From Jannaschia aquimarina (GTDB taxonomy: Bacteria > Pseudomonadota > Alphaproteobacteria > Rhodobacterales > Rhodobacteraceae), in contig NZ_JYFE01000042.1 of assembly GCF_000877395.1 (NCBI RefSeq), positions 1 to 64,000 on the forward strand: 64,000 bases of DNA. Reading direction: 5' to 3'. The position numbers were made by a program, and so were the translations under genes. How positions within the stretch are numbered: the stretch's first letter is position 1; every line of letters starts with the position of its first letter. Positions 1 through 64,000 of the stretch are shown here, piece by piece. The notes under the pieces were generated by a model. It was not told the DNA's origin and made no database searches. It was given only the letters and a program-made list of their open reading frames with translations.

Positions 1-13
1 CCGCCGGAGGCCC

Positions 14-46
14 GGATCGGACGGGGCTCGATGCCCCGTCCGATCC
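14..46. terminator. Perfect GC-rich hairpin, possible terminator
   Basis: Bases 14-27 and 33-46 form a perfect 14-bp stem (GGATCGGACGGGGC and its complement) with a 5-base loop. It lies just downstream of the minus-strand DUF5333 gene. There is no T-tract on either side, so intrinsic termination is only one reading. A processing or stabilising hairpin within the nuo transcript is also possible. Confidence 0.5.
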
Positions 47-105
47 GCTCCCGGGCGGGCCGCGCAAGGCGGCGCGCAACCGACCCGGTGCCGATTGTGC
101 AGACA

Positions 106-138
106 GGGGGGTGCACGGGGGGTGCACAGGGGGTGCAC
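106..138. repeat. Three tandem 11-bp GTGCAC-containing repeats
   Basis: Three exact 11-base units stand head to tail: GGGGGGTGCAC at 106-116 and 117-127, and AGGGGGTGCAC at 128-138. Each contains the palindrome GTGCAC. The period is close to one helical turn. The array lies between the last nuo-tail gene in this window and whatever minus-strand gene lies to the left, so it could be a regulator-binding array. No function is known to me. Confidence 0.7.
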
Positions 139-162
139 ACGAATTTCGCAGGATTTGGCCCC

Positions 163-549
163 CTAGTTCGGGTTCAGAAGCCGTCCGACCTGGCTGTCCT
201 TCGCGACCTCCGACCGGCCGACGACGCAGTGGGATTCGACGTCCCCCGGCTTGGCGCCCAGCCGTTCCAGACGCTGTCGCGCGATCGCCTCGAGCCGGTC
301 CTTCTCGGCATCGTCATCGATATAGGCCTCGACCTCGGCCCTGGAGTAGCCCAGATCGTAAGCCATTGATCGCAGTGTCAAAAGCGCATTCAGACCCCGC
401 AGCCGACGGGGGGCGATATCGGGACAGACCTCCGAGATCTCGTAGGCGATCCCGATCAGGATCAGCCCCTCGGAAATCGTCCGTTCATCGTTGAGGTCGG
501 CACTTGCGGGCGTCGCGGCCAGCATCAGCGCGGCGATCAGGTGGCGCAT
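163..549 (-). CDS. DUF5333-like secreted protein (copy 1)
   Basis: A 128-aa protein with a signal peptide (MRHLIAALMLAATPASA). The mature part carries the DUF5333 pattern: a Cys near the front (SEVCPDI), a central helix (LGYSRAEVEAYI), then a late Cys and GRSEVAKDSQVGRLL. I chose the second ATG of an ATGATG pair because GGAGG lies 6 bases upstream; longer in-frame starts would bury the signal peptide. The family is, to my knowledge, typical of the nuo locus of Rhodobacteraceae. It is probably periplasmic and its function is unknown. It is the first of three related genes in 2 kb. Confidence 0.75.
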   Translation of the reverse strand: MRHLIAALMLAATPASADLNDERTISEGLILIGIAYEISEVCPDIAPRRLRGLNALLTLRSMAYDLGYSRAEVEAYIDDDAEKDRLEAIARQRLERLGAKPGDVESHCVVGRSEVAKDSQVGRLLNPN

Positions 550-646
550 CATCGGCCTCCGGTGGTTCATCGGTCCCGGCAAGACCTTGGCACGACCTCG
601 CGGATATTCAATGACATCAAGACGCCAGAGGAAGACGCGTTTGAAA

Positions 647-1024
647 TCAGCGTGATATACACGCCCCGGCAAGCTGGAGGGCACCGCCATCGGCGATCGA
701 AACCTCCGCAACGGGGCGATCCGGAGAGATCGTCCAGGCGATGTCGCTTTCCCCGAACCGGGTCAGGCAATACTCCACCGCCCGCTGCCGCCCGGCCTCA
801 AGGGCAGCCGGTACGTTCCGCTGAGCCCCCGCCGTCGCCACGGTGAAGTTCCGCGACCCCCGCTCTTCGGCCCGTACACGCGACCGGAACCGGATGCCGT
901 CCACCTCGGTCGCACTGCCGCGGATGCCTTGCCCGAACGGAGAACTCGCCCCGGAGGACAGGCTTCCGATAGCACCACACCCGGCGAGAGGCGCGATCAG
1001 CGCGCAGATCAGGACAAATCTCAT
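647..1024 (-). CDS. Small outer-membrane lipoprotein, unknown
   Basis: A 125-aa protein that starts with a lipoprotein signal (MRFVLICALIAPLAGCG, lipobox LAGC). The mature domain is alpha/beta and has no family I recognise. It includes RFRSRVRAEERGSRNFTVAT and a Cys pair near the C terminus. The start overlaps the stop of the upstream DUF5333-like gene by 4 bases (ATGA), so the two are translationally coupled. It lies in the tail of the nuo operon. Whether it has anything to do with complex I is unknown. Confidence 0.7.
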   Translation of the reverse strand: MRFVLICALIAPLAGCGAIGSLSSGASSPFGQGIRGSATEVDGIRFRSRVRAEERGSRNFTVATAGAQRNVPAALEAGRQRAVEYCLTRFGESDIAWTISPDRPVAEVSIADGGALQLAGACISR

Positions 1025-1401
1025 TCCACCTCTCGCAACAGCGCACCGACCCGCGTCCGCAGACGCATTTCCAGCCGGCCTGCGGCGCACATTGCCTCTG
1101 CCGAGGGGTCTTCCGCAAGGGCGTGGCGCTTGAGGAACGCGCTCTGCCTGGACCGGAGACCGGACGCATCGCCCGCCAGCCGGACGGAGACCTGCTCTGC
1201 ACTGTGACCTTCGCCGTCGAGCCGGGCCGTCATCTCTCGGGTCGCGCGCGCGGCCGCGTCGGCGTCGATGTCGAGGGTCGGACAGGCCTGTGCCACACGG
1301 CTGGCCGTCGAAGCGGCGAAGACCGCATCGAGATACCAATCGGGCACCCCCTCGGCCGAGGCGGGGAAGGCCAGCACAGAAAGGAGCAGGAGGAACCTCA
1401 T
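1021..1401 (-). CDS. DUF5333-like secreted protein (copy 2, divergent)
   Basis: A 126-aa protein with a signal peptide (MRFLLLLSVLAFPASA). The mature sequence shares the pattern of its two neighbours: an N-terminal helix with AQACPTLD, and a C-terminal Cys followed by AAGRLEMRLRTRVGALL. It is the most divergent of the three copies. Its start overlaps the MAPEG gene stop by 4 bases and its stop overlaps the next start by 4 bases. It is probably periplasmic; function unknown. Confidence 0.65.
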   Translation of the reverse strand: MRFLLLLSVLAFPASAEGVPDWYLDAVFAASTASRVAQACPTLDIDADAAARATREMTARLDGEGHSAEQVSVRLAGDASGLRSRQSAFLKRHALAEDPSAEAMCAAGRLEMRLRTRVGALLREVE

Positions 1402-1796
1402 AGAAATGCCGCCCATCCGGCCATCAGGGCCAGCGCCAGCACGCAAATCGACGCGACCATCCAGGCCGCGGAGCGCAAGGGCTGGATCTCCGTCGCGATA
1501 TGGATCACCGCCATCGCGATCCGGGCGACCAGGAAGACCGATGCGAACAGGTTGACCCAGAACGGGGCGGCACCGGTCAGCATCGCGGCGAGAAGCGCAG
1601 CGAGGAACGGGCCCGTCGTCTCCATCGCGTTCTGGAGTGCGCGGTGGCGCCGGTAGGCCGGATCAGAATAGTCGCGAACCGGATGGCCGGATTCGGTCCG
1701 GGCCTTCGGCGTCCCCGCGACAGAGAAGATCGTCAGGACGACCATAAGGATTGCCCAGCCGGCCATCGCGGCGAGCGCATGCGAATAGGCCTCCAT
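1398..1796 (-). CDS. MAPEG family membrane protein
   Basis: A 132-aa integral membrane protein with four predicted helices. The MAPEG signature region is ALQNAMETTGPFLAALLAAM, followed by a VFLVARIAMAVIHI helix. MAPEG proteins include microsomal glutathione transferases and relatives; most bacterial members have no known reaction. A GTG one codon upstream (1799) overlaps the previous stop by 4 bases; the ATG at 1796 also touches that stop. The gene is coupled to the DUF5333-like genes on both sides. Confidence 0.85.
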   Translation of the reverse strand: MEAYSHALAAMAGWAILMVVLTIFSVAGTPKARTESGHPVRDYSDPAYRRHRALQNAMETTGPFLAALLAAMLTGAAPFWVNLFASVFLVARIAMAVIHIATEIQPLRSAAWMVASICVLALALMAGWAAFL

Positions 1797-2206
1797 CACG
1801 TCGCCCTCAGATAGCGTCCGAACCGGGTGCCTGCGGCCACCTCGCCGCGCGCAACAGTGCAGAGCCGCGCCGTATCGCCGGGGGTCACGCCACGATCCTC
1901 GAGGTAGGCGATCGCCTCGCGGCCGGCCTCGTCCTCGTCGATGGCTGCCGTCGTCTCGCCGATCTGCCGGGGGGAGTAGCCTCGGGCCAGCATCTGCTCG
2001 ACATATTGCCGCGAGGCTGCCTCCGTCGATCCGCCGATGAGGCGCAGATCACCGCAATTCTCGGCGGCCAGGCTGGCCAGCGCCAAATCGATTCCGAATT
2101 GCCGGGTCGTCTGCTGCAGCACACGGGGATCGGCCGGTCCGCTGGTCTGGCAGGCTGCTAAGAAGAATGCGGCCAGGATCGCCCCGGCATTCAAACGACG
2201 TCTCAT
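1796..2206 (-). CDS. DUF5333-like lipoprotein (copy 3)
   Basis: A 136-aa protein whose N terminus is a lipoprotein signal (LAACQ lipobox). Its mature part matches the DUF5333-like pattern: AAENCGDLRL, then MLARGYSPRQIGETTAAI, then LCTVARGEVAAGTRFGRYL. Copy 1 has ordinary signal peptidase I features, while this copy is predicted to be lipidated. The ATG at 2206 was preferred over longer starts because it begins the signal sequence. It stands 181 bases downstream of the micro-ORF that follows nuoF. Confidence 0.7.
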   Translation of the reverse strand: MRRRLNAGAILAAFFLAACQTSGPADPRVLQQTTRQFGIDLALASLAAENCGDLRLIGGSTEAASRQYVEQMLARGYSPRQIGETTAAIDEDEAGREAIAYLEDRGVTPGDTARLCTVARGEVAAGTRFGRYLRAT

Positions 2207-2386
2207 CTTTACTCGCGCGTCAATTGTTTCGGATCCGGCAATAACACGCAGAGCGGTGGGGGTAAGACGGGAAAGTGACGTAGCGCGACATTGTTGCGTG
2301 CGGGGCGCGGCCCCTCCCCATTCAGGCCGGGCCAACAAGCCAGACCAAGCCCGCAGTCGACCTTCCAGAACCAGCGAGGCCTTGGG

Positions 2387-2473
2387 CTACGAGCTCGACG
2401 ACACCGCCGCCGATGTCAGGTTGAACGCAGCCACGGCAGCGAATGAGACGCCGAACACCGCGGTCCGGATCAT
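2387..2473 (-). CDS. 28-aa signal-peptide-like micro-ORF after nuoF
   Basis: The ATG overlaps the nuoF stop by 4 bases (ATGA) and reads [20 protein letters not shown] plus 8 more residues to a TAG. The peptide is mostly hydrophobic and alanine-rich, like a signal or membrane peptide, and has almost no mature part. Translational coupling is the main reason to list it. It could also be a chance ORF or the remains of a longer gene. Confidence 0.4.
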
Positions 2474-3768
2474 TCGGCGGCCACTGCCGCCGTCACCCTG
2501 CCGGTGCGCTTGGCCTTGATCCGATCCTCGATCTCATCCCGGAAGTGTCGGATCAGGCCCTGGATCGGCCAGGCTGCCGCGTCGCCGAGGGCGCAGATCG
2601 TATGTCCCTCCACCTGCTTTGTGACGTCCAGCAGCATGTCGATCTCCTCGACCTCCGCCTCGCCCTTCACCAGCCGGTCCATGACCCGCATCATCCATCC
2701 CGTGCCCTCGCGACACGGCGTGCACTGGCCACAACTCTCGTGCTTGTAGAACGCGCTCAGCCGCCAGATGGCCTTGATGATGTCGGTGGACTCGTCCATC
2801 ACGATCACGGCGGCCGTTCCCAGGCCGGATTTCTGCTCGCGCAGCCAATCGAAATCCATGATCGCCTCGCGCGCGATTTCGCGTGGCAAGAGCGGCACCG
2901 ACGACCCGCCGGGGATGATGGCCTTGAGGTTGTCCCAGCCTCCACGGATCCCGCCGCAATGCTTGTCGATCAGTTCCTGGAACGGGATCGACATGGCCTC
3001 CTCGACGACGCAGGGACGGTTCACGTGACCCGAGATCGCAAAGAGCTTGGTGCCCGCATTGTTGGGCCGGCCGAACTGGGCGAACCACTCGGCACCGCGG
3101 CGCAGGATCGTGGGCACGACGGCAATCGACTCGACGTTGTTCACGGTCGTCGGGCAGCCGTAGAGGCCCGCCCCCGCCGGGAAGGGCGGCTTCATGCGCG
3201 GCATGCCCTTCTTGCCCTCGAGGCTTTCGATCAGGGCCGTTTCCTCGCCGCAGATATAGGCGCCCGCGCCGTGATGCAGGTACAGATCGAAATCCCAGCC
3301 GGACCCGCAGGCGTTGCGCCCGATCAGGCCTGCATCGTAGGCCTCGTCGATCGCGTTCTGCAGGGCTTCCTTCTCGCGGATGTATTCGCCGCGGATGTAG
3401 ATGTAGCAAGCATGCGCCCCCATCGCGAAACTGGCGATCAGGCAGCCCTCGATCAGCGTGTGGGGATCATGGCGCATGATCTCCCGGTCCTTGCAGGTTC
3501 CGGGCTCGGACTCGTCGGCGTTCACGACGAGATAGGCGGGCCTGCCGTCGCTCTCCTTGGGCATGAACGACCACTTCAGGCCGGTGGGGAAGCCCGCGCC
3601 GCCCCGGCCCCGCAGGCCTGAATCCTTCATGATCTGGACGATCTTGTCCCGACCCAGACCGATCAGATCCTTCGTGCCGTCCCAATGCCCGCGCGCCTTC
3701 GCCCCGGCGAGGGTGCGATCGTGCATGCCATAGAGGTTGGTGAAGATGCGGTCTTCGTCCTTGAGCAT
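2470..3768 (-). CDS. nuoF: NADH-quinone oxidoreductase subunit F
   Basis: A 432-aa NADH-binding subunit of complex I that carries FMN and iron-sulfur cluster N3. NADH oxidation takes place here on the cytoplasmic arm. Visible motifs are the nucleotide-binding [13 protein letters not shown] near residue 57, the FMN region [20 protein letters not shown], and the 4Fe-4S ligands [11 protein letters not shown] with the later Cys in HTICALGD. The start is ATG 3768, with GGAG 8 bases upstream; the GTG at 3777 overlaps the preceding stop but is less likely. It follows DUF5337. Confidence 0.98.
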
Positions 3769-3773
3769 CGCTC

Positions 3774-3983
3774 TCACTCCTTGCGGGCGCGCCAGAGACG
3801 CAACGCCATGAAGATCGCCCAGCCGAGCACGGCTAGAACGGCCAGATCGATCAGCCCTGCCACACGCGGCGGCAGGCCCAGGGCCTGTCCGAGAAACAGG
3901 GCCACGATCCAGAGCGCCATGGCCCCGAGGATCACGGCCGCGATCCGGCGCTGCTTCCGCGCGATTTCGGCTGGGTCGGTCAT
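3774..3983 (-). CDS. DUF5337 small membrane protein of the nuo operon
   Basis: A 69-aa protein with a charged N terminus ([12 protein letters not shown]), two predicted membrane helices and a basic end (LRLWRARKE). This architecture matches DUF5337, a family I know only from the complex I operons of Rhodobacteraceae. It lies 5 bases upstream of nuoF. A role in complex I assembly or as an accessory subunit is an inference from position. Confidence 0.8.
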
Positions 3984-4051
3984 TTGCCCCCTATCAATGG
4001 AAAGGCGGGCGCGCCGTCAAGCGCGCCCGCCGTCGCACCCTGCGGAAAGGC

Positions 4052-5146
4052 TCAGTAGACGCCGCCGTCCCCGACTTTTTTCGAGAACTCCGTCTCGCCG
4101 CCATCGGCCAGCAGCTTGGCCTGAGCAACCCAATCGTCCCGGCTGACGCGCCCCTTGAAGCCTTCAAGATGGCGGTCGACCCAGGCCACCTCGGCCGGCG
4201 TCCATGCGGCGATCTGGGCGAAATGATAGAAGCCGAGCTCATTGCAGAGCTTTTCGAGCTTCGGTCCGACGCCCTTGATCATCTTCAGATCATCCGCCTT
4301 TCCATCCTTCGGCGCGTCGAGGGTGACGGGCTTCTGTTCCTCCTGCGCTTCACCCGCAGCCGCGGCCGCGGCGCTGCTACCGCTGGATTTCGGCGCCACG
4401 CCCGCAGGCTCCGACGTGCGGGCGACGGCATCCGGCATCGGGTCGGTCTCGTTGTAGCTCTGTGCCGCCGCCGACGCCGTGGGCGCAGGGGCGTCCCCGC
4501 CACCGGGTGCGGCCTCGTTTCGGTTCGCCGCGGGTGCCGACGAAGCGGCACCAGCCGCGAAGGGCGGCGCGACGGGCGGCTCGGGTGAGACGACCTTGCC
4601 GTTCAGCGGCGCCGGCTGACCCATCGGCCGGGGATCGGAGGTCACGCCCACCGGCCGCGCCACGGCCGGGTCGGCCGCATTGATCGGTGCCGGTGACGGG
4701 ATCCGCGTCGCGGGTACAGCCTCGACCTTCGGCGTTTCCAGTATCTTGGCGATCGGATGCGGCTCGAGCGTATCCGTCGAAGAGATGATGGAACCCGGGA
4801 TCTCGTTCCGGTGCGGCGACGGCGCGCTCAGATCGCGCGGCCCCATCGGCTCGGGCATGGCCGGTTCACCTGGCTGACCCGGCGAGGTCGCCTTTGACCG
4901 GCTTTCCGTCGGCATCTCCATCTGGCCGGTCATGAGGGTCGGCGCGGGCTGCGGCCGTCCGATCGTCGCGATCAGCAAGACGGCGAGGATCGTTCCGATC
5001 GCACCGCCACTGAAGATGGCCTGAAGCGGGGTCCAATCCGCCAGGAGATACAGCATGACCATTGCACCGAAGCCCGCGAGTGCCGCGACTCCGAAGCAGA
5101 TGGCTGTGCTCTCCAACGTCCCTACGGGACGGATTTCCTGTTGCAT
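4052..5146 (-). CDS. Membrane-anchored helix-hairpin-helix protein, complex I associated
   Basis: A 364-aa protein. Residues about 12-65 hold two membrane helices. Residues about 70-275 are a disordered Pro/Ala-rich linker. Residues about 277-364 form a compact domain with the helix-hairpin-helix motif IKGVGPKLEKL and the ending GETEFSKKV. The same domain ends NuoE in the next gene upstream. Relatives are often annotated as a 41-kDa complex I subunit. It probably tethers something to the membrane arm, but that is inference. A GGGAG ribosome site supports the start. Confidence 0.85.
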   Translation of the reverse strand: MQQEIRPVGTLESTAICFGVAALAGFGAMVMLYLLADWTPLQAIFSGGAIGTILAVLLIATIGRPQPAPTLMTGQMEMPTESRSKATSPGQPGEPAMPEPMGPRDLSAPSPHRNEIPGSIISSTDTLEPHPIAKILETPKVEAVPATRIPSPAPINAADPAVARPVGVTSDPRPMGQPAPLNGKVVSPEPPVAPPFAAGAASSAPAANRNEAAPGGGDAPAPTASAAAQSYNETDPMPDAVARTSEPAGVAPKSSGSSAAAAAAGEAQEEQKPVTLDAPKDGKADDLKMIKGVGPKLEKLCNELGFYHFAQIAAWTPAEVAWVDRHLEGFKGRVSRDDWVAQAKLLADGGETEFSKKVGDGGVY

Positions 5147-5186
5147 TGCGCACTCCCGTCATAAGGGGAGCCCGCTACCGCCGGCC

Positions 5187-6743
5187 TCAGTAGACGTCTC
5201 CCTTGTCCACGCGGGAAGAGAACTCGGTCTCGCCCCCGCTGGCAAGGAGTTTAGCCTGTTTGACCCATTCGTCACGGGTCACGCGTCCCTTGAAGCCTTC
5301 GAGGTTGCTATCGACCCAGGCGACTTCGTCGTCCGACCAGCCAGCGATCTGGTCGAAATGGTAGAAGCCGAGGTCGTTGCAGAGCGTCTCCAGCTTGGGA
5401 CCGATCCCCCTGATCCGCTTCAGATCATCGGCCTGGCCGTCGCGCGGCGCCTTCAGGGCGTCCGGGCGTGTACCGGGGCCTTCGGCGCCGATCTCGGGCC
5501 CGCCGGCCACGCCGCCGGATTCGGTCTGCGCGTCGTGGCCATGGGTGCTGCCGGCGGCCGGGGCACTGCCGCGCTGCTCCGACAACCCGCCCGGGCCGAC
5601 CGGAGCCTGTTGCGCATCCGCCCGCGGCGCCGAGATGTCGCCGGACGCGCCCTCGGGGCTTCCGGAACCGGTGGATCCATCGGGCGTGGAGGTGGATTCG
5701 GCCGCGGTCTTGGTCCCTTTCGGCTCACCGTCGTCATCGGTCGTGCCGGTGACCTGCGGTCCGGGATCGACACCCTTTTCCGCGGCCGTGGCATCGGCAC
5801 CCAGACCGTCGCCCGGCTTGCCTTCCGGATCCGGTGCGACACTCCCCGGTTCGGGTTTCGCACGGGCCGTCGCCTCGGAGCCGCGCACATTCGCGCGACC
5901 GTCGCTGGCGTCGCCCCGGCTGCGCGGAGCCTCTGCCTCGTCGGCCACGCGACCGCCCTGTTTGCCATCGGGCCCGCTGGGTCCGAGCAGCGGATCGCGG
6001 GACGCCGCTTGCGGGTCCTCGTCGGCCTGGCTGGCCTTGCCCCAAGGCGCGACCAGCGGGACCTCGGTCCCGTCGATCCGCTTGATCGTGTCCCCGATCG
6101 AGGTGGCCAGCGCGACGGAAGCATTGGCCTTCTCGTCCGGCGCTTCGGCGTGGTCCGTCAGTGACGTCACCCCGCCTGCCGGCTCGGACGCCCAGCGGCC
6201 CGCCTGCGGGCCCGGCGTCGGAACTTCGCCGGCGCGGAACTCGCGCAGCATCTCTTCGAAGCGCTCGGTCGTCAGGTCTTCGTAATAGTCCTTGCCGATC
6301 TGGGCCATCGGCGCATTCGCGCAAGCCCCGAGGCATTCGACCTCCTCCCAGCTCAGCTTGCCGTCCTCACTGATCTGATGGGGTTTGGGCGCGATCTCCT
6401 TGCGGCAGACTTCGACCAGATCCTCGGCACCGCAGATCATGCAGGACGTGGTGCCGCAGATCTGAATATGGGCTACGCTGCCCACCGGACGGAGCTGGAA
6501 CATGAAGTAGAAGGTCGCGACTTCGAGCACGCGGATATAGGCCATGCCCAGCATCTCGGCGACATGCTCCATCGCCGGCCGGGTGAGCCATCCCTCCTGC
6601 TCCTGCGCGCGCCAAAGGAGCGGGATCACCGCGCTGGCCTGACGGCCTTCGGGATACTTGGTGATCTGCGCCTCGGCCCATTCCTGGTTGGCGGGCGTGA
6701 AGGCGAAGGTGTCGGGTTGGTCTGGGTGCAGGCGGCGGAGCAT
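5187..6743 (-). CDS. nuoE: NADH-quinone oxidoreductase subunit E with C-terminal HhH extension
   Basis: A 518-aa protein, more than twice the usual NuoE length. Residues 1-205 are the normal thioredoxin-like 24-kDa subunit with the 2Fe-2S ligands CGTTSC and ECLGAC. Residues about 205-430 are a disordered linker rich in Asp, Gly, Ser and Pro. Residues about 431-518 are a helix-hairpin-helix domain ([11 protein letters not shown] ... GETEFSSRV). By eye this matches the C-terminal domain of the following gene at roughly 64 of 88 positions. The core role is electron transfer beside NuoF. Confidence 0.95.
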
Positions 6744-6838
6744 CAGGTCATATCTCTCATCGTGTTCGTCTCACCTAGCGAGCGAAAGCAGCCTTCGCAG
6801 ACGAATTGTATCTTCGCGAATGCTTCGTTCGCGTCATT

Positions 6839-7030
6839 TTAGGCGCCGCCATCCGCGATCAAACGTGCATCGCAGGCATCGCACCATGCGTTAACCTCTC
6901 CGATGTCACTTCGAACACAGTTCACGCCCCGGTTCACGCGATCATCCAGAGATGCCACAAGATGTTTGCAGATGAAGGCCGCGCGGGTCGCACCATGCGC
7001 GTCGCATTCGACGACCCGCTGCGTTCTCAT
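6839..7030 (-). CDS. 63-aa Cys/His-rich small protein between nuoD and nuoE
   Basis: The ATG at 7030 overlaps the nuoD stop by 4 bases, so it is coupled to nuoD. The protein has paired Cys/His motifs: C9-x2-H12, C21-x-H23 and C50-x2-C53 (AWCDAC). This suggests a single metal site such as zinc. Small proteins with a CxxHG / CxHL / WCxxC pattern exist in other bacteria without a known role. It is easily missed because an overlapping longer frame starts inside nuoD. A link to complex I is inferred from position only. Confidence 0.75.
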
Positions 7031-8256
7031 CGGTCGATCTCCCCGAACACCACGTCCAGCGTGCCGATGATCGCGGCCACGTCGGCGAGCTGGTGGCCCT
7101 TCGACACGTGGTCCATCGCCTGCAAGTGCAGGTAGCCCGGGGCGCGCAGCTTGGCGCGGTAGGGTTTGTTCGACCCGTCCGAAACCATGTAGACGCCGAA
7201 CTCGCCCTTCGGGTTCTCGGCCGCCGCATAGACTTCGCCGGCGGGGACGTGGAAGCCTTCGGTATAGAGCTTGAAGTGATGGATCAGTGCTTCCATCGAG
7301 GTCTTCATGTCGCCGCGCTTTGGCGGTGTCAGCTTGCCGCGCGCCAGCACGTCTCCCCCGCCCTCGGGTTCGCGCAGCTTGGCGATGCACTGCTTCATGA
7401 TCGACAGCGACTGGCGTATCTCTTCCATCCGGACGAGGTAGCGGTCGTAGCAATCGCCGTTCGTGCCGGTGGGGATGAGGAAGTCGAACTCGTCATAGAG
7501 TTCGTAGGGCTGCGCGCGCCGTAGGTCCCAGGCCAGACCGGACCCGCGTGCCATCACGCCGGAGAAGCCCCAGTCCATCACCTCCTGCTCGCTGACGACG
7601 CAGATATCCACGTTGCGCTGCTTGAAGATGCGGTTCTCTGTGATCAGGCCGTCGATGTCGTCCATCACGGCGGGGAAGTGCTCGCACCATTCCTCGATGT
7701 CGTCGATCAGATCGGGCGGTAGGTCCTGATGCACGCCGCCGGGGCGGCAATAGGCCATGTGCATCCGCCCGCCCGAGGCCCGCTCGCAGAAGACCATCAG
7801 CTTCTCACGCTCCTCGAAGCCCCAGAGGGGCGGCGTCAGCGCGCCCACGTCCATCGCCTGCGTCGTGACGTTGAGCAGATGGCTGAGGATGCGACCGATC
7901 TCGCAGAAAAGGACGCGGATCAGGCTGGCGCGGCGCGGGATCTGGATACCCGTCAGCTTTTCGATCGCCATGCACCAGACATGCTCCTGATTGAACGGCG
8001 CCACGTAGTCGAGGCGGTCCAGATAGGGCAGGTTCTGCAGGTAGGTCCGGCTCTCCATCAGCTTTTCGGTGCCACGATGCAGCAGACCGATATGCGGGTC
8101 GCAGCGCTCCACGACTTCGCCGTCGAGTTCGAGAACGAGGCGAAGCACGCCGTGGGCCGCCGGATGCTGGGGACCGAAGTTCAGGTTGAAGTTGCGGATC
8201 TTCTGCTCGCCGGTGAGGGCGTCTTCGTAGCCGCGCGGGTTCAGGTCGCCGTCCAT
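7027..8256 (-). CDS. nuoD: NADH-quinone oxidoreductase subunit D
   Basis: A 409-aa 49-kDa subunit of the peripheral arm that forms the quinone site with NuoB. The family hallmark [20 protein letters not shown] is near residue 27, with the later [10 protein letters not shown] and [19 protein letters not shown]. The start ATG 8256 overlaps the preceding stop (TGATG) and has GAGGG upstream; the longer in-frame start adds nothing conserved. The C terminus ends at the conserved DVVFGEIDR. Confidence 0.98.
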
Positions 8257-8492
8257 CACTTCACCCTCTCTTCTTCGGCCCATCGGGCCGCTCTTTCATT
8301 ACGCATGGCCCTGCCCCGACGGCTGATGACCAGTACAGCAAATATCAGGAGTCCCGCGACCGGGATCAGTGCGACCAGACCGAGGGCCGGGGACTGTCCG
8401 GCGAGATGCGCCAGCCATCCGGCGACGATGACCGTGAGGAGGATCACCATCCCCCAGCCGACCACAGGGCCATAGGTTTGCACGGCGTACAT
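8256..8492 (-). CDS. Small membrane protein between nuoC and nuoD
   Basis: A 78-aa protein with two predicted membrane helices (about residues 9-31 and 37-56) and a charged cytoplasmic tail ([20 protein letters not shown]). I do not recognise a family. The start overlaps the nuoC stop and the stop overlaps the nuoD start by one base, so it is embedded in the operon. Family-specific small membrane proteins at this place may be accessory to complex I. Confidence 0.75.
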
Positions 8493-9130
8493 CAGTTCGC
8501 CTCCCCGCCCTTCTCATCGCCCGGCAGCACGTATTCCGCGCCCTCCCACGGGCTCTCGAAATCGAACATCCGGTATTCCTGCGTCAGCTTCACCGGCTCG
8601 TAGACCACGCGCTTCTGCACCTCGTCGTAGCGCAGCTCAGTATAGCCCGTCGTCGGGAAGTCCTTGCGCAGCGGGTGCCCTCGGAAGCCGTAATCCGTCA
8701 GGATGCGCCGCAGGTCCGGGTGGCCGGAGAAGAGGATGCCGAACATGTCGAACACCTCGCGCTCGAACCAGTCGGCCGAAGGGTGGATGCCGATGATCGA
8801 GGGCACCACCTCGTCCTCGCGGACGCGGGCGCGCAGCCGGATGCGCTGATTCCGGTACATGCTGAGGAAGTGGTAGACGACGGCGAAACGCCGGTCGTCG
8901 CCGGGATAATCGACGGCCGTGATGTCGACCAGAGAGGCGAAACGGCACGTCTCGTCGGTCTTGAGGAACTCGACGAGCGCGGGGATGTCGGACGAGGTGC
9001 AATCCAGCGTCAACTCGCCCCGGTCGATCATGCTCGACGAGACCAGATCGGGCTGCTTCAGTTCGACATGCGCGGCTAGTTCCTCCAGCGAGGCGGGGTC
9101 GGCCATGTGCGGGGTCGTCACGAGAGCCAT
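8492..9130 (-). CDS. nuoC: NADH-quinone oxidoreductase subunit C
   Basis: A 212-aa 30-kDa subunit of the peripheral arm. The conserved [13 protein letters not shown] and the signature [20 protein letters not shown] with [14 protein letters not shown] are present. The start ATG 9130 has AAGGAGG 5 bases upstream, directly after the nuoB stop. The longer frame upstream is an out-of-frame read of nuoB. Confidence 0.98.
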
Positions 9131-9140
9131 CAGAGCCTCC

Positions 9141-9677
<537 letters not shown>

Positions 9678-9725
9678 TCACCTCTCGGGATAGGCCGGGC
9701 GGTCTGGCGCCCGGTAACGGGTGGC

Positions 9726-9754
9726 GGTGTAGCCCGCGCCCCCGTGAGGGTCAA
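9726..9754 (-). promoter_or_regulatory. Sigma70-like promoter for nuoB
   Basis: On the minus strand TTGACC (9754-9749) is followed after 17 bases by TACACC (9731-9726). Transcription would begin near 9718, giving a leader of about 44 bases before the nuoB ATG. The -10 is imperfect, but spacing and -35 are good. The same style of promoter (TTGACC, 17, TACTGC) precedes metZ in this window. Confidence 0.55.
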
Positions 9755-9953
9755 CGCGGACACCTGCCACCAATGTAGGCGATAGCGCCGCAGGAGGAAG
9801 TGCGTCCGCCGGTCGCGCTCCTGTCTTCGGAGGTCGGACGGCGCATCGAAGATCGCGGATCTTCCGATCGGTCTGCGACCGGCCGACACTCTCCTTGGGA
9901 CCGGCCCGCTTTGCAGCACGGCGCTTCGGCGATCGGCGGCGTGAAATCCACCA

Positions 9954-9965
9954 GATTTGCAAATC
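9954..9965. promoter_or_regulatory. Perfect 12-bp palindrome GATTTGCAAATC
   Basis: A perfect 12-bp palindrome of low GC within a high-GC background, about 290 bases upstream of nuoB and just downstream of the membrane protein gene that ends at 10076. It could be a dimeric regulator site. The cognate regulator is unknown. Confidence 0.3.
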
Positions 9966-10075
9966 GGGGCCTGGCAATCGACGATCGTCGGAATGCCCGC
10001 CGCGCGGGGGTCAGGCGTGGTGCGACATGGCTATCGCCCTGCGGATCACGGCCGGGAGCCCACCCGAGAGTCCTG

Positions 10076-11104
10076 TCAGGCCGGTGCGCCCTCTCCTGCG
10101 AGTCGGCGCTGCACTTCCGCGACGAGGCGCTCTTCCTCGCTCATCGGTTCGGTCATGCCCTGCGGCTCGGGAATGATCGCGGCGGCGGTGGAGGTGGCGA
10201 CTTTCATCGGTGCGCTTTCCGTCCGCTCCACCTGCCGGGGACGGTGCACGAAGCGCTGGATTTCCGAAACGAGGCTGTCGGGAACCGTGAACCGGATCGA
10301 GCGGACGGGCCGACCGGCAGCCCGGTCCAATTCGTCGGTCAGAAGATCCGCGAGTCCATCCACCAGCCAAAGGCCGATCGCGTGGCCGCGTGTCACGGGT
10401 TCGGTGACCTCTTCCGCCTCGATCAGCGTTCCCAGAACGGTTTTCCGGAACCGGAGGCGCAGGGCGGAGACATCCTTGCCGTCGTCCGAAACCGTGCGGA
10501 CCTCGTCCCAGCCCCCGGCATCTTCCTCGCGGCGCGCGCGGAACCTGAGCGCCGCAGCCTGAAGTTCGAAGCCGCCACGGCGCATGGGCGGGAATGTGCA
10601 TGTCACAGAGAATTTTCCACCCGCATCCGCGGCACCGCACGTGATCCGCGCATCCCGCCGGCCGGGGCGAAGGAGAACCCGCTCCCGCAGCGTCGCCACG
10701 GAAAGTCGGGACCGGGTGCGTGCTTCCAGCGTCACCGCCTCGGCAGGGCCTTCGTTCAGCCATTCCGGGACGATCTGCGTCAGCCAGGCAAACAGCGCGA
10801 CACCACCTGCCAGCGCAACGCAGAAGAGCACGATCAACCCGAACGGGCCGAGGAACGTCCCGACGATCCCCAACGGATAGATCACCGCCATCAGGACGGC
10901 CGACACCATCAGGGTCTCGGACCATTCATGCGGATAGCGCAACGCGTGTGCCGCGGGAAGAAGGGCCAGCGGGAGCAGGCCGTAGGTCCATCCGCCCGCA
11001 AAGCCAGCGATCACGATCGCCAGGAGGAGCGGCAGGGTTATGGCCGACAGAACCAGTCGCCTCAGACGGTACAAGCGATACAGCAGGACACGCAGTGCCA
11101 TCAT
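10076..11104 (-). CDS. Membrane protein of unknown function
   Basis: A 342-aa protein that starts at an ATGATG pair (11104/11101). Residues about 15-120 hold four predicted helices, ending with FAWLTQIVPEWLNEGP. Residues about 130-342 form a soluble domain with an Arg-rich core (RSRLSVATLRERVLLRPGRR) and an acidic end. I do not recognise the family. No strong ribosome site is visible at either start. It is isolated from its neighbours by more than 100 bases on each side. Confidence 0.7.
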   Translation of the reverse strand: MMALRVLLYRLYRLRRLVLSAITLPLLLAIVIAGFAGGWTYGLLPLALLPAAHALRYPHEWSETLMVSAVLMAVIYPLGIVGTFLGPFGLIVLFCVALAGGVALFAWLTQIVPEWLNEGPAEAVTLEARTRSRLSVATLRERVLLRPGRRDARITCGAADAGGKFSVTCTFPPMRRGGFELQAAALRFRARREEDAGGWDEVRTVSDDGKDVSALRLRFRKTVLGTLIEAEEVTEPVTRGHAIGLWLVDGLADLLTDELDRAAGRPVRSIRFTVPDSLVSEIQRFVHRPRQVERTESAPMKVATSTAAAIIPEPQGMTEPMSEEERLVAEVQRRLAGEGAPA

Positions 11105-11245
11105 TGAATTATCCGCATCTTGGCCCCCGAAAGGCAGGCTAGAGCGGAAACCGGTCGGAACTGCGGCGTCATCGTTCCCGATTTCGGCAATCTGCGACGG
11201 ACGAACCGCCACTATGCCGATACCGGAAACATAGATCGGAATAGC

Positions 11246-11524
11246 TCAGTCCAGGGGCGGGCGTCCTGTGACCGCACGAAGGCCATCGATCGTAATCAAG
11301 CCAGAGACGATAAGCCAGCACAGCGGCACCCAGATGACGAGCGCGATACCCGTCGCGAGCCAGAGGCGCCGCTTCAGCCCCACGGCGACCGGCGCCGAGG
11401 CATGTGTTCCCGACAGCTTTCGCCCTTCGTCCCCCTGTGTCGTGACGCCGGTCTGCAGCAGAACGAGCATGACCATCGCCCAGACCATCGCGAACAGCAC
11501 GAATGCGGAAAACCATCCGATCAT
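11246..11524 (-). CDS. DUF1467 family membrane protein
   Basis: A 92-aa protein with an N-terminal helix (SAFVLFAMVWAMVMLVLL), the loop GVTTQGDEGRKLSGTHASAP typical of DUF1467, and a second helix near the C terminus. It is probably an inner-membrane protein of unknown role. Its ATG overlaps the epimerase stop by 4 bases, and this pairing is common in alphaproteobacteria. Confidence 0.88.
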   Translation of the reverse strand: MIGWFSAFVLFAMVWAMVMLVLLQTGVTTQGDEGRKLSGTHASAPVAVGLKRRLWLATGIALVIWVPLCWLIVSGLITIDGLRAVTGRPPLD

Positions 11525-11934
11525 GAGGGGGCAACCTGTTCGAGTTCCACGAGGGTCCCGGTGAAATCCTTCGGATGAAGGAACAACACCGGATTTCCAT
11601 GGGCGCCGATCTTCGGCTCTCCATCACCGAGGACGCGAGCGCCAGAGGCTTGCAATTTGTCACGGGCCTCTCGGATGTCGTCCACCTCATAGCAGACATG
11701 GTGGATGCCGCCCGACGGGTTCTTTTCGAGGAAGCCGGCGATTGGGCTGTTGTCGCCCAGCGGATAGAGGAACTCGATCTTCGTGTTGGGCAATTCCACG
11801 AAGATGACCGTCACCCCATGGTCGGGCTCGTCCTGAGGGTCGCCGACCTTCGCGCCGAGCGTATCCCGATACTGGGCGGCTGCGGCCTCCAGGTCCGGCA
11901 CGGCTATGGCCACGTGATTGAGTCGTCCGATCAT
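11521..11934 (-). CDS. mce: Methylmalonyl-CoA epimerase
   Basis: A 137-aa vicinal-oxygen-chelate protein. It interconverts the (R) and (S) forms of methylmalonyl-CoA in propionyl-CoA breakdown. Metal ligands appear as NHVAIAV near residue 6, FVELPNTKIEFLYP, GGIHHVCYEV and the late GTLVELEQ. Length and motif spacing fit the family. DUF1467 follows with a 4-base overlap. Confidence 0.95.
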   Translation of the reverse strand: MIGRLNHVAIAVPDLEAAAAQYRDTLGAKVGDPQDEPDHGVTVIFVELPNTKIEFLYPLGDNSPIAGFLEKNPSGGIHHVCYEVDDIREARDKLQASGARVLGDGEPKIGAHGNPVLFLHPKDFTGTLVELEQVAPS

Positions 11935-12034
11935 GGGATCCCTCCGGTCAGCGCCGGATCAGCCGGCCGTCTTCATGCTTTCTTAAATCCATCTGGGCAA
12001 TTTGACGCGAAGGCTCAAGACACCGGAGGACCCG

Positions 12035-12733
12035 ATGGACGATCTGACGCTTCACACCCGCCCCCTCACGCCGACCGCGCAGCGGCCGCTTCTGGGGCTC
12101 ACCGTCCTTGCGGTCGAGGATAGTCGCTTCGCGTCCGAGGCGCTGCGCCTGCTCTGTCTTCGGTCGGGTGCGCGGATCCGCCGCGCGGATTGCATCGCAA
12201 GCGCAGAACGCCATCTCAGGACCTATCTCGCCGATGTCGCCATCGTCGATCTGGGCCTGCCCGACGGCTCCGGCCTGACCCTCATCGAACGCCTGACGAC
12301 CGCGCAATACCGCCCGAAGGTCATCCTCGCCACGTCCGGTGTCGACCGATCGGAGGCCGAGACGGCTGCGAAGGTGGCCGGCGCGGACGGGTTCCTCGCG
12401 AAGCCGATCGAAAGCATCGCGGTCTTCCAGCAGGCGATCCTCGCCCATCTGCCGAGTGAGCATCATCCTAAGGGTGTTCGGAGGCTCAGCCGCGAAACCG
12501 TTGTCCCGGATCGCCTCGCCCTGGTCGAGGATCTGGCCTATGCGGAACGGATGCTCGAAGATGAAGAGGTTTCCCCCGGCTTCGTGGCCGGCTTTCTGCA
12601 AGGGCTGGCTCGAACCGGCGGCGATCCCGCCCTGCTGTCGCAGACCCGCGGCCTGCGCGATATCCACGAGGATATACGCCCACGCCTCCGGGAACTGATC
12701 GCGGAACGCCGGAGCACGAAACGCATCATCTGA
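12035..12733 (+). CDS. Response regulator with unknown output domain
   Basis: A 232-aa protein. Residues about 20-135 are a receiver domain with the acidic pair E28-D29, phospho-acceptor D72 in VDLGLPDGSG, T100/S101 and K123 in LAKPI. Residues about 140-232 are a helical domain (DLAYAERMLEDEEVSPGF ...) without a recognised DNA-binding motif, perhaps a protein-interaction output. GGAGG sits 5 bases before ATG 12035; the in-frame ATG at 12002 is less likely. No histidine kinase is adjacent. Confidence 0.9.
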   Translation: MDDLTLHTRPLTPTAQRPLLGLTVLAVEDSRFASEALRLLCLRSGARIRRADCIASAERHLRTYLADVAIVDLGLPDGSGLTLIERLTTAQYRPKVILATSGVDRSEAETAAKVAGADGFLAKPIESIAVFQQAILAHLPSEHHPKGVRRLSRETVVPDRLALVEDLAYAERMLEDEEVSPGFVAGFLQGLARTGGDPALLSQTRGLRDIHEDIRPRLRELIAERRSTKRII

Positions 12734-12890
12734 CGCGATGCCGCGGACGGCCGGTCTCCTGATCGCGAGCCGAGCCGCGGCACCAATCACGCCTCCAGCG
12801 TCCACACCGATACGGGTGAGCGCCCAGGGCGGCGCCACCAAGAGGCCACGGACTCATCCGCGTTGCGGACCGCCGGCCACCGGCGATCTT

Positions 12891-14552
12891 TCAGGCGGCG
12901 TCCAGCAGCGCCTGCGCCGCCGCCCTTGCCGCGTCGGTCACGGTGTCGCCGGCCAGCATCCGGGCCAATTCGTCGACCCGCTCGCCCTCGGCGACCGGAA
13001 GAACACGGCTGACGGTGATCTCCGCCCCCTCCCGCTCCTCGATCCGCTTCTCGACGCGCCAATGATGCGCACCGAGTGCGGCGACCTGAGGCGAGTGGGT
13101 GACCACCAAGACCTGTCCCTGTTCCGCGAGCGCTTTCAGACGTCGGCCTACGGCATCGGCGGTCGCACCACCCACGCCACGGTCGATCTCGTCGAAGATG
13201 AGGGTTCGCCCGCTTTCTCCTCCGACCAGACAGACCTTCAGCGCGAGAAGGAAGCGGGACAACTCGCCCCCCGAGGCGATCTTGTTCAGCGCTCCCGCCG
13301 GAGCGCCGGGATTGGTCGCGACCTCGAAAGCCACGTCGTCGTGACCGGTCGGGCCGGCATTTCCCGCGCTGATCCGCGTGGTGAAAACGGCCCGCTCCAT
13401 CCGAAGCGGTGCAAGCTCCGCGGCCATGGCTCGGTCCAGCCGCGTTGCCGCCTCTCGCCGCTGCGCACCGACCGCGTCGGCTGCGGCCTTGTATCCGGCA
13501 GACGCGCTCTTGAGCCTGGCCTCCAACGCGTCGATCTCCGATGCCGACGCGTCGAGCAAGTCCAGGCGCGATCGAAGGTCGGCACCGAAGCCCGCCAGAT
13601 CGTCGGCAAGGACGCCGTGCTTGCGGGCGAGCGCGCGGATCGCGAACAGCCGCTCCTCCACGTTCTCCAGTTCGTGCGGATCGAAATCGAGCGCGTCCAA
13701 GGCGCCCTCGACGCGGGACTGGGCCTCGCCCAGTTCCGCCATCGCGCGGCCCAACGCATCCACGGCCGGGCCAAGCGTCTCGTCCATCTCGGCGGAGGCG
13801 TCCTCCAGCCATCGTGTCGCGTCGGTCATCAGGGCTTCCGCCCCGTTCGGTCCGATTGCCTGCAACGCTTTCGCGACGTCCTCGCGAACCCGCCCGGCGC
13901 CCTGCATCATCCTGCGCCTTGCGTCGAGATCGGCCTCCTCGCCCGGCTGCGGGTCCAGGGCATCGAATTCGGCCACGGCATGGCGGAGAAAGTCCTCCTC
14001 GGCCTTCACCGCTTCGATGCGGGCTTCCGCGTCGCGAAGGGCACGGCGGGCCTGCCCGAGCCCGGTCCACGCGGCGCGGACCTCCGAGAGGTCGATACTG
14101 GCAAAGGCGTCGAGAAGGTCGCGATGAACCCGCGCATCGAGCAGGCCCTTGTCGTCGTGTTGTCCATGCAGTTCCAGAAGCGTGTCCGACAAGGCCCGCA
14201 AGACATCGCCGGACACGCGGGTTCCGTTGACCCACGCCGTCTTTCGTCCGTCGGCCGTGTTTACGCGCCGCAGGAGGAGTTCGTCGTCATCGGCCTCTAT
14301 CCCGGCGTCGCGCAGCACTGTGCGCGCCGGATGGTCCACACCGATCCGGAACTCCGCCGTGACTTCGCCCTGGGCCGCCCCATCGCGCACCAGAGCCGCG
14401 CGGCCGCGCCAGCCGAGAACGAAGCCCAGACTGTCGAGCAAGATCGATTTTCCCGCCCCCGTCTCGCCGGTCAGGACATTGAGGCCGGCTCCGAGATCGA
14501 GAGACAGCCGATCGATGATGAGCATGTCGCGAATGTCGAGCGAGCGGAGCAT
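12891..14552 (-). CDS. recN: DNA repair protein RecN
   Basis: A 553-aa SMC-like ATPase that acts in double-strand break repair. The Walker A motif is GETGAGKS near residue 30. The ABC signature region is SGGELSRFLLALK and Walker B is RTLIFDEIDRGVGG, followed by VVTHSPQVAALG. The long middle (about 150-370) is coiled coil. It is the last gene of the minus-strand cluster after bamD, a common arrangement in this family. Confidence 0.97.
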   Translation of the reverse strand: MLRSLDIRDMLIIDRLSLDLGAGLNVLTGETGAGKSILLDSLGFVLGWRGRAALVRDGAAQGEVTAEFRIGVDHPARTVLRDAGIEADDDELLLRRVNTADGRKTAWVNGTRVSGDVLRALSDTLLELHGQHDDKGLLDARVHRDLLDAFASIDLSEVRAAWTGLGQARRALRDAEARIEAVKAEEDFLRHAVAEFDALDPQPGEEADLDARRRMMQGAGRVREDVAKALQAIGPNGAEALMTDATRWLEDASAEMDETLGPAVDALGRAMAELGEAQSRVEGALDALDFDPHELENVEERLFAIRALARKHGVLADDLAGFGADLRSRLDLLDASASEIDALEARLKSASAGYKAAADAVGAQRREAATRLDRAMAAELAPLRMERAVFTTRISAGNAGPTGHDDVAFEVATNPGAPAGALNKIASGGELSRFLLALKVCLVGGESGRTLIFDEIDRGVGGATADAVGRRLKALAEQGQVLVVTHSPQVAALGAHHWRVEKRIEEREGAEITVSRVLPVAEGERVDELARMLAGDTVTDAARAAAQALLDAA

Positions 14553-14642
14553 GCCGCCGGTCTATCGCCGGCCCGGGCGCTGCGCCAGTCGGTCTGATCC
14601 AGCCATCCCTACGGTCGTTTCGCCCCGACGGTCGAGCAGGCC

Positions 14643-15467
14643 TCAGAGCCAGCGTCCGCGGATCGTCCTGTCGTAGATGGACCGCAGCCAGCCCGACCCA
14701 CGCGCTTCGGGCGAAAGGCCCTGCCCCGTCAATTGCCGGAACGCATCGTCATAGAACGGCGAGGCCTGGAAGTTGTAGCCGAGGATCGCCCCGGCGGTCT
14801 GCGCCTCGTCTTCCAGCCCGAGCGCCAGATAGGCCTCGACGAGACGCATCAGAGCCTCGGGAGTATGCGTGGTGGTCTGGAACTCTTCAACGACGGCACG
14901 GAACCTGTTGATGGCCGCCGGATAGTGACCGCGCTTCAGGTAGTAGCGCCCGATTTCCATCTCCTTGGCCGCGAGATGGTCGAAGGCGAGGTCGAACTTC
15001 AGGATCGAGGAGCGCGCGTATTCGCTCTCGGGATAGCGCTCGATCACGGTCCGCAAGGCCTGAAGCGCCTGGAAGGTCAGACCCTGATCGCGCCCCACCT
15101 GGTCGATCTGGTCGTAGTAGGACAGCGCAAGCAGGTACTGTGCATAGGCCGCATCCTCGTCCACCGGGTAGAAGTCGATGAACCGCTGCGCAGCGGCGCG
15201 CGCATTCTCGTAGTCGCGGTCCTGATGGTAGGCGAACGCCTGCATGATGAGGGCACGTTTCGCCCATTCGGAATAGGGGTAGAGCCGCTCGATCTCGGAG
15301 AAGAGGCCGGCTGCGTCGTCCGCATCGCCCGACGCAAGCTCCCGCTCGGCCCGCTGATAGATCGTTTCCGGATCCGTATCTTCGAGGGCCACGTCGTTTC
15401 CGCCCCCGCATGCGGACAGCAGGGTGACGGCCATAGCGACCAGAGCGTAGCGCGGAGCGTGCATCAT
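14643..15467 (-). CDS. bamD: Outer-membrane assembly lipoprotein BamD
   Basis: A 274-aa lipoprotein with lipobox LLSACG near residue 20. The following TPR repeats include the family signatures YPYSEWAKRALIMQAF and FIDFYPVDEDAAYAQYLLALSYYDQI. It works with BamA in inserting beta-barrel proteins into the outer membrane. Two adjacent ATGs (15467 and 15464) are possible starts. It lies between lpxC and recN. Confidence 0.96.
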   Translation of the reverse strand: MMHAPRYALVAMAVTLLSACGGGNDVALEDTDPETIYQRAERELASGDADDAAGLFSEIERLYPYSEWAKRALIMQAFAYHQDRDYENARAAAQRFIDFYPVDEDAAYAQYLLALSYYDQIDQVGRDQGLTFQALQALRTVIERYPESEYARSSILKFDLAFDHLAAKEMEIGRYYLKRGHYPAAINRFRAVVEEFQTTTHTPEALMRLVEAYLALGLEDEAQTAGAILGYNFQASPFYDDAFRQLTGQGLSPEARGSGWLRSIYDRTIRGRWL

Positions 15468-15559
15468 GCGGGCGCGTCCCTCAGGCCTTCATCGTTCCCA
15501 TCCGGCGGCACCTTAGCGGCGCCGTCCGATGGTGTGAAGCGGCAGCGGGACGGAAAGAG

Positions 15560-16474
15560 TCAAACGTGGGCGAAGCGGTCACGCTCGAGCCCGGCGCCCG
15601 GGAGGATCCGGCACTCTTCGGTCTTCAGCGTCCGGATGCGATACGCCAAAGGATCCGAGAACAGCGCGTGAAGCAGCTTGTTCGTCAGGGCATGGCCCGC
15701 CTTGAGACCGGTATAGCGCCCGAGAATGGGCGCACCGGCCAGTGCGAGATCTCCCATCGCGTCGAGCATCTTGTGGCGCACGGCTTCGTCCGCATGGCGG
15801 AGCCCGCCCGGGTTTAGGACCTTGGCGCCATCGACGACGACCGCGTTGTCGTAACTTCCACCCAGGGCCTTGCCCGCGGCCCGCATGGCGTCGACGTCGG
15901 ATTGGCGACAGAACGTCCGACTGTCGCAGAGTTCACGCACGAAGGTGCCGTTCGATAGACGCAGAACCTTGTGCTGCCGTCCGATGGCGGCGTCCGGAAA
16001 TTCGATCGAGAAGTCGATCTCGAGCTCGGCGGCGGGGGTCAATTCGGCGCTGCCGGATCCGTCCGTCACGAAGACCCGGCGCAGCACTTCGATCGCGTGG
16101 ACCGGCGCGTCCAACCGGCGCACACCGGTCGCGAGGATGGCGCGGACGAATTCGATCGCGGATCCATCGAGGATCGGCACTTCCGGCCCGTCGACATCCA
16201 CGACCGCGTTCAGCACGCCGCAGCCCGAAAGCGCGGCCATCACATGCTCCACGGTCGAGACCGACACGCCCGCCTCGTTGACGAGCAACGTGCAAAGCGG
16301 CGAGCGCTCCACCGCGTCATGGCGCGCGGGAATCATCGTGTTCCCGTCGAGATCGGTCCGGCGGAACCAGATCCCGTGATGCGCTCCGGCAGGATGGATC
16401 GTCATCCGCGCGGGCGCCCCGCTGTGGAGGCCCACGCCGGAGAAGCGGATCGCATTCCGAACTGTCGTCTGCAT
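15560..16474 (-). CDS. lpxC: UDP-3-O-acyl-N-acetylglucosamine deacetylase
   Basis: A 304-aa zinc enzyme for the committed step of lipid A synthesis. Zinc ligands appear as STVEHVMAAL (H77) and RHKMLDAMGDLAL (His and Asp), with the catalytic region near GLKAGHALTNKLL. The start MQTTVRNAIRFSGVGLHSG is typical of the family, and GAGGCAAGCC precedes ATG 16474; a GTG four codons upstream is the alternative. Confidence 0.97.
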   Translation of the reverse strand: MQTTVRNAIRFSGVGLHSGAPARMTIHPAGAHHGIWFRRTDLDGNTMIPARHDAVERSPLCTLLVNEAGVSVSTVEHVMAALSGCGVLNAVVDVDGPEVPILDGSAIEFVRAILATGVRRLDAPVHAIEVLRRVFVTDGSGSAELTPAAELEIDFSIEFPDAAIGRQHKVLRLSNGTFVRELCDSRTFCRQSDVDAMRAAGKALGGSYDNAVVVDGAKVLNPGGLRHADEAVRHKMLDAMGDLALAGAPILGRYTGLKAGHALTNKLLHALFSDPLAYRIRTLKTEECRILPGAGLERDRFAHV

Positions 16475-16788
16475 GGCTTGCCTCACTCATCTGGTTCCCG
16501 ACGCCACATTTGGCGGGCGCCTTTTCTGGTGAGGATCAGCTAGAGAAAGGACCCCGTCCAAGCAATTCAAGCTGCGTTACGGGGTGCAACGGAACCGCAT
16601 CGGACGATGAGCAGATTTCCGCTCAAATGCCTTGGTGAACGGCAGACGGCAGAAAAATCAAGGCGTTGAAAGAGACGCAGAACGCGATTTGCAGGAATAT
16701 CGGCAGGCGAACGTGATCCTGACGTGACGTCCAGAAACGCAAAACGGCGACCCCGGGGGCCGCCGTTTCAGGGTGAGTTTTGGCTCGG
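16475..16788. other. 314-bp intergenic region lpxC-ftsZ
   Basis: No gene is seen on either strand. It contains the ftsZ terminator hairpin at 16742-16768 and presumably the lpxC promoter. I could not settle on one convincing -35/-10 pair for lpxC. Confidence 0.6.
16742..16768 (-). terminator. Intrinsic terminator of ftsZ
   Basis: On the minus strand an AAACGGCG arm (16768-16761) pairs with CGCCGTTT (16749-16742) around a GC-rich loop, and a short T-run follows (CGCCGTTTTGCG). It lies 20 bases past the ftsZ stop. Confidence 0.75.
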
Positions 16789-18363
16789 TCAGTTCGCCTG
16801 GCGCCGGAGGAAGGCCGGGATCTCGATCCGTTCCTCGTCAGGGTCGACCGTGCTGGCAGGCTCTGCCGCGCGCGGCTCGACACGCTGCGGCGCCGTGTCC
16901 GCGGATCCCGTCATCCGGTTGATCAGGCTGCTGATGCCGAAGCGTGCGTCGCCGGTGCGGGGCGGCTCCGCAGGGGTTTCCGCCGGCCGGGACGCGGCCC
17001 CTTTCTCGACGGCTGCGCGCAGGCGCGCGATGGCTTCCGGCGTCGGCGTCCCGGCGGCCGGGCGGGCCGTGACAAAGGCCGGTGCGGTCGGCTCCGCTGC
17101 CTGAAGCGGGGCGGACGGACGGGGCGCCTCGTAGGTGGGCTCTGCCGGACGGCCGAAGAAGTCGTCCGCTGCGCTCTCCTCTTCAGCGGCCTGCGCTTCC
17201 ATCGCATCGAAGAACGACGCGGCCGGCGCTTCCTCGCGGGCGAAGACCTCTTCCGGCTCGGGCGCGGGTTCGGCCACGACCTCCGGCTCGGACGCGATCG
17301 CGGTGGCCGCAGCGGTCTGAACCTCGACCGGAGCGGTCGGCTCGCTCAGCCGGCGGCGCGGCATCGGTGCCGGTGCGGCGTTCTCGGCGGTGGCGTCGAT
17401 CCCGGTCGCGACGACCGAAACCCGCATCGAGCCTTCCATCTCCGGGTCGAGGGTCGAGCCGACGATGATGTTCGCATCGGTATCGACCTGCTCCCGGATC
17501 ACGTTCGCGGCCTCGTCCATCTCGAACAGCGTCAGGTCGTAGCCACCCGTGATGTTGATCAGCACACCCTTCGCCCCATTCAGCGACAGCTCGTCCAGAA
17601 GCGGGTTGGCGATGGCCTTCTCGGCGGCGACCTGCGCGCGGTCCTCGCCAGTCGCTTCGCCGGTGCCCATCATGGCCTTGCCCATCTCGTCCATCACCGA
17701 CCGGACGTCGGCGAAGTCGAGATTGATCATGCCCGGGCGGACCATCAGATCGGTCACGCCCTTGACGCCCTGATAGAGCACGTCGTCGGCCAGTTGGAAC
17801 GCCTCGGTGAAGGTCGTCTTCTCGTTGGCCAGCCGGAACAGATTCTGGTTCGGGATGATGATCAGCGTATCGACGACCTTCTGGAGCGCCTCGGCGCCTT
17901 CCTCGGCCTGGCGCATCCGCTTGGCGCCTTCGAAGGCGAACGGCTTGGTCACCACGCCGACGGTGAGGATGCCGAGTTCCCGCGCCGCTTGCGCGATGAT
18001 CGGGGCGGCCCCGGTGCCGGTGCCCCCGCCCATCCCGGCGGTGATGAAACACATATGCGCACCGGCGAGGCGGTCCACGATCTCTTCGATGGTCTCTTCG
18101 GCGGCGCTGGCTCCGACCTCGGGACGGGCTCCTGCGCCCAGACCCTCGGTGACGCGTGCGCCAAGTTGGATGCGAGCCTGTGCCTGGTTCTGCTGAAGCG
18201 CCTGCGCATCCGTGTTCGCCACGACGAATTCGACGCCTTCCAGATCCTTCTGGATCATGTTGTTGACTGCGTTTCCGCCAGCCCCACCAACGCCAAACAC
18301 CGTGATGCGAGGCCGCAGATCATGCTCCGGAGCGCCGCCGGGCATGGAGAGATTCAATGTCAT
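16789..18363 (-). CDS. ftsZ: Cell division protein FtsZ
   Basis: A 524-aa tubulin-like GTPase that forms the division ring. The GTP signature [12 protein letters not shown], the N-terminal [14 protein letters not shown] and the synergy loop region [11 protein letters not shown] are present. The conserved GTPase core ends near residue 325. A long variable linker (about 325-500, Glu/Ala/Pro-rich) leads to the conserved C-terminal peptide [15 protein letters not shown] that binds FtsA. The start MTLNLSMPG was preferred over a frame extension 16 codons longer. It is separated from ftsA by the RTX gene. Confidence 0.98.
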
Positions 18364-18419
18364 TGCTCTGTCCACCTGTATATTTCTGCCACAGCCCTGT
18401 TCCCGAGCCATTGGCAGTG

Positions 18420-18448
18420 ATTCTAACCGCTGCGTTTCCGCGCGTCAC
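18420..18448 (-). promoter_or_regulatory. Candidate ftsZ promoter
   Basis: On the minus strand GTGACG (18448-18443) is followed by 17 bases and TAGAAT (18425-18420), a good -10. Start of transcription would be near 18412, about 50 bases before the ftsZ ATG. It is downstream of the RTX terminator, so ftsZ would be expressed independently of ftsA. Confidence 0.5.
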
Positions 18449-18563
18449 GCCAAAAAGCAAGAAACACGTGCCGGAAAGCGGATTTCCTGTTGCAAGCCGG
18501 TCCGGGCGCCGACGTAGCCTTCATGAAACCGCAGGATCTCCTTTCTACAGACCGGAACGGAAA

Positions 18564-18592
18564 GCGGGCGCCCGGTGGGTCCGGGCGCCCGC
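18564..18592 (-). terminator. Terminator of the RTX-type gene
   Basis: A perfect 12-bp stem, GCGGGCGCCCGG (18564-18575) and CCGGGCGCCCGC (18581-18592), with a 5-base loop. On the minus strand it is followed by TTTCCGTT. It stands 23 bases after the stop of the gene ending at 18616. Confidence 0.75.
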
Positions 18593-18615
18593 TCCAGAAA
18601 CGCGTGATGTCCGGA

Positions 18616-20382
18616 TCAGACGAAGATGTCGCCCGAGATCGCGGTGAAATCGGCCTCGCTCAGCCCGAAGAGGGTGATCGTGCCGCCACCGTCCAGCGCC
18701 ACGACGGTGTTGTCGTTCTCGAAGCTTACCGTCGCGTCGAACCCGTTCAGGTCGATCCGATCCAGGCCGCCCTCGAAGCCGAAGACGAAATCGTCCCCGT
18801 TCGCCAGAACATCCACCAGGATCGTATCGGCCGCACCGTCGCCTACGACACCGAGACCCGTCCGGAGGTTATCGTCGCCTTCGCCGACAAGCAGCAGGTC
18901 GGAATCGAAGCCGCCCCAGATCCGATCGTTCCCGGCCCCGCCATCAACGGTATCTTCGCCGGCGCCGCCTTTCATCCGATCGTTTCCATCGCCTCCGATC
19001 AACTCGTCGGCGCCATCGCCGCCATTCATCAGATCGTCGCCGTCGCCGCCTTCCAGCGTGTCGTCGCCGTCTCCGCCGAACATGCGGTCATTTCCGCCGT
19101 TGCCGACAAGAAGATCGTCACCGAACAGGCCGTAGATCGTGTCGTTACCGTCGGCACCGACCTCCAGCGAGTCCCTGTCGCGGTCGACCAGACGCTGACC
19201 CTCTATGACCACGGGGTCGTCGTCGTCTTCCTCTACGGTGACGGTCACGGTCGCGGTATCCGTCAGTTCGCCATCGGTCACGGTGTAGGTGAAGGTGTCG
19301 TCGCCCGCAAAGCCCGCCGCGGGCGTATAGCTCAGCGTTCCGTCCGCATTCTCCGCAATCGTGCTGCCATTTGCGGAGATCGCGTCGAAAGCGGCAATGG
19401 CGAGGATGTCTCCGTCGGCATCGACATCGTTGCCGAGGACGTCGATCGCAGCGATGGCCACGCCTTCATCGGTCATCGCCGTGTCGTCGCGCGCATCGGG
19501 GCGGTCGTTGGCGTCCGTATCGACCCGGGCATCGGCGAGGATGTTGAGGCCCACGAAGAAGATGTTGTCGTCCCCGGACGCGTTCCGCGTATTCAGAACG
19601 AGAGATGTGGCCCCGTCCGCGATGAAGGGGGTTCCATCGACATCGTTACCCTGGGCGAGGTCGTACAATTCGTCGTCCAGCCGGGGATCGGCGTTCGCGG
19701 ATGCGAAGGGGTCCGCCGGGTTGGCCGGATCGTCTCCGGTGCCGCCCACGGTCACCAGACCCCCGTTCGTGCCCAGACCGTCGTCCTGCCCGCCAGCCGA
19801 ACTGGTCAGACGCCGACCGTCGATATCGACCTCCGAGTCCTGTGATCCGCCCTGGAAGCCAAAGCCGATGCCAAGCGAAAGCAGCGCCTCAAAGCCGTCG
19901 ACGGATGTATCGACCGCCTCTGCGAAGCCGACCGTCGCGGTATCGCCGGAACTGTTCGAAAATCCGTCCAGGAAAACGATCGAGCGTTCTGCCTCGTCCG
20001 GATTGCTGTAGGCCACGGCAAGGACATAGCCGTCGAGAGCCAACGAAGTCGTAGATGCATCGACGTCGATTTCGATCGTCGCATCGTCCCCATCTCCGAC
20101 GAGATCGTCGATCAGATCGGTAACATCCGCCCGCCAGGCCTGAAGGTTGTTGTTGACCCCAAGCGCCGTGAACTCGTCGCCAGTGACTTCTTCACCTTCG
20201 AGCGTGACGGAAAGGCCGCCCACCGTGGCGCTGTACGTCGTCTGATAAAGGAACGCGGCTTCCACCGTCGATCCTTCCGGGATCAGCAGTTCCAGCGTCC
20301 CGCCATCTGTCGCGGCGCCGCCGACGGCATCCAACGTCCAGTTACCATTTCCAAAAAAAGAATAATTCGCAGAGACCGGCAT
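18616..20382 (-). CDS. RTX-type calcium-binding secreted protein with cadherin-like domain
   Basis: A 588-aa acidic protein without an N-terminal signal peptide. Residues about 1-260 form a beta-rich domain of unknown family. Residues about 300-390 are a cadherin/VCBS-like repeat (DVLGNDVDADGDILAIAAF ... GDDTFTYTVTDGEL). Residues about 405-520 carry RTX nonapeptides (GGNDRMFGGDGDDTLEGG and repeats) that bind calcium. The uncleaved C terminus suggests type I secretion; no exporter genes are adjacent. It sits between ftsA and ftsZ, has its own terminator, and differs in character from its neighbours, so insertion into the division cluster is likely. Confidence 0.9.
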   Translation of the reverse strand: MPVSANYSFFGNGNWTLDAVGGAATDGGTLELLIPEGSTVEAAFLYQTTYSATVGGLSVTLEGEEVTGDEFTALGVNNNLQAWRADVTDLIDDLVGDGDDATIEIDVDASTTSLALDGYVLAVAYSNPDEAERSIVFLDGFSNSSGDTATVGFAEAVDTSVDGFEALLSLGIGFGFQGGSQDSEVDIDGRRLTSSAGGQDDGLGTNGGLVTVGGTGDDPANPADPFASANADPRLDDELYDLAQGNDVDGTPFIADGATSLVLNTRNASGDDNIFFVGLNILADARVDTDANDRPDARDDTAMTDEGVAIAAIDVLGNDVDADGDILAIAAFDAISANGSTIAENADGTLSYTPAAGFAGDDTFTYTVTDGELTDTATVTVTVEEDDDDPVVIEGQRLVDRDRDSLEVGADGNDTIYGLFGDDLLVGNGGNDRMFGGDGDDTLEGGDGDDLMNGGDGADELIGGDGNDRMKGGAGEDTVDGGAGNDRIWGGFDSDLLLVGEGDDNLRTGLGVVGDGAADTILVDVLANGDDFVFGFEGGLDRIDLNGFDATVSFENDNTVVALDGGGTITLFGLSEADFTAISGDIFV

Positions 20383-20517
20383 CTTAACCCCCAAGCCCCG
20401 ACGCGGTCGGCCTCAGAGAGATCAGTACGGATCCCGCATACCACCGCGTCTCGTTACGCAATTCGACGGCACCGCCGCCCCATTCAAACCGCCCCGACCC
20501 TATATTGCGAAAGGTGG

Positions 20518-20533
20518 TTAACGGCGATTAACG
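20518..20533. promoter_or_regulatory. TTAA-N6-TTAAC element, CtrA-like
   Basis: TTAACG occurs at 20518-20523 and again at 20528-20533 between ftsA and the RTX gene. CtrA, the alphaproteobacterial cell-cycle regulator, binds TTAA-N7-TTAA; here the spacer is 6, one short. It could regulate the RTX gene or be chance. Confidence 0.25.
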
Positions 20534-20568
20534 AATTCCACGCCGGACCCGGCAAAGTCAACGTATTC

Positions 20569-21897
20569 CTACCAATTGTCCCGGAACCACCGCACGGCCT
20601 TGTGGAGCGTGCGACCCGACGCCTGATGCGGCTTCAGATCGAAATCCCAGAACTCGTCCTGCGGCTCTGCGCCCTGCATGCAAAGCCCCACGCAGGCCGC
20701 AAATGCCGGCCCCTTCGCCATCGCGGGCAGTCCCTGAACCCGCAGCGGCCGACCCAGACGAACCTGATTTCCCAGGATCCGAGCCGCTAGGCCATCGAGA
20801 CCCGGCAACTGGCTCGCACCGCCGGTCAGGACGATCCGCTGCCCCGGAAGGTGTGCGAACCCCGCATCGTCGAGGCACTTGCGGGCCTCTTCCAGCATCT
20901 CTTCGACCCGGGGTCGAATGATCCCGATAAGCTCCGTCCGCGTCGCCGAGCGGCGGTCGTGATGCCAGTCACCGGTTTCCGCCTCGAGGGCGATGATCTC
21001 CCGGTCGTCCATGCCCGTCGCCTGAACCCCGCCATAGCGGCATTTGATCTTTTCGGCCATCTCGCGGGGGATGCGCAGCCCTTGCCCTATGTCGCTCGTG
21101 ATGTGGTCGCCGCCGATGCGGACCGTATTCGCATAGACCATGTGACGGCGCAGAAACACGCTGATCCCGGTCGTTCCCGCACCCATGTCGATGCACGCGG
21201 CGCCGAGTTCCTTCTCGTCCTCGACCAGCGCGCTCGTCGCGGCGGCATAGGGCGCCGAGGCCAGACCCGCGATCTCCAGGTCGCAGCGATGGATACAGGT
21301 CAGCAGATTCTCGATCGCATGGTCGTCCACCGACAGCAGGTGCATGTCGGCGCGCAGAACCTCGCCGGTCTGGCCACGCGGGTCGCGCAGCTGCGCCCGA
21401 TGGTCGATCCCGAAATTCACCGGCTGGGCATGCAGAACCTCGCGGCCCGGCCCCAGATCGGGGCGGTCGACGCTTGCCAGAACCCGCGCGACGTCCTGCA
21501 CGGCGCAAGGTCCGTCCTCCAGCAGGACCTCGCCCGTCAGCCCGAAGCTTCCCGGCCGTCCACCCGCGAAGCAGGCGATGACGTGGTCCACGCGGATACC
21601 GGCCATCTTCTGCGCCGCCTGCACGGCGGTCCGGATCGCCCGCTCGGTCTCGGGCATCGAGACGACCTCTCCGCAGCGGACCCCCCGCGACCGGGTCGTC
21701 GCCGCGCCGATCACACGGAAGTTGGACTGGCCGGCCATGTGGCCGACGCCCTCGCCTTCGGGCGTGTTCTCTTCGAAGCGCAGGACAAGGCAGGACGTCT
21801 GAAACGTCCCCACGTCCAAGATCGCCACGACGCCCCGCTGCAAGGCAGCCTGTCGCTTGCGCCGCATCGCGCGTTGGGCCTGGAACAAACGGCTCAT
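20569..21897 (-). CDS. ftsA: Cell division protein FtsA
   Basis: A 442-aa actin-like ATPase that anchors FtsZ to the membrane. Phosphate-binding motifs are ILDVGTFQTSCLVL and GAACIDMGAGTTGISVF, and the adenosine motif is IVLTGGASQLPGL. The C-terminal KAVRWFRDNW is the amphipathic membrane-targeting helix. ATG 21897 overlaps the ftsQ stop by 4 bases. The next gene is the RTX protein rather than ftsZ. Confidence 0.97.
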   Translation of the reverse strand: MSRLFQAQRAMRRKRQAALQRGVVAILDVGTFQTSCLVLRFEENTPEGEGVGHMAGQSNFRVIGAATTRSRGVRCGEVVSMPETERAIRTAVQAAQKMAGIRVDHVIACFAGGRPGSFGLTGEVLLEDGPCAVQDVARVLASVDRPDLGPGREVLHAQPVNFGIDHRAQLRDPRGQTGEVLRADMHLLSVDDHAIENLLTCIHRCDLEIAGLASAPYAAATSALVEDEKELGAACIDMGAGTTGISVFLRRHMVYANTVRIGGDHITSDIGQGLRIPREMAEKIKCRYGGVQATGMDDREIIALEAETGDWHHDRRSATRTELIGIIRPRVEEMLEEARKCLDDAGFAHLPGQRIVLTGGASQLPGLDGLAARILGNQVRLGRPLRVQGLPAMAKGPAFAACVGLCMQGAEPQDEFWDFDLKPHQASGRTLHKAVRWFRDNW

Positions 21898-22775
21898 CCG
21901 TCCTCCGCTTCCTCGTAAGACAACCTCTGGACCTGCTGCATCCGCTTGAGCTCGGCGACCGCACCCGGATTGAGGCGCAGCGTCGCGCGCCGTGGCAGTC
22001 GCAGGTCGAGCGCGGCGATATCGCGCGACAGCACGTCGCGTGCCTCATGCATCGCAAGCGCCCGGTCGAGCGCCGCCGCAGGCGCGACTTCCGGCAGCAG
22101 GATCCGTGTGCCGCCGGTCAGGATCACGTCCCAGCGACGGTCGCCGATCCGGACCAGACCCACCAGCCTGTCGCGAATGGGGTCCGCCGAGCGCAGCAGG
22201 GTCAGCGCTTCGGGTACGACTTCGGCCGCGCCCTCGCCGGAGATGAGCGGCAGCGCTCCGGCGGCATCGAGGCTGTCGAGCGTCGCCACCCGGTGGCCCT
22301 CCGCATCCAGCACGTCGATCCCGTCCTCGCCCCGCCAGACAACCGCCGGAGTCCGCTCCGTGACCCGAAGAAGAAGGACGCCGCCGGACTTGATCCGCAG
22401 CTCGACCGACCGGACGGGATCCAGCTTCTCGAGCTCCGCGCGCAATTCCGCCAGATCGAGCTTGAAGCGGGAGATGGGCAATTCGAGCGGCAGCGCCTCC
22501 TGGATGTCCGCCTGCAATTGCTGGCCCGCGCCTTCGATCCGGAGCAGCCCGACCATGAATTCGGGTCGATCCTGAACGGCGTCGACGGCATTTTGCCAAC
22601 CGGTCCGGATCGCTTCGATCCGGTGGGGGTCGTTGATGTACCAGGCGAACAGGAACACGAGGGTGAATGACGGGATGCCCGTCCGGACCAGCGCGCGGAA
22701 GAGTGGGGTGAGCCACAACCGCTCCAGCCGGTAGCGCCACTTCGAGGGCGCGGGATCGGGCTTCACGTTCGCCAT
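21894..22775 (-). CDS. ftsQ: Cell division protein FtsQ
   Basis: A 293-aa bitopic division protein. It has a cytoplasmic N terminus, one membrane helix (about residues 36-52, FTLVFLFAWYI), the POTRA domain, and the FtsQ beta domain with DRRWDVILTGGTRILLPE. It links early and late divisome proteins in the periplasm. ATG 22775 has GGAGG upstream and overlaps the end of ddl by 13 bases; the longer frame is a shadow of ddl. Confidence 0.95.
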   Translation of the reverse strand: MANVKPDPAPSKWRYRLERLWLTPLFRALVRTGIPSFTLVFLFAWYINDPHRIEAIRTGWQNAVDAVQDRPEFMVGLLRIEGAGQQLQADIQEALPLELPISRFKLDLAELRAELEKLDPVRSVELRIKSGGVLLLRVTERTPAVVWRGEDGIDVLDAEGHRVATLDSLDAAGALPLISGEGAAEVVPEALTLLRSADPIRDRLVGLVRIGDRRWDVILTGGTRILLPEVAPAAALDRALAMHEARDVLSRDIAALDLRLPRRATLRLNPGAVAELKRMQQVQRLSYEEAEDG

Positions 22776-23674
22776 GCGTCCTCCACCAGGCGGCGGCAGA
22801 GCGCGCCGAAGGACAGCCCGGCATGGGCCGCCTGCTCGGGCGTCAGCGATGTCGGCGTCATGCCCGGCTGCGTGTTGGTTTCGAGGACGATCAATCCGTC
22901 CCGGCCACGGCTCTCGTCCCAGCGAAAGTCGGTCCGGCTGATCGACCGGCACCCAAGCATGTGATGCGCCCGAAGGGCCATGTCGCGGACGAGTTCGGTG
23001 ATCTCGGCCGGCAGATCGGCCGGCAGGACGTGACGGCTGCCGCCCTCCTCGTATTTCGCCTCGTAGTCGTACCACCCGTCGGTGAGGATTTCCGTGACCC
23101 CCAGCGCCTCGTCGCCCAGGACGGTGCAGGTCAGCTCCCGGCCGGGGGCATAGGCTTCGACCATGACGATGTCCGGCATCGTCTCGGCCAGGATCGGCGG
23201 GGAACTCGCGCCTTCGGGCACGATGTAGATCCCGACCGAAGACCCCTCGTCGTTGGGCTTGACCACGTATGGGGCGGGCATCGGATGTGCTTTTTGCACA
23301 TCTGCCTTCGGGACCAGCCGGCTCTCCGCGACTGGCAGACCGTGCTGGCGGTAGATGTCCTTGGTTCGGCTCTTGTCGATGGCCAATGCCGAGGCCAGCA
23401 CGCCGGAATGCGTGTACCGATAGCCCAGCCAGTCCATCAGCCCCTGGACCACGCCATCTTCTCCGCCGGGTCCGTGCAGTGCGTTGAAGACCACGTCCGG
23501 CGCCGCGGCGCGCAGATCGTCCACGAGGTCGGGACCCGCGTCGATCTCGGTCACGTCGAAGCCTTCTTCGCGCAAAGCGTGCGCGCAGCCGCGGCCCGTC
23601 GACAACGAGACCTCGCGCTCCGATGAGAGGCCGCCCATGAGGACGGCGATTTTCCGGGGTGTCCTGCCCGACAT
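22763..23674 (-). CDS. ddl: D-alanine--D-alanine ligase
   Basis: A 303-aa ATP-grasp enzyme that makes D-Ala-D-Ala for peptidoglycan. The N-terminal VLMGGLSSEREVSLSTG, the ATP-binding KPNDEGSSVGIYIV and the C-terminal LETNTQPGMTPTSLTPEQA with metal-binding Glu and Asn are all present. It sits between murB and ftsQ as in other Rhodobacteraceae. Confidence 0.97.
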   Translation of the reverse strand: MSGRTPRKIAVLMGGLSSEREVSLSTGRGCAHALREEGFDVTEIDAGPDLVDDLRAAAPDVVFNALHGPGGEDGVVQGLMDWLGYRYTHSGVLASALAIDKSRTKDIYRQHGLPVAESRLVPKADVQKAHPMPAPYVVKPNDEGSSVGIYIVPEGASSPPILAETMPDIVMVEAYAPGRELTCTVLGDEALGVTEILTDGWYDYEAKYEEGGSRHVLPADLPAEITELVRDMALRAHHMLGCRSISRTDFRWDESRGRDGLIVLETNTQPGMTPTSLTPEQAAHAGLSFGALCRRLVEDAWRT

Positions 23675-23744
23675 ACCCTACGATCCGCCTGTATCGGGGC
23701 CTTGATGGCCCTCTTGAACTCTGTGCCCCCGGCCTCTGACGGAC

Positions 23745-24668
23745 CTATTCGGGCGCGGGCTCACCGACCCGCATGATTTCCCACTCTAGCGATATTCCGC
23801 TGTGGGCCAAGACCTTCTCTCGGACCTCCTCGCCCAATCCTTCGAGGTCTGCGGCACTTGCGCCACCCTCGTTGACGAGAAAGTTGGAATGTTTCGGACT
23901 CATGATCGCGCCGCCCCGCCGCGCGCCGCGCAATCCGGCGTCGTCGATCACCTTCCAGGCCTTCAGGTCGTGGACGTCGTCTTCGCGACCCGTACTGCTG
24001 AACCCGGCTGGATTGCGGAACGTCGATCCCGCGCTGCGGTCCTTCGTCGGTTGCGTCTCGTCGCGTTTGGCGAGTTGCGCCTCCATCCGCGCCTCAAGCT
24101 CCGCCGGATCGCCTTCGGGTGCCTCGAAGACCGCCGAGATCAGCACCCAACCGTCTGGCAGGACAGAGGAGCGGTAAGCCATCCGCAAATCCGCACTCGG
24201 GATCGTGACGCGCTCTCCCCGCCGGGTGACGGCCTCCACCTCGATCAGGCGGTCGGCCGTGTACGTGCCATAGCAACCCGCATTCATCCGGACCGCACCC
24301 CCGACAGATCCGGGGATCGTGCGCAGGAACGTCAGGTCGAGCCCCGCCGCAGCCGCCTTGCGCGCCACATGCGCATCCAGAGCGGCCGCGCCCGCCGTGA
24401 CACGCGCCCCGTCGATCTCGATCCCGTTGAAGCCGCGTCCCAACCGGATGACCACCGCGCGCAATCCACCATCGCGCACGATAAGGTTGGAGCCAACGCC
24501 CATCGGAAAGACCGGGACGTCGGGATCGAGCGCCGCGAGAAAGGCGCTCAGATCCTCGATATCCGCCGGCTGGAACAAGGCATCCGCGGGACCGCCCACG
24601 CGCAACCAGGTCAGCGACGCGAGATCGCGGTCGAGCGTGAGCGTGCCTCTGACGGGTGGGTAGGTCAT
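23745..24668 (-). CDS. murB: UDP-N-acetylenolpyruvoylglucosamine reductase
   Basis: A 307-aa FAD enzyme that reduces enolpyruvyl-UDP-GlcNAc to UDP-MurNAc. The FAD-binding region [11 protein letters not shown], the phosphate loop [15 protein letters not shown] and [18 protein letters not shown], and the active-site region [11 protein letters not shown] are visible. The C terminus contains [19 protein letters not shown]. It is transcribed from the DUF2484 gene toward ddl. Confidence 0.97.
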
Positions 24669-24750
24669 GGGTCGGGGTTAGGGGGGCAACGCGGCAGGGA
24701 CAAGGGCGGCAGGACCGGCCAACTGGCCAGATCGGCGGAGCGGGTTTTTT

Positions 24751-25005
24751 TTACGACGCCCCCGATCGCCCCATGAGCCGCCGAAGCCACCGGCCCAGAT
24801 AAATGACCGGCCAGCGCAGGACGAGAGCCATCACGGCAAGACCGAGCGCCGCCCAGCCCCAGCCCTCACTGATGCCGATCCAGATCAGGAGCGGCAGGCC
24901 GACCGCGATCAGGCCATAGGCCGCCGGCCAAGATTGCCTGGCCGTCAGGACGGTCTGCAGGATCCAGGCCAAGACCACCCAGAGGCAAAGCGCGATCAGG
25001 GCCAC
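24751..25005 (-). CDS. DUF2484 family membrane protein
   Basis: An 84-aa protein with two or three membrane helices and the DUF2484 hallmarks RQSWPAAYGLIAVGLPLLIW and VLRWPVIYLGRWLRRL. I chose GTG 25005 (read as M-A-L-I-A-L) because AAAGGGGA lies 8 bases upstream; an ATG at 25026 would put extra polar residues in front. The family occurs between murC and murB in Rhodobacteraceae. Function unknown. Confidence 0.8.
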   Translation of the reverse strand: MALIALCLWVVLAWILQTVLTARQSWPAAYGLIAVGLPLLIWIGISEGWGWAALGLAVMALVLRWPVIYLGRWLRRLMGRSGAS

Positions 25006-25283
25006 CGCATTCCCCTTTCGGAGCATCTGGTCCGAAGACCGACCGGGATGGCCACGAATTCCAGCACCCCGCCGTGATGGCCATGGGCTTGGTGCGCGCC
25101 ATCCGAACGGTCGGTCCATTCACAGGGGACGAGGCGCCCGCCAAGAGAACCATATGGCGCCCCGGAGCGGCCGCCTCGACCCACGACGGGGATCGCTGCC
25201 AGCCGACTTGTCCACAAGGCCGCGAGAGGCGCGTCGAACAGCATTGCGACGGAAGCCGGGATGCCTTGCTTCACGACGCCCAT
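24996..25283 (-). CDS. Possible 95-aa hypothetical protein between murC and DUF2484
   Basis: An open frame starting MGVVKQGIPASVAMLFDAPL, whose stop overlaps the DUF2484 GTG region. Third codon positions are GC-rich as in real genes nearby, and one stretch (HHGGVLEFVAIPVGL) looks protein-like. However, there is only a weak ribosome site (GGCGGTGA), no recognisable family, and several competing frames. It may be a decayed gene. The rest of 25006-25368 has nothing else I can name. Confidence 0.3.
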   Translation of the reverse strand: MGVVKQGIPASVAMLFDAPLAALWTSRLAAIPVVGRGGRSGAPYGSLGGRLVPCEWTDRSDGAHQAHGHHGGVLEFVAIPVGLRTRCSERGMRWP

Positions 25284-25368
25284 TCACCGCCGGCAGGATC
25301 GTTGATCGCGTCGAAGTCCCGTGACTCCAGAGGCCGCCCGATCCTGACCGGAAAGGGCTTTGCACACG

Positions 25369-26778
25369 TCACGCTGCCGCCCCGTTCAGAGCTTCCGGCA
25401 GACCGCGGGCCCAGGTCGAGATCGTGCCGGCACCAAGGCAGACGACGATATCGCCGGGGCGGGCCTGCTCCTTCACCAGGCGGGCCAGATCGGCCTCGTC
25501 GTGAACGGAGCGGGCATGGCGGTGCCCGGTTCGGATCAGGCCCGCGACAAGATCGTCGCGGCTGGCGCCCTCGATCGGATCCTCGCCTGCGGCGTAGACC
25601 TCGGCGATGCCCACGACATCGGCATCCGCAAAGCAGCCGCAGAAATCGTCGAACAGGCTGTGCAGCCGCGAATACCGGTGCGGCTGGTGAACGGCGATGA
25701 CCCGGCCCTCGTCCCCGATGGCCTGACGCGCGGCCTTGAGGACGGCGGCGATCTCCACGGGATGGTGGCCGTAATCGTCGATGATGGGAATGCCGTGCCA
25801 CTCGCCCACGCGGGTGAAGCGGCGGTTCACGCCGCCGAAGCTGGCCAGCGCGTCGCGGATCACGTCCTTGGGCACGCCCAGTTCGCGCGCGACCGCGACG
25901 GCGGCCAACGCGTTCGACACGTTGTGATCGCCCGGCATCGGCAGGGTGCAGCCCTCGATCACCTGCTCTTCGGCCTGCAGCGCGACGTCGAAATGCGCCA
26001 CGCCCGCCTCGTAGCGCAGATTGATCGCGCGGATATCGGCCTGCGCGTTGAAGCCGTAGGTGACGACCCGCCGGTCGGTGACGCGTCCGACCAGCGCGCG
26101 AACCTCGGCGTGATCGGTGCAAAGCACGGCCAGCCCGTAGAACGGGATGTTCGAGACGAAGTCGGTGAAGCCCTCGTGCAGCTTCTCGATCGTGCCCCAA
26201 TGCTCCATGTGCTCCGGGTCGATATTCGTCACGATCGCGATGGTGGCCGGCAGGCGGTTGAACGTGCCGTCGCTTTCGTCGGCTTCGACCACCATCCATT
26301 CGCCGGTGCCCTGCCGCGCGTTCGAGCCGTAGGCGTGGATGATCCCGCCATTGATGACTGTGGGGTCCAGCTTGCCCGCATCCAGCAGCGCGCTGACCAT
26401 CGTGGTCGTGGTCGTCTTGCCATGCGTCCCGGCGACGGCGACATTCGACTTGAGGCGCATCAACTCGGCCAGCATCTCCGCCCGGCGGACCACCGGAAGG
26501 CCCCGCGCGCGCGCCGCATCCAGTTCGGGATTGCCGGGCTTGATCGCGGACGAGATCACCACGACCTCCGCGCCCTCCAGGTTCTGCGGCTGCTGTCCGG
26601 TGAAGATCCGCGCCCCCAGCTTTTCCAGCCGCCGGGTGATCTCGGATGACTTCATGTCCGAGCCCTGAACCGTGAAGCCCTGGCTCAGCAAGACCTCGGC
26701 GATGCCGGACATGCCGATGCCGCCGATCCCGACGAAATGGATGGGGCCGGTCGAGGTGGACATCTTCGTGGCGTTCAT
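25369..26778 (-). CDS. murC: UDP-N-acetylmuramate--L-alanine ligase
   Basis: A 469-aa Mur ligase that adds L-Ala to UDP-MurNAc. The N-terminal [17 protein letters not shown], the P-loop [20 protein letters not shown], and the later DESDGTF and [10 protein letters not shown] motifs are intact. ATG 26778 overlaps the murG stop by 4 bases and has GAGGACG upstream. A second ATG five codons in is possible. The long frame extending further upstream is a shadow of murG. Confidence 0.98.
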
Positions 26779-27863
26779 GCGGGCGTCCTCAGGCTTTCGC
26801 AGAGATCGGCCAGACGGCTGGCCGCATCCGGGATTGCAATCGAGTTGGCGGCACGGGCCATGCGGGACGCGCCATCGGGGTTGGTCAAGATCAATTCGGC
26901 CTGCTGGGCCAGCGTGTCGGGGGTCAGCTTCCGTTCCGGGATCAGGATCGCCGCGTTCGCCTCCACCAGCCCGCGTGCGTTGGCCGTCTGCTCGTCGCGC
27001 AAGGCCGATGCAAGAGGCACCAAGATGGAGGGGCGTCCGATCACCGACAAATCGGCAACAGTCGAGGCGCCCGATCGCGCGATGACGAGCTGCGCATCGG
27101 CCATCCGGTTGGGCATGTCGTCGAAGAACGGCAGGACCTCGGCCCGGAGACCCGTGTGAGCATAGGCGGCGGTGACGCGGTCGATGTCTTCCGGCCTCGC
27201 CTGATGGGCGACCCGCAGATGCGCGCGCAGGTCGACAGGCAGGCGGGAGAGCGCCTCGGGCACCACGTCCGAAAGGATGCGCGCCCCTTGGCTTCCGCCG
27301 GTGACGAGAACGCTCATCGGGTGGTCGCCGGGGGCGATGTAGGGCGCGGCTTCGCGGGCACGGATCGCGGCACGGACCGGATTGCCCACATGCTTGCCGT
27401 CCACCCCGTCGGGCAATTCGGTGGGCCAGGTTCCGCAGGCCACGGCATCGACGCGGGTCGCGAAGATCTGGTTCACACGGCCCAGAACGCCGTTCTGCTC
27501 GTGAATGAGGCGCGGCAGCTTCAGAAGCGTCGCGCCGGCCAAAGCCGGGATCGAGGGATAGCCCCCGAAGCCTGCGACAAGGGCCGGCCGGTCGCGGCGA
27601 AACGCCTGCATCGCCCGAAAGGTGCCTTGCGTAAGACGCAGGGGGACGGCCGCCTTGGCCAGGGGACCGCCGCGGGCGAAGGTTGCGGCCGGAACGACCT
27701 CGACCGGCACGTCTTCGGGGAACCCGCCGGAATACCGTGCGCCGCGCTGATCGGTCGACAGCGTGACACGCCAGCCGCGGGAGAGCATCTCTTCCGCGAG
27801 GCTCTGGGCAGGGAACATGTGCCCCCCCGTCCCGCCTGCCGCGATGACCAGCAGGGGGCTCAT
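26775..27863 (-). CDS. murG: UDP-GlcNAc transferase MurG
   Basis: A 362-aa GT-B glycosyltransferase that converts lipid I to lipid II on the inner face of the membrane. The N-terminal [46 protein letters not shown], the donor loop [17 protein letters not shown] and the C-terminal [11 protein letters not shown] are characteristic. The start overlaps the ftsW stop by 4 bases. Confidence 0.98.
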
Positions 27864-29026
27864 TCCCGTCCGCCAAGCAGGTGATCGCGCATCTCGTTCT
27901 GCGGCCGCGTACGCGTGAAGCAGAGCAGCATGCCGGCCAGCCCTCCCATCGCGATAAGGGACGACCCCCCGTAGCTGACGAATGGCAGCGTCATCCCCTT
28001 GGCGGGCAGCAACCGGACGGCGACGCCGAGGTTGATGAAGGCTTGCGCAGCAAACAGGACGGTCAGGCCGGTCCCGGCGAGACGGATGAACATGTCCCGC
28101 TCGCGCGTGAGGCGGATCAGGCAGCGCACCGTGATCGTCGCGAAGAGGGCGACGATGAACAGCACCATAATGAGGCCGTATTCCTCGGCCGCGACCGCGA
28201 TGATGAAATCCGTATGCGCATCCGGCAGCGTCCACTTCACCCGGCCTTCGTTCACACCGGTGCCGAAGAAGCCGCCTTCGCGGATCGCGTTGGTCGCGTA
28301 GCCAAGCTGCGTCCTGGGGTCGATTTCCGGATTGAGGAAGCCGTCGATGCGGCGCGCGAAATGCTCGGAATTCTGGTAGGCGACCATGCCGGTCAGCGCG
28401 ATGGCGCCGACAACGCCGGTCAGGACCGCGATGGGCGCCCCCGCCACGAAGTAGATCGAAGACCACGCGATGACCGTCAGCATGGCCTGCCCGAAATCTG
28501 GCTGCGTCACCAGGAATCCCAGGATGACGAGGGTCAGACAGGCAGAGATCGACTTGCCGGGGGGGCCATTCGGCTCGTGCGCGGCGGCCATCAGCCAGGC
28601 CGTGACCACGACGAAGCAGGGCTTCAGGAACTCGGACGGCTGCACGGATGCGAAGCCCAGCGAATACCAGCGCGTCGCGCCCTTGCCGAAATCCGTGCCT
28701 GCGATGGGCAGTGCCATGACGGCCAGAAGGGTGATCCCGAATGCGATCACACCGAGCCGGCGCAGGACGTGCGGTTGCAGCATCGACGCGACGAGCATCA
28801 CCGCAAAGGCGAGGATCCCGAAGACGAGTTGCCGTTCGACGTAATGGAATTGCGGCAGGCCGTTCCGCTCGGCCAGAGGGACCGAAGCGGCCAGCCCGAG
28901 GAGGATGCCGATAGCGAAGAGCGTGACCAGACAGCCCAGTACGACCTTGTCCACCGTGCGCCACCACCGCGACAGGATAGCCTCGCCCGGAAGGACGACG
29001 ACCGCGCCATGAGCGATCTCGGTCAT
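27860..29026 (-). CDS. ftsW: Peptidoglycan polymerase FtsW
   Basis: A 388-aa SEDS protein with about 10 membrane helices. It polymerises septal lipid II together with a class B PBP. Motifs are [35 protein letters not shown] with the catalytic Asp, and the C-terminal [23 protein letters not shown] 29026 has GGCGGATCT upstream. It is the first gene of the cluster in this window; murD and mraY, its usual neighbours, are not upstream. Confidence 0.97.
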
Positions 29027-29124
29027 GTTCAGATCCGCCTGTTCTGCCCCGCCCGGTTTTCCGGGTCTGTGCATTCAAAATAGCGAATCGGGGCGCTTCA
29101 GGCCAGCCCCCACGTGACGAGGGG

Positions 29125-30327
29125 TCAAATCACATGCAGCAGAAGCGCCACGGTCGCGCAGATCGCAAGCGTCGCGAGCAGCCCCGCCCGGCCCGACCAG
29201 AGGAGTCCGGCCGCGAGCGCGGCAAGGGACAAGGCCTGCAGGTCCGGGCCGTCTGGCCAGAGGACCGCAAGTCCGAACACGACAGCCAGATTGGCGATGA
29301 CCCCTGCGACGGCGGCCGTCACGGTTTGCAAGGCTGCGCCGACGCGGGGCCGCGATGACAGCATCTCCAGATGCGGTGCGCCGGCAAAGATCCACAGGAA
29401 GCACGGCACGAACGTGGCCCAGAGCGCGACACAGGCCGTAAGGATCGCCGAGGGGAGGCCTCCATCGCCCGCCCCTCCCAACCAAGCGGCGAAGACCGTG
29501 ACCAGCACCAAGGGCCCGGGTGTCGTCTCGGCCAGACCCAGGCCGTCGATCATCTGCGCCGATGTCAGCCAGCCGTAGCCTTCCACCGCTGTCTGAGCTA
29601 GCGCAGCCAGAAGCGCATAGGCGCCGCCGAAACTGACCGTCGCGAGCCACGAAAAGAAGACCGCCGCCTCTGCGGGCGCCGTGCCCGGAAAGATCAGGAT
29701 CAGCGGGATCAGCGGTGCCCACCACACGATCAGCCAGACGACGATGGTCCGCACCGCCTTCGCCGCTCCGCCGGTCGACTGCGCGGGTATGGCGAATGTG
29801 CCATCTCCGCCTCGCATGAGACCGAGGATCAAGGCTCCGCCGATCACCGCCCAGAACGGCAGGCCCAGGACGAAGAGCGCGACGAAGGCCGCGAGGGCCA
29901 CCGGCACCGCCAGTCTGTCGCCTTCCACCTTCGAGCGCAGCTTCCACAGAGCCGAAAGCACGATGGCGAGCACGGCCGCTTTCACGCCCGCGAAAGCCGC
30001 CTCGACCGGCGCCAGCCGCCCGAAGGCCAGATAGGCCCAGGCGAGCCCCATCATCACCAGAGCGCCCGGCATGACGAACAGGAGCCCTGCCAGAAGACCC
30101 CCGGCCGTTCCACGCAGGCGCCAGCCCGCGAAAGTCGCCAATTGCATCGCCTCGGGCCCCGGCAGGAGCGTGCAAAAGCCGAGCCCCCGAAGAAACGTGT
30201 CCCGGTCCAGCCAGCCCCGCCGGTCGACCAGCTCTTCCTGCATGATCGCGATCTGCGCCGCGGGACCGCCGAAGGACAGAAGACCGATCCGACCGAAGGC
30301 ACGCCACATCTCTGGCCAGGGCGTCAT
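29125..30327 (-). CDS. chrA: Chromate transporter ChrA
   Basis: A 400-aa long-chain CHR protein made of two homologous halves, each starting with the family pattern ([17 protein letters not shown] and [17 protein letters not shown]), with the GPG motif in LLPGPEAMQ and TTPGPLVLV. About 10-12 membrane helices. It exports chromate in characterised members; the substrate of this one is untested. ATG 30327 begins the conserved part. It is placed between ftsW and folE2 on the same strand, with separate intergenic gaps. Confidence 0.93.
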
Positions 30328-30488
30328 GCGCGGCCCAGGACTGGGATCTCGCCCATCACGGTCTGCGCACCCGAACCTGACCGGCCAAAACGCGTCCTCC
30401 TCCGGAACCAACGCGGGATCGTCGCAACAAGCCCCTCGTCAGCTACCCGTAGAGCGACGGCCCGGACCTGAAAAGCGAAGGTTCCGTG

Positions 30489-31529
30489 TCAGCCGGGATG
30501 GACGAGCGTGCCGAACAGGCGCGGCTCCAGCGTTTCCACGTCGAAGAGGTCGCCCGCGGTCAGGACCGAGACCGCATCGTGGCTGTGCAGGCTCTCCTGA
30601 TGCGAACAGACGACGCGGAACGCGCCGGCGCCGGCCTCCGCCTCCAACGCCTCTGCGAAGAGACGCGCGGCATCTTCGACGAAGATCGGGTTGGCGGCAT
30701 TGAGTTCCGCGAAAGCCTGTTCGTCCTCACGCTTGACCATCACCTGCGTCTCGGTCGGCACCACCCTGCGACACGCATCCACGATGTCTTCGTGGGTCAG
30801 GGCGCCCGTCACCTCGACGGACAACCGCGCGACCGAGCGCTGGGAGTGAGGCGTTGCCAACCGGCCACGCTCGCGTCTCGCATGTTCGGACAGTTCCAGC
30901 GAACAGGGGCAGGTCGACGAATAGACGTAGTCCAGATGCAGGATCCGGGTTCGGACGCCGTCCTTCTGGATCATCTCGATGGCGCAATCGTAATACTGCC
31001 AGCCCTTCAGCCCGGACCGAAGAGCGGTGACTTCGAGAGGCAGTTGGAAGCGCAGCAGGAGGCGCGCATCGAACGCGCCCAGATCGACAAGATAGTCGTC
31101 CAGCGCGGCCTCGACCGTGTCGAAGCCCATCGTGTCGCCCGAATGACGGTAGAACGACCGCATGATGCGGCTCATGTTGATACCCTTGGAGCCGGCCTCC
31201 AGGCTGACGGTTCCGGTCACCGAAGCGTCGACTCGATGCGGCCCCTCGCGGGTCGGGACCGACAGCGGAAGCCGGAAGTTCGAAATTCCCACATGCTGGA
31301 TCCGCCGGTCTGCACCGCGGATCAGACTGGCAGGGCCATTCTGAAGGTCCGGCAGCGTCGTGCGATAGCCCTCGTCGGCCACATGCGCGTCGTCATAGAG
31401 CGCGGCCAGAACGGGGTACGGCATCGGCGCGGCGCCTGACTGACCGGCATAGCGGTTCAGCAACGCCAGAGCGGCCTGTGCTTCGTCTTCAGTGACGGGG
31501 CGGTCAATATCCGGTGCGTGGACGTTCAT
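30489..31529 (-). CDS. folE2: GTP cyclohydrolase FolE2 (type IB)
   Basis: A 346-aa enzyme for the first step of folate and pterin synthesis from GTP. The active-site Cys lies in SSTCPCSLELSEHARRE and further family marks are VGISNFRLPL, SLEAGSKGINMSRIMRSFY and SHQESLHSHDA. GGGAGGGACGC precedes ATG 31529. The 5' leader holds a long hairpin (31548-31618) that may be a tetrahydrofolate-sensing RNA. No Zur-like operator was seen. Confidence 0.96.
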   Translation of the reverse strand: MNVHAPDIDRPVTEDEAQAALALLNRYAGQSGAAPMPYPVLAALYDDAHVADEGYRTTLPDLQNGPASLIRGADRRIQHVGISNFRLPLSVPTREGPHRVDASVTGTVSLEAGSKGINMSRIMRSFYRHSGDTMGFDTVEAALDDYLVDLGAFDARLLLRFQLPLEVTALRSGLKGWQYYDCAIEMIQKDGVRTRILHLDYVYSSTCPCSLELSEHARRERGRLATPHSQRSVARLSVEVTGALTHEDIVDACRRVVPTETQVMVKREDEQAFAELNAANPIFVEDAARLFAEALEAEAGAGAFRVVCSHQESLHSHDAVSVLTAGDLFDVETLEPRLFGTLVHPG

Positions 31530-31547
31530 GCGTCCCTCCCTTCGGTT

Positions 31548-31618
31548 CGCGCTGTGCGGATGAGGTATGGGCCGGTTGCCTCCTCTACCAGCCTTCAGAC
31601 ACATCTACGCACAGCGCG
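31548..31618 (-). promoter_or_regulatory. Structured folE2 leader RNA, candidate THF riboswitch (THF-II/folE class)
   Basis: Perfect 11-bp arms CGCGCTGTGCG (31618-31608) and CGCACAGCGCG (31558-31548) enclose 49 bases just upstream of the folE2 ribosome site. The asymmetric internal loop shows GUAGAU on the 5' side and CAUCCG on the 3' side. An inner 6-bp stem GGCUGG/CCGGCC follows, and GAGG in its loop could pair with CCUC near the closing stem as a pseudoknot. Tetrahydrofolate riboswitches of the folE type are known upstream of such genes in alphaproteobacteria. I infer membership from architecture and context, not from a covariance search. Confidence 0.5.
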
Positions 31619-31640
31619 CCGGAGCGGATCACCCGTCAGA

Positions 31641-32129
31641 TCATTCCGCGGCCAGGACAGGAGGGGTCAGATCGAACGCCATCTCCGTCGAGAGCAGGGT
31701 GACCCCGTTCCGCTCCACCGGCGCGGGGGCGAGGGCCTGCCATCCATGCCGCCGGAAGAAAGGCCGCGCCATCTCGCTCGCCCGCACCGTCAACCGGGCA
31801 AGGCCGGTCGCGCGGGCATGGTTCAAAAGCATCGCGAGCAGGGCATCGGCCGTCCCGCGCCCCCGCTCTTCCGGCAGGACGAAGGCGAGATCGACGTATC
31901 CGCTGGTTGTCATGGTCATGAATCCGACCGGGATCCAGTCCCTCGCCGCGACACGCAGAACCTGCCCGTCGATCCTCTGGGCGAACTGCGCTGGGGTCGG
32001 CCGTCTCGGCAACCAGGCCCGTCTCTGAGCCGCATCGTAACGAGGCGCGGCGCCTTCATGGACGCTGCGCCAGAAGATCTCCGCCAGCGCGGCGAAATCC
32101 TCCTCCAGACCCGCGCGGAGCTCAAGCAT
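31641..32129 (-). CDS. GNAT family N-acetyltransferase
   Basis: A 162-aa protein with the acetyl-CoA binding loop VLPEERGRGTADALLAMLLN, preceded by the beta strand GYVDLAFV, and the C-terminal ARPFFRRHGWQ typical of GNAT enzymes. The acceptor is unknown. Its start overlaps the metZ stop by 8 bases, so it is probably co-transcribed with metZ under the SAM-II riboswitch. Confidence 0.9.
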   Translation of the reverse strand: MLELRAGLEEDFAALAEIFWRSVHEGAAPRYDAAQRRAWLPRRPTPAQFAQRIDGQVLRVAARDWIPVGFMTMTTSGYVDLAFVLPEERGRGTADALLAMLLNHARATGLARLTVRASEMARPFFRRHGWQALAPAPVERNGVTLLSTEMAFDLTPPVLAAE

Positions 32130-33318
32130 GGTCGAGCGCGCGCGTCAGATCGTCGAGCAGGTCGTCCGGGTCCTCGAGGCCGCAGGACAGCCGGACCAAG
32201 CCCGGCGTTATCCCGAGCATTGCCTTCGTCTCGTCGGGGAGGCGCTGATGCGTCGTGGTCGCCGGATGCGTGGCGATCGACTTGGCATCGCCGAGGTTAT
32301 TGGAAATCAGGAAGATCTCCAGCGCATCGAGGAACCGGAATGCAGCCTCCTTGCCATCGGCGATGTCGATCGAGAGTATAGTACCTCCCTGCTCCATCTG
32401 CGAGACGGCGACGGCGTGCTGAGGATGGTCGGGCAGGTGCGGATGGATCACGCGCGCCAGCTTGGGATGCCCGCGCAGCGCCTGCGCGATCCGCAGCGCC
32501 GTCTCGGCCTGGGCACGGACGCGAAGATCCATGTGCTCGAGGCCTTTCAACATGACCCACGCGTTGAACGGGCTCAGCGCACCGCCCGTGTGCTTTAGGT
32601 AGGGCTCGACCGTACCACGCACGAAGTCGCGAGAGCCGCAGATCACACCGCCAAGGCACCGTCCCTGCCCGTCGACATGCTTCGTCGTGGAGTAGATCAC
32701 CACATCGGCCCCAAGCTCGACCGCGCGGCTGAAGACGGGGGTCGAGAAGACGTTGTCGATCACCACAGTGGCACCGACGGTATGTGCGATATCCGCGACG
32801 CCGGCGATGTCGATCACCTCAAGCGCGGGATTGGAGACACTCTCGAAGAAGACGGCCTTCGTGTCTGGCCGGATCGCTTGCCGCCAGGCGTCGAGATCGG
32901 TGCCGTCGACCAGAGTCACCTCGACGCCCCAGCGCGGCAGGACGTCCTGCAGAATGTAGAGGCAGGACCCGAAGAGCGCGCGCCCGGCGACGACGTGGTC
33001 CCCCGACGACAGCATCGCGCAGAGGGCACCGTTGACGGCGGCCATACCACTGGCCGTGGCGAAGGCGTCTTCGGTCCCCTCCAGGGCGGCGATGCGGTCT
33101 TCGAACATGGCGACGGTCGGGTTGCCGTATCGCGCATAGATGAATTCATCGTCCCCGGACTTGAGGAACCGTCGCTCGGCCGTAGCGGAATCCGGATAGA
33201 CGAAGCCCTGGGTAAGGAACATTGCTTCGGACAGCTCGCCATATTGGCTGCGGCGTGTGCCGGCATGGACGGCGCGGGTGCGTTTGGACAGGGGACGGCG
33301 GGACGGTGTGTCCTTCAT
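32122..33318 (-). CDS. metZ: O-succinylhomoserine sulfhydrylase
   Basis: A 398-aa PLP enzyme of the Cys/Met metabolism family that forms homocysteine from O-succinylhomoserine and sulfide. The N-terminal VHAGTRRSQYGELSEAMFLT, the substrate and PLP region YARYGNPTVAMFEDR, and the PLP lysine in IYSTTKHVDGQGRCLGG fit MetZ better than MetB. AAGGAGG lies ahead of ATG 33318. A SAM-II riboswitch and promoter lie directly upstream. Confidence 0.95.
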   Translation of the reverse strand: MKDTPSRRPLSKRTRAVHAGTRRSQYGELSEAMFLTQGFVYPDSATAERRFLKSGDDEFIYARYGNPTVAMFEDRIAALEGTEDAFATASGMAAVNGALCAMLSSGDHVVAGRALFGSCLYILQDVLPRWGVEVTLVDGTDLDAWRQAIRPDTKAVFFESVSNPALEVIDIAGVADIAHTVGATVVIDNVFSTPVFSRAVELGADVVIYSTTKHVDGQGRCLGGVICGSRDFVRGTVEPYLKHTGGALSPFNAWVMLKGLEHMDLRVRAQAETALRIAQALRGHPKLARVIHPHLPDHPQHAVAVSQMEQGGTILSIDIADGKEAAFRFLDALEIFLISNNLGDAKSIATHPATTTHQRLPDETKAMLGITPGLVRLSCGLEDPDDLLDDLTRALDHA

Positions 33319-33359
33319 GGCGGGCCTCCTTGCAGGCCGAATAGCAGTGCCGGGAAGCC

Positions 33360-33384
33360 GGGGCCGCCTGTCAGGCCGGGCCCC
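33360..33384 (-). promoter_or_regulatory. GC-rich hairpin between SAM-II aptamer and metZ
   Basis: On the minus strand GGGGCC and GGCCCC flank an inner GCCTGACAGGC stem-loop. It starts 1 base after the aptamer. It has no U-tract, so it may be a stability element or part of the expression platform rather than a classical terminator. Confidence 0.4.
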
Positions 33385-33385
33385 A

Positions 33386-33440
33386 CCCTCTTTAGCGGTA
33401 TGTTTAGCGAGGGCCGCAAGCCGGAGACAAATCCCCTCGA
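33386..33440 (-). promoter_or_regulatory. SAM-II riboswitch
   Basis: The minus-strand RNA has the SAM-II consensus order: a P1 arm GAGGG followed by GAUUUG, then CUUGC, the P1 complement CCCUC, GCUAAAC, and CGCUAAAGAGGG for the pseudoknot. P1 pairs CGAGGG (33439-33434) with CCCTCG (33413-33408). SAM-II RNAs are known upstream of methionine genes such as metA and metZ in alphaproteobacteria and repress when S-adenosylmethionine is plentiful. The aptamer begins about where transcription should start. Confidence 0.9.
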
Positions 33441-33447
33441 TCCTGTC

Positions 33448-33476
33448 GCAGTAGCGCCCCCCGCCAAGGCGGTCAA
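33448..33476 (-). promoter_or_regulatory. metZ promoter
   Basis: TTGACC (33476-33471), 17-base spacer, TACTGC (33453-33448) on the minus strand. Initiation would be near 33441, exactly at the 5' edge of the SAM-II aptamer, which supports both calls. Confidence 0.65.
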
Positions 33477-33563
33477 GCGGCCTGACGTCGCGCCCTCCGG
33501 ACCGGCAGGAGGGCTTGCCATCATGGCCGCGGCCTAGGACGGTGCCTCGAAGGAGGCCCACCA

Positions 33564-34256
33564 ATGATCCAGCTTCACTACTGGCCCACACCGAACGGGT
33601 GGAAGGTGTCCATCGCCCTGGAGGAGATGGGCCTGCCCTACGAGGTGAGACTGGTCGACATCCGAAAGGGCGACCAGAAGACCGCAGAGTTCCTGAGGCT
33701 GTCGCCCAACGGCAGGATGCCCGCCATCGTGGATCCCGATGGACCGGATGGCGATCCGATCTCCGTCTTCGAAAGCGGCGCGATCCTGCAGTATCTCGCC
33801 CGCAAGACGGGCCGCTTCTGCGGCAAGACGGAACGCGAGCGGATCGAAATCGACCAGTGGCTGATGTGGCAGATGGGCGGTGTCGGGCCTATGGCCGGGC
33901 AAGCGCACCATTTTCTGAAGTACGCCCCCGCGATGGATCCGCCGCAGGATCTGCCCTATGCCAAGGAGCGCTACAGAACCGAGGTCGGACGCCTCTACGG
34001 CGTTCTCGACCAACGGCTTGCCGATCGGCCCTACATCGCCGGGGACTCCTTTTCGATCGCGGACATGGCGATCTGGCCATGGGCCTCGCTGTGGGAGGGC
34101 CAGCAGCAGGATCTGTCCGACAAGCCCCATATGCGGGCCTGGCTCGACCGGGTTGCCGCGCGACCGGGCGTGCGAGCGGGCCGTGCGCTGCACGCCGATC
34201 TGCGACCCGCGGATCCGGGCAGCACGGCCCGGTCCGGGCTCTTTGCGAAAGGATGA
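33564..34256 (+). CDS. Glutathione S-transferase, YfcG/Nu-class-like
   Basis: A 230-aa thioredoxin-fold plus helical protein. The N-terminal YWPTPNGWKVSIALEEMGLP with Thr/Asn at the glutathione site and SPNGRMPAIVDPDG with SVFESGAILQYLA are typical of disulfide-bond oxidoreductases of the YfcG group. The helical domain ends with FSIADMAIWPWASL. AAGGAGG precedes the start. It is divergent from metZ. Confidence 0.92.
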   Translation: MIQLHYWPTPNGWKVSIALEEMGLPYEVRLVDIRKGDQKTAEFLRLSPNGRMPAIVDPDGPDGDPISVFESGAILQYLARKTGRFCGKTERERIEIDQWLMWQMGGVGPMAGQAHHFLKYAPAMDPPQDLPYAKERYRTEVGRLYGVLDQRLADRPYIAGDSFSIADMAIWPWASLWEGQQQDLSDKPHMRAWLDRVAARPGVRAGRALHADLRPADPGSTARSGLFAKG

Positions 34257-34396
34257 TCCGCGACCATGCCGCAATCCGAGCGCCGCAAAGCTGCCACGCT
34301 CGGCAAGCCTCCGCACGGATCGGCGGCTTGGCGCTGGCGTCGCGGCGCCGGCATTCATATGTTCCTGTCCACGGTCACGAGGATATCGGGGGAATC

Positions 34397-34492
34397 GTGA
34401 AGACGACCGGAGTTCAGAAAGTCGCATTCGTCGCGCTTGCGGTGCTGATTGCCCTGGCCGGTGCCGGCGTTCTGGACGGCGGGGCGCTCTGA
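34397..34492 (+). CDS. 31-aa membrane peptide upstream of xpaC-like gene
   Basis: A GTG start with GGGGGAA 3 bases upstream reads MKTTGVQKVAFVALAVLIAL followed by 11 residues and a stop. It forms a single membrane helix. The next gene starts 3 bases after the stop, which suggests an operon. It is too short for usual gene finders. The function is unknown; it may be a small partner of the XpaC/TelA proteins. Confidence 0.5.
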   Translation: MKTTGVQKVAFVALAVLIALAGAGVLDGGAL

Positions 34493-34495
34493 GCG

Positions 34496-35383
34496 ATGGC
34501 GCGCCGCTATGGAGGTCGGTTTAGCCCGGGAGGGGCGCGGGGCGACGCGGATCCGACGCCGCCCCCCGCGTTGCGCTCCCCGATGCCGGGACGCGCGCGC
34601 GTCCAGATCCTCATGGCGCTTTCGGTCGTGCCCGTCATCTCTGCGCTCTGGTCGGGCGGGGCTGTTCCGCTGGCGATCAACCTGATCTCGGCCGCCGCGA
34701 TCTTCGGCGCCGCGGTCCTGACCCGCGAAGGCCTCAAGGCCGAAGCCGCCTGGGCCGAGCGCAAGATCGCGCGTCGACCCGCCCTTCCCCGCAAGCTGCT
34801 GGGCGCAGGGATCATGGGCTTCGGTGTCGGGTTCGCCACGATGTCGGGTCTCTCGGGGCTGTTCCCGGCCATCGTCTATGGGCTGGTGGCCGCCGGCCTG
34901 CATGTGGCGGCCTTCGGGTCGGACCCGATGCGCGACAAGGGGATAGAAGGGATCGACACCTGGCAGACGGATCGCGTGGCCCGCACGATCGAGGAAGCCG
35001 AGGCCCATCTCTCTGCAATGGAGGATGCCGTCCTGCGCGCCCGCGACCGCGAAGCGGAGACGCGGGTCGAACGGCTCGCCGCGAAGGCCCGGGCCATGTT
35101 CCGCACCGTCGAGGACGATCCCCGCGACCTGTCGGCCGCGCGCAAGTATCTGGGCGTCTATCTCATGGCGGCACGCGATGCGGCGGCCAAGTTCGCCGAC
35201 CTCTACGCCCAGACGCGGGACGCCAAGGCCAAGGCGGACTTCTTCGAATTGCTTGACGAGTTGGAGCGCGGCTTCGATGCGAAGCGCGAGACATTGCTTA
35301 TTACCGACCGTACCGATCTCGAGGTCGAGATCGAGGTTTTGCGGGACCGTCTGAAACGGGACGGCCTGCCAATGGGGGAATAG
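34496..35383 (+). CDS. XpaC family protein (5-bromo-4-chloroindolyl phosphate hydrolysis family)
   Basis: A 295-aa protein. Residues 1-35 are a polar Pro-rich N terminus, about 38-70 and 98-133 are paired membrane helices, and 150-290 is a coiled helical domain (ARTIEEAEAHLSAMEDAV ... DLEVEIEVLRDRLK). This fits the XpaC family, which pairs with TelA in many bacteria. The enzymatic name is historical. It directly precedes telA. Confidence 0.88.
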   Translation: MARRYGGRFSPGGARGDADPTPPPALRSPMPGRARVQILMALSVVPVISALWSGGAVPLAINLISAAAIFGAAVLTREGLKAEAAWAERKIARRPALPRKLLGAGIMGFGVGFATMSGLSGLFPAIVYGLVAAGLHVAAFGSDPMRDKGIEGIDTWQTDRVARTIEEAEAHLSAMEDAVLRARDREAETRVERLAAKARAMFRTVEDDPRDLSAARKYLGVYLMAARDAAAKFADLYAQTRDAKAKADFFELLDELERGFDAKRETLLITDRTDLEVEIEVLRDRLKRDGLPMGE

Positions 35384-35387
35384 ACGA

Positions 35388-36572
35388 ATGGATACTAAGA
35401 CCCGCGCCGAAGCCGAAGCGCTGACCGCAGAGATCGAGAAGACCGCGATCACGCTGCCGGAGCCCGGTGGCGAACTCGTTCCCCTGGAGCAGGCCCCGCC
35501 CGAGCAGGCCGCCGCGATCCGTCAGCGCATGGATCAGATCGACATCACCGACACCCAGTCGATCATCGAGTTCGGATCCTCCGCTCAGGCCGAATTGCAG
35601 CAGATCAGTCAGGCCATGTTGGCGGACGTGAAGAACAAGGATGTCGGCCCGGCTGGCGAGAGCTTGCGTGGAATGGTCTCGACGATCCGCGGCTTCTCGG
35701 TCAGCGAGCTGGACGTCCGCCGCAAGCGCTCCTTCTGGGAACGGATCACCGGGCGCGCGGCGCCATTCGCCAAGTTCGTTGCCCGCTACGAGGACGTGCA
35801 GGATCAGATCGACCGCATCACGGACACGTTGCTCAAGCACGAGCACACGCTCCTCAAGGACATCAAATCGCTCGACAAGCTCTATGAGAAGACGCTCGAC
35901 TTCTACGAAGAGCTGGGCCTCTACATCACCGCAGGCGAAGCGAAGCTGGGCGAGCTGGACAGCACGACAATCCCCGCCAAGGAGGCCGAGATCGCCGCCC
36001 TGCCGGAAGACGACAAGATGCTGGGAAGCCAGGAGATGCGCGACCTGCGCGCCGCTCGCGACGATCTGGAACGGCGCGTCCATGACCTCAAGCTGACGCG
36101 GCAAGTGACGATGCAATCCCTGCCCTCGATCCGGCTGGTCCAGGAGAACGATAAGAGCCTGGTGACCAAGATCAACTCGACCCTCGTGAATACGGTCCCC
36201 CTTTGGGAGACGCAGTTGGCGCAGGCCGTGACGATCCAACGTTCCCGCGAGGCTGCCGAGGCCGTGCGCGATGCCAATGACCTGACCAACCAGTTGCTGA
36301 AGTCGAACGCACAGAACCTCCGCGAAGCCAACAAGGTGGTTCGCGAGGAGATGGAACGCGGCGTCTTCGATATCGCCGCCGTGCGCGAGGCGAACGAAAA
36401 CCTCATTGCCACCATCACCGAAAGCCTTCAGATCGCCGACGAGGGCAAGGCCCGGCGTGCCGAGGCCGAGAAGGAGTTGGAGGGAATGGAGAAGGAATTG
36501 CGCGAGACGCTTGCCGCCGCTTCGGCCGGGCAGATCCGTGATGGCGGCACGCAGGAGGCGGCCTCTCGGTGA
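35388..36572 (+). CDS. telA: TelA/KlaA toxic anion resistance family protein
   Basis: A 394-aa soluble, almost entirely helical protein with coiled coils. Family-typical segments are SFWERITGRAAPFAKFVARY, DKLYEKTLDFYEELGLYI and LTRQVTMQSLPSIRLVQEND. TelA proteins were linked to tellurite resistance and occur with XpaC and stress proteins; the biochemical role is unclear. It begins 4 bases after xpaC, and its stop overlaps the next start. Confidence 0.93.
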   Translation: MDTKTRAEAEALTAEIEKTAITLPEPGGELVPLEQAPPEQAAAIRQRMDQIDITDTQSIIEFGSSAQAELQQISQAMLADVKNKDVGPAGESLRGMVSTIRGFSVSELDVRRKRSFWERITGRAAPFAKFVARYEDVQDQIDRITDTLLKHEHTLLKDIKSLDKLYEKTLDFYEELGLYITAGEAKLGELDSTTIPAKEAEIAALPEDDKMLGSQEMRDLRAARDDLERRVHDLKLTRQVTMQSLPSIRLVQENDKSLVTKINSTLVNTVPLWETQLAQAVTIQRSREAAEAVRDANDLTNQLLKSNAQNLREANKVVREEMERGVFDIAAVREANENLIATITESLQIADEGKARRAEAEKELEGMEKELRETLAAASAGQIRDGGTQEAASR

Positions 36573-37504
36573 TGACGAAACGTGCGCTTCTCAGCGTGGT
36601 GTTCGGCGCGTTCCTGACCGGCTGCCAGCCCACAACGACGTCCGCCCCGGACGCGTCGCCACCTCCGCCGCCGCGTCCCGAGGCCGGTCCGTCGGGGGAA
36701 AGCCGCGCGCTGTCCGGGTATTATCGCCGGATCGAGTCGCGGCTCCTGGCGGATGGACGCCTGCGCCGCGATGGTCTTGCGCCCGACGCGCCGTTCGGTG
36801 CGGCACAACTTGCCCGCAATTTCGAACGGATCGCGCTTTTCTCCGAGTATACCCAGATCGGCGGGCGCTACGTCGCCCAGCAGAGCCGCGCCAAGTTGCG
36901 GCGGTGGCCCGGGCCCGTCCGCGTGCAGCTCCATTTCGGGGAAAGCGTCGATCCCGCGACCCGCCGCACCGACCGTCTGCGCGTCGAATCCTATCTGGCG
37001 CGCCTGAGGCGGGCAACGAACCACCCGATCCGACTGGTCGACGAAGGAGGCAACTACCACGTCTTCGTCGCGTCGCTGGACGAGCAGCGCGAACTCGGCC
37101 CGCAGATCAGTCGCGTCGAGCCGGGCCTGAGCCGGACCACCATCCGCGAGATCACGTCGCTCGGCCGGAACACCTATTGCGCGGTCTACGCATCCTCCAC
37201 GTCGGACAGGCCGAACGCCTATGTCTCGGCCATCGCCCTGATCCGGTCTGAGCATCCCGACCTCATGCGATTGAGCTGTTATCACGAAGAGATCGCCCAG
37301 GGCCTCGGGCTCGCGAATGACAGCCCTGTCGCGCGACCGTCCATCTTCAACGATGACGAGGAATTCGCGCTGCTGACCCGTCACGACGAAGAACTGCTCG
37401 GGATGCTCTACGACAGTCGCCTGCGCATCGGCATGACCGCCGAGCAGGCCGCCCCGATCATCCGCCGTCTTGCAGAAGAACGGGCTGGCGGCGGACCGGT
37501 CTGA
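36572..37504 (+). CDS. DUF2927 lipoprotein
   Basis: A 310-aa protein with a lipoprotein signal (AFLTGCQ), a Pro-rich spacer, and the DUF2927 domain: LARNFERIALFSEYTQIGG, RWPGPVRVQLHFG, and the late LSCYHEEIAQGLGLANDSP followed by FNDDEEFALLTRHDE. The HEE-like motif and acidic pattern resemble a metallopeptidase fold, but activity is unproven. ATG 36572 overlaps the telA stop; a GTG one codon earlier is possible. Confidence 0.85.
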   Translation: MTKRALLSVVFGAFLTGCQPTTTSAPDASPPPPPRPEAGPSGESRALSGYYRRIESRLLADGRLRRDGLAPDAPFGAAQLARNFERIALFSEYTQIGGRYVAQQSRAKLRRWPGPVRVQLHFGESVDPATRRTDRLRVESYLARLRRATNHPIRLVDEGGNYHVFVASLDEQRELGPQISRVEPGLSRTTIREITSLGRNTYCAVYASSTSDRPNAYVSAIALIRSEHPDLMRLSCYHEEIAQGLGLANDSPVARPSIFNDDEEFALLTRHDEELLGMLYDSRLRIGMTAEQAAPIIRRLAEERAGGGPV

Positions 37505-37566
37505 CGTGCGCGGGACGGAGAACGTCGGCCCGCCCTCCATTTTCGTCACACTTTCGCCAGCTGAAG

Positions 37567-38181
37567 ATGGCGTCTGTCCGCATGGTTCGCGTCCTTCTCG
37601 TCACCCTCGGCTTTTCGCTCCTACCGGTCCCGGTATTGGCCGATCCATTGGACGATGCCACCTACATTGTCGAACTGAATAGCACGGCGGTCGAGATGAC
37701 GCTCAAGGCCGACACCGTGGTCATGGGCATCCAGCGATCCGTTGCACGCCATCTGGAAGATCTCGGAGCCACGATCGCCGACCCTGGCCGCTTCAGGACG
37801 GAACTCTTCGGGGACCTCCCGGATCGGCTTCGCGCGGACACCGGCCGCGCCGCCATCCGAGCCTACGTCGCGGTGTTCGATGCCGACGAACTGGGCAGGA
37901 TCGCGGATTACTATCGAACGCCAGAGATCAGGAGCTTGATCGCAGCGGGAATTCCGATTCGCCCCGACCTTCTGGACGAGGATGTGGCACAGCTCCTCGA
38001 GTCACGGGCACCGGACCTGATGAAATATATCGCGCCGGCAATCGAAGAAAATGTCGCCGAGGCGATGGCACGTCTCACAATGGAAAGGCTGGCCACCATC
38101 ATCTCGATGCCCGACGTCGTCTCGTTCGATCGCGAGGAAAGACGGGCGGAGGTCGTCGAAGCCCTACGCAGTATCGAATGA
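37567..38181 (+). CDS. DUF2059-like secreted protein
   Basis: A 204-aa protein with a signal peptide (about residues 1-25, ending VLADP). The mature helical part includes VAVFDADELGRIADYYRTPE, the pattern of DUF2059-type proteins. The function is unknown. The start may instead be the ATG at 37582; neither has a strong ribosome site. It lies between the DUF2927 and SPFH genes with gaps of 62 and 179 bases. Confidence 0.65.
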   Translation: MASVRMVRVLLVTLGFSLLPVPVLADPLDDATYIVELNSTAVEMTLKADTVVMGIQRSVARHLEDLGATIADPGRFRTELFGDLPDRLRADTGRAAIRAYVAVFDADELGRIADYYRTPEIRSLIAAGIPIRPDLLDEDVAQLLESRAPDLMKYIAPAIEENVAEAMARLTMERLATIISMPDVVSFDREERRAEVVEALRSIE

Positions 38182-38360
38182 CCGGAACCGGTGAGTTCGG
38201 GTCGCGCTGCCGCCACATCCGCGTCGTGCTTCCCATATACAAAACCGTCTTCCATCTGCCGCGGACGGAACGGTCTGCATCCAACCGGACCTCGCAAATC
38301 CGGCAAAATGTCCCTAAGTCGGTTTCATAGACTTCAAGACGAGCGTTCACGGAGACAGCC

Positions 38361-39470
38361 ATGCCCATCATGGACTTCATCAAGGGCCAGTTCATCGACG
38401 TCATCGAATGGACGGATGATACGCGGGACACGCTCGTCCATCGGTTCGAGCGCTACGGACATGAGATCAAGTACGGGGCGAAACTGACCGTCCGCGAAGG
38501 CCAGGCCGCGGTTTTCGTGCATGAGGGCCAGCTGGCGGACGTGTTCCTGCCGGGTCTCTACATGCTCGAGACCAACAACATGCCGATCATGACGAACCTC
38601 CAGCACTGGGATCACGGCTTCAAGTCGCCCTTCAAGTCGGAGATCTACTTCGTCGCGACCCGCAGGTTCACCGATCTCAAATGGGGCACCAAGAATCCGA
38701 TCACCCTGCGCGATCCGGAGTTCGGCCCCGTCCGCCTGCGGGCTTTCGGGACCTATTCCATCAAGGTCGCCGACCCCGGGCTGTTCCTGCAGGAGATCGT
38801 CGGCACCGACGGTCAGTTCACCCAGGACGAGATCAGCTATCAGATCCGGAACATCATCGTTCAGTCGGCGTCTCGGGCACTGGCCGGATCGAAGATCCCG
38901 GTCCTCGACATGGCGGCGGCGACCGATCAGCTTGGCAAGATCGTCGCCGAGCAGATCAGCGAGACGACCAAGGAATACGGTCTCAGCGTTCCGGAGCTCT
39001 ACTTCGAGAACATTTCTCTGCCGCCCGCGGTGGAGGAGGCACTCGACAAGCGCACGTCGATGGGCGTGCTGGGCGATCTGTCCAAGTATCAGCAATATGC
39101 CACCGCCGAAGCGATGCAGACCGCAGCCGGCACGACGAATTCCGGCATGGGCGCCGGCATCGGGATGGGCATGGGCTTCGGAATGGCCAACCAGATGGCG
39201 CAGCAGGGCCCGTGGGGCGGGCAACCGCAAGCCGCACCCGCTGCACCCCCGCCCCCACCGGTCGAGCATGTCTGGCACGTCGCGGAAGGCGGCCAGACCA
39301 AGGGGCCGTTCTCGAAAGCGCGCCTCGGCCGGATGGTCACCGAGGGCGAAGTCACCCGCGAGACCTATGTCTGGACGCAGGGCCAGGACGGCTGGCAGAA
39401 AGCCGAGGATGTGGACGAGCTGGCGCAACTCTTCACCGTGATGCCCCCGCCCCCTCCGCCGGGTGCCTGA
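38361..39470 (+). CDS. SPFH domain protein with C-terminal GYF_2 domain
   Basis: A 369-aa protein. Residues about 20-250 are an SPFH/band-7 domain of the virion-core-protein-like type (AVFVHEGQLADVFLPGLYML, ISLPPAVEEALDKRTSMG). Residues about 255-300 are a flexible Gly/Met/Pro linker. Residues about 305-360 are a GYF_2/DUF4339 domain (WHVAEGGQTKGPFSKARL). It has no membrane helix. A scaffold role at the membrane is inferred. GGAGA precedes the start. Confidence 0.9.
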   Translation: MPIMDFIKGQFIDVIEWTDDTRDTLVHRFERYGHEIKYGAKLTVREGQAAVFVHEGQLADVFLPGLYMLETNNMPIMTNLQHWDHGFKSPFKSEIYFVATRRFTDLKWGTKNPITLRDPEFGPVRLRAFGTYSIKVADPGLFLQEIVGTDGQFTQDEISYQIRNIIVQSASRALAGSKIPVLDMAAATDQLGKIVAEQISETTKEYGLSVPELYFENISLPPAVEEALDKRTSMGVLGDLSKYQQYATAEAMQTAAGTTNSGMGAGIGMGMGFGMANQMAQQGPWGGQPQAAPAAPPPPPVEHVWHVAEGGQTKGPFSKARLGRMVTEGEVTRETYVWTQGQDGWQKAEDVDELAQLFTVMPPPPPPGA

Positions 39471-39473
39471 TCC

Positions 39474-39875
39474 GTGGCGCCGCGCGGCCCGGCCGCTCTG
39501 GGCGGCGTCGTCATGGCACTGCACTGGACGGCGCTGATCGCCATCGTGGCTTGGCTGGCCGGTGTCCTGCCGACATGGGCGCTTGCCTTGCACGCCTTCG
39601 CTTGGGCCGGCATCTCCATCGCATGGGGATTGCGCGGCGGCCCTTCGCCTGCGCTACCAGATCCATGGCGCAAACTTGCGTGGCTGGGACAGGCAGCTCT
39701 GCTCGCGCTCTATGTCGTGGGCGCGGTCACGGCGCTGATGGGGCTGGTCGCGGCCGGTTCGATCCTGATGGCGACCATCGCTGTGGGCGTTCTTCACGGC
39801 ATGTTCAACATCTGGCGCGCGTCGGTCCTGGGCGACGGGGCATTCCGCAGGATGCTCCCGAAGGCGCTGTGGTAG
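39474..39875 (+). CDS. Small membrane protein, cytochrome b561-like half
   Basis: A 133-aa protein with four predicted helices and conserved His in helix-like contexts (MALHWTALIAI, LALHAFAWAGI, VLHGMFNIWRASVL). It resembles b561-type heme proteins and the following gene, but it is shorter. It starts at GTG 39474, 3 bases after the SPFH stop; an internal ATG before ALHWTA is the alternative. Heme binding is not shown. Confidence 0.65.
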   Translation: MAPRGPAALGGVVMALHWTALIAIVAWLAGVLPTWALALHAFAWAGISIAWGLRGGPSPALPDPWRKLAWLGQAALLALYVVGAVTALMGLVAAGSILMATIAVGVLHGMFNIWRASVLGDGAFRRMLPKALW

Positions 39876-39966
39876 CCGACTTGGTCTCGGTCGCCAGAAC
39901 TTGCCTTCCTCTCGGCAGCTTTGCTCCCGGGAAGAGCGAGAAGGCTGGCTCGCCAGCCCCCGACCC

Positions 39967-40500
39967 GTGCCGCTGACCCGCCGAAGCTGGCTCAAGGCGC
40001 TGCACTGGACGATGCTGCCGCTCTTCGTCTGGTTCCTGACGGTCCAGCCTAGGGACGTCGGCCGCTGGGGGCCGTTCTGGGTCGATCTCCATTCCGTCTT
40101 CGGTCTGATCTTCGTGACCGGCGCGCTGATCTGGACGGGCGACCTGCTGTGGCGGGGTCTCGCCTCGCAACCGGGGCCGAAGCTGCGCGGCTGGCTGCGA
40201 GCGATCCATAGGCCGCTGCACCTTATCCTGATCTGGGGGTTGTTCGGCGTCGCGCTGACGGGCTTCCTTCTGGGACTGACGTCCTCACGGCTGCTCTTCG
40301 CGGGAACGATCCTGCCGATCGCGCCGCCGCTCGGCCTTCCGGCGGCAAACGACTGGGTCGGCCTTGTCCACTCGGTCGAATTCTACGCCCTCGGCGCCGT
40401 CGCCGCGTTTCATGCGGGCTTCCACATCTGGCGCCATGTCCGGCTTCGCGACAATGCGCTTCGCATCATGGCCCCGAAGGCGCTACACCGCTTCCTGTGA
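39967..40500 (+). CDS. Cytochrome b561-like membrane protein
   Basis: A 177-aa protein with four membrane helices and the expected His ligands: LKALHWTMLP, FWVDLHSVFGLIF, AIHRPLHLILIWGLFG and FHAGFHIWRHVRLRDN. This fits a di-heme b561 of the bacterial type. I chose GTG 39967; a TTG at 39901 gives a longer, unconserved N terminus. A hairpin (GGCTGGCTCGCCAGCC) lies just before the GTG and may modulate translation. The stop overlaps the next start. Confidence 0.7.
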   Translation: MPLTRRSWLKALHWTMLPLFVWFLTVQPRDVGRWGPFWVDLHSVFGLIFVTGALIWTGDLLWRGLASQPGPKLRGWLRAIHRPLHLILIWGLFGVALTGFLLGLTSSRLLFAGTILPIAPPLGLPAANDWVGLVHSVEFYALGAVAAFHAGFHIWRHVRLRDNALRIMAPKALHRFL

Positions 40501-41609
40501 TACAGACCGAACCCGACCGCCCGCCCGAGATCCCCGCCACCGCGGAACACCGTTTCCCATGCGACAGTTGCGGGGGCGACATGCGCTTCGATCCCGGCGA
40601 TGACCGATTGGTATGCGACCATTGCGGACATATCGAAGCGCTGCGGGCGGCGCCCTGGTCGCAAATCGCTGAGATCGCGATCGAGCGGGGCCTCGATGCC
40701 GGCGGGGCCGAGACGGAAGAGACGCGGGTCACCGACTGCCCGAATTGCGGCGCCCGGTTCGAATTCGACCCGGCGATCCATGCCGCCGAATGCCCTTTCT
40801 GCGCGACGCCGGTGGTGATCGATACCGGGACCGACCGGCACATCAAACCGGCAGCCCTGGTCCCTTTCGCGCTCGAAGAAGCGCAGGCCCGGCAGGCGAT
40901 GACGGACTGGCTCGGCAATCTCTGGTTCGCGCCGAACGGCTTGCAGAAATACGCCCGCAAGGGGCAGCGGATGCAGGGGATCTACGTTCCGTTCTGGACC
41001 TTCGACGCGCAGACCGACACCGCCTATACGGGTCAGCGCGGCGATACCTATTACGAGACACAGACGGTTGTCCGGGACGGCAAGCGTGTGCAGGTGCACG
41101 TCCCGAAGATCCGATGGTCCCCTCGTCGCGGACGCGTGCGACGTTTCTTCGACGATGTGCTCGTCCTCGCCTCTACCTCTCTGCCGAAGTCGCACACCGA
41201 CGCGCTCCAGCCATGGGATCTGTCCGGACTCGCGCCCTACGCGCCGCAATACCTCGCCGGCTTCCGCGCCGAGGCTTACCGCGTCGACCTAGAGGATGGT
41301 CTCGCGGAGGCGCGGCAGATCATGGACACGGTGATCGCCCGGGACATCCGGATGGATATCGGCGGCGACCGGCAACAGATCACGTCGGCCAAGACGCAGA
41401 TGTCCGACGTGACCTTCAAGCACGTGCTGCTGCCGGTCTGGATCGCCGCCTATCGCTACCGCGGCAAGTCGTTCCGCTTCGTCGTGAACGGCCAGACGGG
41501 ACGCGTCCGCGGCGAGCGGCCCTGGTCCACGTGGAAGATCGCTGCCGCAGTGATCGCCGCTCTGATCGTTGCGGCCATCGCCGCCGCCATCTATGCGGGC
41601 GCCCAATAG
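40497..41609 (+). CDS. Zinc-ribbon membrane protein (TFIIB-type zinc ribbon)
   Basis: A 370-aa protein. Residues about 20-45 are a zinc ribbon (CDSCGGDM ... CDHCGH) and about 80-105 a second one (CPNCGARF ... CPFCAT). A domain of about 200 residues follows (YVPFWTFDAQTDTAYTGQRG), then a single C-terminal membrane helix. Homologues are often mis-annotated as a primosomal helicase. GTG 40497 overlaps the previous stop. SPFH plus double zinc ribbon gene pairs recur in bacteria. Confidence 0.85.
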   Translation: MIQTEPDRPPEIPATAEHRFPCDSCGGDMRFDPGDDRLVCDHCGHIEALRAAPWSQIAEIAIERGLDAGGAETEETRVTDCPNCGARFEFDPAIHAAECPFCATPVVIDTGTDRHIKPAALVPFALEEAQARQAMTDWLGNLWFAPNGLQKYARKGQRMQGIYVPFWTFDAQTDTAYTGQRGDTYYETQTVVRDGKRVQVHVPKIRWSPRRGRVRRFFDDVLVLASTSLPKSHTDALQPWDLSGLAPYAPQYLAGFRAEAYRVDLEDGLAEARQIMDTVIARDIRMDIGGDRQQITSAKTQMSDVTFKHVLLPVWIAAYRYRGKSFRFVVNGQTGRVRGERPWSTWKIAAAVIAALIVAAIAAAIYAGAQ

Positions 41610-41624
41610 AATGATGGAGCCGCG

Positions 41625-42521
41625 ATGATCCTCTGCGCCGGAGAAGCCCTGATCGACATGCTGCCCCGCGAGACCGAGGAGGGAACCGTGTTCCTTCCCG
41701 TCCCCGGCGGAGCGGTTTTCAACACGGCGATCGCGTTGGGGCGTCTGGGCGCGCCGGTGGGCATGTTCACGGGCCTCTCGACGGACCTGTTCGGACAGCG
41801 CCTGTCCGAGGCCCTGACCGCGTCCGGGGTCGTGGATCGGAGCTACCGTTCGGATCGTCCGACCACGCTGGCCTTCGTGACGCTGTCCAACGGTCAGGCA
41901 GAATACGCCTTCTATGACGAGGGAACGGCGGGCCGGATGCTGTCGCCGGCCAATGCCCCGGATACCAAGGGGGTCACCGCAGTCTTCCTCGGAGGAATTT
42001 CGCTTGCCGTCGAGCCCTGCGCGCAAGCCTACGAAGCCATCGCGCTCGGAAACCGTCATCTTCCGCTGATCATGGACCCGAATATCCGGCCCAGCTTCAT
42101 CCCGGACGAAACCTTGTTCCGTGCCCGTCTGGACCGCCTCCTGACGGCGGCGGACATCGTCAAGCTCTCGGACGAGGACATGGACTGGATCGGAGTCACT
42201 CCGGAATCGGTCCTGTCCCGCGGGGTCAAGGTCGTCTGTCTGACGGAGGGCGACAAGGGGGCGACGGCCATCACCGCCGACGGGCGCGTGAGCGTTCCCG
42301 CGGTCGAGGCGGACGTGGTGGACACGGTCGGCGCGGGCGACACGTTCAATGCCGGCGTGCTGACCGGTCTCTACGAGGCGGGAGCGCTGGCCGATCTCAA
42401 CGAGAGGGCCCCCAACGCCGACACGCTCCGCGCGGCTCTCGAACTGGGCGTCGCCGCAGCCGCCGTGACCGTCTCTCGGGCCGGCGCAAACCCACCGACA
42501 CGGGACGAGGTGTCAGTCTGA
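41625..42521 (+). CDS. PfkB family carbohydrate kinase (fructokinase-like)
   Basis: A 298-aa sugar kinase. The N-terminal CAGEALIDMLPRE, the GGAVFNTAIALGRLGAPVG signature, and the C-terminal VDTVGAGDTFNAGVL with the catalytic Asp are intact. Fructokinase is the closest guess; the substrate cannot be set from sequence alone. It starts 16 bases after the zinc-ribbon gene. Confidence 0.93.
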   Translation: MILCAGEALIDMLPRETEEGTVFLPVPGGAVFNTAIALGRLGAPVGMFTGLSTDLFGQRLSEALTASGVVDRSYRSDRPTTLAFVTLSNGQAEYAFYDEGTAGRMLSPANAPDTKGVTAVFLGGISLAVEPCAQAYEAIALGNRHLPLIMDPNIRPSFIPDETLFRARLDRLLTAADIVKLSDEDMDWIGVTPESVLSRGVKVVCLTEGDKGATAITADGRVSVPAVEADVVDTVGAGDTFNAGVLTGLYEAGALADLNERAPNADTLRAALELGVAAAAVTVSRAGANPPTRDEVSV

Positions 42522-42588
42522 GGTGCGGCTGCGCAGGTCCCGGACGCCTTTCGGACGCGACCGGACCGACCGGCGATAACGAGCGGCG

Positions 42589-43812
42589 TCAGTCCGCGAC
42601 GAGGGCACGGGTCGCAGCCTCGAGCCCTCCGTCGCCATGAGGGATCGCAAGCGCCTTCAGCGCCGCGTCGATTCCCCCGAGCGTCCCCATCATCGAATGC
42701 CCCGAGAGATGGCCCATGTGACCGACGCGGAAGAAACCGTGCCACTCCTCGCTGCCCAAGGGGGCCATCCCCAGACCGATGCCGAGGGTCAGCCCGAATT
42801 CCTGTTCGGACCACTCGCGCAGGGCCGTCCCACGTTCCGGCAGCCGGACGCTCGTCACCGCGTGTGACCGCGCCGCGCGGTCCCGCACGTTGAGCTCGAG
42901 GCCGCCCGGCGCTTCCCAGCGTTCGAAAGCCGCCCAAAGTGCGCGCGCCAGGCGTCCGTGACGTTCCCACGCCTGCTCCACGCCTTCTTCGTGGACCAGC
43001 ATGTCCAGCGCTTCGCGTAGCCCGTAGAGGTGATGGGTCGGGCCGGTCCCGTAGAAATAGCGGAAATAGATCTCCGGCTCGGTCCGCGGGACCCAATCCC
43101 AGTAGCCGGTCACGCAATCGGCGCGCGCGCGGGCACGCGCCGCCTTGTCGTTGTAGAAGACGAAACCCATCCCGGCAGGCGTCATGAGACCCTTCTGGCA
43201 CCCTGCGATGGCGACATCGACGCCCCATTCGTCCATCTCGAAGACGTCGCATCCCATCGATGCCATGCAATCCGCTTGGAGCAATGCGGGGTGGCCGGCA
43301 GCGTCCATTTCGGATCGGATCGCCGCAATGTCGGACCGCACGCTCGACGACGTGTCCACATGGACGGCGAGGACGGAGCGGATCTCATGCGCCTTGTCTT
43401 CCCGAAGGCGCGCGCCGATCGCAGCGGCGTCCATCGCGTCGCGATTGCCAAAATCGAGATACTCGACCCGGAGACCGAGGCCGCGGGCCATCTCTCCCCA
43501 TCCGTCGGCGAAGGTCCCGGTCCGCGGGATCAGCACAAGATCCCCGCGCGCATGGGTGTTCGCCAGACAGGCTTCCCATGTCGCATGGCCATTTCCGATA
43601 TAGATCGTCGCATTGTGCTCGGTCCGGGCGACGCGCTTGAGGTCGGGGATCAGGGAATGTGTCAGGTCGACCAGCTCACCGTGATAGATGTTCGGGCTGG
43701 GCCGGTGCATCGCCCGCAACACGCGGTCCGGAACGATCGACGGGCCGGGGATTGCAAGCGTGTGCGGCCCGTACCCCAAACCAGCGGCGCTTTTCGTGGT
43801 ATCGTCGCGCAT
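42589..43812 (-). CDS. Class V aminotransferase (alanine/serine-glyoxylate type)
   Basis: A 407-aa PLP enzyme. The N-terminal IPGPSIVPDRVLRAMHRPSP, the cofactor region NGHATWEACLANT, QADCMASMGCDVFEMDEW and the PLP lysine in AGCQKGLMTPAGMGFVF match the alanine-glyoxylate/serine-glyoxylate family. It probably moves an amino group to glyoxylate or pyruvate; exact substrates are not fixed. It is divergent from ygfZ, 94 bases away. Confidence 0.92.
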   Translation of the reverse strand: MRDDTTKSAAGLGYGPHTLAIPGPSIVPDRVLRAMHRPSPNIYHGELVDLTHSLIPDLKRVARTEHNATIYIGNGHATWEACLANTHARGDLVLIPRTGTFADGWGEMARGLGLRVEYLDFGNRDAMDAAAIGARLREDKAHEIRSVLAVHVDTSSSVRSDIAAIRSEMDAAGHPALLQADCMASMGCDVFEMDEWGVDVAIAGCQKGLMTPAGMGFVFYNDKAARARARADCVTGYWDWVPRTEPEIYFRYFYGTGPTHHLYGLREALDMLVHEEGVEQAWERHGRLARALWAAFERWEAPGGLELNVRDRAARSHAVTSVRLPERGTALREWSEQEFGLTLGIGLGMAPLGSEEWHGFFRVGHMGHLSGHSMMGTLGGIDAALKALAIPHGDGGLEAATRALVAD

Positions 43813-43906
43813 CTTCGCCCCCTTCGTGCCGGTCGACGGCTACGCCCGCCGGGCCTCCCGGTCAACGCGACTTGGCGCCGTCATCAGCCATCCTTATGTC
43901 CGGCCT

Positions 43907-44635
43907 ATGCGACGCACGTTGATCCACGTCTCCGGCTCAGACCGGGACAAGTTCCTGCAAGGCCTGCTCACACGGGACGTACCGGAGACGGGCCTCGGAT
44001 ATGCAGCCCTGCTGACACCGCAGGGCAAGTATCTCGCAGATTTCCTGACCTTCCGTGACGGCGACGTCATCGTGCTGGATATCGACCCGGAGATCGCGAC
44101 TGTCACGATGCAGCGGCTGGCCATGTACAAGTTGCGCGCCGACGTCTCGCTGGAAGCATCCGAGGCGGACGTGGCAAGGGGCCTTGGCGATCCGCCGGAT
44201 GCCGCGATGGCGGATCCACGGCCCGGCATGGGATGGCGCCTCTACAACGCCGGCGCTGACCGGGATGTCGACTGGGATCGGGTCCGGGTCGAGAACCTGA
44301 TCCCCGAGACCGGTCGCGAACTGATCCCCAACGACAGCTACATCCTGGAGATAGGCTTCGAACGGCTCGGCGGGGTCGATTTCCGGAAAGGGTGCTACGT
44401 CGGCCAGGAGGTGACGGCCCGGATGAAGCACAAGACCGAACTGCGGAAGGGGCTTGCCCGTGTCACCCTCGATGGCGCCGCGCCTGAGGGGTCGGACATT
44501 ACCGCCGACGGGCGGACCATCGGCCGGCTGCACACGGTTTCCGGCGACAGGGCGCTGGCCCATCTGCGCTACGATCGCACCGATGGGGAGATGCGCGCGG
44601 GCGATGCCCACGTGACGCTGGACGCAAAGGTCTAG
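43907..44635 (+). CDS. ygfZ: Folate-binding Fe-S maturation protein YgfZ
   Basis: A 242-aa GcvT-like protein. The N-terminal IHVSGSDRDKFLQGLLTRDV and the signature FRKGCYVGQEVTARMKHKTE are diagnostic for YgfZ, which supports iron-sulfur cluster enzymes with tetrahydrofolate. ATG 43907 begins the conserved part; the longer frame upstream crosses the divergent gene. Confidence 0.94.
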   Translation: MRRTLIHVSGSDRDKFLQGLLTRDVPETGLGYAALLTPQGKYLADFLTFRDGDVIVLDIDPEIATVTMQRLAMYKLRADVSLEASEADVARGLGDPPDAAMADPRPGMGWRLYNAGADRDVDWDRVRVENLIPETGRELIPNDSYILEIGFERLGGVDFRKGCYVGQEVTARMKHKTELRKGLARVTLDGAAPEGSDITADGRTIGRLHTVSGDRALAHLRYDRTDGEMRAGDAHVTLDAKV

Positions 44636-44683
44636 AGAGGCTCCGAGCCCTCGCGCTCGCTCGGAAGCAACGTTTCCGACGCC

Positions 44684-45613
44684 TCAACCGGACATGACCT
44701 CCACATCGCCTCTGCTGATCCGCTCCAGATCGGCGAGGATCGCCTCCTGCGCATCCTCGGCCTGCGACACGACGGTTCCGAGGCAGTGGCGCGCGGCCTC
44801 CGACACGTCCGGGTCGAGGTCGTCGCGAAAGACGGCCCAGGCCGGGTATGGGAAGCGCGGCGCATCAGGCACCAGATGCAACCGTCCTGCCTGAAGATGC
44901 GACCGCACGGCGCGTGCGGGCATGTAGCAGGCCGCATGTCGTCCGATCAGATAATCGGCCCCCAAGGCGCCGAGAGACAGTGTCAGGCCTCCAAGCGCAA
45001 GATCCGGGAGCGCGACGGAATGCGCGTGACCGAATTCAGGCCCCCAATCCGAAAAGATGTAGGCCGATTTCAGGTCGGGGTCGTCGGGGCCCGTCACACC
45101 GCTCCACGCGGCGATCAGGATCAGCTCGTCCTCCAGCGCCGGTTCCACGGTCAGGCCCGGCCGGGATTGCGGCGTATAGGTCAGCGCGACCTGACAGGTT
45201 CCTTCGATCAGGAACCGTGTCAGACGATCCGGCATCCCCAACTCGGCACGGAGCGAGAGGTCCGGCATCCGGTCCCGGAGCGCGTCGAGCCAACGGAATC
45301 CGAGCTGTGGCCAGAGCGAGTATTGCGCGCCGATCGTCAGGGCGCGGCTGAACCCCTCGGGCACGGCGATCTGTTGACGCGCCTCCTCCCAGATCTTCAG
45401 GAGCGACAGCGCATAGCGTTCGAACGCAACGCCAGCAGGGGTCAAGGTCGCACCGGCCTTCGATCTTTCGAACACCGGACGCCCCAGGGCATCCTCCAGG
45501 CGCTGGATACGAAGGGAGACCGCCGATTGCGTGACGAAGAGGCGCCCCGACGCGGCGACGAAGCTGCCTGTTTCGGCAACCGCGAGAAACGTCCGGATGA
45601 GGGCAATATCCAT
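44684..45613 (-). CDS. LysR family transcriptional regulator
   Basis: A 309-aa regulator. Residues 1-60 are the winged helix-turn-helix (RTFLAVAETGSFVAASGRLF and TQSAVSLRIQRLEDALG), followed by the linker helix and the periplasmic-binding-like effector domain (about 90-300). ATG 45613 lies inside an inverted repeat, which suggests autorepression. The target is unknown. The divergent neighbour is a small lipoprotein gene. Confidence 0.93.
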   Translation of the reverse strand: MDIALIRTFLAVAETGSFVAASGRLFVTQSAVSLRIQRLEDALGRPVFERSKAGATLTPAGVAFERYALSLLKIWEEARQQIAVPEGFSRALTIGAQYSLWPQLGFRWLDALRDRMPDLSLRAELGMPDRLTRFLIEGTCQVALTYTPQSRPGLTVEPALEDELILIAAWSGVTGPDDPDLKSAYIFSDWGPEFGHAHSVALPDLALGGLTLSLGALGADYLIGRHAACYMPARAVRSHLQAGRLHLVPDAPRFPYPAWAVFRDDLDPDVSEAARHCLGTVVSQAEDAQEAILADLERISRGDVEVMSG

Positions 45614-45640
45614 TTCGGTTACCTTACCGAAACTCGTTTC
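45613..45640. promoter_or_regulatory. Two overlapping inverted repeats at the lysR start
   Basis: TTTCGGT (45613-45619) and ACCGAAA (45626-45632) form a 7-bp inverted repeat with a 6-base spacer that covers the lysR start codon. GAAAC (45629-45633), TC, GTTTC (45636-45640) form a second one that shares the middle half-site. This arrangement fits binding by a dimeric or tetrameric LysR protein between divergent genes. Confidence 0.55.
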
Positions 45641-45734
45641 AACTGCAATTCTTATTCGTTTTTCATGATGATCTCCTGCGGCTAGATCCGAGCCAAGCCA
45701 CCGGGAACGACCGGTGCATCTTGGAGATGTCGCA

Positions 45735-45920
45735 ATGAAACTACGCCTCACCCTCGCCGCGACCCTGCTGACCTTCGTCGCTGCGTGCTCGACCGAGCAG
45801 GTCGTCGACAACACCGTCGATACGACGTTCTGGACCGGCAAAACCGTCGTGAAGACGGGGATCGGCGCCGGAAAGCTGGCCGTCAAAGGCGGCCATGCCA
45901 TCGCCACCCGAGGGGAGTGA
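45735..45920 (+). CDS. Small lipoprotein, unknown
   Basis: A 61-aa protein with lipobox FVAACS; the mature part is about 42 residues (STEQVVDNTVDTTFWTGKTV ...) and weakly repetitive in Lys-Thr-Gly. GGAGATG is upstream of ATG 45735. It is divergent from the lysR gene, whose inverted repeats lie about 100 bases upstream, so it is a possible target. Confidence 0.7.
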   Translation: MKLRLTLAATLLTFVAACSTEQVVDNTVDTTFWTGKTVVKTGIGAGKLAVKGGHAIATRGE

Positions 45921-46061
45921 AGCTTCCAACGGCAGCATTCATGCAAAGGCAAAGCCGCGGCCTTCGTCGGACGATGCGTCGCGGCTCGGGCCGCTCCGTT
46001 TTCGTGGCAAGGACCATTTCGAGCCCTAGCATGAATCGATATCGCAAGAGGGTTACGAACG

Positions 46062-46754
46062 ATGCATCTTCTGATCTACGGCGCGGATGGAGTGACGGGG
46101 GGACGCCTCGTCGGACAGGCGCTGGCACGCGGGCACAAAGTGCGGGCATCGGTCCGGTCGCTGGATGGATCCGAGCGCGGCCACGATCAGCTGCAATGGG
46201 TGACGTCGGACATTCTGGCAGCAGAACAACTGGACCGGGACATGGAAGGCATCGACGCCGTGCTCAACGCGGTCGGGATAGATGCGGGGCCCGTCACGGC
46301 GGTCGCGCCTCCGCCGCTGCATTCACAGGGCACGCGGAACATCCTGTCCGCGATGCGTGCCACCGGCGTGGACCGGCTCATCACGATCTCGGCCACCTTC
46401 GTGGAGACGCTCGAGCGGGGGCCCATCGCCTTCCGCGCGGCGGCGAGTGTCGGCTTGCGCGCGATCTTCGATGACATGGCGCTGATGGAGAAGATCCTCG
46501 CCCAGCAGAGTGACCTCCGCTGGACGGCCATCCGCCCGGGCTGGCTGCTCGACGAGGATCCGACCGAGGATTACGGCGTCTTTGCCGACGTCATTCCCCA
46601 AGATCTGATCCGCACCCGCACCGGCGACCTCGCCCATTTCATGCTCCGTTGCGCAGAGGAGGATCTCCACATCCGGGAGACTCCGGCCATCGCGCGCGCC
46701 GAACCGGAGGAGAAGTCCGACATGCAGGCGGTTCTCAAGGAGATGGCGGGATAG
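46062..46754 (+). CDS. NAD(P)-binding Rossmann protein (atypical SDR)
   Basis: A 230-aa protein that begins with the dinucleotide motif YGADGVTGGRLVGQAL (atypical SDR type, GxxGxxG). It then has VRASVRSLDGSERG and DGIDAVLNAVG-like positions (DMEGIDAVLNAVG). There is no YxxxK catalytic pair in the usual place, so a reductase or a nucleotide sensor are both possible. GAGGG precedes ATG 46062. Confidence 0.85.
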   Translation: MHLLIYGADGVTGGRLVGQALARGHKVRASVRSLDGSERGHDQLQWVTSDILAAEQLDRDMEGIDAVLNAVGIDAGPVTAVAPPPLHSQGTRNILSAMRATGVDRLITISATFVETLERGPIAFRAAASVGLRAIFDDMALMEKILAQQSDLRWTAIRPGWLLDEDPTEDYGVFADVIPQDLIRTRTGDLAHFMLRCAEEDLHIRETPAIARAEPEEKSDMQAVLKEMAG

Positions 46755-46955
46755 GGCCCTCTTTCGGCCTGTGCGAAATTGACCGAGGAACAGGCTCTGG
46801 GGGCGAGGATCGAGTGCACCGCGTCCGCAAGGCCTCATGCGCTTTCGATTGGACGGCAGGTACAAACCGGTAGGAAACCGGACGAGGGAATTCCACGAGG
46901 CCCGACCAGTGCAGGACGCCCCCGCCCGCAAGATACCGCCGCCGCGAAAGCAAAC

Positions 46956-46974
46956 GGGAGGGCCAGGCCCTCCC
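46956..46974 (-). terminator. Terminator of the gspE-D operon
   Basis: GGGAGGGCCAGGCCCTCCC is a near-perfect hairpin 10 bases past the gspD stop. On the minus strand it is followed by GTTTGCTTTC. Confidence 0.7.
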
Positions 46975-46983
46975 ATCAACTTC

Positions 46984-49353
46984 TCAGTTCACCATTTGCG
47001 TGTAGCAGTCCGACCGGACCTTGCCGCAGATGCCGTTCGCACGTGCTGCGGTGAAGGGACCGACAACCAGTTCGACCCGCCCCCGTTCCGTCGTGAGGCG
47101 CGGCTGAAGCCCCCCCAGGACATCGTCGTGGTCCCGGCTCAGTCTGGCCCAATGCCGCTTCGCCGCCCGTTCGCTGCCGAACATGCCGAGATAGGTCAGA
47201 TGCGTGGCGGGACCGGTCGCGGCAGGCTCGATGGGCCGGGTCTCGATGGCCGCCGGCTGGATCGCTGAACGGGTTGCCGGGGCGGCCGTATTCTCGATCG
47301 ACGTGATCTCGTCCGCAAGACTTCCGCTGCCGCCGATGCTGGGCACACCGACATTCGTGGACAGGGTCGCGTCGTCCAGCCGGATCCGCTGCATGCGATC
47401 CCGCAGCGAAGAGGTGACGCGTCGTGCATCCATCTTCGAGTTGACGATCCGCGGGGTGATCAGCACCAGAAGCTCGGTCTGCTGGTTCCGGCGGTTCTTG
47501 TTGCCGAACAGCCCGCCGACGATGGGCGCGCGGTTGAGAACCGGGATCCCCGCGGACCCGCGGGTCTTCCGGTCCTCGAACAGGCCACCCAGCGCAATGG
47601 TCTCGCCGCTATCGATGGCCACGGAGCTCGAGAAGGTGCGTTGCGAGATGATCGGGTTGCCCGTGCTGGCATCGGTGCCGGCCACCGTGCTCACCTCCTG
47701 CTCGATGTCGAGGATGACGGCGCCCGAGGAATTGATGCGCGGGGTCACCTCGAAGATCACGCCGGTGTCGCGGAACTCGACATCGGAAACAAAGATCGTC
47801 TCGTCGTCGTTCTCGTCAGCGTCGGCCGCCGTGCGAACCGAGATCGGGATCTGGTCGCCGACCGCGAGGCGTGCGGATTCGTTGTTCAGGATCATGAGAT
47901 TGGGCGAAGACACGACCTTCACGTCCGTAACCTCGTCGAGCGCATCCACCACGATCTCTGGTCCCGGGACGTTGAAGGCGGCGCTGAAGCCGGGCGGTGG
48001 CGTCGCAGAAGGCGCGCCCCCATTGCGGGATAGCGCGAACTGGTCGTTGCCGTCCTCGAAGAAATACTGCGTCCCGTAGCGCAACTCGTCGGTCAGCGAG
48101 ACCTCGACGATGGTGGCCTCGACCAGAACCTGGCGGGGCGGAACGTCAAGGCGGTGCAGCATGCCGAGGATGCGCTGGTATTCGCTGTGGGTGGCATGGA
48201 CGAGCAGCGTATTTGTGCCCTCGCTCGCGACGATGCGGGTCGCATTCGGGTCGGCGACGAGCCCGGCTTCCACCATCAGATCCTCTTCGGAGGCGGCGTT
48301 GACGACATCGGCCTCGACTCCCGCGCCCAGGATTGACGCCAAGGTCGGCGCGATGTCGGAGGCACGTGCGTATTTCATGTCGTAGGAATAGACCTGCGCG
48401 TCATTGGCCCCTTCACGCGTCAGGCGCTGGATCCAGGTCGAGACGTTCTTGAGCGCCGACGGCGTCTTGGCGACGGCGAGGATCGAGTTGTTCTCCGGGA
48501 TCGTCTCGAACACGACGAGGGGCTCGAACCCGGCTTCGGTTTCGACGATCAGGTTGAGGCCCTCGACGATGGATTGCGCAGAGCGGCCCCGGATTGGGAA
48601 GATGCCGACCGACTTGTTCGCCAGCCAATCGACGTCGAAGCTCTGGATGACGTCCTGCCAGGCGCGCTGGTCGCCCGACGTTCCGGCCAGGACCACGATG
48701 TTCCGCTGGGCGTCGATGCCCACGATCCCGCTGCCTGCGAAGGGCTGGAGGATGGTCGCCATCTCCTGGGCACCGATGTTCCGCAGGGGAATGACCCGCA
48801 GCGAGTAGCCGATGGGCACGTCCCGACCGACCGAGGCGCCGATGGACAGATCGGACGACAGCGGAACGATGGCGAAGGTGTCGCCACGCCGCACGAGGGC
48901 CGCGTTGTTCTGCTTGAGCGCCAGTTCGAAGACTTCGATCGCGGTGGTCCGGCTGATCGGCTCGGTCGAGCGGATATTGACCGTGCCCTGCACCGCGGGG
49001 TCGAGCACGTAGTTGATGTTGAGCAATTCGCCCAGGATGGCGGCGGCGGCATCCGAGATCGAGACGTCCACGAGGTTCAGTGATACGGTGCGCTGCCCGG
49101 AACTGTCACGCATGTCGCTGCTGCGGAAGAGCGGCTGGCGGCCCGGGTAGATCGTCCCATTGCCAGCTTCGACCATGCGGCCGCTGACGACGCGACCCTC
49201 GGACCGGCGCGATGACTGCCCATCCCCGCCGCCGAGAATGGTCTTTGCGCGCCAACTCTCCAAACCGTCGCGCGATGGGTCATCCCGCTGCACGAGAGCG
49301 TTGCAGCCAGAGAGAAGCGCAATAAGGGCGGCGCCTGCGATCAACTTATTCAT
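46984..49353 (-). CDS. gspD: Type II secretion secretin GspD, lipoprotein with SPOR domain
   Basis: A 789-aa outer-membrane channel. The N terminus is a lipoprotein signal (LIALLSGCN). N0-N3 domains follow (about 75-400; VSISDAAAAILGELLNINYV, then VLVEATIVEVSLTDELRYG), and then the secretin core (about 450-640, with VVSSPNLMILNNESARLAVG and the VPVL-like GIPVLNRAPIVGGLFG). The last about 75 residues are a SPOR-like domain (YLGMFGSERAAKRHWARL ... VELVVGPFTAARANG), not part of standard GspD. GAGG lies 6 bases before ATG 49353. Confidence 0.95.
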   Translation of the reverse strand: MNKLIAGAALIALLSGCNALVQRDDPSRDGLESWRAKTILGGGDGQSSRRSEGRVVSGRMVEAGNGTIYPGRQPLFRSSDMRDSSGQRTVSLNLVDVSISDAAAAILGELLNINYVLDPAVQGTVNIRSTEPISRTTAIEVFELALKQNNAALVRRGDTFAIVPLSSDLSIGASVGRDVPIGYSLRVIPLRNIGAQEMATILQPFAGSGIVGIDAQRNIVVLAGTSGDQRAWQDVIQSFDVDWLANKSVGIFPIRGRSAQSIVEGLNLIVETEAGFEPLVVFETIPENNSILAVAKTPSALKNVSTWIQRLTREGANDAQVYSYDMKYARASDIAPTLASILGAGVEADVVNAASEEDLMVEAGLVADPNATRIVASEGTNTLLVHATHSEYQRILGMLHRLDVPPRQVLVEATIVEVSLTDELRYGTQYFFEDGNDQFALSRNGGAPSATPPPGFSAAFNVPGPEIVVDALDEVTDVKVVSSPNLMILNNESARLAVGDQIPISVRTAADADENDDETIFVSDVEFRDTGVIFEVTPRINSSGAVILDIEQEVSTVAGTDASTGNPIISQRTFSSSVAIDSGETIALGGLFEDRKTRGSAGIPVLNRAPIVGGLFGNKNRRNQQTELLVLITPRIVNSKMDARRVTSSLRDRMQRIRLDDATLSTNVGVPSIGGSGSLADEITSIENTAAPATRSAIQPAAIETRPIEPAATGPATHLTYLGMFGSERAAKRHWARLSRDHDDVLGGLQPRLTTERGRVELVVGPFTAARANGICGKVRSDCYTQMVN

Positions 49354-49440
49354 ATCCTGCCTCAACGAATGCCGACCGACTTCTTTTGTTCGATCGTTCG
49401 AAACAGTCGCTATCAGCAGGCGGGGATCGTCCCTAGAAAT

Positions 49441-50076
49441 TCACGACAGAAGAAACGGAGTGACCGCGCAGAGATGTGCCCCGAAAGCCACGGCGATCGG
49501 GCGCGATGCAGTGTTCGACCCGTGCAGGGAAAGCCACAACCAATGCAGCAGACCGGTCCCCGAGGCGAGGGCCAAGACCCAAGATATTGCGTCCGCCCCG
49601 ACTGCGGCCCCAATACCGGCCATGAGCACGACATCGCCGGTCCCCAGACCTTCAATGCCGCGAACGGCTCTGAAAAGCGTCTGCAAGAGCCAGAGCGCGC
49701 CGCCGCCTAAAAATGCGCCAATCACAGATGGGGCGAGATCGGCCGCGAATAGGGCGGAAATAAGACTGATAAAAAGGACCGGAACCGTCCATTCCATAGG
49801 CAGCCAATGCCATTTCAAGTCGATCACCGCGAGAATCAGAAGCAGGACGAGAAGCGCGGCCTGAAGAGCCCCATGACCGCCCGACAGGTGGCCAGCCATG
49901 GCGATCGCAGACAGTCCGCCTGCAATCAGGCCGAGATGAGCCGGGCCCTGCCACCTGACCATGGCCGGTCGACCGCCGAAGAAGCAGGTCACAGCGCGAA
50001 CGGCGATCCGGGTCGGCCCCAGCCAGAATGCCACCGCGACGACAGCGAGCGCGATCAATGTCTGCGCGGCGTCCAA
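49441..50076 (-). CDS. gspO: Prepilin peptidase GspO (A24 type)
   Basis: A 211-aa aspartic membrane protease with about seven helices. The catalytic Asps lie in LAVIDLKWHWLP and GLGTGDVVLMAGIGA. The N-terminal methyltransferase domain of classical PilD/GspO is missing. It should cleave the leader peptides of GspG, H, I, J and K after the Gly before the hydrophobic helix. It lies between gspK and gspD. Confidence 0.88.
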   Translation of the reverse strand: MDAAQTLIALAVVAVAFWLGPTRIAVRAVTCFFGGRPAMVRWQGPAHLGLIAGGLSAIAMAGHLSGGHGALQAALLVLLLILAVIDLKWHWLPMEWTVPVLFISLISALFAADLAPSVIGAFLGGGALWLLQTLFRAVRGIEGLGTGDVVLMAGIGAAVGADAISWVLALASGTGLLHWLWLSLHGSNTASRPIAVAFGAHLCAVTPFLLS

Positions 50077-50907
50077 TCAAAGCTCCTTCTCGACGGAGAG
50101 GATCTCGTAGCGCATTCGACCACTGCGGAACCCGAGGCCGCGCGCGACGACCAGCGCCCGAATGCGTGCCGTCGCACCCGTGTCCAACCGGGCTTCGGCC
50201 TCGATCGTGTAGGCGGGACCGGCCCGTTCAACGAGCCAGGCGGCGGCACTGCCGAGCCGCGGCAACGGACGCCCACTCTCGCGACGGGCCACGATATCCG
50301 CCGCCGCTGCCGGACCGAGGCCCGGAACGGCCTCCAGAACCGGGAGCGGCGCGGTCGCGGGATTGATCTGAGCGTCGAAGCCATAGGTCGTCAGGTAGCG
50401 GGCGCCGATATCCGCGGTTCGGCTGTCCAGACCGGCTGCCCGCAGGATCTGCCGAACATCCGCACCGGGCGCCGCATCCGCCGCCAGGGCCTGGGCGACG
50501 TTGACGGCATCGAAGGCATCCATCCCCTCGACCTCGCCGATCCGGTTCAGGATCGGGGCAATCAACTCGGACGGCGCATGACTTATATCGACCTTCCCCC
50601 CCTCGTCCCGGATCCGGTAGGTCACGATCCCTTCGGCCATGCGCAGGGTCGCCATGGTTCCGTCGCGGGGCGTCCGAGGCTGATCCGCACCGACGCGGCC
50701 GAGATCGGCCAAGGCGACGTTCAGCCCGGCTCGCGCAAGTTCCGCCGCCCGGAGCGTGTTGACCTCGGCCCGCGCCACCAGCGCCTGCTCGCGCGCGCCG
50801 GACAGATAGGCCGCGACCGAGAGGGAAAGCGCGATCCCGATCCAGAGCACCGTGATCATGACATAGCCACGGGTCGCGGATGTGCGGCGTGTCAACGAAG
50901 GCCGCAT
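50077..50907 (-). CDS. gspK: Type II secretion minor pseudopilin GspK
   Basis: A 276-aa large minor pseudopilin. The prepilin leader ends before GYVMITVLWIGIALSLSVAA. The globular part carries the GspK pattern ELARAGLNVALADL and helix-hairpin-helix-like VLEAVPGLGPAAAADIVARR. GGAGG lies ahead of ATG 50907. It should cap the pseudopilus tip with GspI and GspJ. The start overlaps the end of gspJ by 16 bases. Confidence 0.88.
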   Translation of the reverse strand: MRPSLTRRTSATRGYVMITVLWIGIALSLSVAAYLSGAREQALVARAEVNTLRAAELARAGLNVALADLGRVGADQPRTPRDGTMATLRMAEGIVTYRIRDEGGKVDISHAPSELIAPILNRIGEVEGMDAFDAVNVAQALAADAAPGADVRQILRAAGLDSRTADIGARYLTTYGFDAQINPATAPLPVLEAVPGLGPAAAADIVARRESGRPLPRLGSAAAWLVERAGPAYTIEAEARLDTGATARIRALVVARGLGFRSGRMRYEILSVEKEL

Positions 50908-51539
50908 GTCGTATCCTCCAACGCTGCGAGGCCGCCGGCAGCGAGGCATTCGCCACTGACCGTGGGGTGGATCGCGGCGGTCAGACGACGCGTGTCCCCG
51001 ACCTCGACGGCGATCGCTGCCGGGAGGTCGTCCCCCGTCTCGTAGACCCAGACCGGATCGGGGTTTCCCGGCCTGTCGTGGAGGTACAGCAACCTGATGG
51101 GGCGCGAACTTCGGACGAGTTCTGACACCTGGCCGGCCTCCGGCACGACCCGAACGTCGCGGCGACCGGGATAGCGTGCCGCCACGAGGGCGAAGGCGTC
51201 CGCGCCACGACGCTCCACACGCAACTCCGCCACATAGCGGGAGCCACCTTCGACGACCATACGGGCCGTCGTCGCCGTCCCGATCAGGCGTCCTTGTGCC
51301 CCCTGCGCCCCACTGGTGCTGAGCCCCGCCGCCCAGGCAGAGACGGCGCGGCGCGTGGCGAGCCAATCGGCCGGACCTGTCTGCTGCGCCAGATCGCGCC
51401 GCTCGGCCGCTTGCCGCAATCCCCACGTGGCGCCGGTCAGAAGGGCGAGCGTCATCGCAGCGACCGCGAGCGCGACAAGCGCCTCTGCCAGAGCGAAGCC
51501 GCGCGCGGGGCCGCGGCGGCGAACCGGGCGCCGTCTCAT
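50892..51539 (-). CDS. gspJ: Type II secretion minor pseudopilin GspJ
   Basis: A 215-aa minor pseudopilin with the prepilin site RG/FALAEALVALAVAAMTLA, where Ala replaces the usual Thr, and Glu at +5. The C-terminal domain has the size of GspJ. The identity rests on size and order. It overlaps gspI by 4 bases. Confidence 0.8.
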   Translation of the reverse strand: MRRRPVRRRGPARGFALAEALVALAVAAMTLALLTGATWGLRQAAERRDLAQQTGPADWLATRRAVSAWAAGLSTSGAQGAQGRLIGTATTARMVVEGGSRYVAELRVERRGADAFALVAARYPGRRDVRVVPEAGQVSELVRSSRPIRLLYLHDRPGNPDPVWVYETGDDLPAAIAVEVGDTRRLTAAIHPTVSGECLAAGGLAALEDTTCGLR

Positions 51540-51928
51540 ATCGGCGCCTCGGCGTAGCGGATGGCGCGCAATGTTACCGGCGGACCGCCCGGCACGGCAA
51601 CGGAGACGGAAACGAACAGCAATTCACCGTCGCGGACCGGGCCAAGCTGCATGTCGACCGCCGGAATCGTGCCGATGACAAGATCCCAATCGTGACCGTC
51701 CAGACGGTCGTTCAGGCGCGTGCCCGGCCGCAACGGGATATCAACCCCCACCCTGTCCAGGACGGTTGCCGCAACGAGCATCCGCCCGGCCTGTGTCTCG
51801 GCGCGCCGCTCCAGCAATCCTCCGGTGGACAGCGCGGCGTAGAAGCCATTGAGAACGATCGCCGCGATAGCAAGTGCCACCAGCGACTCGATAAGCGTGA
51901 AACCTCTCTGGCTCTTGCTGCGCTTCAT
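51536..51928 (-). CDS. gspI: Type II secretion minor pseudopilin GspI
   Basis: A 130-aa protein with the canonical prepilin leader QRG/FTLIESLVALAIAAIVLNG and the family's short globular domain. It overlaps gspH and gspJ by 4 bases each. Confidence 0.85.
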   Translation of the reverse strand: MKRSKSQRGFTLIESLVALAIAAIVLNGFYAALSTGGLLERRAETQAGRMLVAATVLDRVGVDIPLRPGTRLNDRLDGHDWDLVIGTIPAVDMQLGPVRDGELLFVSVSVAVPGGPPVTLRAIRYAEAPI

Positions 51929-52341
51929 TTCGTTTCCACACGACCGGTCAGCCAGTCGAGCGTGACCACCCGGCTCGCTTCGCCCCGCCTCACGGTCAGT
52001 GTCAGGCCGTCCGATGCGCCCGACGGACGGATCACCGTACCGCCGCGCAGGGCGTCGATCCGGGTGCCGTTTCCCGGGCTGTGCCTTGCCGGACCGGCAA
52101 CAAGTGCGCCGTCGACGAATGCGACCTCGACCGCGCGGCCACTCTCCAGGGCGCGAAGCCGGGCCTGCTGGAGAAACAGCGCGACCTGCGCGGCTTCGGC
52201 CTCGACCCGGGACCGGTCACCGCCCCCGAAGGTCAGGAGCGCGATGGTCCCGACAAACATGACGACCGCCACCGCGACGAGGACCTCGACGGTCGCGAAG
52301 CCGCGGGTGGTGCGGCGTCTAGCCTTCGATGTCCGCAGCAT
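51925..52341 (-). CDS. gspH: Type II secretion minor pseudopilin GspH
   Basis: A 138-aa protein with prepilin site TRG/FATVEVLVAVAVVMFVGT and the GspH-like EAAQVALFLQQARLRALESG. ATG 52341 has GGCGGAA upstream; longer frames are shadows of gspG. It overlaps gspG by 23 bases. Confidence 0.82.
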   Translation of the reverse strand: MLRTSKARRRTTRGFATVEVLVAVAVVMFVGTIALLTFGGGDRSRVEAEAAQVALFLQQARLRALESGRAVEVAFVDGALVAGPARHSPGNGTRIDALRGGTVIRPSGASDGLTLTVRRGEASRVVTLDWLTGRVETK

Positions 52342-52771
52342 CGCCGGTTCCGCCGGGTTGCCCATCCGATCCGAGGGAGACGAGGCGGGGCCTGCCCTGC
52401 TCCAGCCTGTACTGGAACGTCCCGCCCCACGCATCGACAGGCATCTTGCCGTCCCGCAGATACGGGCCGTTCCAGCCGGGGGTCGCGCCGGGATCTGAAA
52501 CCAATGCGCCAAGCCCGGTGCCTGCTGGAGGCAATCGACCCGTGTCGATCTGGTAGATGTCGATGGCCGCCCGGATCTGGGCGATCTGCGCCTCGGTCGT
52601 CTTGACCCGTGACGATTGCAGTTGCCGCATCGCGGCGGGTCCGATCAGGCCCACGAGTAGCCCGACGATCGCAACCGCGACGAGCATCTCGACCAGCGAG
52701 AACCCGCGAGCGCCGCGGCGACGTCTAGAGCGCGATCGAGTTGACCGCGACGATGGCAGAAAAGAGCGCAT
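52319..52771 (-). CDS. gspG: Type II secretion major pseudopilin GspG
   Basis: A 150-aa major pseudopilin. After an Arg/Ser-rich leader comes RG/FSLVEMLVAVAIVGLLVGL. The GspG domain follows: IRAAIDIYQIDTGRLPPAG, GLGALVSDPGATPGWNGPYL, and DAWGGTFQYRL near the calcium site. ATG 52771 has GGAG upstream and lies inside the end of gspF (47 bases of overlap); a TTG at 52789 is the alternative. Confidence 0.92.
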   Translation of the reverse strand: MRSFLPSSRSTRSRSRRRRGARGFSLVEMLVAVAIVGLLVGLIGPAAMRQLQSSRVKTTEAQIAQIRAAIDIYQIDTGRLPPAGTGLGALVSDPGATPGWNGPYLRDGKMPVDAWGGTFQYRLEQGRPRLVSLGSDGQPGGTGDAADIEG

Positions 52772-53951
52772 AAAGGCTGACTCCGACAATGAGGCCGACC
52801 CCGACGATCAGGGCCGGCTGAAACAGGGCGAGAAAACGTTCGAGGCCGCGATCCGACGCCTCGCGCATTTCGGCAGCGGCGCGGCCGAGCATTCCGGCAA
52901 GGTCGCCGGTCTCCTCTCCGATCCGGATCATCTCGACGGCGCTAGGCGCGAGCGCGGTCATATCGCGAAGCGAGGCCGAAAGGGCTGCGCCGCCCTCGAC
53001 CTCGCGCCGTGCCGCCTCGAGTGCGCTGCGCACAGGGCCGTCCGGGAGGCCCTCGGTCACAGTCCGCAGAGCTTCGGAAAGGGTGACCTCGCGGGTCAGA
53101 AGCGCACCGAGGACGTGAAGCGTGATGGTCACCTGCCCCCGCCCGACGACATCGCGGAGCAGCGGCAGTCGGGCAGTCGCACGGCGCAGGAGCGCACCGG
53201 CCTGGCCCTTTCCGTGGAGCCACATGAAGACGCCAAGCATGGCGGCCACGCCGAACAGCAAGAGACGCCAGAGGCCGCTGACCATGGCGGACAACGCGAA
53301 GATCAGCCGACCCAGCGGCGGGATCGCGTCCATCCGGTCCTCGATCAACGGCCGGAACTGGGGGATGATCGCGACCATGATCACGCCGACGGCGATCATT
53401 GCGACGACAAGCAGGAGCGATGGATAGAGCAGTCCGGTGACGACCTTCCTGCGAAGCGCAAGCCTCTGCGTCAGCAATGACCCCGCGGTCGTCAGCGCGC
53501 CGGGCAGGTCGCCAGACGCCTCTGCCCCCCGAACCAGCGCGAGCGTCGCAGGGTCGTCGATCTTCGCGTGATCGCGCAGCCCATCGAGCAACGTGCCGCC
53601 TTCACGCATATGCGTCCGCAGTCCGACGGCAGCCTTCTGGATCGGGCCACTGCGTCCCTCGGACATGATCGTGAGCGCCCGGTCGAGGTCGATGCGGCTG
53701 TCGGTCAGTTTTCCCAGTCGGGTGACGAAATCCGCGCGCGCGCGCGCAGACATCGCAGTTCTGCGGCCCCACGGCGTGCGCCGGGTCGTCCGCGTCGTCG
53801 CCTGGGGGTTGGCGATCAGGTCCACCGGCAACAGCCCATCGGCGCGCAGACGGCGGAGGGCATCGACCTCGTCTACGGCGGCTACCGTCCCGTCCCGGCG
53901 CCTCCCCTCGGCATCGCGGGCCTTGTAGCGAAAGGCGGAAAGGTCGCTCAT
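52725..53951 (-). CDS. gspF: Type II secretion inner-membrane platform GspF
   Basis: A 408-aa platform protein with two homologous cytoplasmic domains, each with three membrane helices. Marks are FRYKARDAEGRRRDGTV at the N terminus, LVRGAEASGDLPGALTTAGS and IRIGEETGDLAGMLGRAA, with a helix YPSLLLVVAMIAVGVIMVAI. It starts 3 bases after gspE and overlaps gspG. Confidence 0.95.
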   Translation of the reverse strand: MSDLSAFRYKARDAEGRRRDGTVAAVDEVDALRRLRADGLLPVDLIANPQATTRTTRRTPWGRRTAMSARARADFVTRLGKLTDSRIDLDRALTIMSEGRSGPIQKAAVGLRTHMREGGTLLDGLRDHAKIDDPATLALVRGAEASGDLPGALTTAGSLLTQRLALRRKVVTGLLYPSLLLVVAMIAVGVIMVAIIPQFRPLIEDRMDAIPPLGRLIFALSAMVSGLWRLLLFGVAAMLGVFMWLHGKGQAGALLRRATARLPLLRDVVGRGQVTITLHVLGALLTREVTLSEALRTVTEGLPDGPVRSALEAARREVEGGAALSASLRDMTALAPSAVEMIRIGEETGDLAGMLGRAAAEMREASDRGLERFLALFQPALIVGVGLIVGVSLYALFSAIVAVNSIAL

Positions 53952-53954
53952 CCG

Positions 53955-55637
53955 TCAGATCCAGAACCGGCCGGCGCCCAGGACGCGGACCAGTTCCTCC
54001 AGGGTCGTGCGACCGCTTGCGAGCAGCGCAAGACCCTCGAGCCCGAGCGTCCGACCGCCCTGGACGCCTGCCCCGTCTTCGGTCGCCACCTCGAACAGCG
54101 CCGCACGGCCTGCATATCCCGTCCGATTGCAGCGAGGGCAGCCGGTAGGCAGGCGGGGCGACCATCTTTCGACAGGACCGAGCGACGGATCGACCGCCGC
54201 GAACTTGGCGAGCAACGTGCGGAGCCGGGGCCGCCGGGCAAGATCGACAGGCGCGGCACAATCGCAGAGAGTCCGAACGAGCCGTTGAGCACCCACGACA
54301 CGCAGAACGGAGGTCAGCAGGTAGTCCGGCACGCCCATATCGGTCAGCCGCATCACCGCTTCGGTTGCGCGATTGGTATGCAGCGTCGACAGGACGAGAT
54401 GTCCGGTCAGTGCCGCACGAACCGCCAGCTCGGCCGTCTCGGCGTCCCGGATTTCACCGACCATGATGACGTCGGGGTCATGGCGCAGGACCGTGCGCAG
54501 GGCAGCCGCGAAGGTCCAGCCGAGCTCCGCCTTCACTTCGATCTGCACGAGACCGGCGGTCTGGATCTCGACCGGGTTCTCGATCGTCACGATCTTCCGG
54601 CCGATCTCGTTCAATTCGGCCAGGGCGGCGTGCAGGGTCGTCGTCTTGCCGCTGCCGGTCGGGCCGGTCATCAGGATCAGGCCATTGGGCTGGCGGAGGG
54701 CCTGTCTCAAGCGAGCGGCGACGGCGCCGGGCAAGTGCAGCCCGCCGAGGCTGGCGCGCTTCTGCGCATTGTCCAGCAGGCGAAGCACGAGTGTTTCGCC
54801 CAGCACGGTCGGCGCGCTGGCGACACGGATATCGATCCGTCGGCCCGCGATTTGCTGGCGGATGCGACCGTCCTGCGGCAGGCGCCGTTCCGAGATGTCC
54901 ATCCCCGCGAGAATCTTTAGACGCGAGACGACGCCTTCATAGAGATGCCTCTCCATCGCGGCCGTCTCGGACAGGATGCCATCGAGCCGCAGGCGAATGC
55001 GCGGGCCGCCTTCGAGCATTTCGAGATGGATGTCCGTCGCTCCCGCTTCGACAGCCTGCGCGAAGAGCCGGTCCAGGTACCTTACGGTTGGCGCGTTGTT
55101 CGCCAGTTCCGTCAGCCGATCCGCGTCGAGGTCGCCGTCGGACAGGGCGATCGACAGGACTTCTTCGGGCGCGGCCTCCTCCGCCGAGGCGCTTCGGTCG
55201 AGCGCCGTCTCGATGTCGCGGTCCGTCGCCACGGCGTAGCGGATACCCGGCCCGTAGATCATCGCGAGAGCCTGCCTCACGCGGCGCGCCAGAGGGTTCG
55301 CAATGGCAATGAGCGGGGCCGCGCCATCGGCAGCCGCTTCGAGCAGTGCGATCCCGTTGCGCCGCATATATTCCGAGGACAACCGATCATCTTTCGGCAG
55401 CCGTACGGGGAAGTCGTCGAGGGCAAGCAGCGGCAGGTCATGATCCTGCGCCATGATGCCCGCCCAGTCTGTCTGGGAGACGAGCCCGAGCCGATCCAGA
55501 ACAAGGCGTACGGGCTGGCCGCTGGAGGAACTGAGATGCCTGACTTTCGCCACATCCGCTGGCGTCAGACGGCCTTCCGCCAGCAGACGTTGAGGGATCT
55601 CGACATCCTCAAGATGGACCGTGACGACTCGACTCAT
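53955..55637 (-). CDS. gspE: Type II secretion ATPase GspE
   Basis: A 560-aa ATPase that powers pseudopilus assembly. N-terminal N1/N2 domains (about 1-180) lead to NAPTVRYLDRLFAQAVEAGA. Walker A is MTGPTGSGKTTTLHAAL, the Asp box is IVTIENPVEIQTAG, Walker B is VIMVGEIRDAETAELAVRAA, and the His box is ALTGHLVLSTLHTNRA. A Cys cluster (LCDCAAPV ... GCPRCNRTGYAGR) binds zinc. ATG 55637 starts the N1 domain; the longer frame is unconserved. First gene of the minus operon. Confidence 0.96.
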   Translation of the reverse strand: MSRVVTVHLEDVEIPQRLLAEGRLTPADVAKVRHLSSSSGQPVRLVLDRLGLVSQTDWAGIMAQDHDLPLLALDDFPVRLPKDDRLSSEYMRRNGIALLEAAADGAAPLIAIANPLARRVRQALAMIYGPGIRYAVATDRDIETALDRSASAEEAAPEEVLSIALSDGDLDADRLTELANNAPTVRYLDRLFAQAVEAGATDIHLEMLEGGPRIRLRLDGILSETAAMERHLYEGVVSRLKILAGMDISERRLPQDGRIRQQIAGRRIDIRVASAPTVLGETLVLRLLDNAQKRASLGGLHLPGAVAARLRQALRQPNGLILMTGPTGSGKTTTLHAALAELNEIGRKIVTIENPVEIQTAGLVQIEVKAELGWTFAAALRTVLRHDPDVIMVGEIRDAETAELAVRAALTGHLVLSTLHTNRATEAVMRLTDMGVPDYLLTSVLRVVGAQRLVRTLCDCAAPVDLARRPRLRTLLAKFAAVDPSLGPVERWSPRLPTGCPRCNRTGYAGRAALFEVATEDGAGVQGGRTLGLEGLALLASGRTTLEELVRVLGAGRFWI

Positions 55638-55826
55638 CCCGTCAGACCAAAGCCGACTTGGAAACGTCGCGCCGCTCAATCGCCCGATTCGCCGCTGATG
55701 CCGCCAAGTCAGCCGAGAGGGCGGGCAACGCATTACGACCGATACGGTATCCAATAGTCAGCATCGCCGGGGATTGCCTTGGATGACGGGAAAGCAGGAG
55801 CGGTTAGACCCCGCGATTCTGGTTAA

Positions 55827-55842
55827 AATTTGACGTCAAATT
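55827..55842. promoter_or_regulatory. Perfect 16-bp palindrome AATTTGACGTCAAATT
   Basis: A perfect palindrome of low GC in the 290-bp divergent region between gspE (minus) and the DUF1800 gene (plus). Its position suggests an operator that controls both halves of the secretion system. The regulator is unknown. Confidence 0.6.
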
Positions 55843-55927
55843 CGCGCACATCTTTCGCCGCCTCCCTGCCACAAGTTTGGGACAAAAACGCCTCATCGAG
55901 ACATTGATTGCGTCCCGGGAGAGATGG

Positions 55928-58666
55928 ATGAACGATTTCAGACTTGCGTTTTCGCCGCTGGCCGCAGCCGCGATGACAGCGCTCGCGTTGCCAGCCTTTG
56001 CACAGCAGATGACGGGTGACGCGGCAGCACCTCAGAAGGTGGCGGCTGCTGCCGAAGATCAGCTCGTTCCGGCCCCCGATGCCGGATCCTCTGCGGTCGT
56101 GGGCACCTCGTTCTACCGCAAGCTCACCGTCCCGGTCGCTGGCATGTATGCGGTGCGCGCCCCCGCCAACAGCGGCGTCCGTCTGCTCGTGAACGGCAAG
56201 CTGCTGCTGGACGCGACGGGTCAGCGGCGCGCCGATCTGGGCGAGGATATCACCGCGCTGACCCGCCTCGACGCCGGGGACCATGTCATCGAGGTGCAGG
56301 GGATCGAAGAAGGGGAAGGAACGTGGCGCTCCATCTCCGCCTCGGCTGTCGGGACACAACCGATCGGCATCCTTGACGCGACGGTTCCCATCGAACTCAT
56401 GGAAGCGCATCAGATCGCGAGTTCTCGCGCGGCGATCGGCTCCATCGCTTCGACGTCATTCGCGAGCGGCACACGGCCCGTAACGCCCGCGGGCAACGGG
56501 CTGGTCCGCGGCACTTTCCTCCTTGGTGGCGGATCGTCCCGTGCAGTCGGTGGAGTTGGCGGTATGTCGGCCGCGTCGGGGGGCGGAACGGCTGGGTCCG
56601 GAGGAAGCGGCCAGATGCAGATGGCCCGCGCCGACACGGACCGGATGTCGTCCGGTGGCTCCTCGTCAGGCCGTTCCTCCGGTGGATCCGGCGGGGGCAC
56701 CACGACCTTTGCAGCGGCACCATCAACTGGCGGAGGCACGACCGGCGGCGGGACGGGTGGGACCCCGACGACGCCCGGCGGCACACCCACCGCCCCGGGC
56801 GGCACGCCTACCGCACCGGGGGGCACCCCAACGCCGACCCCTACCCCCACACCCACGCCAACACCGACACCCACACCCCCACCGACCGGTACTCCGGATC
56901 CCGCGCCCGGCGCGGCGCTTCCCAGCCCGCTCTCTCCGCCGGCGAACCCGGTCGTGACGCAGGCCGTCCAACTGACGGTCGCCGGCGATGCCGAAGGGAA
57001 CGTGCCCGCAACCGGAACCACCCTGTTCGGCGCGGTGATGGACAACTCGATGTTCGACGTCGTCGACGTTGCAATCGGGCCCTCGAGCCGGACGACGCGA
57101 GTGGATGTCGGGGCCGAGACGGGGCAATTCGCAGTCCGTCTGTTCGCCGAAGATTTCGCATCGGGCGAGCCGGTCACGGTCACGCTGACGGGGGCATCCT
57201 CTGCCTCCGACGAAGTCGAGGCGACGCCGGTCACCTATACGGTCAACGGCGTCGCTTCCACGCCAGGGATAACCCAGGCGCTCAGCCGTCTCACCTGGGG
57301 GCCGACGCCCGAGCTCTACGCCCGTCTCAGGGCGATCGGCTTCGCGGCTTTCGTCGAGGAGCAACTCAACCCCGAGAGCATTGATGACCGTGCCTTCGAG
57401 GCAATGAACCCGGAAGACCTGCTGAACCCGACGACCACGTCGGAGTCGCAGATGTTCCAGTCCTTGATGAACTACGACCTTGCCAACGCCGCCTACAGCG
57501 AACGGCAGTTGCAGGACGTGCTGGGCCATTTCTGGGCCAACCACTTCCACGCCTCGACCAAGGGCACCGATATCCGGCAGCAGAACATCACGGATCGGCA
57601 ATTCTTCCGCGATAATGCGTTCGGGAACTTCGAGGATCTGCTGCTCTACTCCGCGCGGAGCCCGTTGATGTCGCAGTTCCTCGACAACGATCAGAACCGC
57701 CGGGGCAACATCAACGAGAACTACGGCCGCGAGATCCTCGAGCTTTCGACCGTCGGCGTGAATGCGGGCTACGGCCCGGAAGATGTGATCGCCGTCTCGC
57801 GGGTCTTCACCGGCTGGCGCTACGAGCGGACCAATCCCGATGCCGAGGACGTGGCGCGCGAGTACCAGTTCGTCTTCGATCCCGGCCGGCACGACGAGGA
57901 AGACAAGGTGATCCCGTTCCTCGGCACCACGATAGCCGGGCGTTCCGGAGAGGCCGGGGTGCAGGAAGGCGAGGAATTGATCGCGATCCTCGCACAGAAC
58001 TCCAACACCCAGTCCTATGTCTGCGGGAAGCTGGTCCAGCTTCTGGTCGCCGATACGCCGCCACAGGCCTTCGTGGATATCTGCGTCCAGTCCTGGCAGG
58101 CGACAGGCGGGGAGATTCGCGAGATCGTGCGCGCAATCCTGACGGAACCGAGCTACGCGACGAGTGTCGAGTTCGCCCGGAACAAGGCGAAGACCCCCTT
58201 CGAATACGCCGTCTCGGCCATCCGTGCCTTCGGCGCGCGGCCGAACCCGGGTGAAGAAGGCAACTTCTACCGCCGCTTTCGGGATACGTTCGAACAGGCG
58301 GGCCAGAACATCCTGCGGTTTCCCGTCCCGACCGGCCTGCCGGAAGCGTCCGCGGCCTGGGTCAACTCGGCCACGATGATCGCGATGTACCGCCAGATGA
58401 CGGAAGTCGCCGAGAGGCCCGGCAATTACGGCATCGACATCCTCGCCGACCTGGAGGCCGCCGGTCTCGAGACCGCTGAAGAAGCCGCCGCCTACCTGCT
58501 GACCGTCGCCACCGCCGATCATTTCACGCTGGAAGAGTTCGAGGCCATCGTCTCCGTCCTCAAGGGTGAAGACGGGATCTTCGACCCCCGTCGGACCGAT
58601 GAGGCGCGAGCCGTCGAACGTGCGCTCGGCCTGATGGTCGTCGCCCCCAGCTTCCAGCTTCAGTGA
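55928..58666 (+). CDS. DUF1800 family secreted protein with PA14-like and PT-rich regions
   Basis: A 912-aa protein with a signal peptide (cleavage near PAFAQQ). Residues about 50-130 are a PA14-like beta domain. Residues about 190-330 are Gly/Ser-rich, then Pro-Thr repeats. Residues about 350-430 are an Ig-like domain. Residues about 450-912 are the DUF1800 domain (QDVLGHFWANHFHASTKG, NYGREILELSTVGVNAGYG). The enzymatic role is unknown. It is the first gene of the plus operon that also holds gspL, M and C, so it is a likely secreted substrate. Confidence 0.9.
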   Translation: MNDFRLAFSPLAAAAMTALALPAFAQQMTGDAAAPQKVAAAAEDQLVPAPDAGSSAVVGTSFYRKLTVPVAGMYAVRAPANSGVRLLVNGKLLLDATGQRRADLGEDITALTRLDAGDHVIEVQGIEEGEGTWRSISASAVGTQPIGILDATVPIELMEAHQIASSRAAIGSIASTSFASGTRPVTPAGNGLVRGTFLLGGGSSRAVGGVGGMSAASGGGTAGSGGSGQMQMARADTDRMSSGGSSSGRSSGGSGGGTTTFAAAPSTGGGTTGGGTGGTPTTPGGTPTAPGGTPTAPGGTPTPTPTPTPTPTPTPTPPPTGTPDPAPGAALPSPLSPPANPVVTQAVQLTVAGDAEGNVPATGTTLFGAVMDNSMFDVVDVAIGPSSRTTRVDVGAETGQFAVRLFAEDFASGEPVTVTLTGASSASDEVEATPVTYTVNGVASTPGITQALSRLTWGPTPELYARLRAIGFAAFVEEQLNPESIDDRAFEAMNPEDLLNPTTTSESQMFQSLMNYDLANAAYSERQLQDVLGHFWANHFHASTKGTDIRQQNITDRQFFRDNAFGNFEDLLLYSARSPLMSQFLDNDQNRRGNINENYGREILELSTVGVNAGYGPEDVIAVSRVFTGWRYERTNPDAEDVAREYQFVFDPGRHDEEDKVIPFLGTTIAGRSGEAGVQEGEELIAILAQNSNTQSYVCGKLVQLLVADTPPQAFVDICVQSWQATGGEIREIVRAILTEPSYATSVEFARNKAKTPFEYAVSAIRAFGARPNPGEEGNFYRRFRDTFEQAGQNILRFPVPTGLPEASAAWVNSATMIAMYRQMTEVAERPGNYGIDILADLEAAGLETAEEAAAYLLTVATADHFTLEEFEAIVSVLKGEDGIFDPRRTDEARAVERALGLMVVAPSFQLQ
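56752..56893 (+). repeat. Pro-Thr low-complexity repeat in the DUF1800 gene
   Basis: A run of GGCACACCCACCGCCCCGG-like units (PGGTPTA repeated three to four times) is followed by an alternating PT tract of about eight units. The DNA is a near-microsatellite of CCNACN and could vary in copy number by slippage. It encodes an extended interdomain linker. Confidence 0.8.
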
Positions 58667-58704
58667 CCGGCTGCCACCGGATTTCGAACGAAAGGGTATT
58701 CAAG

Positions 58705-60000
58705 ATGACCAATCGCCGTGAATTCCTCACCTCACTTGCCGCGGCGGCCACGGCCGCCGGCGTCGCCGGTGCCCCGAAATTCTCGTTTGCGCAGAGCGTT
58801 GGCGGAAAGACCCTGATCAAGGTCTTCATGCGTGGCGGAGCCGACGGGCTGCACCTCTTCCCGAAATACAACGACCCCGCCTATTACGCCTACCGTCCCG
58901 ATATCGGGATCGAGCCGCCCAGCAACGATATCAACTCGGCACTCGATCTCGGGATGCCCGAACGTGGCATGAACCCTAACCTCGAGCTCCTGATGGAGAT
59001 CTGGGATGCGGGGAACATGATGGTCGCGCCCGCCACGTCCTTCGCGGGCGCGAACCGGTCGCATTTCGACTGCCAGCGCTGGATCGGGACGGGCGCAAGA
59101 AACAACCTGATCGACGGCTACCTGAACCGCTACATGCAAAACGTCGTGGGCATCGAGCACCCGCTGCGCGGCATGGTCGCAGGCAAGACCTCGATCAGCA
59201 CGGAGATCCGAGGGGCCGTCAAGGTCCCGGCGATCCAGGACAATAACGGGTTCTCGCTGCAGAACGACGACCTGTGCGAGGGGCAAGGCTGCGCTGACAA
59301 CCAGCTTACCGAGATCATGCGCGAGATCTCCTCGCACGACGTCGACGTCGCGGCCGTCGAAGGCGCGATCCGCGAGACGCAGCTGATCATGCTGGATGCC
59401 ATCGCCGAGGTGCAGGCAGCCGGCGTCGACTATACGCCGGATGCCGGTGGGCTGACCTACAACAACACCGATCTGGGCCGTGGCCTGCGGATGTGCGCGC
59501 AGATGCTGAAGGCGGGGGTCCCGCTGGAAGTCGCCGCGGTGGATTGGAATATCGGCTGGGACACTCATTCGAACCAGATCGCAGACGGGACCAACCGCTT
59601 CACCGATCAGGAGAAGGGCTACCATCGCAACATGGCGCGCGGGGCCAACGACTTCCTGACCTTCTTCCGCGACATGGGTCCCGCCATGCAGGATGTGGTG
59701 GTCCTCGTCGGCAGCGAGTTCGGGCGCACGAAGAAGCAGAATGGCTCCGTCGGGACCGACCATGGCGAAGGCGGCGCCTGGTTCGCCTTCGGCGGCCCGG
59801 TCCAACGGACGATCGCCCCCGACGTGACGACCATCGATGACAGCGTGGTGGAGCGGAACTGGCTGCCCACCGTCATCAGCTATCGCGACATCGTGGGCGA
59901 AATCATGGTCCGTCACATGGGAATGTCCGAACAACTCATCTCGACCGTGTTTCCGGGCCACACCTTTACCGATCATCGCCTTATGGCTGCCATGGCCTGA
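58705..60000 (+). CDS. DUF1501 family protein with Tat signal
   Basis: A 431-aa protein of the alkaline-phosphatase-like DUF1501 family. The N terminus NRREFLTSLAAAATAAGVAG is a twin-arginine signal, so it should cross the inner membrane folded. Family marks are KVFMRGGADGLHLFPKYND, VGSEFGRTKKQNGSVGTDHG and the late HTFTDHRLM. DUF1800/DUF1501 pairs are common. Here they lie inside a type II secretion operon, which takes folded periplasmic proteins. ATG 58705 has GAAAGGG upstream. Confidence 0.92.
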   Translation: MTNRREFLTSLAAAATAAGVAGAPKFSFAQSVGGKTLIKVFMRGGADGLHLFPKYNDPAYYAYRPDIGIEPPSNDINSALDLGMPERGMNPNLELLMEIWDAGNMMVAPATSFAGANRSHFDCQRWIGTGARNNLIDGYLNRYMQNVVGIEHPLRGMVAGKTSISTEIRGAVKVPAIQDNNGFSLQNDDLCEGQGCADNQLTEIMREISSHDVDVAAVEGAIRETQLIMLDAIAEVQAAGVDYTPDAGGLTYNNTDLGRGLRMCAQMLKAGVPLEVAAVDWNIGWDTHSNQIADGTNRFTDQEKGYHRNMARGANDFLTFFRDMGPAMQDVVVLVGSEFGRTKKQNGSVGTDHGEGGAWFAFGGPVQRTIAPDVTTIDDSVVERNWLPTVISYRDIVGEIMVRHMGMSEQLISTVFPGHTFTDHRLMAAMA

Positions 60001-60040
60001 CGGCACTCTCCACAGCTGAGGGGTTCGGGTCCGGGAGAGG

Positions 60041-61111
60041 ATGGGCGTGACAGACAGTGCAGGAACAGCCGGGAGCCGGGTCCTTGACGTACCCGGCTCA
60101 CCGCGGCGTTGGCTGACGCGACTGCGCAACCTGATCACGCAGGGGCTGATCCTTGCGCATGACGCTCCGTCCGATGATCGTCCGCTCAGCGAGATCTACA
60201 TCGAGATCGCGGACCACGGTCCGCGTCTTCGGGACGCCCAGTCCGATATCTCGCCCCCGCTGGATGACGGAGCGCTGGCCGACCTCTCGGCAGCCGGGAT
60301 CCGCGACGTCGATCTGGTCTTCGCCGGAGAGAGCTGTCTCGAAATCTCGTTCGGGCTTCCCGATGCGCCGCTGCACGAGCTGCGCGCCATGATCGAGAGC
60401 GAAATCCAGTACCGCTCGCCCTTCTCGGCGGATGCGAGCGTCTCGTTCTGGACCGCAGAAGAAAAGCCTGACGGCCGCTGGCGCATCACCGCCGCCGTCA
60501 CCCTTCGCGCGCCGACCATGGACCTTGTCGCGCGGCTTGCCCGCCACGGCCTTGCCGTGGGGACCGTCCGGTGGAACGGCGGCACCAAGACCTTCGCTGC
60601 CCGGCCCGACTGGACGCAAGAGCGCACCGAGGGAAAGGAAATGGGCTGGAAAGCCGCGCTTCGCGGTCTGTCGCCCGTCTGGAAAGCGACCGTGATCGGC
60701 GTCGCGATGCTAAATCTCTCCGCGATGCTTCTCCTCGCGCAGACCACGTTCCGGCATTCCGCTGTCAGCCAACAAGCGGACAAGGCCCGGCTCGAACTGT
60801 CCCGCACGGCGCAAGCCACGGCGACCCTGCGCGCGCTCGGTGACGCGCGGGCCATGTCGACAGAGCGTCTGGCGCTGACCGGCGTTCTGGCAGACCTCCT
60901 GCCCGACGGCGTCTGGCTCGATCAGCTTCTGATCGAGGATGTGACCGTCACGCTGGTCGGGTTCGGGCCCTCCGCCGCCGAAGTTACACGGCTGCTGACA
61001 AGCTTGCCCCAGATCACCGATATCCGGTTCGGCTCGCCGGTCACGCGCGACAACAGCCAGGGGCTGGAACGCTTCAGGATCCTCGCCACGCTCTCCGGAC
61101 CGGTCGAATGA
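60041..61111 (+). CDS. gspL: Type II secretion protein GspL
   Basis: A 356-aa bitopic protein. Residues about 1-210 are a cytoplasmic actin-like part that would contact GspE. A membrane helix (about 217-240, VIGVAMLNLSAMLLLAQ) and a periplasmic ferredoxin-like domain of the PilN/GspL kind (DGVWLDQLLIEDVTVTLVGF) follow. A GTG two codons in (60047) has better ribosome spacing than ATG 60041. The identity is from order and topology. Confidence 0.78.
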   Translation: MGVTDSAGTAGSRVLDVPGSPRRWLTRLRNLITQGLILAHDAPSDDRPLSEIYIEIADHGPRLRDAQSDISPPLDDGALADLSAAGIRDVDLVFAGESCLEISFGLPDAPLHELRAMIESEIQYRSPFSADASVSFWTAEEKPDGRWRITAAVTLRAPTMDLVARLARHGLAVGTVRWNGGTKTFAARPDWTQERTEGKEMGWKAALRGLSPVWKATVIGVAMLNLSAMLLLAQTTFRHSAVSQQADKARLELSRTAQATATLRALGDARAMSTERLALTGVLADLLPDGVWLDQLLIEDVTVTLVGFGPSAAEVTRLLTSLPQITDIRFGSPVTRDNSQGLERFRILATLSGPVE

Positions 61112-61641
61112 GCGACTTTCATTTTTCCCGCCCCAAGCTGCCGAGGCAGGTCCTGACCGTCCTGTTTGCGGGCTTCGTCCTCTTCGGGGTCGGGGCTACC
61201 GGCCTCACCTTGTCGGTCGCGAATGGCAAAGCGGATGCGATCGCCGACATGCGCCATACCATCGCGCGGGCGGAAGCCCGCACCGCGCCGGCCCAGCCGA
61301 GCGGCGAGACGAGTGAGCATTTCTATAAAGGCACCACGCCGCAGCTGGCTCAGGCAGCGTTGCAGACCGATCTGCAAACCCTGGCGGAAGCCCATGACAT
61401 CGCCGTCGAAGTGATGCGCGCGGACGAGATCGAGCAAATGGACGGGATGGTGCGTCTGAACCTGACGATGACCGCCGTCGTGCCCGAAGCGGAGCTTGGC
61501 GGCTTCCTGCAATCAGTCTCCGGACGCGAGCCGATCCTCGTCGTCGAGGATCTCAGCCTGCGACGCGCGCGGGCAAGCCGGTCGGGATCCGACCGGAGGG
61601 TGGCGATGACGATGAAGCTCTATGGGTTGCTGCCGCGATGA
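61108..61641 (+). CDS. gspM: Type II secretion protein GspM
   Basis: A 177-aa protein with one N-terminal membrane helix, a coiled stretch (MRHTIARAEARTAPAQP), and a ferredoxin-like periplasmic domain (MVRLNLTMTAVVPEAELGGF). It overlaps gspL and the next gene by 4 bases each. The fold and place fit GspM, which pairs with GspL; sequence similarity in this family is low. Confidence 0.75.
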   Translation: MSDFHFSRPKLPRQVLTVLFAGFVLFGVGATGLTLSVANGKADAIADMRHTIARAEARTAPAQPSGETSEHFYKGTTPQLAQAALQTDLQTLAEAHDIAVEVMRADEIEQMDGMVRLNLTMTAVVPEAELGGFLQSVSGREPILVVEDLSLRRARASRSGSDRRVAMTMKLYGLLPR

Positions 61642-62087
61642 AGACGATCTCTGCACTCGTCCCCAAGGCGATTGTCGTCGGCTTCGGTCTCACCGCCGCT
61701 GCGATCTGGTTGCCGAAGTCGGGTCCCGCTCCGGTTGACTTGGATGGACCTGTGACCGACCTCTCATACGACGTCCGGCAAGCCGAGACGCGCTTGGCCG
61801 AGCTCGCCAGGCACGCCGCCGAGCGCCCGCTTTTCCAGGCCAGTCGCCGGCCGGAGCAGGCATCCACGCCGGCTCCGCCTCCTCCGGCCCCTACCCTGAT
61901 CCTTGTCGGTGTTCTGTCGGACGCCGACAGTCGGATGGCGCTCGTGCGCCTGTCGAACGCGCCGACACTCTACAGACTGGCGGCGGGAACCACCTTCGGC
62001 CCCTGGAGCATCCTTTCCATAGGCCCCGACACCATTCGCGTCTCCAAGGACGACGCGCCACCTTTCGAGATGCGGATCAGGCGCTGA
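61638..62087 (+). CDS. GspC-like type II secretion protein (no PDZ)
   Basis: A 149-aa protein with one N-terminal helix, the pattern AERPLFQASRRP, a Pro-rich spacer, and a small beta domain (TLILVGVLSDADSRMALVRL ... LAAGTTFGPWSILSIGPD) like the homology region of GspC or PilP. There is no room for a PDZ or coiled-coil tail. It should connect the inner-membrane platform to the secretin. It is the last gene of the plus operon. Confidence 0.72.
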   Translation: MKTISALVPKAIVVGFGLTAAAIWLPKSGPAPVDLDGPVTDLSYDVRQAETRLAELARHAAERPLFQASRRPEQASTPAPPPPAPTLILVGVLSDADSRMALVRLSNAPTLYRLAAGTTFGPWSILSIGPDTIRVSKDDAPPFEMRIRR

Positions 62088-62427
62088 GATCCTTTCGCCC
62101 GAGGTCGTGCGCCCTCACCGATCTAATTCGTGTGACCGGCGCGATCGGAAGGATCGCGATCAATGCTGTCCTTCGGAATGAGCGGGTAACCTATTCCGGA
62201 TCCTGCAGGACAATCTGCGCCCTACCCCCTAAAGACGCGGGACGACCGTCCATGTCCCGCTAGAGGAGAAGTCCCTTCGGCCACAAGCATGACCAAGGGT
62301 CTCGCTCCAGCCGATCTCGGAATTCGGCTCCCTTGGATCTGGCTCGTCTGGACCATCGGGAATTGAGCTGAGCATGATGGCGGAAGCGCCCCTGTCGGGA
62401 TCATGCTGCGAATGATCCTGTCGGGCA
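62088..62427. other. Intergenic DNA before IS remnants
   Basis: No convincing gene. A 7-bp hairpin (62140-62158, CGCGATC/GATCGCG) may end the plus-strand gsp operon, but it has no T-tract. Short minus-strand frames near 62222-62456 contain protein-like stretches but no start or family that I can support; they may be old gene debris. Confidence 0.5.
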
Positions 62428-62615
62428 GTGGACAACGGCCCGTGGTCTGTGGCCACCGCGGCTCCGGGATGGATCGCCGCGGTCGGCGCCCGGACGCGTC
62501 TTACATCGAGCCGGGCAGCCCGTGGGAGACTGGCTAGTGCGAAAGCTTCAATGCGAAGCTCAAAGAATGAGTTGTTCGAAGGCGAGATCTTCTACGGTCT
62601 GATCGAGGCGCGGAC
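62428..62615 (+). pseudogene. Truncated IS3-type transposase (OrfB) remnant
   Basis: Fragments of an IS3-family OrfB integrase core in order: DNGPWSVATA and WIAAVGART in one frame, YIEPGSPWETG-stop-CESFNAKL in another, then NELFEGEIFYGLIEA back in the first. Two frameshifts and in-frame stops kill it. Both ends of the element are missing, and the 3' side is cut off by the IS5-type remnant. No terminal inverted repeats were found. Confidence 0.75.
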
Positions 62616-62628
62616 CGTGGCCAAGGGC

Positions 62629-63057
62629 TGCGGTCACGAACAGGCTGATAGGGCGTCCTTGACTGTCGCAGAAGGCGGGCGGCTTCGTATTCACGCCGTC
62701 CTTGGCCCGTCCGATCAGGCGCCCGTTTTCCCTCTTTGACGACCAGGCTGGACGTCGTGCGGTGCCTTCAAGTAGGTGGCAGCGATCATTGCGATCCTTC
62801 TCCCTCCGTGTTCGGCAGCCAGTCCGGCCATCATCCTCGCAAAGATCCCGCTGTCGCTCCAACGCTTCCGGCGGTTATGAAGCGTGGTGTAGGTGTCATA
62901 CTCATTTGGCGCGCCGCGCCAGCGCAACCCACTGCGATTTATCATGACAATCCCACTCAGGACGCGCCGGTCATCGACGCAAGGACGGCCATGGATCTTG
63001 GAACGCTGGGTCTCTAGACGCGCCAACCAAGCATCACTCAGCCAAAAAATCAGACAT
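62629..63057 (-). pseudogene. Truncated IS5-type transposase remnant
   Basis: The N-terminal half of an IS5-family (IS427-like) transposase: WLSDAWLARLE, GRPCVDDRRVLSGIVMINRS, GLRWRGAPNEYDTYTTLHNR, then IAATYLKA. After a frameshift it continues with GRLIGRAKDGVNTK and FCDSQGRPISLFVTA. The reading frame also breaks in the T-run right after the likely start (63057). The catalytic C-terminal half is absent: similarity stops at about 62629, next to the IS3 fragment. Confidence 0.8.
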
Positions 63058-63283
63058 TTCACCTCCCGTCTTCGGACAATGAATGACGCCCTTCCCAACC
63101 ACTCGATGGATCCTGAGTCCGGCCTTTACCAGGTGCGCCGCCCGGACCGAGGCCAGCTGTTCACTCTTACCCTCGGATTTGGTTAGGAGTCCGCGGTGAG
63201 GGCTTACAAGCATCCCCTACCCTGAGAGTTCGACCCTGGACGAAGACGATAATTATTGGACCGACCTTTCGCCCGCGACGTCG

Positions 63284-64000
63284 ATGGAGACCGGCGGCCG
63301 GATAGCGACGACGTGGATCGATGGCCTTGAACCCGTTCCGTCTGGACCGGGCCGGTCTGGGCCGTGGGTTCCGCAGTCGCTGACCGACGTGCTCTTTGAC
63401 TGCCCCGAGGCTGAGGGCGAGACCTACTTCCTGCTAGATGCAGCGGCAGTTCCGTATCTTTCGGACCTGCTACAGAGTACGACCGATTGCTTTCAGTCGC
63501 TCTTCCAAGACGAAGCCGCGGAGGAACTCGGGGACGCAGCCCCTTGGCTCGCCCGAGTGCAGCCGGATGGCGCTCTCATGCGATACGCGTTCACCGAAGG
63601 CGAGGCGGCATCGTGGCATCTCTGGTCCAAGCCCGCAGGCGTTTTCTTGCGCGGTCACGGAGGGTTGGGGGCTATACGGAGCGTCTTGCGGCGGCTGACC
63701 CGCGTGAGGACCGAGGACGGCGCGTGGTTTTTCCTTCGGCTGGCAGATCCGGCGACGCTGGCTCGATATCTTGATGGGCCAGCCGCGCACGGAACGTGTC
63801 GCGCACAGGTCTTCGCGGACGGGATTGTGCGACGCGTCATCTGTCGATCTAGGGCAACCGCCCAAGTTTTCGCTTGGGACGGCCCGCCTCCGGCGCGGAC
63901 GCCGGTCATCCTCTTGAACGAGGAACGGCTGGATTTCCGTCTGATGATCTATGAACGACAAGCCGTCGAAATCGAAGCTCGGCTGCGGCGCAGCTTCCCG
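63284..64000 (+). CDS. DUF4123 domain protein, 5' part (runs off the window)
   Basis: An open frame of 239 codons that continues past the right edge. It has the DUF4123 pattern: ETYFLLDAAAVPYLSDLL, SLFQDEAAEELGDAAPWLA, FLRGHGGLGAIRSVLRRLTR and VRTEDGAWFFLRLADPATLA. DUF4123 proteins are adaptor chaperones that load effectors onto VgrG in type VI secretion. The ATG at 63284 is the first start after an in-frame TGA; no good ribosome site is seen, so the N terminus may be damaged by the nearby IS events. Confidence 0.75.
   Translation, partial: METGGRIATTWIDGLEPVPSGPGRSGPWVPQSLTDVLFDCPEAEGETYFLLDAAAVPYLSDLLQSTTDCFQSLFQDEAAEELGDAAPWLARVQPDGALMRYAFTEGEAASWHLWSKPAGVFLRGHGGLGAIRSVLRRLTRVRTEDGAWFFLRLADPATLARYLDGPAAHGTCRAQVFADGIVRRVICRSRATAQVFAWDGPPPARTPVILLNEERLDFRLMIYERQAVEIEARLRRSFP

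What the first reader, a model, noticed from the sequence alone, without database searches (positions are those of the whole stretch)
53955..62087. Type II secretion system built around a DUF1800/DUF1501 pair
gspE-F-G-H-I-J-K-O-D diverge from DUF1800-DUF1501-gspL-M-C. The DUF1501 protein has a Tat signal and the DUF1800 protein a signal peptide, both compatible with type II substrates. Being co-transcribed with the inner-membrane platform suggests a dedicated system whose cargo is this pair. The biochemical role of DUF1800/DUF1501 is unknown.
Basis: partly seen in the sequence, partly recalled or inferred. Interest (0 to 1): 0.75.

Follow-up and report, generated by a model that had tools for sequence, protein, structure and literature searches.

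The report
Secretion machine with a built-in protein pair
A bacterial protein-export machine of a known kind sits together with genes for two proteins of unknown function, and because the same partnership appears in several bacterial groups, the pair is probably what this machine carries to the outside of the cell.

Summary
The window carries a type II secretion system (T2SS): gspE-F-G-H-I-J-K-O-D on one strand; DUF1800, DUF1501, gspL, gspM, gspC on the other. The linkage is not accidental. In 22 of 26 loci encoding close relatives of this DUF1501 (at least 40% identity) the pair is next to gsp genes, in several gene orders. Among 394 genomes of the family, high-scoring matches to this DUF1501 type and to this GspL type fall in the same four; in one of them (G001) the two are unlinked. 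Four Gemmatimonadota loci show a separate linkage. 'Dedicated T2SS with this pair as cargo' is the best reading, but inferred; nothing was tested experimentally.

It is not a general rule: most DUF1800/DUF1501 pairs seen lie away from gsp genes. The family's common unlinked pair has an export signal on DUF1501 only, suggesting a complex exported by Tat. The T2SS-linked branch has a signal on each partner and no leader cysteine, but so do many unlinked pairs of other phyla, so leaders do not prove secretion. An unlinked copy lies in a polysaccharide cluster; I favour a surface-glycan phospho- or sulfohydrolase, unproven. New variant of a known kind.

The parts
55928..58666 (+). DUF1800 protein, 912 aa: Sec-type leader, PA14-like domain (about residues 60-130), Gly/Thr-Pro linker, a short conserved stretch without family match, then DUF1800 (residues 451-911)
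   Evidence: Pfam PF08811 E 5e-97; PA14 below cut-off, E 0.011 on the N-terminal piece; start checked
58705..60000 (+). DUF1501 protein, 431 aa, twin-arginine leader without cysteine
   Evidence: PF07394 E 4.5e-17; NCBIfam TAT_signal_seq E 0.031, below cut-off; leader read by eye
60041..61111 (+). gspL
   Evidence: PF05137 PilN E 1e-9; 13-row alignment A6 of relatives
61108..61641 (+). gspM (XpsM type)
   Evidence: PF10741 E 5.9e-13; NF040576 E 1.8e-17 over cut-off
61638..62087 (+). gspC-like, 149 aa
   Evidence: no family match; homologues in the same place in relatives
53955..55637 (-). gspE ATPase
   Evidence: PF00437 E 4.5e-108, MshEN E 1.2e-10
52725..53951 (-). gspF
   Evidence: PF00482 E 6.2e-40
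52319..52789 (-). gspG major pseudopilin (TTG start uncertain)
   Evidence: PF08334 E 6.3e-26
51925..52440 (-). gspH-like pseudopilin (start uncertain)
   Evidence: weak NCBIfam XpsH/GspH matches, below cut-offs
51536..51928 (-). gspI-like pseudopilin
   Evidence: N_methyl E 4e-8
50892..51539 (-). gspJ-like pseudopilin
   Evidence: prepilin-like N terminus by eye and position; homologues in relatives
50077..50895 (-). gspK
   Evidence: NF037980 GspK E 1.2e-4, below cut-off; HHH_3
49441..50076 (-). gspO prepilin peptidase
   Evidence: PF01478 E 3.8e-12
46984..49353 (-). gspD secretin, lipobox-like leader, SPOR-like C terminus
   Evidence: TIGR02517 402.6 bits over cut-off; SPOR E 0.0086 on the C-terminal piece, below cut-off here, over cut-off in pieces of two relatives
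55638..55927 (.). divergent intergenic region, 290 bp
   Evidence: coordinates; no Pho-box-like site with up to 4 mismatches, no sigma-70-like site

Best explanation
This is an Xps-like type II secretion system whose dedicated cargo is the DUF1800/DUF1501 pair encoded with its platform genes. Proposed steps. (1) DUF1501 folds in the cytoplasm and crosses the inner membrane by Tat; DUF1800 crosses by Sec. (2) The two form a complex in the periplasm. (3) The GspC-L-M-E-F platform and the pseudopilus push the complex through the secretin GspD. (4) At the cell surface the pair acts on extracellular glycan, probably as a metal-dependent phospho- or sulfohydrolase (DUF1501) with DUF1800 as partner; the PA14-like domain and Thr-Pro linker of DUF1800 would bind the glycan or help recognition by the T2SS. 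Shown by sequence: gene content, order, leaders, domains, conservation and co-occurrence. Inferred: complex formation, secretion, substrate and activity.
For: Conservation: 22 of 26 loci with a DUF1501 of at least 40% identity are next to gsp genes. Gene orders differ while the pair stays (E divergent from pair-L-M-C; pair-L-M-C-E-F-G..; pair-E-F-G..). In a 32-row GspE tree the linked alphaproteobacterial rows form one clade, 97/95 support, 21 linked and 1 unlinked (G001). Co-occurrence in 394 family genomes: matches to GspL of this type (347-459 bits; next 84) and to DUF1501 of this type (704-849 bits; next 119) fall in the same four genomes, G000, G001, G054, G463; 3 of the 4 are linked. 0 of 13 other T2SS clusters viewed in the family carry the pair within the stretch fetched. 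Separate linkage: 4 Gemmatimonadota loci with D-E-pair or E-F-G-pair, whose DUF1501 is nested among unlinked Gemmatimonadota. Cargo rather than machine part: three genomes (those of L045, L049, L050) hold a second pair without gsp genes in its 10-kb flanks besides the linked one, and G001 has its pair of this type on another contig. Glycan lead: the G001 pair lies among UDP-Glc/GDP-Man dehydrogenase, glycosyltransferases, phosphomannomutase, sulfotransferase and ABC transporter genes; PMC5122149 reports DUF1800/DUF1501 with bacterial chitin synthase genes (passages).
Against: No experiment. 44 of the 59 family genomes with DUF1800 have no T2SSG match, and most pairs in genomes that have both are not linked. 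The co-occurrence is partly built in: the search alignments contain sequences of the four genomes, three of the four are physically linked, and G001, G054 and G463 are the same contigs as L051, L053 and L036; only G001 tests the link without proximity. Four linked loci stand against 23 Gemmatimonadota loci in the set, several of them on short contigs. Leaders do not separate secreted from periplasmic pairs: of 62 other loci read (mostly other phyla, unlinked) 33 also have a signal on both partners, 39 of 46 RR leaders of other phyla lack a Cys, and the 4 unlinked paralogues of this branch lack it too. The alkaline-phosphatase-like role of DUF1501 rests on recall plus invariant D/H/S residues: no solved relative was found, hhalign to PhoA found nothing. 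No Pho box. GspE scores no higher with the GspE model than with the PilB model (423 and 427 bits, both below cut-off).
Confidence: 0.63

Rival explanations
1. The pair is an accessory part of this T2SS (assembly, anchoring or quality control) rather than cargo; it stays in the periplasm or at the outer membrane next to GspD.
For: It lies directly upstream of gspL, M and C. Where the pair is absent from the locus, in G001, a 139-aa leader-bearing protein related to the DUF1800 N-terminal domain lies between gspL and gspE, as a machine-related part might.
Against: Extra copies without gsp genes in their flanks, many pairs in genomes with no T2SSG match, and other T2SS clusters in the family that lack it.
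Confidence: 0.16
2. Gene neighbours by descent: a block that travels together without a functional link.
For: The linked alphaproteobacterial GspE proteins fall in one clade and the DUF1501 proteins of this type in another, so most of the loci may be one event inherited; the type is patchy, 4 of 394 family genomes.
Against: The gene order was rearranged while the pair stayed; there is a separate linkage in Gemmatimonadota; G001 keeps both parts on separate contigs.
Confidence: 0.11
3. The pair is exported only to the periplasm, and the T2SS carries other, unlinked substrates.
For: Unlinked family pairs look like one-signal Tat pairs, often with a Cys in the leader, and occur in genomes without a T2SSG match; two-signal pairs without a T2SS beside them are common in other phyla.
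Against: The conserved place beside gspL-M-C, the separate Gemmatimonadota linkage, and, in Rhodobacteraceae members of this branch, extra N-terminal domains on DUF1800.
Confidence: 0.1

Closest known systems
Hxc type II secretion system of Pseudomonas with its adjacent exoprotein gene (Psp/DING in P. fluorescens SBW25)
   Same: A T2SS cluster with the gene of a signal-peptide protein beside it; Psp in the medium fell to under 15% in an hxcR mutant (PMC2225411, abstract and passages read). That LapA is the Hxc substrate in P. aeruginosa is recalled.
   Different: Different cargo family; one protein, not a pair; psp is reported to have its own promoter, whereas here the pair is close-packed with gspL-M-C. 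Hxc sequences were not compared here.
Tat plus T2SS two-step secretion in Pseudomonas aeruginosa (PlcH, PA3910, PA4140)
   Same: Folded Tat substrates handed to a T2SS (PMC4899797, passages read).
   Different: General Xcp machine with several substrates; DUF1501/DUF1800 not mentioned in the passages seen.
Bacterial chitin-synthase operons with DUF1800 and DUF1501
   Same: The same two protein families as neighbours, with a Tat motif noted on DUF1501 (PMC5122149, passages read).
   Different: No T2SS named in the passages seen; no chitin synthase noticed beside the window's pair.
Xps-type T2SS (XpsM)
   Same: GspM over the NCBIfam XpsM cut-off.
   Different: gspD here has a SPOR-like C-terminal domain, and a pair of foreign genes lies with the platform genes.
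Tat hitchhiker complexes (hydrogenases, formate dehydrogenases)
   Same: One partner carries the signal and the other has none, as in the family's common unlinked DUF1800/DUF1501 pairs (definition in PMC10924467, passages read).
   Different: No cofactor known; complex formation not shown; the T2SS-linked branch has two signals.

Membership tests
Type II secretion system | secretin GspD with N0 domain | tested here: met
   TIGR02517 over cut-off; PF00263, PF21305
Type II secretion system | ATPase GspE and platform GspF, L, M, C | tested here: met
   E, F, L, M by Pfam, M also by NCBIfam over cut-off. The GspE equivalog cut-off is not reached (423 of 630 bits) and PilB scores 427 of 676, so the GspE name rests on the cluster; C only by position and relatives
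Type II secretion system | major pseudopilin GspG, minor pseudopilins, prepilin peptidase | tested here: met
   G and O over Pfam cut-offs; K by weak models; H, I, J by N-methylation motif, weak models and order
Dedicated T2SS with cognate cargo (Hxc-like) | cargo gene in the cluster, conserved with it | tested here: met
   22 of 26 loci; same four of 394 genomes
Dedicated T2SS with cognate cargo (Hxc-like) | cargo leaves the cell only if the T2SS works | not testable with these tools
   needs mutants
DUF1800 (PF08811) | full-length domain match | tested here: met
   profile 2-419 of 419, E 5e-97
DUF1501 (PF07394) | domain match over cut-off | tested here: met
   62.7 of 27 bits, E 4.5e-17, best stretch profile 229-330 of 390; 25 columns invariant in 73 sequences
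Alkaline phosphatase superfamily | fold and metal-binding residues | tested here: inconclusive
   invariant D47, S119-H120, D286, H288, D352-H353 fit the pattern recalled for the superfamily; hhalign to PhoA none; no PDB relative; structure prediction switched off
PA14 domain | Pfam gathering score | tested here: not met
   16.0 bits against 24 on the N-terminal piece; best E 0.0031 among 67 DUF1800 proteins; so called PA14-like only
SPOR domain on GspD | Pfam gathering score | tested here: inconclusive
   window piece 16.8 of 21 bits, not met; pieces of two relatives 25.7 and 23.8, met; whole proteins lower
Tat hitchhiker pair (unlinked DUF1800/DUF1501) | signal on one partner only, joint export | tested here: inconclusive
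   signal split seen in the family's common type, but 33 of 62 other loci have two signals; joint export not testable here

The most novel reading that the evidence does not exclude
DUF1800 and DUF1501 are two subunits of one envelope enzyme that acts on cell-surface glycan and is exported in different ways: as a Tat complex in which only one subunit carries the signal (the common Rhodobacteraceae type), with separate signals to the periplasm, or out of the cell by a T2SS of its own, a link that arose at least twice (or once, very early, with many losses). In the Rhodobacteraceae T2SS branch the PA14-like domain of DUF1800 would serve recognition by the T2SS; the stand-alone copy of that domain in the T2SS locus of G001 is the clue.
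Probability: 0.27. Interest if true: 0.75.

Novelty: new variant of a known kind. Interest (0 to 1): 0.58.

Why it matters
DUF1800 and DUF1501 are common (86 of 299 sampled Pseudomonadota genomes have DUF1800) and I found no assigned function; the held library has 4 papers naming DUF1800 and 10 naming DUF1501. A T2SS devoted to them gives a direct handle: a gspD or gspE mutant should accumulate the pair in the periplasm, and its phenotype should show what the pair does outside. The one-signal pattern of the common family type also gives a simple test of whether the two proteins are one complex.

Tried and rejected
Profile searches of the PDB found no relative of either family at E up to 1. hhalign of the DUF1501 profile with E. 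coli PhoA, and of the DUF1800 profile with an 839-aa protein of L063 that I took by eye for a planctomycete-type cytochrome protein, gave only chance pieces; with a single sequence on one side this is a weak test. A phosphate-starvation system like Hxc was considered: no Pho-box-like site in the window's divergent region, 3-4 mismatch sites in 4 of 9 relatives, so not supported.

A general DUF1800-T2SS rule was rejected. In a Pseudomonadota sample DUF1800 is in 86 of 299 and T2SSG in 174 of 299; both are in 45 by my count of the lists (about 50 expected if independent). In the 37 of the other 44 genomes whose best T2SSG position was listed, none had DUF1800 within 20 kb (nearest about 32 kb, G319); 7 best positions, and further T2SSG matches of some genomes, were not listed. 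Of the 12 stretches fetched, one is linked (L127), seven show other T2SS clusters (L128-L134) and four show no cluster or a cut one (L135-L138). The Fisher tests used 14 other T2SS clusters; a recount gives 13, so I do not lean on them.

The leader argument was weakened on recheck. I first read the missing leader cysteine of the linked branch as a loss tied to secretion; 39 of 46 RR leaders of other phyla and the 4 unlinked paralogues lack it too, so it may be a gain in the common family type. Two-signal pairs are also common without linkage (33 of 62). The automatic leader rule scored 7 of 20 linked alphaproteobacterial DUF1800 as 'none' because it reads only 110 residues before the domain; I saw a leader by eye in 15 linked loci, while in L032, L035, L040 and L043 the true start is not clear from the printed piece and L038, L039 and L073 are cut. 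The rule also mis-set some DUF1501 starts (L142, L143, L147, L164, L183), which one search shows to have RR leaders, and counts frames that look wrong or cut (L155, L190). Pairs of the family list that I did not fetch: G022:C302 and G004:C292:404745, besides short fragments. L006 and L007, family pairs of other types, have two signals.

Loci L101 and L102 have D-E about 5 kb before DUF1800 with other genes between; I did not count them as linked in the DUF1501 tree, though the GspE tree labelled them linked. L035, with only gspL behind the pair, was labelled unlinked in the DUF1501 tree. Both trees carry long-branch warnings (among them L052 with L073 in the GspE tree, L058 beside the alphaproteobacterial clade in the DUF1501 tree).
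Full report
What is there. The window contains one type II secretion system in two divergent gene groups separated by 290 bp. On the minus strand are gspE, F, G, H, I, J, K, O and D (55637 down to 46984); on the plus strand DUF1800, DUF1501, gspL, gspM and gspC (55928-62087). Families were assigned by Pfam and NCBIfam; starts and gaps were checked. GspM passes the NCBIfam XpsM cut-off and GspD the GspD cut-off; GspE passes neither the GspE nor the PilB equivalog cut-off. GspD has a lipobox-like leader, as do, by eye, 27 of 28 alphaproteobacterial GspD rows printed (L133 unclear; L003 and L053 are one contig), so this does not mark the linked type. The DUF1800 protein is long (912 aa): Sec-type leader, a PA14-like domain (below Pfam's cut-off), a Thr-Pro-rich linker, a short conserved stretch, and the DUF1800 domain at the C terminus. 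The DUF1501 protein has a twin-arginine leader.

Is the linkage real. A scan of the genome collection with a three-row DUF1501 alignment kept the best 80 of 84 loci. An ORF and phmmer annotation (arrangement printed) shows the following. Of the 26 loci with DUF1501 at 40% identity or more (best segment), 22 have the pair next to gsp genes. Seventeen show the window's arrangement or a contig-cut part of it. L035 keeps pair-gspL but has other genes, not gspE, upstream. Two Neomegalonema loci have pair-L-M-C-E on one strand, L053 on through F-G to D. L052 (Hyphomicrobiales) has E divergent and gspO behind gspC. L073 (Rhizobiaceae group) has pair-E-F-G-H-I-J-K. The four unlinked are L045, L049, L050 and L051. 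The first three belong to assemblies that also hold a linked copy (L039, L055, L041, same assembly names). L051 is the contig of G001, whose T2SS is elsewhere (L016).

Co-occurrence. In 394 genomes of the window's family (393 genera), an alignment of this GspL type gives strong matches (347-459 bits) in four: G000, G463, G001, G054; nine more are weak, the best at 84 bits. The DUF1501 alignment gives 704-849 bits in exactly the same four; the next is 119 bits. Three of the four are linked; G001 has both but apart. Cautions: the alignments contain sequences from these genomes, which raises their scores; three of the four are also among the 26 loci; and physical linkage makes the two dependent, so the 1e-9 computed for independence is not a fair P value. 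G001 is the informative case. None of 13 other T2SS clusters viewed in the family carries the pair within the stretch fetched. The window's own second pair, on contig C17, has no gsp gene in 19 kb. The same-genus genome G593 has neither at the thresholds used.

A separate linkage. Four Gemmatimonadota loci have the pair directly behind T2SS genes: L068, L088 and L106 (..D-E-pair) and L098 (E-F-G-pair), out of 23 Gemmatimonadota loci in the set, several on short contigs. Best NCBIfam matches there are T2SS models (gspD, gspE, GspF, GspK, XpsM), below their cut-offs; gspG of L098 is over its cut-off. In the DUF1501 tree (84 rows) these four nest among unlinked Gemmatimonadota pairs, away from the alphaproteobacterial clade (26 rows, 100/100); starred branches force at least five changes of the label, some of them from the duplicates and from L035. 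In the GspE tree (32 rows) the linked alphaproteobacterial systems form one clade (97/95) that also holds the unlinked G001 system; Gemmatimonadota are apart. Two gains, or one very old linkage with many losses, both fit.

What is not general. DUF1800 is in 59 of 120 family genomes, DUF1501 in 60, T2SSG in 19; 15 genomes have DUF1800 and T2SSG, and in only 2 (G000, G054) are they close. In a Pseudomonadota sample of 299 genomes no other co-location was seen among readable positions (details under tried and rejected). So linkage belongs to particular T2SS clades, not to the protein families as such.

Leaders. In 52 unlinked family loci read for this purpose, DUF1800 starts practically at its domain: a home-made rule found no leader in 46 of 52; the other six I judged by eye to be ORF extensions or domain-start stretches. 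DUF1501 has an RR leader in 50 of 50 read by the rule (two of these frames look wrong or cut), with a Cys after the RR in 46. In six other loci (L005, L008, L009, L011, L063, L099) the split is the reverse: DUF1800 has the RR leader and DUF1501 starts at its core. One signal per pair is what a Tat hitchhiker complex looks like (definition in PMC10924467, passages). In the T2SS-linked alphaproteobacterial branch both have leaders where the N terminus can be read (15 loci by eye), and 0 of 21 DUF1501 leaders have a Cys; nor do the 4 unlinked paralogues. In the four linked Gemmatimonadota loci both have Tat-type leaders. But these features are not special to linkage: of 62 other loci, mostly unlinked and of other phyla, 33 have a signal on both partners, 19 on one, 10 could not be resolved; and only 7 of 46 RR leaders of other phyla have a Cys. 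So the leaders allow secretion without proving it, and the hitchhiker pattern is a feature of part of the family only. Whether the Cys is a true lipobox is not known.

The PA14-like domain. A profile from three sequences finds it in 21 of 147 DUF1800 proteins (19 distinct): all are Rhodobacteraceae of this branch, linked or paralogous. It is not found in the linked L035, L052, L053/L003 and L054. G001's T2SS locus has, where the pair would be, a 139-aa protein with a leader and this domain alone (BLASTP E 9e-10 to the DUF1800 protein of the same genome, 7e-6 to the window's). It may be a remnant of a lost DUF1800 gene or a working part. This is the reason to suspect a role in T2SS recognition; it is not proof.

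Function. Two glycan clues: G001's unlinked pair lies among a UDP-glucose/GDP-mannose dehydrogenase, glycosyltransferases, a phosphoglucomutase/phosphomannomutase, a sulfotransferase, a Wzy_C-like protein (below cut-off) and an ABC transporter; and PMC5122149 (passages read) reports DUF1800 and DUF1501 genes in conserved operons with bacterial chitin synthases. The other three unlinked paralogues show no such cluster by eye. DUF1501 has 25 invariant columns in 73 diverse sequences, including D47, S119-H120, D286, H288 and D352-H353, which from memory fits a metal-dependent hydrolase of the alkaline phosphatase superfamily; this could not be tested by structure. I commit to a surface-glycan phospho- or sulfohydrolase as the likeliest role, at lower confidence than the cargo claim.

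Literature. 'DUF1800' with 'type II secretion' and 'DUF1501' with 'type II secretion' each gave 0 papers in the held library of openly licensed PubMed Central papers; both DUFs together gave 2. A T2SS cluster with its own cargo gene is known (Hxc and Psp, PMC2225411), as is Tat-to-T2SS export (PMC4899797). So the kind is known; the cargo pair, its place with the platform genes and the Gemmatimonadota linkage are, by these searches, unreported in that library.

Noticed in passing
window 46984-47250: GspD carries a SPOR-like C-terminal domain; over Pfam's cut-off in the C-terminal pieces of relatives L016 and L191, weak in the window; no SPOR match in L003, L019, L020. PMC9239104 (passages) says only Legionella LspD was known to have a SPOR domain among T2SS secretins, near its N terminus.
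   Followed up: partly
L139-L190, L005, L008, L009, L011, L063, L099: Many unlinked DUF1800/DUF1501 pairs, above all in the window's family, carry an export signal on one partner only, and which partner varies: a Tat hitchhiker pattern.
   Followed up: partly
L139-L190 DUF1501 leaders: 46 of 50 leaders of the common family type have a Cys after the RR, against 0 of 21 in the T2SS-linked branch and 7 of 46 in other phyla; function unknown.
   Followed up: partly
L016:8283-8702: A 139-aa leader-bearing protein, homologous to the DUF1800 N-terminal domain, sits alone between gspL and gspE in G001.
   Followed up: partly
L035:2163-5537: The DUF1800 frame begins with a region with four CxxCH haem motifs, then a lipobox-like leader; a fusion or an assembly fault in a MAG contig of coverage 3.2.
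   Followed up: partly
L051 (G001:C20): Unlinked pair inside an exopolysaccharide cluster with a sulfotransferase.
   Followed up: yes
L050:12871-19176: A 2101-aa RTX-repeat protein lies downstream of an unlinked pair.
   Followed up: no
G000:C20:99832-100059 (L112): A weak second match to the PA14-like domain (E 4e-5) in a long repeat protein of the window's own genome, beside what look like type I secretion genes.
   Followed up: partly
window 62715-63098: IS4/5-family transposase-like ORF (DUF4096) just beyond gspC.
   Followed up: no
window 63284-64000: DUF4123 protein running off the window end; from memory such proteins are type VI secretion adaptors.
   Followed up: no
A5 members: Two DUF1800 relatives match Pfam PSD2 and two match PSD5 weakly (best E 0.02 and 0.056), a possible distant link to planctomycete families.
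   Followed up: partly
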